In this document: positions 1 to 28,642 of the stretch, in pieces | How positions within the stretch are numbered: the stretch's first letter is position 1 | Layout of the letters: each line of letters opens with the position of its first letter | IMG/VR virus record: IMGVR_UViG_3300032006_000061 | Location: 1-28,642 of that record | From: a virus | DNA: 28,642 nt | Direction: 5' to 3' (one strand) | The notes under the pieces: model-generated | Database searches by the model: none | The model's input: the letters and a program-made list of their open reading frames with translations, nothing else | Told to the model about the DNA's origin: nothing | Program-made: the position numbers and the translations under genes

Positions 1-1
1 G

Positions 2-796
2 GTCAATTATCCGTATGCTTATGCGGAAGTAAGTGACCGATACCAGATAGTTCAGCATCGGTTTATGATTGATGATCTAACTGGATTGCTTATTGACACT
101 GGGTTAGTAGAAACTATTGAATCAGTTGGTACCTATGACAATGGTGCTGTTGGTTATGTATCTTTGAAGTTTAAAGATGACATAGTTATCCCCGGTTGGT
201 CCAAAGTCGAGTCAGTATTTAATATCGGTAATGGACATGACCGTTTGGTCCCGTTGGTTGCTACTCAATCAGCTACTGCGACTGTGTGTGCGAATACGTT
301 TAAGTGGAACATCTTGGATAAAGAAGCTGTCTTTAAGTTTAAGAAGATGGGTGATCCGCAAGGCATGATGCAAGAAGCTGTTGAAGAGTTGTGTGCAGGT
401 TATGAACGTCATAAAGATTACGCTGCACAGATTGAACGGATGGCTAACCAAATGTTTGTCGATCAGCAATGGGATAATTTAGTTAAAGATCTTATTGGGC
501 CTCGACCACTGAATATGGATCAGTCACTAACCCCTCAGGGTTTCCACAATCAGTTGACCCGTTGGATAAACACTAAAAGAAATCTTGATAATAGGTTTTA
601 CAAAGATGAAGATATAGCTGGTGTGCGTAGCACTAGATGGGGTGCACTCATGGCTGTTCAAGCATGGGAGCAGAAAGATAAATCACTTAAAGGTGTTAAG
701 AGCAGCCTTGAACGTACTCGTAGGCATCAAGCCAATGTGATGTTCGGGAAGCTGCCGATGACAGAGAAAGCTGCCAAGGTTTTGGTAGTTGGTTAA
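2..796 (+). CDS. DUF932 / phage-plasmid-like protein, 5' end cut by window edge
   Basis: The reading frame is open from base 2, so the ATG at 65 is internal and the gene starts before the window; 264 codons are visible. The segment before that Met (YAYAEVSDRYQIVQHRF) matches the 'VSDRYxIVQ' block typical of the DUF932 family (TIGR03299, phage/plasmid-like protein). Next comes a beta-rich stretch (residues about 25-100) containing the family's usual 'NGHDRLVPLVATQSATATVCANT' type of motif, then a helical C-terminus. DUF932 proteins are common in actinophages, plasmids and aquatic phages; their biochemical role is not settled, and they usually sit beside DNA recombination genes, as here. It is the first visible gene of a dense early operon and is followed 24 bases later by a gene with a strong ribosome site. 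The family call is by motif recognition; function is unassigned. Confidence 0.75.
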   Translation, partial: VNYPYAYAEVSDRYQIVQHRFMIDDLTGLLIDTGLVETIESVGTYDNGAVGYVSLKFKDDIVIPGWSKVESVFNIGNGHDRLVPLVATQSATATVCANTFKWNILDKEAVFKFKKMGDPQGMMQEAVEELCAGYERHKDYAAQIERMANQMFVDQQWDNLVKDLIGPRPLNMDQSLTPQGFHNQLTRWINTKRNLDNRFYKDEDIAGVRSTRWGALMAVQAWEQKDKSLKGVKSSLERTRRHQANVMFGKLPMTEKAAKVLVVG

Positions 797-820
797 AGAA
801 CTCATTAAAAAGGAGAAAAA

Positions 821-1087
821 ATGAGTATTGAAGCAACAGTAGAAATAGATACACGGGATTTTGCTAATGACGGCAATTTCTGTGACATCGTTGGTGACAT
901 CGCTGCTGATGTGATCCGAGACAGTGGCGAGGTAGAACATATTGTGACCACTGTTATAGAAAACGACATCGAGCATTACATAAAGGAATATGCAGGGTCA
1001 GCAGTTGTTGATCCCGATGATGATGCCTTCATTAATGCTGTAGCTAAAGCCTTGTACAACATGGCACGTAGCTATGTCGGAGTTTGA
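821..1087 (+). CDS. Small acidic hypothetical protein (88 aa)
   Basis: I do not recognise a family. The start is well supported: an AAAAAGGAGAAAAA ribosome site sits just before the ATG. The protein is strongly acidic (19 Asp/Glu against 5 Lys/Arg), with a DPDDD run near residues 63-67 and alternating beta/helical-looking segments; there is no signal peptide, membrane segment or cysteine pair. Its end overlaps the next gene by 14 bases in another frame, which suggests translational coupling inside the early operon. Small acidic early phage proteins often act as inhibitors or DNA mimics, but nothing in the sequence proves that here. Confidence 0.7.
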   Translation: MSIEATVEIDTRDFANDGNFCDIVGDIAADVIRDSGEVEHIVTTVIENDIEHYIKEYAGSAVVDPDDDAFINAVAKALYNMARSYVGV

Positions 1088-1445
1088 AGGTAAGCAGCAA
1101 CGTAATATTGGGATGGCACGGGTAGAGTTAGGTGCCCGTCCATCCCAGAAGCTTGCTGCTAAACATGCAATAGCTAAGGTATGTCGGACAACACCGCCGC
1201 ATAACTCGTGGACTACTGATGAAGTTCATGCTGTTTTAGAGAGTATGAATGTCAAGTTAGATAATGCTCGACTGCTTGGTCCGTTGATGAAGCGAGCACA
1301 TAAAGCTGGTTTGATTGAGCCTGTTGTGTGTGATGCGTGTCAACGTCAAGAGACTAGGTTGTCTCGACGTAAGAAACGTCATGCTGGTCCGCAGTATTTG
1401 TGGCGCACGACTCCTGAATATTATTACGAGTATTGGAAAGAGTAA
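1074..1445 (+). CDS. Basic winged-helix-like hypothetical protein (123 aa)
   Basis: A basic protein. Residues about 45-80 (TTDEVHAVLESMNVKLDN, then LGPLMKRAHKAGLI) have the spacing of a winged-helix unit, with a 'promoter helix, recognition helix, then AxxAGLI' ending seen in phage replication and regulatory proteins. After it comes a Cys pair (VVCDACQR, residues about 84-87) and an Arg/Lys-rich stretch (RLSRRKKR) that could touch nucleic acid, then an aromatic tail (EYYYEYWKE). The start overlaps the preceding gene by 14 bases; the stop forms a TAATG junction with the next gene. A DNA-binding role is an inference from this fold pattern and charge; no family name can be given with confidence. 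Confidence 0.65.
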   Translation: MSEFEGKQQRNIGMARVELGARPSQKLAAKHAIAKVCRTTPPHNSWTTDEVHAVLESMNVKLDNARLLGPLMKRAHKAGLIEPVVCDACQRQETRLSRRKKRHAGPQYLWRTTPEYYYEYWKE

Positions 1446-1585
1446 TGGAATACTTTTGTATAGATCCACCCGATGATCCGTATGCAGATTTGAGTGATAA
1501 AGAATATGAAGAAATGCTCGAAGCTATCGAGGTTGCTGAATCAGCTTATTGGGATCGCCGCATTGATGAGGCCAGAGGGAACTGA
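1445..1585 (+). CDS. Tiny acidic hypothetical protein (46 aa)
   Basis: A 46-codon frame whose ATG overlaps the stop of the preceding gene (TAATG), the same junction type used repeatedly in this operon. The product is acidic, with a DPPDDPYADLSDKEYEEM start and a helical second half (EAIEVAESAYWDRRIDEARG). No family is recognised. It is favoured over the alternative frame at 1494-1688 because of the stop-start coupling and because that alternative runs deep into the well-supported nuclease gene. It may be a small modulator, but nothing more can be said from the sequence. Confidence 0.5.
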   Translation: MEYFCIDPPDDPYADLSDKEYEEMLEAIEVAESAYWDRRIDEARGN

Positions 1586-1611
1586 TAAACTGGGCTTAGA
1601 AATGGAGAATG

Positions 1612-2403
1612 ATGCAATACGAAACGGGTCCGGCTGCGTCTGTGCTATCAGAGTACATTCGCTACCCGGAGAACAAGCCGACTGCTGATGGTTCTTTTCT
1701 AAGGGTTTCCAATATCACGACATGTGATCGGAAACAAATGTTAGATGGAATGCAGATGCGTCGAATAGATGCTGGTCCTAATGCGATCAATGGGTTTGTT
1801 GCTAGAGAAATCGGCAACACCATGCATGAGCATATTCAAACAGCGTTTAAGGAACAGGTGCCTAACTTCGAGTGTGAAGTCGAGGTCAGTATCCCTAATT
1901 GTTTAACGTCTGGTCATGCTGACGGTGTTTATAATGACACAGTTTTAGAAATTAAAACGATGCGGAACTATGGGTTTCGCAAAGCAAGAAACGAAGGGCC
2001 AAAAGAAGAGCACTTGTTTCAAGCGTGTGCGTATGCCTTAGGGTTAGGTGTAACTAAAGTGCATTTAGTTTATGTGTGCAGTGACGCTACGCCTTCTCGT
2101 TGGAAAGATAGCGCTCGTGCAGGAGATATGGTTGAGTGGTTGTACGACATTCACGAATCATTTGATGAAAGTGAAACGTCGCTAATAATAGCTACAACAT
2201 ATTTCTTAGAGCAACATGCGCTAACCGCAAAAGCATTCCTTGAAACAGGAAAATTGCCGGAAGGTTTGATGTCGTATTGGCCGACAGAGATTCCTTGGGA
2301 ATGTGATTACTGTCCGTACTACGACATCTGTGAGCAGCAAGGAGATATCGACATAGTTGATGTCATAAAAATAAAGGAGGCTGATGATGAGTCAGTTAAG
2401 TAA
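1612..2403 (+). CDS. PD-(D/E)XK nuclease with four-cysteine Fe-S site, Cas4/RecB-like
   Basis: Probable 5'-3' or end-processing DNA exonuclease of the Cas4/AddB/RecB nuclease clan. Numbered from the ATG at 1609, the core reads His73/His75 (TMHEH), Asp105 (GHADG), Glu114-x-Lys116 (LEIK) and Gln138 (HLFQA), the order of the RecB-type motif. Cys39 (TTCDRK) and a C-terminal trio Cys232, Cys235, Cys241 (WECDYCPYYDIC) have the one-plus-three pattern that holds a 4Fe-4S cluster in Cas4 and AddB. Two ATGs are adjacent (1609, 1612); the GGAG at 1604-1607 is better spaced for 1612. The gene overlaps the next one, a Rad52-like annealing protein, and SSB follows, so it very likely supplies single-stranded DNA for phage recombination, like lambda exonuclease with Beta. 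No cas genes are nearby, so a CRISPR role is not supported. Confidence 0.82.
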   Translation: MQYETGPAASVLSEYIRYPENKPTADGSFLRVSNITTCDRKQMLDGMQMRRIDAGPNAINGFVAREIGNTMHEHIQTAFKEQVPNFECEVEVSIPNCLTSGHADGVYNDTVLEIKTMRNYGFRKARNEGPKEEHLFQACAYALGLGVTKVHLVYVCSDATPSRWKDSARAGDMVEWLYDIHESFDESETSLIIATTYFLEQHALTAKAFLETGKLPEGLMSYWPTEIPWECDYCPYYDICEQQGDIDIVDVIKIKEADDESVK

Positions 2404-2803
2404 ATTAGCAACACCATTCTCAGATAGGTTCGTGGAAACTAAGCCGGGTAAATTCGCAGCAGCGTATGTGCCTCATGGAATAGTGACCCAGTTCCTATTG
2501 GGGATATTAGGAGCTTATGATTTTCATATTGATGATGTTGTTAGGGACGCTGATGGTACTCTTACTGGTTGCCTCTGCACTCTTACTGTTGAGATTGATG
2601 GACGAGTTACCACGATTCAAGAAGTCGGGGAGTGTGAAAACCCAAACAACTGGAAAACAGATGGAGCACGTTTAAAAGCGTGTGCATCTGACGGAATAAA
2701 AAGATGTGCTATGAGGATCGGGCTTGGCCTGCATCTTTGGCATAAACATGATGGGAACTATGTTCTCGCAAACATTCTCGAAGAAAGAGAGAAAGAGGAA
2801 TAA
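2387..2803 (+). CDS. Rad52-like single-strand annealing protein
   Basis: A 138-residue protein whose second half (WKTDGARLKACASDGIKR then CAMRIGLGLHLW) matches the conserved helix and loop of small phage Rad52/Rad22-type annealing proteins: an Ala/Lys-rich helix, 'SDGIKRCAMRxGLGLHLW' and a beta-rich N-terminal half with a 'TVEIDGR' strand. Similar proteins precede SSB in many actinophages. It would anneal complementary strands in recombination-dependent replication or repair. AAGGAGG at 2374-2380 lies 6 bases before the ATG at 2387, better spacing than for the adjacent ATG at 2384. It overlaps the nuclease gene upstream and its stop forms TAATG with ssb. The family call rests on motif and neighbourhood; a structure comparison would settle it. 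Confidence 0.62.
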   Translation: MSQLSKLATPFSDRFVETKPGKFAAAYVPHGIVTQFLLGILGAYDFHIDDVVRDADGTLTGCLCTLTVEIDGRVTTIQEVGECENPNNWKTDGARLKACASDGIKRCAMRIGLGLHLWHKHDGNYVLANILEEREKEE

Positions 2804-3195
2804 TGGATATATCTATTGCTGGAAACATCGGACAAGATCCTGTGTTGCGATACGGAGCAAGTGGTAAAGCGTTTACTACTTTGTCTGTAGCTGTGACAAC
2901 TGGGCGTGACGATACAAAAGAAACCCATTGGTTTGATGTCAAGTGCTTTGATGAGTTAGCTGAGAACATGGCTGAACTTGGTAAGGGACAGCGTGTCATT
3001 GTTAAAGGACGCATGAAGCAAGACAAATGGGAAGACAAAGAGACAGGGCAGAATCGTTCTAAGTTCTGTGTCTACGCTGATGAAGGTGGTCCATCTCTTA
3101 GGTGGAATCCCCGTGAAGGAGGTAGCTCATCAAGTGATAAGGTTGCAGCAGAGACAGTACAAAGGGGCTTCGAAGACGACACAAGGCCCTTTTAA
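2803..3195 (+). CDS. ssb: Single-stranded DNA-binding protein (SSB)
   Basis: A 130-residue OB-fold SSB. The start (MDISIAGNIGQDPVLRY) carries the typical 'GNIGxDPxLRY' strand, followed by 'AFTTLSVAV', 'THWFDVKCFDELAENM' and 'GQRVIVKGRM', the usual order of SSB blocks, within about residues 1-105. A Ser-rich flexible linker (GGSSSSDK) leads to the acidic tip DDTRPF, a variant of the bacterial DDDIPF tail that recruits partner enzymes. It is shorter than chromosomal SSBs of about 170 residues, as is usual in phages. It lies between the Rad52-like gene and an unknown gene, joined by TAATG junctions on both sides, so the nuclease, annealing protein and SSB are probably made together. Confidence 0.93.
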   Translation: MDISIAGNIGQDPVLRYGASGKAFTTLSVAVTTGRDDTKETHWFDVKCFDELAENMAELGKGQRVIVKGRMKQDKWEDKETGQNRSKFCVYADEGGPSLRWNPREGGSSSSDKVAAETVQRGFEDDTRPF

Positions 3196-3461
3196 TGAGT
3201 GATGAAGAATTCCCAGAATCTGTAGTGGTTCCTATCTTGAATGAAGAGTTGGGGATATTAACCATAGTTGCACCTAAAGATTGGATTAATAAGGTGGAAC
3301 TTCATGCGTTAAAAATCATTGATGCTTTCGAGCAGCACCCGGCTGGAGCAATGATGGATAAGAACAATCAGATGATGCAAGCAATGTCGTTTCTAATACA
3401 GAACGCTTGCAACGAATACTTGTATCACAACGATGATGTGATCCCTCCTGACATTGCATGA
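3195..3461 (+). CDS. Hypothetical protein (88 aa)
   Basis: Not recognised. The start overlaps the ssb stop (TAATG) and the end overlaps the next gene (ATGA), so it sits firmly inside the recombination operon. The protein is acidic, with a beta-hairpin-like N-terminus (VVVPILNEELGILTIVAP) and a helical remainder containing a Met/Gln-rich stretch (MMDKNNQMMQAMSFL). There is no cysteine motif and no membrane span. Its place between SSB and a resolvase-like nuclease suggests an accessory role in DNA metabolism, but this is guilt by association only. Confidence 0.65.
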   Translation: MSDEEFPESVVVPILNEELGILTIVAPKDWINKVELHALKIIDAFEQHPAGAMMDKNNQMMQAMSFLIQNACNEYLYHNDDVIPPDIA

Positions 3462-3844
3462 GCAAAGCCAAGCAAAAGGGGACGGCGTGGGAAACTGAGT
3501 GCGCTCGGTTTCTCACGTCGTACATCAAACAAAAATTTAATAGGCTTCCACTAGTCGGCAATAAAGATGTTGGCGATATAAGAAGCGAAGCCCTTCCTGA
3601 TTTTGTTTTTGAATGCAAAAATAGGAAGGACGCATTGTCATCATTATCAGAAATAATGCGTGAGACTGAGCAAGAAAGAGTTAATGCCGACGCTAAGTTT
3701 GGTGTAGCTCTAGTTAAACGTAGGAATTTCGGGACAGGTGGTGCATATGCGGTTATGGAACTACACACTTTTGCTCAACTAATAAAAGAAAGGTTAGAGA
3801 ATGAGCGAATTAATGCGACTGGAGGCACAACGAGCTTCTATTGA
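3458..3844 (+). CDS. Holliday-junction-resolvase-like PD-(D/E)XK nuclease
   Basis: A 128-residue small nuclease with the core of archaeal Hjc-type and phage resolvases: 'KGTAWETECARFL' (Glu12/Glu14 on the first helix), 'GNKDVGDIRSEALPDFVFECK' with Asp40 and the Glu52-x-Lys54 pair, then a basic helix (around residues 80-95) and a strand with a Lys-Arg end (VALVKRR). In this family the acidic residues and lysine bind the metal and cut branched DNA. In a phage with an exonuclease, an annealing protein and SSB just upstream, it would resolve recombination or replication intermediates before packaging. The start is an ATGA overlap with the previous gene. A VRR-NUC-type or other endonuclease role is the main alternative. 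Confidence 0.72.
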   Translation: MSKAKQKGTAWETECARFLTSYIKQKFNRLPLVGNKDVGDIRSEALPDFVFECKNRKDALSSLSEIMRETEQERVNADAKFGVALVKRRNFGTGGAYAVMELHTFAQLIKERLENERINATGGTTSFY

Positions 3845-4130
3845 GTGGAAAGATATGCGGACGATGCTTAACGATTGGTGGGCAATCACTGATCCAAAGC
3901 CAATGACTCCTCCACGAGATATAAAAAAGGTAGTTCAGCGTGCTGTCGATGCCGGATGGGGACTCGATGAATGTTATAGGGCGCTTGCTGTTACGTGGGC
4001 TTTTACTGATCGAGCTTTTGAAACAGCTTTGCGTCGTGTTAAAGACGAGAGTTCCTCGAATATTGGCAGAACCGGAGAGCGAATACTACAACTACGAAAG
4101 GAAAGAAATGAGCGCAACCGTACACATTAA
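3801..4130 (+). CDS. Hypothetical protein (109 aa), Trp-rich and basic at the C-terminus
   Basis: Not recognised. It starts inside the resolvase-like gene (44-base overlap in another frame), preceded by AAAGGTTAGAGA; later in-frame ATGs at 3813 and 3855 would shorten the overlap, so the start is uncertain. The protein is mostly helical, with 'WKDMRTMLNDWWAITDPKPMTPPRD' followed by 'DAGWGLDECYRALAVTWAF' and a highly charged tail (LRKERNERNR). The pattern of a Trp-rich helical body with a basic tail is seen in small phage replication accessory proteins, but no family can be named. Its neighbours are a nuclease and a possible helicase loader. Confidence 0.6.
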   Translation: MSELMRLEAQRASIEWKDMRTMLNDWWAITDPKPMTPPRDIKKVVQRAVDAGWGLDECYRALAVTWAFTDRAFETALRRVKDESSSNIGRTGERILQLRKERNERNRTH

Positions 4131-4311
4131 TACCCCACAGGATGACTTAGTTCATATAGTCATTGACCATCCAAGTGGGCAACCAAGTTCGGAATGTTGG
4201 ATAACCAACGACGGGCAAGCACATTATGACTTTAAAGAAGCGCAAGCTCGAATGCGAAAGCTAAGAAAAGAACAAGACAACGTGATCCAATTATTTGGAG
4301 ATGACGAATGA
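4108..4311 (+). CDS. Small hypothetical protein (67 aa)
   Basis: Not recognised. The frame is open further upstream to 3940, but the ATG at 4108 has the best ribosome site (AAAGGAAAGAA) and gives only a 23-base overlap, so the shorter form is chosen. The product starts with beta strands (ATVHINTPQDDLVHIVIDH), has a single Cys-Trp turn, and ends in a charged helix (AQARMRKLRKEQDNVIQLFG). The last four bases form an ATGA overlap with the next gene. It is a typical small early phage gene; function unknown. Confidence 0.6.
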   Translation: MSATVHINTPQDDLVHIVIDHPSGQPSSECWITNDGQAHYDFKEAQARMRKLRKEQDNVIQLFGDDE

Positions 4312-4628
4312 CAGAAGATGAGGCAGATGAGATTTTGTTTTTGATGTCTCAACTCTGGTGGTCAGGTCATCCACCTCCAGATGGAACGTTGTCAGTGTGG
4401 CATACGTCGTTGATGCACCTTGAAAGAGATGCAGCGATTGAGTGTGTGCATGAATTAGCAGGAGAAAAACCTTATTGGCCTGCAATATCTGATTTCCGAT
4501 CTCACTATACTGCTAGGGTCAGACGGAAACAGGGCGAGATTAAGCCTATAGAAAGAGAGTATCTTCCTAAGGAAGAGAACGTTAAAAGGTTGCGAGAGTT
4601 ACGTGAATCGTTAAGGGCAAACCGGTAG
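4308..4628 (+). CDS. Possible replicative-helicase loader/inhibitor, G39P-like
   Basis: A 106-residue helical protein. The N-terminal part shows 'EILFLMSQLWW', 'LSVWHTSLMHLERDAAIECVHELA' and 'EKPYWPAISDFRSHY', the sequence of two helices, an Ala-rich helix and a 'ywPsisdFr' turn that marks the 'loader and inhibitor of phage G40P' family (PF11417) and related actinophage proteins. The C-terminal third is highly charged and probably flexible, as in G39P, where this part contacts the helicase. Such a protein would deliver the replicative helicase, which is not encoded in this window, to the origin complex. It is the last gene of the first operon, followed by an inverted repeat. The call is by pattern only and other small helical proteins could look alike. 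Confidence 0.42.
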   Translation: MTEDEADEILFLMSQLWWSGHPPPDGTLSVWHTSLMHLERDAAIECVHELAGEKPYWPAISDFRSHYTARVRRKQGEIKPIEREYLPKEENVKRLRELRESLRANR

Positions 4629-4644
4629 GACCTGTGACCGGTTG

Positions 4645-4685
4645 GGATGCTGGAGGATGTTTTCTCCTTTCTGCCTCCAGCATCC
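4645..4685 (+). terminator. Perfect 12-bp inverted repeat after the first operon
   Basis: Bases 4645-4656 (GGATGCTGGAGG) and 4674-4685 are exact reverse complements, separated by a 17-base T-rich loop. Just upstream, two copies of the palindrome ACCGGT (4621-4626 and 4637-4642) could form a smaller stem. There is no run of T after the main stem, so this is not a textbook intrinsic terminator; it could be a weak terminator, an mRNA-stabilising hairpin or a protein-binding operator. Its place at the end of the nuclease-to-loader operon and before a promoter favours transcription control. Confidence 0.6.
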
Positions 4686-4706
4686 TGCCCTAATCCTCAC
4701 GTAGCG

Positions 4707-4715
4707 TGGTATAAT
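4707..4715 (+). promoter_or_regulatory. Extended -10 promoter (TGGTATAAT)
   Basis: A perfect TATAAT at 4710-4715 preceded by TG one base upstream forms an extended -10 element. No good -35 is seen 17 bases upstream, which is normal for extended -10 promoters. Transcription would start near 4722, giving a short leader with the GGAG ribosome site at 4734-4737 before the ATG at 4744. It would drive the two tiny genes that follow independently of the upstream operon. Confidence 0.6.
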
Positions 4716-4743
4716 CTGTTTGACATCGTGATTGGAGATAACG

Positions 4744-4914
4744 ATGGACGTTCAAGTTCAAAAAGCACCTGCTCGAATCGGCGCTGGACTAAGTGTTCAA
4801 GGATACGCCGTTATTTGTGACAGCCAAATACGTGACTGGTATAGAGACAGAGAAGAAGCCGAGCGTATAGCCAGCATCTTTAAAGACGAATCGACAAACC
4901 CAGAAGATTACTAA
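4744..4914 (+). CDS. Small hypothetical protein (56 aa)
   Basis: Not recognised. The ATG at 4744 is chosen over the in-frame TTG at 4732 because GGAG lies at 4734-4737, correctly spaced for 4744 and inside the coding part if TTG were used. The protein has a strand-helix pattern: 'GYAVICDSQIRDWY' then 'DREEAERIASIF' and an acidic tail. This 'strand, turn, EEAExxA helix' shape recurs in many small phage proteins of unknown role. It has its own extended -10 promoter and is coupled to the next gene by TAATG, so the pair forms a separate mini-operon at the end of the plus-strand block. Confidence 0.6.
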   Translation: MDVQVQKAPARIGAGLSVQGYAVICDSQIRDWYRDREEAERIASIFKDESTNPEDY

Positions 4915-5081
4915 TGTACGTCGATGATCTCGGCCACATCCGTTGGGACAAAGCCGACTTTAAAAAGCACGGGACATTAGCTAAGTACCTCATCGGGGAA
5001 TGCCGGTGTCACAAATGTAAGAAAAGAATCTTAGCGCCAGACGCAGAAGTTCCGCTTAGACCTAGATACAACTACGATTAA
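4914..5081 (+). CDS. Cys-rich mini-protein (55 aa), possible zinc site
   Basis: A 55-codon frame starting at a TAATG junction and ending 4 bases inside the convergent exonuclease gene. The product is basic, with 'GECRCHKCKKR' at residues 29-38 (Cys30, Cys32, His33, Cys35), a compact CxCHxxC-like cluster that could bind a metal, though a full zinc ribbon would need a fourth ligand in the usual spacing. The rest is 'DDLGHIRWDKADFKKHGTL' and a C-terminal 'PLRPRYNYD'. No family is recognised. The sensible coding content and the coupled start support it as a real gene; a role in nucleic acid binding is only suggested. Confidence 0.55.
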   Translation: MYVDDLGHIRWDKADFKKHGTLAKYLIGECRCHKCKKRILAPDAEVPLRPRYNYD

Positions 5082-5833
5082 ACAACTTCAGGACGTGCAG
5101 AACTGTTAGTTAGTCTTTCTCTGCAATAAGAACGACAACGCTGACATTGATATGTTTGATAACTCATCGTCCGAGTACAACGAACCCCACGTTTTTGTAA
5201 CCTGTCGCTGCCGCATGTAGGACACTGACGAGAAGTTGAATCAATTACGTTTTTATTCGGGTGGTTAGTCATCCACGGTCGTAGCCGTTCGTAAACATCT
5301 ACCAAAAGATCAACGTCTTGCTTCGCGTACTTCTTCATGGTTCCCCACGCTTTAGGATCACCCTTCATACAGCCTGCCCATGTTTGAAATCCTCCTGTGA
5401 CTTCTTTGCCCCCGAGTCCGAGGTGTTCCCCGAGATGTCCGAGTCTGTTGCTGTTAAATTTAAAATGTTTACGTGCGATTTTTAATGTGTCAACCGTTTG
5501 ATAGGGACCAGTTGGTCCAAAGTTGTGGTAAACGAAACGTGCGTTAGCTTTTTTAATATCAAATGCATCTGAGTTGTGGCCTATCACTATGTCTGCTTCG
5601 TCTAGTAATTGCCAGAGTTTGTAAACAACATCGAAATCGTTTTCAGGATCTTCGTTATAGAGATCAAAGTCGTCTAAAGATACGACGTGTGTTTTCTTTT
5701 CGTGTTCCCATTTGTATGAGAAACATATGATGTACCACTCTCTAGCGTGCTCGATGACATCTTGTTGCCATTGCCCCCATACATACGACAAATTCGGTGC
5801 TGTTTCTATATCAAAGAACAAGACCTTAGCCAT
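5078..5833 (-). CDS. DEDDy 3'-5' exonuclease (DnaQ/RNase H-like) with C-terminal zinc ribbon
   Basis: A 251-residue protein. 'LFFDIETAPN' gives Asp8 and Glu10 (motif I), 'GHNSDAFDIKKAN' gives motif II with Asp92 as the likely metal ligand, and 'YAKQDVDLL' gives Tyr169-x3-Asp173, the YX3D form of motif III, placing it in the DEDDy branch (as in DNA polymerase B proofreading domains and YprB-like exonucleases). After residue 200 comes a four-cysteine zinc ribbon (Cys204, Cys207, Cys230, Cys233), an unusual appendage that may bind nucleic acid or a partner. No polymerase is fused. The gene is the last in the minus-strand late block, 10 bases after the nozzle gene, and converges on the early operon. 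It could trim DNA ends, degrade host DNA, or act in repair during packaging. Confidence 0.82.
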   Translation of the reverse strand: MAKVLFFDIETAPNLSYVWGQWQQDVIEHAREWYIICFSYKWEHEKKTHVVSLDDFDLYNEDPENDFDVVYKLWQLLDEADIVIGHNSDAFDIKKANARFVYHNFGPTGPYQTVDTLKIARKHFKFNSNRLGHLGEHLGLGGKEVTGGFQTWAGCMKGDPKAWGTMKKYAKQDVDLLVDVYERLRPWMTNHPNKNVIDSTSRQCPTCGSDRLQKRGVRCTRTMSYQTYQCQRCRSYCRERLTNSSARPEVV

Positions 5834-5843
5834 GTGCCCCCTG

Positions 5844-7772
5844 TCAGGATGGAACAGTTAATAACCTAACCATTAGAGTACCTTCCCACCAGCTTCCGTC
5901 ATCGGATAGGCGTTCAGGTGTCATCTCTAAGCGTTCTATTGTCACGTTGTCTGTACGTTTGCCTTCTTTATAACTAATAGCAGCGCCGTTTTCCATCAGA
6001 GTGCGCAAGTTTTCAAAAGTTTCTTTTACAAGAAGAGCAGGCCGAGGTTTACCAGAGCCTCGGCTAGTAAGAACATCACGCCGGAATATGAGAGGCAAAA
6101 TAATTTCGTCGATGCGTCGGGGTACAGCGACAGCGGTGAGTTGCCAGTCATGACAGATTGGGGTAGTAGTTGGGTCTGCTGAACCACGTTCGAGTTGGAC
6201 TTTTAAATCATAAGAGATTGCAGTATTAACTCCATCGCTAAACGTGAACGTTTCTGGTACACCTGTTTGAAGTGTGCCAGTAGTGTCTGGTATAGCAGCA
6301 GATGTTTGCGCTCCGTTCGTAGCGACAAGCCGTATTTTCCCTACTGGGTCAGTTGTAGCTGCGCCAAGCGTGTAAGGAGTTGAGGCTGTGTATCCAGTTG
6401 TTGTTCGGTATGCTGTTTTAGCTCGTTCGTATTGTGATCGGTCAAGGTCGATAACCCCAGAACGTAAAAGTTTTGGGACAACGGTAGACCATGTGCATTC
6501 GCCAGCTATTAGTTCTCCGCTTGCAACTTTGTCACCGCTGTAGTCTTCTCTATAACAAACACCAGCACCGGAAGCTTTGTTTACTGCAAGGAAAAGTTTA
6601 GGATCGTTGTCGTTGTTAAGCCGCACAAGGCTAACAACTTTGTCATTCGCTGCTACCGTGCCCGACATCTGTAAGTCTGCTGCGTAAGCAGGAACTAAAA
6701 CTTCGGTGAACAAGGAAAGGTTTGCTCGGTAAACTTGGGCATTATCGCAGCCAAACCACATGAATTTGCCGTCAGCTTCAAGGCAAAAAGCTTCACCGCC
6801 TGTATCTATGGCAGGGCCAAGCGTTAAACCTGACGTTGATTCTTGATTAATTAAAGCTAATCTAAATCCCGTTGACGTAGCTAGTCCGAGTAAGCCACCG
6901 TAAGCCATTATTTCGTTAATAGTTTCATTACGGGGCAACGACGCAGCCAACGTCGGAGCATTCAATGTTCCGTCTGAACTATTGACACCAATGTAGTAGA
7001 TAGATCCAGTGTTGTCAGTATTAGCGGTAGCATAAATACCGTTTGAAGCAGCAGTAATAGATGTCCATTTACTCGATGTCAACGGAAGTGAATAATCTAA
7101 CGACGACGAAGCTTTAGCTCCGGCTGCATCTAATTCATAGATAGCGTTGTCTTCTGCTCCAATAACTCTGCCTGCAACTATTTGTAATAAGTCAGGAGTT
7201 AAAGTTCCAAAGCCGTGGTCCGTAGCGTTGTCACCAAGCGTGTATTTTCGTGGAACGTTAGCCCCAGTTTGTGCAAGATAAACGTAAGTTCCGTCAGAAC
7301 TAATGTCAGTTACGTTGTTGCTTCCAGTAAGCGTTACCCATGCCGTACCATCGTTAGAAGAATAGAAAACGTTTGTATCGCTAACTAAATAAATGTATTC
7401 AACGCCTGTAGCTGTAACAAAACGCTTAATAATTAAGTCTTCTGTGCCCAAAGTAAGCGACGAAGCAGTGTCTTCTGTTGTGTTTAGCAAAGAAATCTGG
7501 CCTTTAGTCCACACATCTATGCCTTGCGAAGAATAAAACCTGCGTCTATCCGAGTCTTCTTTGTCTAAATAGAGTTGACCAGCGCCATAGGACCAGTCTG
7601 TTTGTGACCGGACCCAAGCACCAGTTGTATCCAAAGTGTTTTCACCCGGCTCTTTGCTGTTGTCACGCTGCTGTCTTGAAACAGGAACAGTTGTGCGCCG
7701 ATACATAGTTGTATCGACACCATAGGTTTCACCGTTTAGTTCGACCGGCAGGAACTCAGCATTAAAAGCCAT
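5844..7772 (-). CDS. Beta-propeller tail protein, probable nozzle
   Basis: A 642-residue, beta-rich protein without signal peptide. Residues about 60-420 hold repeated strand-turn units ('DISSDGTYVYLAQTG', 'TSITAASNGIYATANTD', 'EAFCLEADGKFMWFGC') that read like irregular beta-propeller blades. The C-terminal quarter has 'PRRIDEIILPLIFRRDVLT' and ends in 'SWWEGTLMVRLLTVPS'. In podoviruses the nozzle (T7 gp12, P22 gp10) is built around a propeller, and its gene stands next to the adaptor gene, as here (gap of 2 bases). It would close the lower end of the short tail. A generic propeller-bearing tail or hub protein is the alternative; sequence similarity to T7 gp12 itself is not visible. Confidence 0.58.
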   Translation of the reverse strand: MAFNAEFLPVELNGETYGVDTTMYRRTTVPVSRQQRDNSKEPGENTLDTTGAWVRSQTDWSYGAGQLYLDKEDSDRRRFYSSQGIDVWTKGQISLLNTTEDTASSLTLGTEDLIIKRFVTATGVEYIYLVSDTNVFYSSNDGTAWVTLTGSNNVTDISSDGTYVYLAQTGANVPRKYTLGDNATDHGFGTLTPDLLQIVAGRVIGAEDNAIYELDAAGAKASSSLDYSLPLTSSKWTSITAASNGIYATANTDNTGSIYYIGVNSSDGTLNAPTLAASLPRNETINEIMAYGGLLGLATSTGFRLALINQESTSGLTLGPAIDTGGEAFCLEADGKFMWFGCDNAQVYRANLSLFTEVLVPAYAADLQMSGTVAANDKVVSLVRLNNDNDPKLFLAVNKASGAGVCYREDYSGDKVASGELIAGECTWSTVVPKLLRSGVIDLDRSQYERAKTAYRTTTGYTASTPYTLGAATTDPVGKIRLVATNGAQTSAAIPDTTGTLQTGVPETFTFSDGVNTAISYDLKVQLERGSADPTTTPICHDWQLTAVAVPRRIDEIILPLIFRRDVLTSRGSGKPRPALLVKETFENLRTLMENGAAISYKEGKRTDNVTIERLEMTPERLSDDGSWWEGTLMVRLLTVPS

Positions 7773-7774
7773 AG

Positions 7775-8677
7775 CTAGTATTTCTGTGGGTACATTGTGG
7801 CTAGGCGAGCAGCTTCAGCGGCTACTCGCATGTCACGTCGAGCACGAAGGTCACGCATTGAAGCGGAGATTGCTCCGGGTGGAACTTCTTCAGCCCGTCG
7901 TGAGCTTCCCTGTGCGTCTAAAAACTCTCTTCTTATAGGGGCAGTAGTCATTAACGACAACGCAGCGCCTAAAGGTGGAAGATCATAGGCAGTAGATTGT
8001 AGCCCGGTAGCAGATTTAAGATCGCTTGTTGCTGTAATAAGTGTAAGCGGTGACTTATAACTTACGTTGATTTTCTTTCCGGGGAACGCTGCTTCGTACA
8101 GAATCAAAGCCATTCCGCTACTAAAAGATGTTGTTATTCTGTCTCTTTTTAATCCCCACTTGCGGATCTCTGGTTCTCTAGCTTCTACAGTGACAGGATC
8201 TGTGTAAGAGATTGCGTAGATAGATTGCACTGCTTCGCTAGTTAAAGCTACGCCGTCTTCGGTCAAGTCGTAGCCTTGTTTGCTTGAATTATAGGTAGTA
8301 GTAAACGTTTTGATTTGGAAAATCCCGTTGTCTGGGGCAGACAAATCACGTAGTTCGTTGTTTAAAGCTTCCAAAATTCTGTATGTAGGGAACTTTGGGG
8401 AGATACGAACGATGTCAAGGTTGCTGTGCGCTGCTGCGGTTGAACCACCGTAAGCTCTGATTACGTCAACAGTCGTACCCGAAACACCTTGAACGTACAT
8501 CGCTTCAGAATTAATTTCAATGATAACTCCGGGCACAATCCCTGAATTTGAGGCATCAGTTATTGTTAGCTGTGTGTCACCGCTAGCTGCTGATGCGCCA
8601 AGCACTAACAGTTCTTCCACGTAACCAGATAGCAGTAAGTCTCTAGTTTCGTCTATCCATGCTTGTGCCGTTGTCAT
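7775..8677 (-). CDS. Probable head-tail adaptor protein
   Basis: A 300-residue protein that I read as the adaptor under the portal. N-terminal helix (TTAQAWIDETRDLLLSG), then an inserted beta module around residues 25-90 with the signature 'IINSEAMYVQGVSGTTVDVIRAYGGSTAAAH'-type pattern (strand, 'G-T', then RG.GSTAAAH), which is widespread in phage connector and tail proteins. It is followed by 'YRILEALNNELRDLSAPDNGIF', resembling the helix of podoviral adaptors, and a helical C-terminus rich in Arg and Ala that ends 'AARLATMYPQKY'. GGAG stands before the ATG. The next gene is the probable nozzle, giving the adaptor-nozzle order of podoviruses. Direct homology to T7 gp11 or P22 gp4 cannot be confirmed by eye. 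Confidence 0.5.
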   Translation of the reverse strand: MTTAQAWIDETRDLLLSGYVEELLVLGASAASGDTQLTITDASNSGIVPGVIIEINSEAMYVQGVSGTTVDVIRAYGGSTAAAHSNLDIVRISPKFPTYRILEALNNELRDLSAPDNGIFQIKTFTTTYNSSKQGYDLTEDGVALTSEAVQSIYAISYTDPVTVEAREPEIRKWGLKRDRITTSFSSGMALILYEAAFPGKKINVSYKSPLTLITATSDLKSATGLQSTAYDLPPLGAALSLMTTAPIRREFLDAQGSSRRAEEVPPGAISASMRDLRARRDMRVAAEAARLATMYPQKY

Positions 8678-8679
8678 TG

Positions 8680-9087
8680 TTAATCTCCAAGAATCGTATC
8701 TAAATTACGTTCTTTACGTCTGATATCTTTTTTCTCCCCAGTTAAAACTGTGCCCGATTGGACTTCCCATTTAGATCCTGCGTGTCTTTCAACATAGGCA
8801 GAACCGTCAATACCCTTGGGCTGAATGCCCTCAGATCGGAGTCGCTTATAGGCCTCCATATCTTTTTCTTTGGCTCGTTCTTTAGCTTTAGTCCCGGCCC
8901 AATTAATCTCTTTACCATCATGTGTCCCTCGTGTGGGAGTAGCCGAAGCAGCTATATGCACTTCACCGAAGTACTTCCGAACCACTCCCCTACATGCGTC
9001 GCAAGTACCGTCATAGGTTTCATCAAACCCATGACGAATCTCATGTGATAATCCACAATCGAGACAACGGTAAACATAAATTGGCAT
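8680..9087 (-). CDS. FmdB-type zinc-ribbon protein
   Basis: A 135-residue protein with an N-terminal zinc ribbon: 'MPIYVYRCLDCG' (Cys8, Cys11) and 'GTCDACRG' (Cys29, Cys32), the standard arrangement of the FmdB putative regulatory family. The remaining 100 residues are charged and helical ('TKAKERAKEKDMEAYKRLRSEGI') and do not belong to the ribbon. FmdB-like proteins are common in phages of aquatic bacteria and Actinobacteria, usually inside the structural block; their job is not established. The start forms TAATG with the preceding fibre-like gene; the adaptor follows after 2 bases. Confidence 0.8.
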   Translation of the reverse strand: MPIYVYRCLDCGLSHEIRHGFDETYDGTCDACRGVVRKYFGEVHIAASATPTRGTHDGKEINWAGTKAKERAKEKDMEAYKRLRSEGIQPKGIDGSAYVERHAGSKWEVQSGTVLTGEKKDIRRKERNLDTILGD

Positions 9088-10136
9088 TAACCCGGTCCTA
9101 CTCTGAACGAATACCCTGCTGCTAACAGCACGGTTTCTTCTGCATCTGTTAAATCTTTCGGGCTTTCATGTCCTCCATATATCCACCGTGTGACAGTTGT
9201 TTTGTCGGCAGGCAAAAAATCTTGGACAGTTGTCCCATTGATAATAAATATGTTATCCCCTCGTAGCCCCGGCTCGTAGTGACGCATCAGTGCGTATGCT
9301 GCTGGTGTCGGTTTGTCACGTAAGCCAACCGAGGGAACGATCTTTGTTGTGGGTATTACTAGATACCTGAACATTGTGACGGTAGGTGTTGTTGCTCCTA
9401 CCCCGATTGTTGCTGGTGTCGCTGTGTAATTACCACTTGCTGTTGCCGAAGGCATCGTTGCTGCTGCTGCAACAACTCCCGGTGTCGCATCGACAGTAAT
9501 ATAGAGCGACTCTTCAGGTATTGTCGCCCCAGCCGCCACAGCAGCCGGTGTAACGATCGCTGAGGTTGTGACACTGGGGACACTAGCTTGACCGACTGTG
9601 CCACCGTGTAAGACGATTGTGTTAGCAGTTACACTTGGAACAATTACTGCTGGGCAAGAGATCGTTGACGGAGTAACCGTTGCCGGGACCGACGGGCTAG
9701 CCGAAAACGTCGTCGTAACACCGATTGTGGCTGGCGTCGCAATGACCGCCACAGTATGACCAGTATCGGAAGACTTACGATAGCTAACACCCGACTGGTT
9801 GTAATCCACCAAGACACGGTTGTCCGGTACCGTGGTGTCACGTTCGTTGTAATCGAACCCGGTCTTGTTGTATTCATAAGGATTTTGATACGCTACGCCG
9901 CCGGGACGTTTAGGCGTGTAAACATATGTGAAAACGGGCGACAGATCCGCCGAACACCCAATAGTGCTGACGGATACAATCGCATCACGTTTCTGATAAG
10001 GAAAGCCGGACTCCGCATAAGCGATTCCGCTTTCGTTGTAATCGTAGCTGCCCGGATATTTCGGGGCGTAGTCGAACCCAGCCTCTTGGTATTCAATCTC
10101 ATCTTTGTTGTACGGATTGACAGCAGGAAGCGACAC
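9087..10136 (-). CDS. Repeat-built fibre-like structural protein (349 aa)
   Basis: A two-part repeat protein. Residues 16-119 carry five copies of an octapeptide Y-[NQA]-[EKQ]-[STA]-G-[FIV]-x-Y. Residues 131-254 carry about six copies of a roughly 19-residue Thr/Pro/Val/Ala repeat of the kind 'TPATIGVxAxxPSV', likely a beta-structured fibre shaft. The C-terminal 90 residues are non-repetitive ('YALMRHYEPGLRGDNIFI', then 'SPKDLTDAEETVLLAAGY'). The start is a GTG at 10136: GAGG lies 7 bases before it and a stop codon lies four codons upstream, leaving no other start. The gene stands between holin and zinc-ribbon genes in the structural block. It probably forms part of the tail or a surface decoration. 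No named family is certain. Confidence 0.65.
   Translation of the reverse strand: MSLPAVNPYNKDEIEYQEAGFDYAPKYPGSYDYNESGIAYAESGFPYQKRDAIVSVSTIGCSADLSPVFTYVYTPKRPGGVAYQNPYEYNKTGFDYNERDTTVPDNRVLVDYNQSGVSYRKSSDTGHTVAVIATPATIGVTTTFSASPSVPATVTPSTISCPAVIVPSVTANTIVLHGGTVGQASVPSVTTSAIVTPAAVAAGATIPEESLYITVDATPGVVAAAATMPSATASGNYTATPATIGVGATTPTVTMFRYLVIPTTKIVPSVGLRDKPTPAAYALMRHYEPGLRGDNIFIINGTTVQDFLPADKTTVTRWIYGGHESPKDLTDAEETVLLAAGYSFRVGPG
9375..9746 (-). repeat. Thr/Pro/Val/Ala repeat array
   Basis: About six degenerate units, each near 19 residues, following the pattern TPx[TAV][IV]xxxAxxPSV. The best copies are at residues 134-150, 155-169 and 240-254; units at 186-240 are more diverged. The DNA is correspondingly repetitive but not identical, which suggests old duplication. 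Confidence 0.65.
9780..10091 (-). repeat. Five-copy tyrosine octapeptide repeat
   Basis: Within the fibre-like protein, the units YQEAGFDY, YNESGIAY, YAESGFPY, YNKTGFDY and YNQSGVSY (residues 16-23, 33-40, 40-47, 89-96, 112-119) share one pattern, Tyr at both ends and Gly at position 5. Copies two and three share the middle Tyr. The spacing between copies is irregular. Confidence 0.75.
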
Positions 10137-10153
10137 CGAACAGCCTCATCTTT

Positions 10154-10357
10154 CTAACCGGTAACTGATGCCGTTTCGGGATCACCCACTTTTCTGGCTG
10201 CAACAGCTTTACCAATAGCTACAAGGGCCGCAACTCCGGCAACCTTTAATGCGTCCATCCAATCTGGACCGGGAACTGCCATAGCTGCAACCCACGCCTG
10301 AGCGAAGGTAGCGACGGCACGTTCTAAACTGTCTTTAATAAAACGCTGGTTGAACAA
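10154..10357 (-). CDS. Holin, r1t-like
   Basis: A 67-residue protein with 'FIKDSLERAVATFAQAWVAAMAV' leading into a hydrophobic stretch, then 'DWMDALKVAGVAALVAIGKAVAARKVGDPETAS'. This is the order seen in the r1t holin family (PF16945) and in many actinophage holins: a first amphipathic/hydrophobic helix, an Asp-Trp turn, a second Ala/Val-rich membrane helix and a short 'VGDPxTAS' tail. It would make the membrane lesions that free the endolysin. No ATG is available; TTG at 10357 is chosen because GGAG stands 8 bases before it, although the frame is open to a further TTG at 10402. It overlaps the end of the endolysin gene by 23 bases. Confidence 0.75.
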   Translation of the reverse strand: MFNQRFIKDSLERAVATFAQAWVAAMAVPGPDWMDALKVAGVAALVAIGKAVAARKVGDPETASVTG

Positions 10358-11147
10358 CTTCTTGTCTCCGTATCTGCATAGCCGCCCAAGTCTTTGGACC
10401 AACTACGCCATCTGCAACAAGCCCTTTGACTCGCTGCCATTGTTTTACTTTGGCGAGTGTACCACGCCCAAATATTCCGTCGGCTAAAGCTCCTACTACT
10501 CGTTGAACATGGACAACTGCTTGGCTACGTGAGCCTTTGCGTAATGTTCCCGGAAACGGAACAAGCCCATCCTCTGGTTCTTTAGGTAAAGTCATTGCAG
10601 GAATGGTTGTAACCATGCGGCGTTGAATCATTCCTCGAAGTTCACTCATCGAGAATAAAGGATCTACTTTGCGTGAGGTCCATTCCTTGTGGCCTATCAC
10701 AGCACAGTCGGGATTCCAATTGTGTCCCTCGCACAGAAAAGCGCACAAATTTACAAGTGCCTCCATTTGTGTCTCGGGTACATCTTCCCCTAACCCGTCA
10801 TTAATAATTGAAACACCTATTAAACGAGAGTTAGCGCTGATCTTACCGGGGCTTGTAGCGTCCCCTAATACTGGATTGTTCTGCTGCATCCGTGTCAACA
10901 CTGACTGTAAGCCACGGCCAGCATGGTTAGCTTTCACGTTCTCCGCAGTCAACTTGACAATGGTGCCATCACGTTTTATGAGGTAGTTGTATAGAGGTCC
11001 GGGTACCTTGTTGACTCCTCGAACACACATTGCGACCACGTTGTCGGGGTCTGCGTTGCGGTTTGAAGCTGTGTGGTGGACAACTATGCCGAATGGTTTA
11101 AGTGGCCGTCCGGTATTTGCTTTACCGGGTGCGTCTACGAGTTTCAT
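10335..11147 (-). CDS. Endolysin: N-acetylmuramoyl-L-alanine amidase with peptidoglycan-binding domain
   Basis: A 270-residue lysis enzyme that cuts the amide bond between muramic acid and the peptide stem. Residues about 15-170 are an Amidase_2 domain: 'GIVVHHTA' (His24/His25), 'YNYLIKRDGTI' (Tyr54 region), 'NHAGRG' (His75), 'GVSIINDG' and 'GHKEWTSRKVDPLF' with His153 and Asp162 as the remaining zinc ligands. A linker with several prolines leads to a PG_binding_1 domain at about 202-257 ('LRKGSRSQAVVHVQRVVG', 'DGIFGRGTLAKVKQWQ', 'ADGVVGPKTWAAM'). No signal peptide, so export relies on the holin, whose gene overlaps the 3' end. The ATG at 11147 forms TGATG with the preceding gene; the TTG one codon earlier is less likely. 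The architecture is common in actinophages. Confidence 0.93.
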   Translation of the reverse strand: MKLVDAPGKANTGRPLKPFGIVVHHTASNRNADPDNVVAMCVRGVNKVPGPLYNYLIKRDGTIVKLTAENVKANHAGRGLQSVLTRMQQNNPVLGDATSPGKISANSRLIGVSIINDGLGEDVPETQMEALVNLCAFLCEGHNWNPDCAVIGHKEWTSRKVDPLFSMSELRGMIQRRMVTTIPAMTLPKEPEDGLVPFPGTLRKGSRSQAVVHVQRVVGALADGIFGRGTLAKVKQWQRVKGLVADGVVGPKTWAAMQIRRQEVVQPAFY

Positions 11148-11629
11148 CAATTTGAAGGATCGGTGTACATCACTGTGTGAACCTCTACTGCATCAGGCGA
11201 AGTAGGTTCAGTTGTGAATGGAGGATTGTCTGCAATCAAAACCCAAGATAAAGATTCTTCATCCCAACGGTAAGGACTTTCTTCCATGTCTGGATGATCT
11301 GGTCCTAAAATTCCGGGCAACTTGTCAGTCCATGAGCCTTCAGGCATCGGAGTAGGTGGTTGCCATTCAAGGTCATCATCTAACGTCCACGATGGGAAAG
11401 GTGCAGGATGTACAAAAGCTCCAAGTGGATATAACGCATTATCTTCTATAAAAAGATTCCCAATACCCGGAAATTTTTTCCGAATGTTGTGATTGTAAGA
11501 ACACTGAACCCATCTCCCACCTAAACCACAATCGTTTGCAAGAAACTCTTGTCCCCGATTTTCTTGCTCGTCAGGAACAACCAATATTTCTTGAACAACA
11601 CCGTTTTCAATCTTTGCAAAATGAGCCAT
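11147..11629 (-). CDS. Conserved aquatic-phage protein (160 aa), MAHFAKIENG family
   Basis: The N-terminus 'MAHFAKIENGVVQEILVVPDEQ' is a signature of a protein found repeatedly beside tail-fibre genes in aquatic phages, including cyanophages; its function is not established. Next is 'GRWVQCSYNHNIRKKFPGIG' and 'LYPLGAFVHPAPFPSWTLDDD', with many Trp, Pro and Asp residues, then a 'SPYRWDEESLSWVLI' segment near the end. There is no membrane span. It lies between the glycine-rich fibre gene and the endolysin, so it probably belongs to the fibre or tail-tip apparatus. The recognition is from memory of the opening motif and should be checked by a profile search. Confidence 0.65.
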   Translation of the reverse strand: MAHFAKIENGVVQEILVVPDEQENRGQEFLANDCGLGGRWVQCSYNHNIRKKFPGIGNLFIEDNALYPLGAFVHPAPFPSWTLDDDLEWQPPTPMPEGSWTDKLPGILGPDHPDMEESPYRWDEESLSWVLIADNPPFTTEPTSPDAVEVHTVMYTDPSN

Positions 11630-11631
11630 GA

Positions 11632-12459
11632 CTAAACCGCCACTCTAACTATCACAACACCTGAGCCACCATCAGCAGCACTCGGTCCTCGCCTTCCGGC
11701 AGCACCACCACCAGTATTGGCTACTCCGTCATCTCGGCCTCCGCCACCACCGCCAGCTAGATAGCCATTACTTGTTTGGTAATCGGAGCCTCCTCCTCCT
11801 CTGGCAACACCATCGTGCCAAGTTGAGCCATCGCCGCCCCAAGTTTCGCTAGACATACCATTACCGCCATCTGACCCAGCGCCACCACCACCGGCTATGT
11901 TCCAAGCACTTGAACTTTGAGAGTCGTTGCCTTCGGCTGGCGTGTAGCCGCCTTCGTTGCCAGACGCACCGGAGCTATGCCAGTTGCCTTGATAGAAAGC
12001 GGTGCCGCTCGCTGAACCACCTGTCTGAGCCGCAGGGTTCATCGCTACACCACCGCCACCGCCCCCGGTGCAGGAAAGATTTGTCCAACCTGATCCTGTA
12101 GTTTGATTAACAGTAGTATTTGATCCTTTGCTGCCTCGTGCTTCGTTGCCACCAGCAGCGCCACCAGCGCCGACAGTTATAGTGTAAGTCCCTTCATATA
12201 TGGTGGTGTCATCAAAGGTACGGTAACCACCAGCACCACCCGGAGCGCTGCCATTGTAGCTAAATTGGCCTCCGCCACCGCCGCCGCCAGCGACCATTAA
12301 AAGATCTACTTCGCCTTCACCAGTAACAGTTAGAGTCCCAGTCGAATTAAAAGTGTAATACTTGTAACCACCAGTTTCTGTTTCGGTACCACCAGACAGT
12401 TCAAATTTGCCTGCTCCGGCGGCTCCTAAGATTGTGGCTTTACTCGATCCGAACGGCAT
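11632..12459 (-). CDS. Glycine-rich tail-fibre tip / adhesin
   Basis: A 275-residue protein. It opens with 'MPFGSSKATILGAAGAG', nearly the same as the start of the fibre protein at 13820-14422. Residues about 30-60 ('GYKYYTFNSTGTLTVTGEG', 'VDLLMVAGGGGGGG') are the typical opening of the glycine-rich receptor-binding domain of phage fibres. The rest alternates Gly runs with Ser/Thr/Asn-rich strands and ends in 'GGSGVVIVRVAV', the classic last strand. Such glycine-rich sheets sandwich to form an adhesin tip that touches the host surface, as in T-even gp38-like adhesins. It stands at the end of the fibre cassette, with three other fibre proteins upstream. High confidence for family type, lower for the exact receptor role. 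Confidence 0.82.
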   Translation of the reverse strand: MPFGSSKATILGAAGAGKFELSGGTETETGGYKYYTFNSTGTLTVTGEGEVDLLMVAGGGGGGGQFSYNGSAPGGAGGYRTFDDTTIYEGTYTITVGAGGAAGGNEARGSKGSNTTVNQTTGSGWTNLSCTGGGGGGVAMNPAAQTGGSASGTAFYQGNWHSSGASGNEGGYTPAEGNDSQSSSAWNIAGGGGAGSDGGNGMSSETWGGDGSTWHDGVARGGGGSDYQTSNGYLAGGGGGGRDDGVANTGGGAAGRRGPSAADGGSGVVIVRVAV

Positions 12460-12467
12460 AACAATCC

Positions 12468-12698
12468 TCAGCTAGTGAGTGCGGCGATTTCGTCGTCAGT
12501 TAAACCAAGATCTTTAAGTTTCTGATTACCTGACTCTTTATCCGCAGCAGTTTTCTCAGCGGCTGCTTTCTCAGCGGCTTCTCGTTCTGCAATATCCGCA
12601 GCAACAGCTTCAGCTTCAGCGATTTCTTCTGCCGTGAAGTCTCGTAACGTTGTCTCACCTGTTGAACAATCAACAATTAATTTTCTAAGCTCAGCCAT
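12468..12698 (-). CDS. Small tail-associated protein (76 aa), helical with Ala/Glu-rich coil
   Basis: The frame is open to 12764, but ATG 12698 has AAGGA upstream and the product then starts 'MAELRKLIVDCSTGETTLRD', a conserved opening of small phage proteins that sit among fibre genes. The middle (residues 25-58) is an Ala/Glu/Lys-rich helix, probably a coiled coil; the end 'LKDLGLTDDEIAALTS' is also typical of this group. It overlaps the preceding fibre gene by 8 bases. Its function is unknown; a fibre-assembly helper or structural accessory is plausible. Confidence 0.65.
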   Translation of the reverse strand: MAELRKLIVDCSTGETTLRDFTAEEIAEAEAVAADIAEREAAEKAAAEKTAADKESGNQKLKDLGLTDDEIAALTS

Positions 12699-13272
12699 TG
12701 GTATCCTTGATCGCGTAAAGTTCGAAATGGGAACCGTCACCGAAGTATTCGGAAACAGACCCACATTTTACATTGACAGTTGTTAAGGCATCAGTGTTAT
12801 CGCACGCACCGAAAGAAGTTTCAAAGCCACCATTGGATGTGTTTCTTGGCGCACCACTTGTGCTAAGACCTACACCAACATTTTTTATAGGGGTAGCTCC
12901 TGCCAATGGGAAAGTCCAAGACATTGTGCCTTTACCATTTGTCCAATCTCCGCCAGTATCAACCCAATGCTGAGTCGCCTGCAAACAACCTTGCCCGTTA
13001 TACCAAGATTGTGCATAGCCGCCATTTCTCCATTTGCCACTAGACAAAGTAGAACCACTTGAAACTAGCCCTGCATAGGCATAGTTAGTGCTAGTGCTAT
13101 TTAGTTGGATATAAAGCGACGCAGAACCAGACGCAGTTGTGTTGTAGTTGTTGCAATAACCAAAAAGTTGAAAAGTTTTCCAATCATCACTAGTGGAAAT
13201 ACTTGTAAAACTCACTGAATGAGTTGCGTTCCCACTTACTGTTGCAGTACCCACAAGTTCATATACAGCCAT
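12691..13272 (-). CDS. Tail-fibre tip protein, paralog 3
   Basis: A 193-residue beta-rich protein, the third of three adjacent related genes. The family block is 'HSVSFTSISTSDDWKTFQLFG' near residues 19-37, aligned with 'SFTSIPQTYHALHLVGN' and 'SFTGIPQTYKTIRVVAN' in the other two. The C-terminal strand 'GDGSHFELYAI' aligns with 'TDSMWTLYGVG' and 'SNSRVTLIGLA'. Two Trp-rich loops and several Cys distinguish this copy, so surface loops have diverged. It lacks the MPFG..SK.AILGA anchor. The start forms TAATG with the preceding paralog. Such proteins occur widely in aquatic phage metagenomes as fibre or spike tips; specificity is unknown. Confidence 0.68.
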   Translation of the reverse strand: MAVYELVGTATVSGNATHSVSFTSISTSDDWKTFQLFGYCNNYNTTASGSASLYIQLNSTSTNYAYAGLVSSGSTLSSGKWRNGGYAQSWYNGQGCLQATQHWVDTGGDWTNGKGTMSWTFPLAGATPIKNVGVGLSTSGAPRNTSNGGFETSFGACDNTDALTTVNVKCGSVSEYFGDGSHFELYAIKDTNG

Positions 13273-13820
13273 TACGAGTCAGCCAATCCGATAAGAGTTA
13301 CCCGAGAATTAGAATCCATGTTCACGTTAGAAGCATAAAACTCTATCGAGGTGATACCCCACGATCCTCCGGGTTGTGCTACACCGCCAGTTATCCATCT
13401 CATATCTCCGCTATAGCCAGAGCTTTTACAGCGGCCACCAAATCCTTGCCAAACAGTAGGCTCATTAGCTGAATAGTTCATTATGTCTAAAATAATGGGA
13501 TTGTGACTAGAAACAGAACCAGTATCACCATCGATATTGCAAACCCAACCATACGTCCCCAACGTATTGTCATCTGTAGCTGATCCACTTATCCATGAAG
13601 ATCCTTGTACCGCTAAATATGCGTTGTAATAAGCAGATCCGGTTTCGCCATTCATACGCATATACAAACCTTGCGTACCCCAGCCAGCGCCGGTAGACGA
13701 GTCAGTCAAAAAATTTGCTACGACTCTTATAGTTTTATAAGTCTGTGGAATACCCGTAAAAGAAAGACTTGTTGTACTACCAGCAAAATTGCTAGCCGCA
13801 ATAACATCTGCGCCGCTCAT
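13272..13820 (-). CDS. Tail-fibre tip protein, paralog 2
   Basis: A 182-residue protein when started at ATG 13820, which forms TAATG with the stop of paralog 1; the frame extends 17 codons upstream, but that would overlap the paralog. It shows 'SLSFTGIPQTYKTIRVVAN' at residues 18-36, 'GLYMRMNGETGSAYYNAYL' (the usual 'RxNGDxGxxYY' strand of the family), 'NPIILDIMNYSANEPTVW' and a closing 'ITSIEFYASN...RVTLIGL'. The fold is probably a jelly-roll that trimerises. No N-terminal anchor is present, so it may attach through paralog 1 or compete for the same place. Role: candidate receptor-binding tip. Confidence 0.72.
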   Translation of the reverse strand: MSGADVIAASNFAGSTTSLSFTGIPQTYKTIRVVANFLTDSSTGAGWGTQGLYMRMNGETGSAYYNAYLAVQGSSWISGSATDDNTLGTYGWVCNIDGDTGSVSSHNPIILDIMNYSANEPTVWQGFGGRCKSSGYSGDMRWITGGVAQPGGSWGITSIEFYASNVNMDSNSRVTLIGLADS

Positions 13821-14422
13821 TAACTTGCCGTCCCCACTCCATATAATGTCCACATAGAATCGGTGTACCAATAATTGGACGAATTGAACATATCAATCTG
13901 GTCTATAGCAGCATTAGCTTCGAGTCTAACTAATTCTTCAGTAGCCATGTTTCCGTACCACGACGAATCGGAAGGGTCATACCATTTTGTCCACATTGTT
14001 TTTGGTTTATCCGTATTCGAATAACCGGGAAGCCACATTTCTATACATTGACCACCGATTTCGTTAGCCATAGAGGTATCTGTGCTGTACCCCCCAAAAT
14101 AGGCATAGTTAGTACTACTAGCACTATTCCAAGCAGCAGTATATGGGCCAGCGGAACTACTGTAAGAACCAAGTTCTACTCCACAACCAAAATATTCTGC
14201 GCTTGTGCTTCTTAAACGAAACAAACCATAAGAACTATTAGTGATATTGCAGTTGCCGACCAAATGCAAAGCATGATAGGTCTGAGGAATGCTTGTAAAC
14301 GAAACAGTACTTGTTGTGCTGTTCGTTGTCATTATGTCAGCAATCCACGTATAGGCAGGGTCGTAAGAAACACCGCCGCCGGAGGCACCTAAGATCGCTG
14401 CTTTAGAAGCCCCAAAAGGCAT
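13820..14422 (-). CDS. Tail-fibre tip protein, paralog 1, with anchor-like N-terminus
   Basis: A 200-residue protein. Residues 1-16 ('MPFGASKAAILGASGG') match the N-terminus of the glycine-rich protein at 11632-12459, suggesting a shared attachment module. Then comes the tip domain with 'STVSFTSIPQTYHALHLVGN' (38-57), 'LFRLRSTSAEYFGCG', 'CIEMWLPGYSNTDKPKTMW' and a final 'SMWTLYGVGTAS'. The same order appears in paralogs 2 and 3 just downstream. GGAGTTTCA stands before the ATG. The gene begins 9 bases after the stop of the fibre shaft gene at 14432-15109. It probably binds the fibre shaft by the N-terminus and the host by the tip. Confidence in family relation is high; in function moderate. 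Confidence 0.73.
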   Translation of the reverse strand: MPFGASKAAILGASGGGVSYDPAYTWIADIMTTNSTTSTVSFTSIPQTYHALHLVGNCNITNSSYGLFRLRSTSAEYFGCGVELGSYSSSAGPYTAAWNSASSTNYAYFGGYSTDTSMANEIGGQCIEMWLPGYSNTDKPKTMWTKWYDPSDSSWYGNMATEELVRLEANAAIDQIDMFNSSNYWYTDSMWTLYGVGTAS

Positions 14423-14431
14423 TGAAACTCC

Positions 14432-15109
14432 TTACTGGAAGTCTTGACCAGCTACAAACCCATACCAAGTAGGAGTCGCACCACCATCAAACGTGACGAA
14501 ACAAACAATATCCGCCCTCGACGCAGTAGTCGTCAACGTCGGAGCAGTACCACCAGCCCACTTAACATTCGTCGTAGCACTATTCACCTGAAAAGCACCC
14601 GTCCGTGACCCAGTACCATCCTGAGTCAAAATCAAAGTAAGTGCGGTACCAGCCTGCAAACCAGAATCTGCTGGCAAAGCAAACGTAGCGTTATTGTCTA
14701 GTGTCCAAGTTTGGGTGTTGCCATTAGCTTCATCAATCGTTGGGGTAGCACCAGTGTTACCACCGGCATACACCGTTTCGGAATAGTCCTTGTGGGTAAC
14801 CGCCGACATGACCTGATCTGCGCCAACAATGGCACCAGAAAGAGTCGCACCAGCAAGTGTCGCACCAGTCAAAGTGCTAGACCATGTAGTTGTGCCTGTA
14901 CCAGTGTGCTCCAAAAAGGCGTTCGTGGCACCATCAGCAGCGTTATTAGCTCCAATACCCAGTTTCGCTTCTAGGGCAATAAGAGCAGTTGAATGCGCTC
15001 CATGCACCTGATCGTGTTCGTAACCAGAAGCATCCAAGTCAGTGGTAGATGCTGGGGTTGGCTGATTCGTTGATGTATCTAACGAAGTTGGATAGTTAGA
15101 TGAAGGCAT
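14432..15109 (-). CDS. Tail fibre shaft protein
   Basis: A 225-residue fibre protein. The opening 'YPTSLDTSTNQPTPASTTDL' followed by 'VHGAHSTALIALEAKLGI' is the usual N-terminal block of phage fibres that start in a coiled 'ALEAKLG' helix. Residues about 80-97 ('LTGATLAGATLSGAIVG') form short repeats typical of a beta-helical shaft. The end (ADSGLQAGTALTLILTQDG, then 'FVTFDGGATPTWYGFVAGQDF') is the well-known C-terminal domain of small fibre proteins. An AGGAGATATAA ribosome site precedes the ATG. It likely carries the tip proteins encoded next. Alternative: a head fibre, because the capsid genes lie just upstream. Confidence 0.75.
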   Translation of the reverse strand: MPSSNYPTSLDTSTNQPTPASTTDLDASGYEHDQVHGAHSTALIALEAKLGIGANNAADGATNAFLEHTGTGTTTWSSTLTGATLAGATLSGAIVGADQVMSAVTHKDYSETVYAGGNTGATPTIDEANGNTQTWTLDNNATFALPADSGLQAGTALTLILTQDGTGSRTGAFQVNSATTNVKWAGGTAPTLTTTASRADIVCFVTFDGGATPTWYGFVAGQDFQ

Positions 15110-15118
15110 TTATATCTC

Positions 15119-15556
15119 CTATGGAACCAAATCGAGGGTAAATATTCCATCTGCGTTCCATTGGATTTGGAACGTACCAGATGTTGTACTAAATGATCCC
15201 CCGAAATCTATGTAAGCGACTAACCGATCATTAGTTGTGTCGTCGTCATAAATTACTGCTGCTGCTACACCAGTTAATGTCGAACCAGTCCATGAAACAT
15301 CATCAGCATCCCATTTAAGTTTCCCAGATCCATCAGAAGTGCTAGTCAACGTCACGCTGGTAAGAGCTTTACCGCCCGTATCGTATCCTGTCCCTGAAAT
15401 TTCACCTGAAGCATCGCTTTTATTTGTTGCAGTTTCAAAGTTCGGAGTCCACGAACTATCAAGCAACATGCACTTAAAACTGTGAGTATCTAAATCTAAA
15501 TCAAGGTCATTTTTTAAAGCTGCCTCGAATGTTTCAACAAAAAGTCCACTAGCCAT
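15119..15556 (-). CDS. Capsid-accessory / decoration-like structural protein
   Basis: A 145-residue protein of a widespread phage family that usually follows the capsid gene. Typical blocks are 'FETFEAALKNDLDLD', 'SFKCMLLDSSWTPN', 'EISGTGYDTGGKALTSVTL', 'KLKWDADDVSWTGSTLTG', 'AAVIYDDDTTNDRLVAYIDFGG' and 'FQIQWNADGIFTLDL'. These blocks together strongly suggest a beta-sandwich structural protein; whether it decorates the capsid or serves the tail is unsettled. It stands between the polybasic mini-gene and the fibre shaft. AAGGAACG lies rather far (12 bases) before the ATG, so translation may be moderate. Confidence 0.7.
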   Translation of the reverse strand: MASGLFVETFEAALKNDLDLDLDTHSFKCMLLDSSWTPNFETATNKSDASGEISGTGYDTGGKALTSVTLTSTSDGSGKLKWDADDVSWTGSTLTGVAAAVIYDDDTTNDRLVAYIDFGGSFSTTSGTFQIQWNADGIFTLDLVP

Positions 15557-15600
15557 TAGTACTACTCGTTCCTTGGATCGGCTTTGGCCTAATCGTTACA

Positions 15601-15702
15601 TCACCGTTTGGTTTTTGCATAAGTCTTTTTCTTCTTTGCAGCGGCAGCAGCCTTTTTACCTTTAGCGGTATAAGGATACTTCTTTCCATTAACAATAGGC
15701 AT
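15601..15702 (-). CDS. Polybasic mini-protein beside the capsid gene (33 aa)
   Basis: A 33-residue frame with eleven Lys, one Arg and no acidic residue. It opens 'MPIVNGKKYPYTAKGKK' and continues with an Ala run and 'KKKKTYAKTKR'. Similar tiny proteins with the 'KKYPYTxKGKKAA' opening occur next to capsid genes in other phages (from memory), which supports reality despite the lack of a clear ribosome site. It lies in the 228-base gap between the capsid gene and the decoration-like gene, just after a hairpin. A DNA-binding or capsid-interior role is an inference from charge and place. Confidence 0.6.
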   Translation of the reverse strand: MPIVNGKKYPYTAKGKKAAAAAKKKKTYAKTKR

Positions 15703-15727
15703 GATTTGAATGATAGCAGAGGATGAT

Positions 15728-15764
15728 GGAGGGGCCGGGGAAAGGGGGAAAACCCGACCCCTCC
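15728..15764 (-). terminator. GC-rich hairpin after the capsid gene
   Basis: In the minus-strand transcript, bases 15753-15764 (GGAGGGGUCGGG) pair with 15728-15739 along 12 positions, using one U-G wobble; the 13-base loop is U/C-rich. On the plus strand the same position would be a C-A mismatch, so the stem is better on the coding strand of the capsid gene. No U-run follows, so it may be a partial terminator or a 3' stabiliser that sets the high capsid mRNA level. Confidence 0.65.
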
Positions 15765-15784
15765 AAACCTCTATGGGCTAACTA

Positions 15785-16729
15785 TTAGTTAGCGCCAATG
15801 CTGGAAGCTGATTCCACACGTTGCATACAGGCTTCACGGAAGATGCCGTATCCAACTAGGTGGTACCAACCAATTGGGTTGAACCGACGCAGAGTGTCAG
15901 TCACAGGACCAACAACAATGCTTGGGTCAGGCCCAAAGCCCGGAGCACGAGAGAACGCTTTTGCAAGCGCTTGGCGTCCAGCTATGAGCGTTTGGTAAAC
16001 ATCGACGTTCGAAGCGCCACCGTTTTCGATTAGACCTGCACGGGGGTTTTCGATGTAGTCGATACCGTTGAATGTGCCGATCATGCCTGCACGAATCGGT
16101 GCACCTTCTTGGTACAGTTGGTACTGGATAACGTCAGTTACCGCTGTGTCTCCACGAAGATCGTAGGAAACGTCAGGGTGAATGATCGCCATATAGTTAC
16201 CGTTTGACCAACCGGGAGCGTTACGTCCACGAAGCTGTGCGACGGCCTTACGACCTTCGGCAGCGGTGTAAACGTCTGTAGCGGTGATAGCACCACGACT
16301 GGACTGCCCGACATGCGTTACGTTTGTGCCAGCGTTGGCGACATCGGAAACGATTTTGTCGAGAGAGTTAGCCATGTTGTAGCCGACAACATTCGCAGCG
16401 TCGGAGTCAACATTCAGGAACGATGTTCCTCGAACCTTGGCACTCGTGATAACCGCATTACCGTACTCAGCGAGGTTCACTGTTACGGCGCTGTCGGTGA
16501 TCGCTACTGCTGTTACATCAGCATTTTCTGTCAGCGCTGTAGTTGCTTGGTCAAGCTCACCGATGAAAGTGAACTGCACACCAGAACCATTGTGGCTCTG
16601 AGCAGTTGACCGCACATCTGCGAGCATTTCAAATAGGGGTTGTGAGCGAAGAGCGAAGTAAGATACCTGTTCAAACGCCGTTTTTACCTGATCGTCGAGC
16701 GTACTCGTCGTTACTGTAGGTGTAGCCAT
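15785..16729 (-). CDS. Major capsid protein, N4-gp56 family
   Basis: A 314-residue HK97-fold capsid protein. Visible family blocks: 'FEQVSYFALRSQPLFEMLAD' near residue 20-38, 'SGVQFTFIGELDQATTALTE', 'VNLAEYGNAVITSAKVRG', 'VGYNMANSLDKIVSDV', 'NYMAIIHPDVSYDLRGD', 'FNGIDYIENPRAGL' and 'YQTLIAGRQALAKAF' towards the end. These match the N4-gp56 family (TIGR04387) in order and spacing, although the protein is shorter than N4 gp56. It has a good ribosome site (GAGGA before ATG). A scaffold-like gene precedes it by 38 bases with a promoter upstream; a hairpin follows. It forms the icosahedral shell. Confidence 0.9.
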   Translation of the reverse strand: MATPTVTTSTLDDQVKTAFEQVSYFALRSQPLFEMLADVRSTAQSHNGSGVQFTFIGELDQATTALTENADVTAVAITDSAVTVNLAEYGNAVITSAKVRGTSFLNVDSDAANVVGYNMANSLDKIVSDVANAGTNVTHVGQSSRGAITATDVYTAAEGRKAVAQLRGRNAPGWSNGNYMAIIHPDVSYDLRGDTAVTDVIQYQLYQEGAPIRAGMIGTFNGIDYIENPRAGLIENGGASNVDVYQTLIAGRQALAKAFSRAPGFGPDPSIVVGPVTDTLRRFNPIGWYHLVGYGIFREACMQRVESASSIGAN

Positions 16730-16767
16730 TGAGAATCCTCATGGGTTAGGACTCCCCTAGCGTTAGA

Positions 16768-17241
16768 TTAAGTGCTTGCTCCCCACAAGAACCCTTCAGA
16801 TTCCATCAAAGCACGTAATTCATCTTCGTTAGTTGTTGCTCTAATGCGTTCGTCAAGATCAGGTGAACCAACCGGCTCTGCACCTTCACCAGCAGCTTGT
16901 ATACGCTGCTCACCGTTTAACGCTTCAGTTAATGCTCGGGGCTGCGGATCGGGAGCGTTCGCTCCAACAAACCCAGCGGCTTCAGCTTCGGCTCTAATAG
17001 CCTCAACTGTTAAATCGCCTTCGTAACCCTTCACAAAATAACTTACACGAGCATCATCAGGGTCTAACCCTGCTGATCTAAACGTATCACGACGCTGGTA
17101 TTGAGAAGCACTTTCTTCGGCTGCTGAAGCTCTAGCTTCTGCTTCCTTTAACCGTGCTTCCATTTCACGTCGCCAGTTCGGTTTCGATTCGGTTGAACTG
17201 CCAGCACCTTCACTGTCACCAGTGGAGTCGATGTCTGTCAT
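16768..17241 (-). CDS. Capsid scaffolding protein
   Basis: A 157-residue acidic protein directly before the capsid gene, the standard place for scaffold. A Ser/Gly/Glu-rich disordered start (residues 1-22) leads to a charged helix (WRREMEARLKEAEARASAAEES), a coiled-coil that helps scaffold oligomerise. Then 'FRSAGLDPDDARVSYFVKGY' and 'LTVEAIRAEAEAAGFVG' form a block I associate with scaffold-like proteins of actinophages. A disordered Pro/Glu-rich part follows and a short C-terminal helix (NEDELRALMESEGFLWG) could bind the capsid protein. AGGTGAG lies before the ATG. No protease motif is seen, so it probably leaves rather than being cut. Confidence 0.72.
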   Translation of the reverse strand: MTDIDSTGDSEGAGSSTESKPNWRREMEARLKEAEARASAAEESASQYQRRDTFRSAGLDPDDARVSYFVKGYEGDLTVEAIRAEAEAAGFVGANAPDPQPRALTEALNGEQRIQAAGEGAEPVGSPDLDERIRATTNEDELRALMESEGFLWGAST

Positions 17242-17340
17242 ATGTCACTCACCTAAAATACGCGCTTTAGCCGGTGGTAGCCGAAGCGGAAATCTGATAA
17301 AACATGCGCTCATGCCGCACACAATCACACAATACTTAAA

Positions 17341-17369
17341 ACATTAACTTTGATGTATGTGAGTGTCAA
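17341..17369 (-). promoter_or_regulatory. Sigma70-like promoter for scaffold and capsid
   Basis: On the minus strand, a perfect TTGACA (17369-17364) is followed after 17 bases by TAATGT (17346-17341), matching the -10 consensus at its first two and last positions. The -35 overlaps the TGA stop of the preceding gene. Transcription would start near 17334, leaving a leader of about 90 bases before the scaffold ATG at 17241. It lies in the largest gap within the minus-strand structural block that has no gene (17242-17365). Position and spacing are convincing; the -10 is mediocre. Confidence 0.5.
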
Positions 17370-18532
17370 GTACTGGCGGCACCTAAACCAATGCCACCTT
17401 GGTCGCTGATGAGAAGGCCTGCGTTACCAGCGAAAGGTGCTAGTCGTGTTTCTCCACGACGGCGGAGTTTTGTAGCTGCAACTGAATCAATACCGAAACT
17501 ACCTGCGGCTAATTCGCTGGCGCTAAATGTTTCTTCGCCAATCAATTGAGACAACATGCCTGCACGGGTAGCTAGTTTTGGAACATCCGAAATACCAACG
17601 TTGGCTTGTTCTAACCGTTCAGCGGTACGCTTCGTTAAACCGGCCCCAACGGTATTCATAACAGCCGTTGACAGTTCCGCTGATCTCATTTGCTGCTCTT
17701 GCTTAATGAGATCTTTTGTTTTTACAGGGTCTAGATAGTAAGCAGCTACCCATTCGTCGTCTAAATTGTAAAGTTCTTTTAATTGTTTAATCACGTCAGC
17801 ATTCGCTGTATCTCTAGCTTGATACGCTAACGAAACACGCCGCTGGAACTCGTTACCTGAAACGTCGTATTGGATAAGTGTTTCAAAATCCTTAGCGTCG
17901 TCATAAAAACCGACAGGCATATTCGCTGCCCGTAATGTTTGACGATAAGTGTCTTCTAACTGTACATATTGCAATTCTGAAATAGCGTTAAACCCAGCAT
18001 CTCTACGAAGTTTCATGGCTGGGAAACGACGATCATATTCAGGACGTTCACGTAAGCGTTGGGTAATAGTCAAAGAATCATCTCCCATGATGAGAGACTC
18101 TTTAATAAATTCAACAAGGCTTGCTACGTCTTCGTCCGAAAAACCATAGGTTCTTAACAGTTCAGCGGCGATACCGTATATGCCGCCTCGTGATCCATAA
18201 GGCGGAGTCCAACCACCTACCTCCGGGGGTGTCGCCCCAACAGGATCACCTTGAATGTCGGTGACATTGCCTTCTGGGTCTGTCCATTCTCCGTACAGTT
18301 CATCAAGAAAATTTCCTTCAGCGTCTGAAACTCTGCCATCTTGCAAAGTGGGGCGGAATACTCCAATAGGAGCATTTGCGTCTGCGTCCCAACGACCTAA
18401 AGCTTCGGTCATGCCAATGGCTGTACGGGCAGCTTCGAATCGGGTATCAAAAGCTGACCGTGACCATTCGCCACGATCAACAATAGGTGAACCAAATTCT
18501 GCTTGTGCTAACAAATCAGAAAACGCAGACAT
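17366..18532 (-). CDS. Probable internal virion protein (388 aa)
   Basis: A helical, charged protein without membrane segment. Start: ATG 18532, preceded by GGGAGGAG and forming TAATG with the upstream gene; the open frame 9 codons further up is not needed. Residues 160-260 contain 'LRERPEYDRRFPAMKLRR', 'AISELQYVQLEDTYRQTLR', 'NMPVGFYDDAKDFETLIQYD' and 'VSGNEFQRRVSLAYQA', a pattern I have the impression of seeing in virion proteins of actinophages and aquatic phages. The C-terminus is Gly/Ala-rich ('NAGLLISDQGGIGLGAAST'). It is the fourth gene of a coupled block with a giant protein and lies just before scaffold and capsid genes; an ejection-protein or internal-core role fits. No enzyme motif is visible. 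Confidence 0.55.
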   Translation of the reverse strand: MSAFSDLLAQAEFGSPIVDRGEWSRSAFDTRFEAARTAIGMTEALGRWDADANAPIGVFRPTLQDGRVSDAEGNFLDELYGEWTDPEGNVTDIQGDPVGATPPEVGGWTPPYGSRGGIYGIAAELLRTYGFSDEDVASLVEFIKESLIMGDDSLTITQRLRERPEYDRRFPAMKLRRDAGFNAISELQYVQLEDTYRQTLRAANMPVGFYDDAKDFETLIQYDVSGNEFQRRVSLAYQARDTANADVIKQLKELYNLDDEWVAAYYLDPVKTKDLIKQEQQMRSAELSTAVMNTVGAGLTKRTAERLEQANVGISDVPKLATRAGMLSQLIGEETFSASELAAGSFGIDSVAATKLRRRGETRLAPFAGNAGLLISDQGGIGLGAAST

Positions 18533-20148
18533 TAGACACTCCTCCCAACTGCGCCCCACTTCTTTAAAATACTTTCTACGACTGCACGACCTGATTGCCG
18601 AGCATTTTTAGTGTTTTCCCATTCGGGTAAAGAACGAACATAGACCGCTGCTTCTGGGATAGTCATTTGACGGAACCCAGTTTCCGGGTCAGACACTCCT
18701 TGGGATATAACATCGAACATTCCTCTGTCTTTGCCGAAAAACTCTACGGGTCTTTCAAGAAGAGATGAAGCTTTTGCTTCGTAACCAGAGAAATAGTTTT
18801 CTGGTAAGAACCCTTGATCCATGATGGTTCCCAATTGTGGGTAAGTGTCCCGTGCTAATCGAGCGAATCCTGCGCTGATACCTGAGAGTGTTGCTTGTCC
18901 TGTAATGATTTGTTGGGCGTAATTGTGAAGTGTTTGTTCATCAATTTCCAACATATAGTTACGGGCTTTAGCTTTAACTTGGTCGTACATGCTGGCGTGG
19001 TCGCCTTTGCCCATGTTTGTTATAGCAAGTTCAGCATTATTGTAGATAGCTGCTTCGATTTCGTCATCGTCCCATCCCATAATGTAGGTATCACGGGCAA
19101 GTTGATGGATAATTGCTTCGTCTACTTCATCTAAGTTGACACCGAAATTGGCAAGTTTTTTCTTAACCTTGTTAATGTTATTTTCAAGTGTGCGTTTTTC
19201 TTCGGCTTCTGTTTGTCCCCATAGTTTTGCTTCGTTGAGCCGAAATGTTTCCCAATTTTTAGTTTGTCTTACTAACTCTAAAAAATAGCTTTCATCTATG
19301 CCGGGGTTTGCATCTAGGTAGTCTCCTAAAGAAACACTCGGAATAGAGTTGCCATTTATATCACGGGTGATTTCCCAACCGGGTTGCTTAAAGAAATCAT
19401 TACGGATTTGTTGCTGAAGATAAGTAACAAACCCATTCGATTTACCGGGAGCAGGGGCATCCCCATCACCCGGTATTGTTCCACCGCCGGGAACTGCTGG
19501 AGGTTGTGGGCCGATATTAGTATGTCCACCAAATACTGGTTCAGTAATCGCAGGAGCATCGGGTGTTGGTTGTTGCTCTAATGGACCTTCAGGTGGAAGA
19601 ACCGAAATGCTATCCGCCATATTGGGGGATGTATCAACCGTATTGGGAGATTCAGTTGGCTCTTCAATAAGTTGATCTGTTTCATCTGGGATATTCGACT
19701 CATCTACAGACGCCCACGGATCAGCCTCAATATATTCTTGGAAACTTTTTAGAAACGCTCCCTCAAATTCTGCCCCACTATATTCACCTACTCCTTCTAA
19801 TACGGTGCCTCGTAAGCTGCCGCCTGAAAGAAAAGCAAATATTTCATCTGGAGATGAACCTGCATCAAGTTCATCTCCCATAGCAATAAGATCTTCTATC
19901 TCATCTTGAAGCGCTGTGAATGTCCCCCAAGTTGTTCCTTTAGCAAAGCGTTTAGGAAATAACTTCCAAAAGGTTGCGAACTGACCTTTCCCAAAATACT
20001 TATTCTTGACATCAGCATCCCCACGCAACAAGCCGTCTAGTTCATCAGCAGACAAAGTTTTGAACGCCCAAAGAAAAGACTGTAAGGCGTCTAACTGTTC
20101 GTTTATTGCATCTTCTTTACGTTGCGCTAATGATTTTGGCGTACTCAT
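18532..20148 (-). CDS. Probable internal virion protein (538 aa)
   Basis: A long, mostly helical protein. ATG 20148 is chosen because it makes an ATGA overlap with the preceding gene, instead of 20172. N-terminal helical part (residues 1-155), a Pro/Gly/Thr-rich flexible linker at about 163-236 with many acidic residues, then a second helical part with 'NNINKVKKKLANFGVNLDEVD', 'IIHQLARDTYIMGWDDDEIE' and 'GISAGFARLARDTYPQLGTI', and near the C-terminus 'MTIPEAAVYVRSLPEWENTKNA'. The last part resembles ends of phage internal proteins in which a short helix and 'YVRSLPEW' motif recur. Two folded parts on a flexible linker suit a protein that must unfold or thread during DNA ejection. No catalytic motif seen. 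Confidence 0.55.
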   Translation of the reverse strand: MSTPKSLAQRKEDAINEQLDALQSFLWAFKTLSADELDGLLRGDADVKNKYFGKGQFATFWKLFPKRFAKGTTWGTFTALQDEIEDLIAMGDELDAGSSPDEIFAFLSGGSLRGTVLEGVGEYSGAEFEGAFLKSFQEYIEADPWASVDESNIPDETDQLIEEPTESPNTVDTSPNMADSISVLPPEGPLEQQPTPDAPAITEPVFGGHTNIGPQPPAVPGGGTIPGDGDAPAPGKSNGFVTYLQQQIRNDFFKQPGWEITRDINGNSIPSVSLGDYLDANPGIDESYFLELVRQTKNWETFRLNEAKLWGQTEAEEKRTLENNINKVKKKLANFGVNLDEVDEAIIHQLARDTYIMGWDDDEIEAAIYNNAELAITNMGKGDHASMYDQVKAKARNYMLEIDEQTLHNYAQQIITGQATLSGISAGFARLARDTYPQLGTIMDQGFLPENYFSGYEAKASSLLERPVEFFGKDRGMFDVISQGVSDPETGFRQMTIPEAAVYVRSLPEWENTKNARQSGRAVVESILKKWGAVGRSV

Positions 20149-20939
20149 GTAGGTCGCACTTTCTCCATCCAATCCATCAAACGTGAAGTGCTGTCCTTAT
20201 GCTGCATAAACCCAACATTGTCTGGATACTTAGTTCGTATATCTTGTCTTATTTGCGCCCCAACATCGTATTGTTCGCCACGATCCTTAGCAGCTAAAGC
20301 TGCGGTTCTCATACCTTTAATAAAGTTTTGGAACCCAGTTGGATCTGTTTTCGTTGCATCGAAACCAGCAAGGTCTATAGCTTGTTTCGCATACATTTCT
20401 TCTAGCATTGCCATGTCGGGGAGCATGACTAATCCTTGTTGCGTTTCCCCTAGTTTCTCTTCAAAAAGATCAATGTCTGTTTCTTTGAACTTGCGGTCAA
20501 GTGTCGGGATGAACTGATCTTTGTCTTCTGTTGCTGCCAGAACTTGCTGTGGGCTAACGCCTAGTTGTTGTGCTCGTTCCGTAACTTCAGACATAACATC
20601 TAACATTCCGTTAAAAACAATTTCCGGGTCGTAGAGTTCTTCTACGTCATTTTGGAAAGTGATATGTCCTTCAACAAATAATGCTTTGACTAAGTTCTCG
20701 TATTGTTCTGGGTCGCCTTGGATACTTTGCAAGTATTCGTACATATCCATTGAAGTAATGGGTGACGGCTCAATACCTTCAAGATTACGTTTTTGTCGTT
20801 CTGCTGCATCTGCGGCTTGGACATACGGTGAACGAAGAACAAGGTTGTAACCGACTATAAAACCGGGACTACCAGAATAAACGCCACCGATAACGGCATT
20901 TACTTCTCGTTGGGTTTCGTCAAATGTCTCGTCGCTCAT
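20145..20939 (-). CDS. Probable internal virion protein (264 aa)
   Basis: Not recognised by family. ATG 20939 forms ATGA with the stop of the giant gene, so it is preferred to the ATG 45 bases further upstream. The protein is helical and acidic in the middle: 'YEYLQSIQGDPEQYENLVKAL', 'EELYDPEIVFNGMLDVMSEV', 'RAQQLGVSPQQVLAATEDKD'; the final third is Lys/Arg-rich ('SRLMDWMEKVRP'). A Gly-rich patch near residues 15-30 ('AVIGGVYSGSPGFIVGYN') could be a short membrane-active or turn region. It is coupled on both sides and stands between two large virion-type proteins, so a part in the same internal complex is the best guess. Confidence 0.55.
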   Translation of the reverse strand: MSDETFDETQREVNAVIGGVYSGSPGFIVGYNLVLRSPYVQAADAAERQKRNLEGIEPSPITSMDMYEYLQSIQGDPEQYENLVKALFVEGHITFQNDVEELYDPEIVFNGMLDVMSEVTERAQQLGVSPQQVLAATEDKDQFIPTLDRKFKETDIDLFEEKLGETQQGLVMLPDMAMLEEMYAKQAIDLAGFDATKTDPTGFQNFIKGMRTAALAAKDRGEQYDVGAQIRQDIRTKYPDNVGFMQHKDSTSRLMDWMEKVRPT

Positions 20940-23900
20940 GCCGCTTGCCTTAGTATTTGATGCGCCTTTTGATTTTGAGGCCAAGAAGCACGCATTATCA
21001 CATCGTCCTGTTCTAAGTATCTCACGAATACTGGAGAAAAATCAGGGATATTACTAAAGGCTACCCGTGATCTTTCCCACAAATCTTTAAGATCATTGTT
21101 TCGCTTATGAGATAAGAGTTGTTCTTGCGGATCGCCACTCTGTTGCGACCTCAGCAAAAGCTCGTTTGTTAGCCAATCCCGTAATTCGAAATAAGCATCC
21201 ATATGCGGTATAGCAGGATGCCATTCGAATTGTTTATTGTCTTTCCATGCACGCAAACTGTGAATAGTTTTTGCGCTTTCTTCCGCAGTTTTAATATCGT
21301 TGAACTGTTCAAACCAAAGCGGATACTTTTCTGCAACACGTTGAACAATCATCTGTTTAGCTTGCTTTAAGCCCACATTGGCTTTTGCGTTAAGACTTGA
21401 TGGTTGCCCAGAAAGACGTAACTGTTCTTGCTTATACCGGATGGGGGCCATGAGTTTCTCATACCAGAACCAGCCAGCGTTGCCATTCGCACGACGAATA
21501 ATCTCACCCGGTTTTTGGTAAACACGGCGACCTTCAGCGATTTCTTTTTTGTATACGACAGTATTAAACGCAGCGTTATGCGCCATCTGCACATCTAACG
21601 GCCCAATCTTTCCAAGCATTAGATCTTGGATAGATGCGTTGTCTTTAAAGAACGCTGGGTTTTTGCTGTATTCTTCTTCACCAAACAAAGTCGCTGATGC
21701 GACTGCTCCGTCAGCTATACGAGTTTGTCGTCCGACAATTCCCCAATACTCTGGGTTCTCAACGAGCAACCATTCATCTGCTGCTGCTAAACCTTCTGTT
21801 TCCATTATCTTTTTATAATTTTCGATAATGTGAGCATGAGGCGACTGATTCATATATGAGATCGGAGACGCCAAATTTGCAAACATTCGCACTTGGAGCA
21901 TCGCTGTGACCCGATCATCGACTTCATCTTCGAACATTTCCATTTCAGAAGCTGACTCGATAGTCAGACCTTTAAGTTCGTATTCTACGATCATGTCGGA
22001 CGCTACTCTTGCACGGACACGTTGGCGTTCCAATGTATCCATTGCGCTACTGCGTAATGTTTGGCTCCAAAGTGGCGTAATCGAATCTACTAATCGCTCT
22101 AGTGTGCTTGTCCCTTCGGATAACCCATATGGGAAAGCCCACTCTAATGATTGAGCTACATCAGGTACTTGTACGGCAGCTTCGCTAGCAGCAAACGCTA
22201 CTAACGGACCAAATCCGGGTAACCCACCTGACATCATCGAAAGTGACGAAAGGTTAAATTTGATTGGGTTGTCGCCTAACCGAGAGAATCGACCAAATAC
22301 TTCTTTGTCTCCATACAGAGGCAACCAGTCTGGCGTTTGCATCCCGAGAATGGTGCCGAATCTGAGAAGGAAAAGAGGTGCGCCTGTTTCTTCGTCTACA
22401 GCGTTGAAATTTTCAAGGCCATTATGGAAGTTGCGTGTAGTGGCAAGAACAAAGCCGGGGTTTCGTGTTGCGATACCAGCCCAACGGGTGATTACTTCTT
22501 GATAGGCAGCGAAGAACGGCATCAAGTTAGCTGTTAGTTCTTCGAACTTTGTACGTTCAGCCAAATCGTAGAGAAGGTTCTTTGTTTTGGCGATAGCTAC
22601 CCGACGTGACTCTGCTTCGATAGCATTTATTTCTTTTTGGGTGAGCCGGTAATCGCCGTCTGCTGTTTTAAAGTTAGGTAAACGTCTTGCGACTTCACCG
22701 CTGTAAACAGACCGGAAGACTGTGCTTCGTGTTAAAGCATCAGTGGGCATTGTTCCTAGCATTTGGAATGCTTCATCGGTCCAACGCTTTGCTCTGATAA
22801 TCATTCCGCTTGCTTCTGCTGCATCTCGGAATGCGGAATCTCCAATAATTCTGCCAAAATCTTCGTAACCGAGTCCTCGTATCCGACCTATATCGCCTCC
22901 GAATTTGTTGTCAATAACAGGTTGGACATCCCGTGCCCATTTGATTTCTTCACCGTTTGCCAATTTTCTTCGTAGGTGTAAAAACTCTGGGATAGGAGGA
23001 ATTTGGTTGTCAGTTTCAAAACGAACTTGTCTGATCCATTCATCTACTGCATTAATAGTGTCAGTGAAGTGGGCAGGCATAATGTCACGGAGAACACCGC
23101 CGGGTCCAAATCGAATCCAATTTAGAATGTCGTCGTCTGTTACGGCTTCAGTCCAGAAAAGGCGTGTGAAATCTTGGAAAGGGTTGCCTTCAAGAAGATC
23201 GGGAGATGCGTTGGCTTTCCACCATCGTGCATCTTTTATAGCTTCATCTCGTACTTGTTTACCGAGATCTACTGTGCCATCTCCTTGGACAGCGATATCT
23301 TTGTTCTCGCCGTACCATGATTTGTGTGCGTCTGTGAAACTAATTTCTTCGTCACGGATGACTTGGTGAAGTTCTGAAAGACGTAATGATTCGGCTTCTG
23401 TTAAATCGTTAGTCCAGTCAATACCAAATCCGTATTTCTCATCCATTTCTCGCAAAAATTCTTGGTACTGTTTTTGGAATTCACCATGACGTGCTCGTGC
23501 TGCACGCATCGCATTTGTTTCATTACGTGGCACAAAATAAGTTGGCCGTGAATACGCTGTCGGATCTGTCATCGGTACCCACTGTCTATTAACAGTGTCA
23601 TCGAATGCTTCAGCGAAAACTTTAGGGTGTTGCCCGTAATCGTATTGTTCTCGTCGTCCTTGGCGAACAGTTTTACGAGTTACGGAACTAGCACTATTCC
23701 ATAGCGTTGACTTGTATTGGTTCGCTGAAATGGCTTGCCGGTAAATGCCGTTCTGTTGCGGTGTATTACCGAAAGCATTACCAATCGTTAGTCCATCAAG
23801 ATGGAAGTCGCTAACACCAGCATCGGCCATGATTTTACCAGCCGTGTCAAAGTTTTGGACAATTGTTCCATCTCGATATGCGGCAAGATCTTCACTTGAA

Positions 23901-26900
23901 TCTTCAATTTTTTGTTTGCGTGCCGCTAATTCGTTACGCATTTTGCCAGTTACACGATCCCGTAATGTGAACTGATCTTGGTATTGCTTGGCTTGTGTCA
24001 AAAGGATTTTACGGGTGTCTTCGAAACCTTGGGCTTTCTTAATAAGGTTCGCGATTTCGTCAGCGTCTTTAACCGGATCTAGTTTTGTTAATTGCTGCTC
24101 GATTCGGAATATCTCTTCATTGATTTGGTGACGACCTATTTGGCTCAACGAATACCCCATATGATTTAGGGTTTCCAATTCAGCTAAACGTCGCATGGAG
24201 CCACGGGAATATAAACTGTACAGTCCGGCAGCAGCAAGTCCGGCTGGCCCAGCTAAGAATGCGCCCACAGCGCCAGCGCCCATAGTCCGTGTAAGAATTT
24301 TCTTCTTACCGTATTCCTCAGAGATCACTTCTTTAACAACGTCCTGTAATTTTTGATGATCGCCGTCGTAATGTCGTGTTAATGCGCCTATGAGTTCATC
24401 GCTGCTTGCGAGATCAGGATTGATGGGGCGTAACCCTGAACCGGGTAAATCAATCTTGACATCTGCGTCTTTTAAGATCTGTCTAATTTTTAGGTTAAGT
24501 GGCTGTGCTAGATCTTCGCCTCGTAATCCGAACCAGCCTGCACGTAAATCATTGAAGCCGCTAGCGATACCTCTTACTGCGTTCATCGTCCCATAATCGG
24601 CAGCGGTACGCATAAATTCGTCGCTTATAACTCGGATAGGCCACGCTGGGCGAAGCAACACTGATTTTTTCCACAACCCTGTGAAGGCATTCATCGTCAT
24701 GCCAACTTGATCTCTTGTGAACTGGGCTGCTTTCATTACCGAACTTTGATCTCCGAAAGCATTTGCATACAAGTCGTATCGTGGGACGAGAGTAGCTTCA
24801 GCTAATTGTTGCGGTGTCATCGGTAATTGACGCACATCAATATTGCGGTGTTCATCCATGCTGTAAGTACGGATTTGGCTGTTGCCATACAACCGGGCGT
24901 TTTTGCCCATCTTCTCAACTTCTTTTTGGGCAGACTTCCAGTTACGTCGCAATATGCGAGTTAATTCGTCAGAAGATGTATTAACGAATTTGCCGTCTTT
25001 CCATTGCCCAATTCGCCCTTCGAACATTTTGCCTAAGTTGCTGTTCAAAGTTTGAACCGTGTCATTAAACAATCGTTGTCGGGCAGCTACGTCAGGGTTT
25101 TGTATCCATCGACCTAGAATTTCGTCTTTATTTAAACCTGAAAACTCAACTAGGTTTTGGTCACGGACTTTTCCGGCTTCATAAAATTTTGGTTTTACAC
25201 GTTCAGCCTCACGTAACATTCGTTCGAATTGTTCGTAGGCTTGTACCGGATCGTCCCAACGAATAAGCCCTTGCGGCACTTTTTCAACAAAGAAACGCAC
25301 ACGGATATTCGGCATCTTTATACCGATACCAGTTTTGTTTTCGAACTTTGTAGTGAACTCTTTCACGTAGCCTTGTTCGCCAAAAGCCCGTGCTGCGGAA
25401 CTCACCCCTCCACGAACGGTGCCACTCATTTCGTCAAAACGAGATATGCCGGGAAGTGTTTCTAACTTCCCTACAAATTCAATGTTTTGGTGGATGATCT
25501 CGTCAGCAACAACTTTAATCAAATCAGCGTTTTCGCCGTTCAAAGCATCGTAAAGGGCTTGTATGTTTTCGTGTCGCCCATCCCGAGCATCTTTACGTCT
25601 AGCTAATTTTTTAAGTCTTGCGTCTTGGAAAATCAAAGCAGTAGCAAACGGCATATCAGGATATTCGTTAGCAAGTTTTGCTTCTATGGCATGTTGTTTT
25701 GCCATTAATTCGCCGTCGTCGAATGCTTCGTAGATGCGACCTTCTAATAGGCGACCGCTTGGCTGATAAACACCAAACATTAAATCTTCGACTTGTTCTA
25801 GTTGGGTCGCTCGTGCTTCATCAACTGGTATCCATGTACCGTCAACATTGTTCCCCCATTGGCTGTTATAAATCCAACCTTCGGTAGTAGCTACTCCTGC
25901 TTGTGCAACATTCTCTGCAAATGCAGGATGTTCTTCTAAGGACACCCACTTTTGTTTACCGGGGTCCCAAGCTTCCATAGCCTTGTCTTCCCAACCGGCT
26001 CTTTCTGTGTCAAGTCTGACTGGATCTCGGCCTTCTCGGGTATACCACATACGAAATTCCGGTTGGATTTCGTCAATCATGCGTTCACGTTGGAAACGCT
26101 GAGCGATGTAAGGAATTTCTTGGCTCGCTACAAGAGGCCGACGTAACCCAAATTTGTATGCGGCTCGCATCGCTGCTTGTGCCCGACCACCAGCGATACC
26201 TTCATCGGACATTGGTGCTCGTTCTCGAACTATTTCACCAGTGGCTTCGTCAATTACAGGGTTGCCTTGTGGATCTCTAACTATTCGTTCATACTCACCG
26301 GGGTCAGAACGCCTAAGTTCTTGACGTTCAGCTAAAAGTTCTCGCACAGTGTTCGCACCTGCACGTAACTCTTTGACTTCCAAATCACGCATTTCAGAAA
26401 AGTCATCGGGGACTTCACCGAACTTAGATTCTAAAACCTCGTCCCATTTGGCTGAGTATTCAACAAATGAATCCCATTCGTCAGCTAATCCAACAAGTGA
26501 CTTTTTAGTTGGATCACCTGTTCTTCTTGGACGTTGTGATTTTGGTAGTTTAAGAAAGTTTTTCTCTGCTTCGAACGCTGCATTTCGGAATGCGTCATGG
26601 CGTTCTTTCGGGTTTAGTTTCTGCCACTCTTCTGTCCCCCCGACAATATCCATGACTTCTTGTCTTTGAGATCTGGAGGCTTCTTTCCACCAAACATCGA
26701 ACTGGTCACGACTTGCATCGGTCATCTCTGAAAGATGTTGAGCGTCTACACGTCGCCCTTCGAGCAGTTGTTCCGATTTACGGAGTTCAGTTTCGAGATC
26801 TTTTAGCTCGTTTTTCTGTGCGGCAGATGCTTTTCTGCCCGGTACAAATACTGCTTCCCCGTTTTTTTCTTTAATAGAGCCGACACCCTGTTTAACGTAC

Positions 26901-28642
26901 TCCGCTTTCAAATCAGAAATTTCTGTTCTTAGCTCTTCTAGTTCTGTTGGGCCTCGGAAATATTCGCTTTGTGTTATCCCCGGATCTACTTCTACTAAGA
27001 AATCTGCTCTAGCTTCCTCACTTAGATCATCGAACTTGGTGCGTGTCTTTAACGCAGCTTTAAGAGCAGGCTTACCGCTCACCATCCGCTTGAACTGGTC
27101 TTGCCATTCATAAGAAGCGTCAAGTCTGTTCACTTCGACATCATCAACGAATTGTTGCCAGTGAGGGTCTAACCCGTCTTCCGGTGTAAGTTGATTGGTT
27201 CGTGGCCGATGGTTCACATCTTCGTACCAGCCCGTTGTTTCACGGTATTGGCGTGGGGGTGCCCAGCGTTTGATGTATTCGCCACGACCGGGGATAGCTG
27301 ATTGTGTTTCTTTAGTTATCTGGCCTTCTGGAATGTAATCTTCAAATAGTTGTTCACCATATTCGTCCATCATCGGATTACCTTCGTAATCCACCATCGG
27401 ACGTTGCGAGGTTTGAGTTCCTTCCCCAAGATTCGCAATAGCTTCATAAATTTGGTCAACGATATCTAGAGCTTCTTCGGTTGGTTTCCCATCAGGATGT
27501 TTCTCTGAATAACCCCGACGACCAAACCTGTCAATTATTTCGTCAATTGTTAAACCGATGTACGGGTGGAGTTCGACAGGTAATGCTTTTTTAAGTCGTG
27601 CTATGCGTTCCTCATGGGTGAGTCCTTTCCACTCATCCATCTCCTTATAAAATTTTTTACCGTCGTCTTTTCCCCACTTTTTCGTCTTCTCGTCCCAAAC
27701 CCAATCTGGTCCCAAAAGTCTTTGCAATGGGCCATCGTCCGCCCACCGATCTACTTGTTTTTCAAGATTTTCCCAGTTCTTGTCTGGGCTACCAGCATCT
27801 CCGGGGTTGAAGTTCAATTCATCCCACAAAGCTTTTAAAGCATTTTCTTGAATATTCCCAGCGGCAGTAACCGTCGCATTCAAGTCTGGTGCGCCTCGTC
27901 TACGGGCGTCTTTAGCTATTGGGCGTCTGCCACGGCGTACTCGTTTTGTGGAGATCAAACCTTTTTTTCTTAGGAGATGTTTTTCTAAACCGCCTCGGGG
28001 TGTGCGAACTGGATCTCTGTCTAAGAGTGCTTCCATCGCATCAACCATCCGGTTAACACCTTGATTACGTAACTTTTGGGATATCTCTGGGTCGCCGGGA
28101 CGATAAGTGCCTTGTTTGTTTCGATGCCCAATACGGGCACTCATTATCACATCGTCTAAAGCACGATCAGTTTCGACTAACTCATCCCAGTTATCACTAA
28201 AATCTTTAATCCGTTTGGCGTCACCTTGTGGGATACCAGCCCAGTGAAGCAATCTGCCTTTATCTTCCTGACTAAGTTGACCCCAGTTTTTATCTCGCAA
28301 GTAACCTTTACCGGTTGTCGTTGGCCGGAACCAGCGGAAGAAACCTTCCCCCAGTGGATCAACTTCGTCTGCTAACGCAGGGTTGAATTGCAACCCAAGA
28401 TCTTTTGCCGCCGCTTTAGCTTCTTCAGTTTTTGCCAGTTTTGCTGCATCTAATTCAACTGCTGTTGTGGGTGAACCAAGAACAACAGCGTCATAAAGAT
28501 CAGAAAGTTCTTTCCCTTCCATATCAATCATGTTCCGTAGGAACTTCATATTGGCAAGGGTCGAAGCACGTTGCGGATGAAGAGCACGTCCTGATCTGTC
28601 TGTGACTCTGCTTTCTAAAAAGTCAACAAATTCGTCAAAGCT
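20936..28642 (-). CDS. Giant internal virion / ejection-type protein, 5' end beyond the right edge
   Basis: The frame is open from the right edge to its stop at 20936: 2568 residues are visible and the ATG at 28549 is only an internal Met, because 31 more sense codons precede it. The protein is hydrophilic, helical and Arg/Glu/Lys/Trp-rich, with coiled-coil-like stretches and Arg-rich patches ('RVRRGRRPIAKDARRRG'). One Gly/Ala-rich hydrophobic segment lies at about residues 1454-1478 of the visible part. Towards the C-terminus, 'NLMPFFAAYQEVITRWAGI' is a block I associate with giant phage virion proteins. I see no convincing polymerase, protease or transglycosylase signature. Size, single hydrophobic segment, coupling to three virion-like genes and absence of a tape measure suggest an ejection protein, comparable in role to T7 gp16 or N4's virion protein. 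Function is inferred. Confidence 0.62.
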   Translation of the reverse strand, partial: SFDEFVDFLESRVTDRSGRALHPQRASTLANMKFLRNMIDMEGKELSDLYDAVVLGSPTTAVELDAAKLAKTEEAKAAAKDLGLQFNPALADEVDPLGEGFFRWFRPTTTGKGYLRDKNWGQLSQEDKGRLLHWAGIPQGDAKRIKDFSDNWDELVETDRALDDVIMSARIGHRNKQGTYRPGDPEISQKLRNQGVNRMVDAMEALLDRDPVRTPRGGLEKHLLRKKGLISTKRVRRGRRPIAKDARRRGAPDLNATVTAAGNIQENALKALWDELNFNPGDAGSPDKNWENLEKQVDRWADDGPLQRLLGPDWVWDEKTKKWGKDDGKKFYKEMDEWKGLTHEERIARLKKALPVELHPYIGLTIDEIIDRFGRRGYSEKHPDGKPTEEALDIVDQIYEAIANLGEGTQTSQRPMVDYEGNPMMDEYGEQLFEDYIPEGQITKETQSAIPGRGEYIKRWAPPRQYRETTGWYEDVNHRPRTNQLTPEDGLDPHWQQFVDDVEVNRLDASYEWQDQFKRMVSGKPALKAALKTRTKFDDLSEEARADFLVEVDPGITQSEYFRGPTELEELRTEISDLKAEYVKQGVGSIKEKNGEAVFVPGRKASAAQKNELKDLETELRKSEQLLEGRRVDAQHLSEMTDASRDQFDVWWKEASRSQRQEVMDIVGGTEEWQKLNPKERHDAFRNAAFEAEKNFLKLPKSQRPRRTGDPTKKSLVGLADEWDSFVEYSAKWDEVLESKFGEVPDDFSEMRDLEVKELRAGANTVRELLAERQELRRSDPGEYERIVRDPQGNPVIDEATGEIVRERAPMSDEGIAGGRAQAAMRAAYKFGLRRPLVASQEIPYIAQRFQRERMIDEIQPEFRMWYTREGRDPVRLDTERAGWEDKAMEAWDPGKQKWVSLEEHPAFAENVAQAGVATTEGWIYNSQWGNNVDGTWIPVDEARATQLEQVEDLMFGVYQPSGRLLEGRIYEAFDDGELMAKQHAIEAKLANEYPDMPFATALIFQDARLKKLARRKDARDGRHENIQALYDALNGENADLIKVVADEIIHQNIEFVGKLETLPGISRFDEMSGTVRGGVSSAARAFGEQGYVKEFTTKFENKTGIGIKMPNIRVRFFVEKVPQGLIRWDDPVQAYEQFERMLREAERVKPKFYEAGKVRDQNLVEFSGLNKDEILGRWIQNPDVAARQRLFNDTVQTLNSNLGKMFEGRIGQWKDGKFVNTSSDELTRILRRNWKSAQKEVEKMGKNARLYGNSQIRTYSMDEHRNIDVRQLPMTPQQLAEATLVPRYDLYANAFGDQSSVMKAAQFTRDQVGMTMNAFTGLWKKSVLLRPAWPIRVISDEFMRTAADYGTMNAVRGIASGFNDLRAGWFGLRGEDLAQPLNLKIRQILKDADVKIDLPGSGLRPINPDLASSDELIGALTRHYDGDHQKLQDVVKEVISEEYGKKKILTRTMGAGAVGAFLAGPAGLAAAGLYSLYSRGSMRRLAELETLNHMGYSLSQIGRHQINEEIFRIEQQLTKLDPVKDADEIANLIKKAQGFEDTRKILLTQAKQYQDQFTLRDRVTGKMRNELAARKQKIEDSSEDLAAYRDGTIVQNFDTAGKIMADAGVSDFHLDGLTIGNAFGNTPQQNGIYRQAISANQYKSTLWNSASSVTRKTVRQGRREQYDYGQHPKVFAEAFDDTVNRQWVPMTDPTAYSRPTYFVPRNETNAMRAARARHGEFQKQYQEFLREMDEKYGFGIDWTNDLTEAESLRLSELHQVIRDEEISFTDAHKSWYGENKDIAVQGDGTVDLGKQVRDEAIKDARWWKANASPDLLEGNPFQDFTRLFWTEAVTDDDILNWIRFGPGGVLRDIMPAHFTDTINAVDEWIRQVRFETDNQIPPIPEFLHLRRKLANGEEIKWARDVQPVIDNKFGGDIGRIRGLGYEDFGRIIGDSAFRDAAEASGMIIRAKRWTDEAFQMLGTMPTDALTRSTVFRSVYSGEVARRLPNFKTADGDYRLTQKEINAIEAESRRVAIAKTKNLLYDLAERTKFEELTANLMPFFAAYQEVITRWAGIATRNPGFVLATTRNFHNGLENFNAVDEETGAPLFLLRFGTILGMQTPDWLPLYGDKEVFGRFSRLGDNPIKFNLSSLSMMSGGLPGFGPLVAFAASEAAVQVPDVAQSLEWAFPYGLSEGTSTLERLVDSITPLWSQTLRSSAMDTLERQRVRARVASDMIVEYELKGLTIESASEMEMFEDEVDDRVTAMLQVRMFANLASPISYMNQSPHAHIIENYKKIMETEGLAAADEWLLVENPEYWGIVGRQTRIADGAVASATLFGEEEYSKNPAFFKDNASIQDLMLGKIGPLDVQMAHNAAFNTVVYKKEIAEGRRVYQKPGEIIRRANGNAGWFWYEKLMAPIRYKQEQLRLSGQPSSLNAKANVGLKQAKQMIVQRVAEKYPLWFEQFNDIKTAEESAKTIHSLRAWKDNKQFEWHPAIPHMDAYFELRDWLTNELLLRSQQSGDPQEQLLSHKRNNDLKDLWERSRVAFSNIPDFSPVFVRYLEQDDVIMRASWPQNQKAHQILRQAA

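Follow-up and report, generated by a model that had tools for sequence, protein, structure and literature searches.

The DNA analysed here, referred to as the window, is the whole of a linear virus record in IMG/VR, 28,642 bases long. Its genes form two converging blocks: a plus-strand block (1-4628) with DUF932, PD-(D/E)XK, Rad52-like, and SSB genes, and a minus-strand block (5078-28642) with virion and lysis genes. The latter also holds a gene resembling a DNA polymerase exonuclease subunit (5078-5833), an Amidase_2/PG_binding_1 endolysin gene (10335-11150), and a 349-aa gene (9087-10136) that matches DUF6801 below threshold (E = 0.0018) and otherwise has no family.

The minus-strand block is entered from the right edge of the record by a giant open frame that is free of stops for 2,568 codons, down to the stop at 20936-20938 (Table 1). 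The chance of one given frame remaining open for so long is approximately 10^-59, assuming independent bases and the composition of the window. The original prediction, made from the sequence alone, that 2568 residues run without a stop up to base 28642 was confirmed by codon count, by the frame read in homologues, which is the same one, and by the dN/dS values given below. The nearest relative, G038 (IMGVR_UViG_3300032048_000225), encodes a complete giant protein of 2,955 aa that shares 58% identity across window residues 1-2563, and residue 384 of this protein aligns with residue 1 of the window giant. Approximately 383 N-terminal residues are therefore absent from the record and the full length is about 2,950 aa, with the ATG at 28549 being internal, as had been predicted. 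As judged from this alignment, the window frame covers the last ~87% of a giant protein, the start of which is outside the record.

The TGA of the giant frame overlaps the ATG of the 264-aa gene (ATGA, 20936-20939), and the stop of the latter overlaps the ATG of the 538-aa gene in the same manner (ATGA, 20145-20148), whereas the junction between the 538-aa and 388-aa genes is TAATG (18530-18534). The ATGA coupling proposed for all three downstream genes thus held for the first two junctions and not for the fourth gene. Starts given in the list of open reading frames as TTG 20984, TTG 20172, and GTG 18559 are better placed at ATG 20939, 20148, and 18532, respectively.

Table 1. Positions of the giant frame, its segments (numbered by visible residue), and the neighbouring virion-type genes in the window.
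Feature	Coordinates	Strand	Remarks
Giant open frame	20936..28642	-	2,568 residues visible out of ~2,950; start beyond record
Residues 1-978, largely insertion-site-1 segment	25709..28642	-	End-to-end alignment only with G038
Residues 979-1693, conserved middle scaffold	23564..25708	-	Corresponds to G025 382-1053; hhalign to BF
Residues 1449-1490, Gly/Ala-rich hydrophobic segment with AGP.G motif	24173..24298	-	Candidate membrane hairpin, by hydropathy
Residues 1694-1814, insertion site 3	23201..23563	-	Block map against G025
Residues 1815-2566, C-terminal core, most conserved part	20945..23200	-	Predicted all-helical; holds PHROG 10618 match
Coupled gene 2, 264 aa	20145..20939	-	ATG at 20939; no family match
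Coupled gene 3, 538 aa	18532..20148	-	C-terminal domain PHROG 6654
Coupled gene 4, 388 aa	17366..18532	-	PHROG 8424; homologue of BF gp14
157-aa gene directly before MCP	16768..17241	-	PHROG 7813; stands where a scaffold gene would, by position only
Major capsid protein (MCP), 314 aa	15785..16729	-	PF13252 (N4-type)

Relatives in marine contigs and in cultured Streptomyces phages

Relatives were reached first through the capsid protein (PF13252, leading to phages of Streptomyces cluster BF) and later through a profile of the giant family. No match was obtained by tblastn with the window giant against 50,697 phage records, and a first peptide-pattern scan of IMG/VR found no relative. When viral contigs were scanned with a C-terminal-core profile, 111 relatives were obtained (at least 111 in IMG/VR), of which 80 were kept; the giants of relatives range from about 1,800 to 3,409 residues in length. 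Paenibacillus API480_16 showed no similarity to the giant family, and Vibrio p0022, scanned against Pfam and PHROGs, gave no match.

The C-terminus of the window giant matches the PHROG 10618 profile (E = 4.3e-12), as do 15 of the 16 aligned giants (best E = 1.3e-35). This PHROG is the family of the gp9/gp10 proteins, annotated as 'hypothetical', of cultured cluster-BF podoviruses (Beephvirinae: Manuel, Immanuel3, FlowerPower, and Abafar). By profile matching, the giant is therefore not an orphan; it is a member of an uncharacterised orthologous group, PHROG 10618. The earlier statement that most of the protein could not be assigned to a known family was wrong at this level, the family itself having no known function or solved relative. 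A profile of 16 marine giants found four BF giants in colinear segments with E values of 4e-41 to 5e-46. In this comparison the middle segment gave E values of approximately 1e-5 to 1e-6 and the N segment 0.01-0.3, which is weak alone, with their order being kept. Alignment with hhalign linked the C-terminal core (99.9%, E = 1e-32) and the middle scaffold (85.6%, E = 5.6e-6) to the BF giants.

The order of genes in BF phages is TerL, portal, the ~1,650-aa gp9/gp10, a ~271-aa protein, an NlpC/P60 peptidase, a 'glycosylase', gp13/gp14, tRNAs, a small gene, and MCP. TerL and portal genes lie outside the window, and their position was read from relatives. BF phages and those marine contigs that are long enough share the order TerL, portal, giant, three or four coupled genes, and MCP; in relatives of the window, the giant is followed by three genes with ends that mostly overlap or almost touch, a ~158-aa gene, and MCP. 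TerL, portal, gp14, and MCP are all homologous between the BF and marine groups (E of ~1e-17 for marine versus BF TerL; hhalign 98%, E = 1e-13 for portal), with the window MCP being 35-37% identical to BF MCPs. This synteny with cultured podoviruses and the more than 100 relatives support the claim that the giant is a virion-type gene with coupling to others of this type. The claim of a podovirus-like genome agrees with electron microscopy of the nearest cultured relatives, which are podoviruses (PMC9753666, PMC11536984) with Streptomyces as host.

The C-terminal domain of the gene 3 product (PHROG 6654) is common to the BF NlpC/P60 peptidase gp12 and 'glycosylase' gp13. In Manuel, gp12 and gp13 (L002 12627-15235) both match PHROG 6654 over nearly their full length; they are apparently paralogues with different N-terminal enzymes. 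In the window, the C-terminal domain occurs once. Neither the window giant nor gene 3 was found to contain a peptidoglycan hydrolase domain, with the NlpC/P60 fusion being present only in BF gp12. The more distant phage ct2KA10 (L145, OX376640) has a giant of 1,772 aa (8703-14018) in the same layout. Its TerL, portal, and MCP strongly match those of BF, whereas the similarity of its giant to the family is borderline (E = 3e-4), an indication that the giant has evolved much more rapidly than the genes around it.

Two further contigs require comment. One of 59,966 bp (G041, IMGVR_UViG_3300020476_000002; L248-L251) carries two giants, of 1,837 and 2,915 aa, located ~37 kb apart and each with its own set of capsid genes; it probably represents two phage genomes fused in assembly. 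Another (L151, PARV01000048), in a metagenome-assembled genome labelled Gammaproteobacteria, encodes a complete 2,095-aa giant in the same order of large genes. An assignment of the host from this contig was rejected, given that the stretch read shows only the order of large virion genes and that the contig may be mis-binned; it is likely a free phage contig.

The location of the gene between portal and capsid genes, its coupling to structural-type genes, and its retention throughout the group would also suit a protein that stays fixed in the head or tail as a structural part of the portal vertex or inner core. We consider such a protein improbable, in that a spread in length from ~1,800 to 3,409 aa, together with the conserved hydrophobic segment described below, would be unusual for a component of a symmetric shell.

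Conserved blocks, inserts, and predicted structure

With the short giant of G025 (1,816 aa) as ruler, three common blocks were recognised in relatives, namely N-terminal, middle, and C-terminal core. Lineage-specific inserts occur at three sites (about positions 360-385, 786-926, and 1053 of G025). The site-1 segment of the window is 46% identical to that of G038 from end to end, aligns partially with that of G012, and is absent from minimal relatives. Given that the first ~978 residues are largely insert, it is understandable that the original reader was unable to place them. Site-1 segments fall into four mutually non-matching groups, and several relatives are almost without one. In G002 (L108), an in-frame block of ~230 residues is missing from inside the site-1 insert compared with the close relatives G006 and G010 (L125, L120), to which identity reaches 96% at one flank of the gap.

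Values of dN/dS for close pairs were 0.07-0.39, with one nearly identical pair at 0.03. Most pairs had their lowest values near the C-terminus, and in several the insert bins gave the highest, with a peak of 0.88 in one bin of the pair G021-G022. These ratios indicate strong purifying selection throughout the giant.

Such an architecture might also be expected of a multidomain effector package that enters the cell along with the DNA, a role proposed for DarB-like and LPD proteins, with inserts that attack or shield against host systems and with no conduit. The variable inserts between conserved blocks, the in-frame gain or loss in G002 versus G006/G010, and the high insert-bin dN/dS (up to the G021-G022 peak) are all in keeping with this possibility. 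Moreover, Bacillus phage Page, the capsid of which is related, has a late 1,679-aa protein annotated as hypothetical (gp20; L146 19786-24825) that matches LPD38 at 3e-27, and the DarB-like JC1 gp69, which carries LPD38, is virion-associated by mass spectrometry (PMC9144972). However, none of 16 giants carries a Pfam effector or LPD domain (a single match was at chance level), LPD38 was absent from the window and the relatives tested even at an E value of 10, and comparison of the giant-family profile with Page gp20 yielded nothing. Moreover, the scaffold rather than the inserts is the most conserved part. We therefore regard delivered effector cargo as unlikely, although deserving of consideration. 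LPD38 itself, which had been suspected from the Page relative, was rejected after direct HMM and profile comparisons gave no support, and Pfam matches to C19orf12, Pox_A_type_inc, Transposase_29, B12-binding_2, and an Sm protein were set aside as being at chance level.

Pfam, NCBIfam, and PDB searches found no relative of the giant, and similarity to DarB-type proteins or T7 gp16 was not detected in profile searches. A strong match to a methylase-helicase or virion RNA polymerase, named at the outset as the outcome that would speak against an ejection protein, did not appear in Pfam, NCBIfam, PHROG, or PDB profile searches. An N4-type virion RNA polymerase could be entertained on the basis of the N4-type capsid (PF13252) and of size, with schitovirus enzymes being about 3,500 aa (PMC12633501). 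Neither Pfam, PHROG, and NCBIfam nor profiles of the whole family, C-terminal core, or middle compared with PDB sequences gave a polymerase match, however, and we attach very little credence to this assignment.

The model for the C-terminal core (window residues 1795-2568) was almost entirely helical, with a mean pLDDT of 67 and a low-confidence stretch at about residues 1930-2150, and with much of the conserved part at ~1930-2190 below 50; that for the middle (residues 960-1712) was poor, with a mean pLDDT of 50. Foldseek searches of BFVD with the core model returned Manuel gp10 (1.8e-13), the other matches with E below 0.001 being uncharacterised or unnamed phage proteins, and those with the middle model returned no match below this value. 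At the modest confidence of the two models, a PDB fold search gave no significant match; the matches listed (Z at most 5.5 and 8.0), among which there was no T7, P22, or N4 ejection protein, were coiled-coil or helix-bundle arrangements and were set aside. The middle scaffold contains the Gly/Ala-rich segment. Of 28 frames scanned, 27 extend over this site (G015 does not), and 24 of these have the strict AGP.G motif; hydrophobic variants occur in G007, G016, and G019. The segment is a candidate membrane hairpin, hydropathy alone being no proof of membrane insertion.

A putative role in DNA delivery

We slightly favour the interpretation that the giant is an internal virion (ejection) protein, unlike those characterised, in a lineage of marine podoviruses that is related to Streptomyces cluster BF. 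Of the original prediction of a new type of ejection protein, the virion-gene setting was upheld, and the ejection role is suggested by gene position, size, coupling, conservation, the all-helical prediction for the C-terminal core, and the conserved hydrophobic segment. These last two features are in line with a review in which conserved membrane-spanning elements are attributed to homologues of gp14 and gp16 (PMC8954989). Ejection proteins are described as mosaic and variable in size, and the large differences in length and divergent inserts of the giants agree with this. The occurrence of the PHROG 6654 domain of gene 3 in the BF cell-wall peptidase and 'glycosylase' lends further support. 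Against an ejection role, no solved ejection protein was found to resemble the giant in sequence or fold, with models of modest confidence. Furthermore, the hosts of the cultured relatives are Gram-positive, whereas ejection proteins have been described mainly from podophages of Gram-negative hosts, with phi29-like phages of Gram-positive hosts being said to lack them (PMC8954989). In the literature on BF phages, we found no virion proteomics for any member of the giant family.

As an ejection protein, the giant would be packaged in the head together with the products of the coupled genes and would exit through the portal along with the DNA at infection. Insertion of the hydrophobic segment into the cytoplasmic membrane would follow, and this segment and the helical C-terminal core together might form or anchor a conduit for DNA. 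Relatives of gene 3 would open the peptidoglycan, as suggested by the fusion of the PHROG 6654 domain to NlpC/P60 in BF, and the fast-evolving inserts may contact host- or defence-specific partners. A more far-reaching proposal, which we put forward tentatively and with considerable doubt, is that of a new class of giant ejection protein, unrelated to the T7, P22, and N4 kinds and occurring in a lineage that extends from phages of Streptomyces into the open ocean; a conserved membrane-conduit scaffold would carry exchangeable, lineage-specific modules, up to ~1,000 residues in length, for delivery into the cell.

The giants are among the largest genes of a widespread marine podovirus group and are labelled 'hypothetical' even in cultured phages. 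Given that BF phages grow on laboratory strains of Streptomyces, a role of the family in DNA entry is directly testable. The result would reveal whether ejection proteins are in use among podoviruses of Gram-positive hosts, and the reported lack of such proteins in phi29-like phages would make a BF or marine example, if true, of interest.

Comparison with known systems

The giant resembles T7 gp16 and P22 gp16 as a large late protein of the virion module with coupled virion genes, and has a candidate membrane-spanning element. It differs in being about twice their size or more, and neither sequence or fold similarity nor a transglycosylase domain was detected. The gene order of T7 and P22 also differs from the portal-MCP position of the giant. 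The virion RNA polymerases of N4 and DEV (Schitoviridae) resemble it in giant size and in the N4-type capsid family of the phages, whereas the giant is without a polymerase match by any profile. The position of the polymerase gene also differs from that of the giant. Large polyvalent proteins (DarB-like proteins, LPD38 proteins, and Page gp20) are likewise giant late phage proteins with conserved blocks and variable modules, whereas no LPD38 or other polyvalent-protein domain is present in any scanned member of the giant family. Given that virion RNA polymerase, DarB/LPD, and T7/P22 ejection proteins were not detected, the giant is a member of an uncharacterised orthologous group, best regarded as a variant of the giant podoviral internal-virion protein. 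The BF gp9/gp10 proteins differ from it in length (~1,650 aa, without the large insert of the window) and share ~20% identity with it, and BF phages have two phrog_6654 proteins (peptidase and 'glycosylase') rather than one as well as a tRNA array ahead of MCP. They match the giant in gene position, in the virion genes that follow, and in a colinear C-terminal core and middle scaffold.
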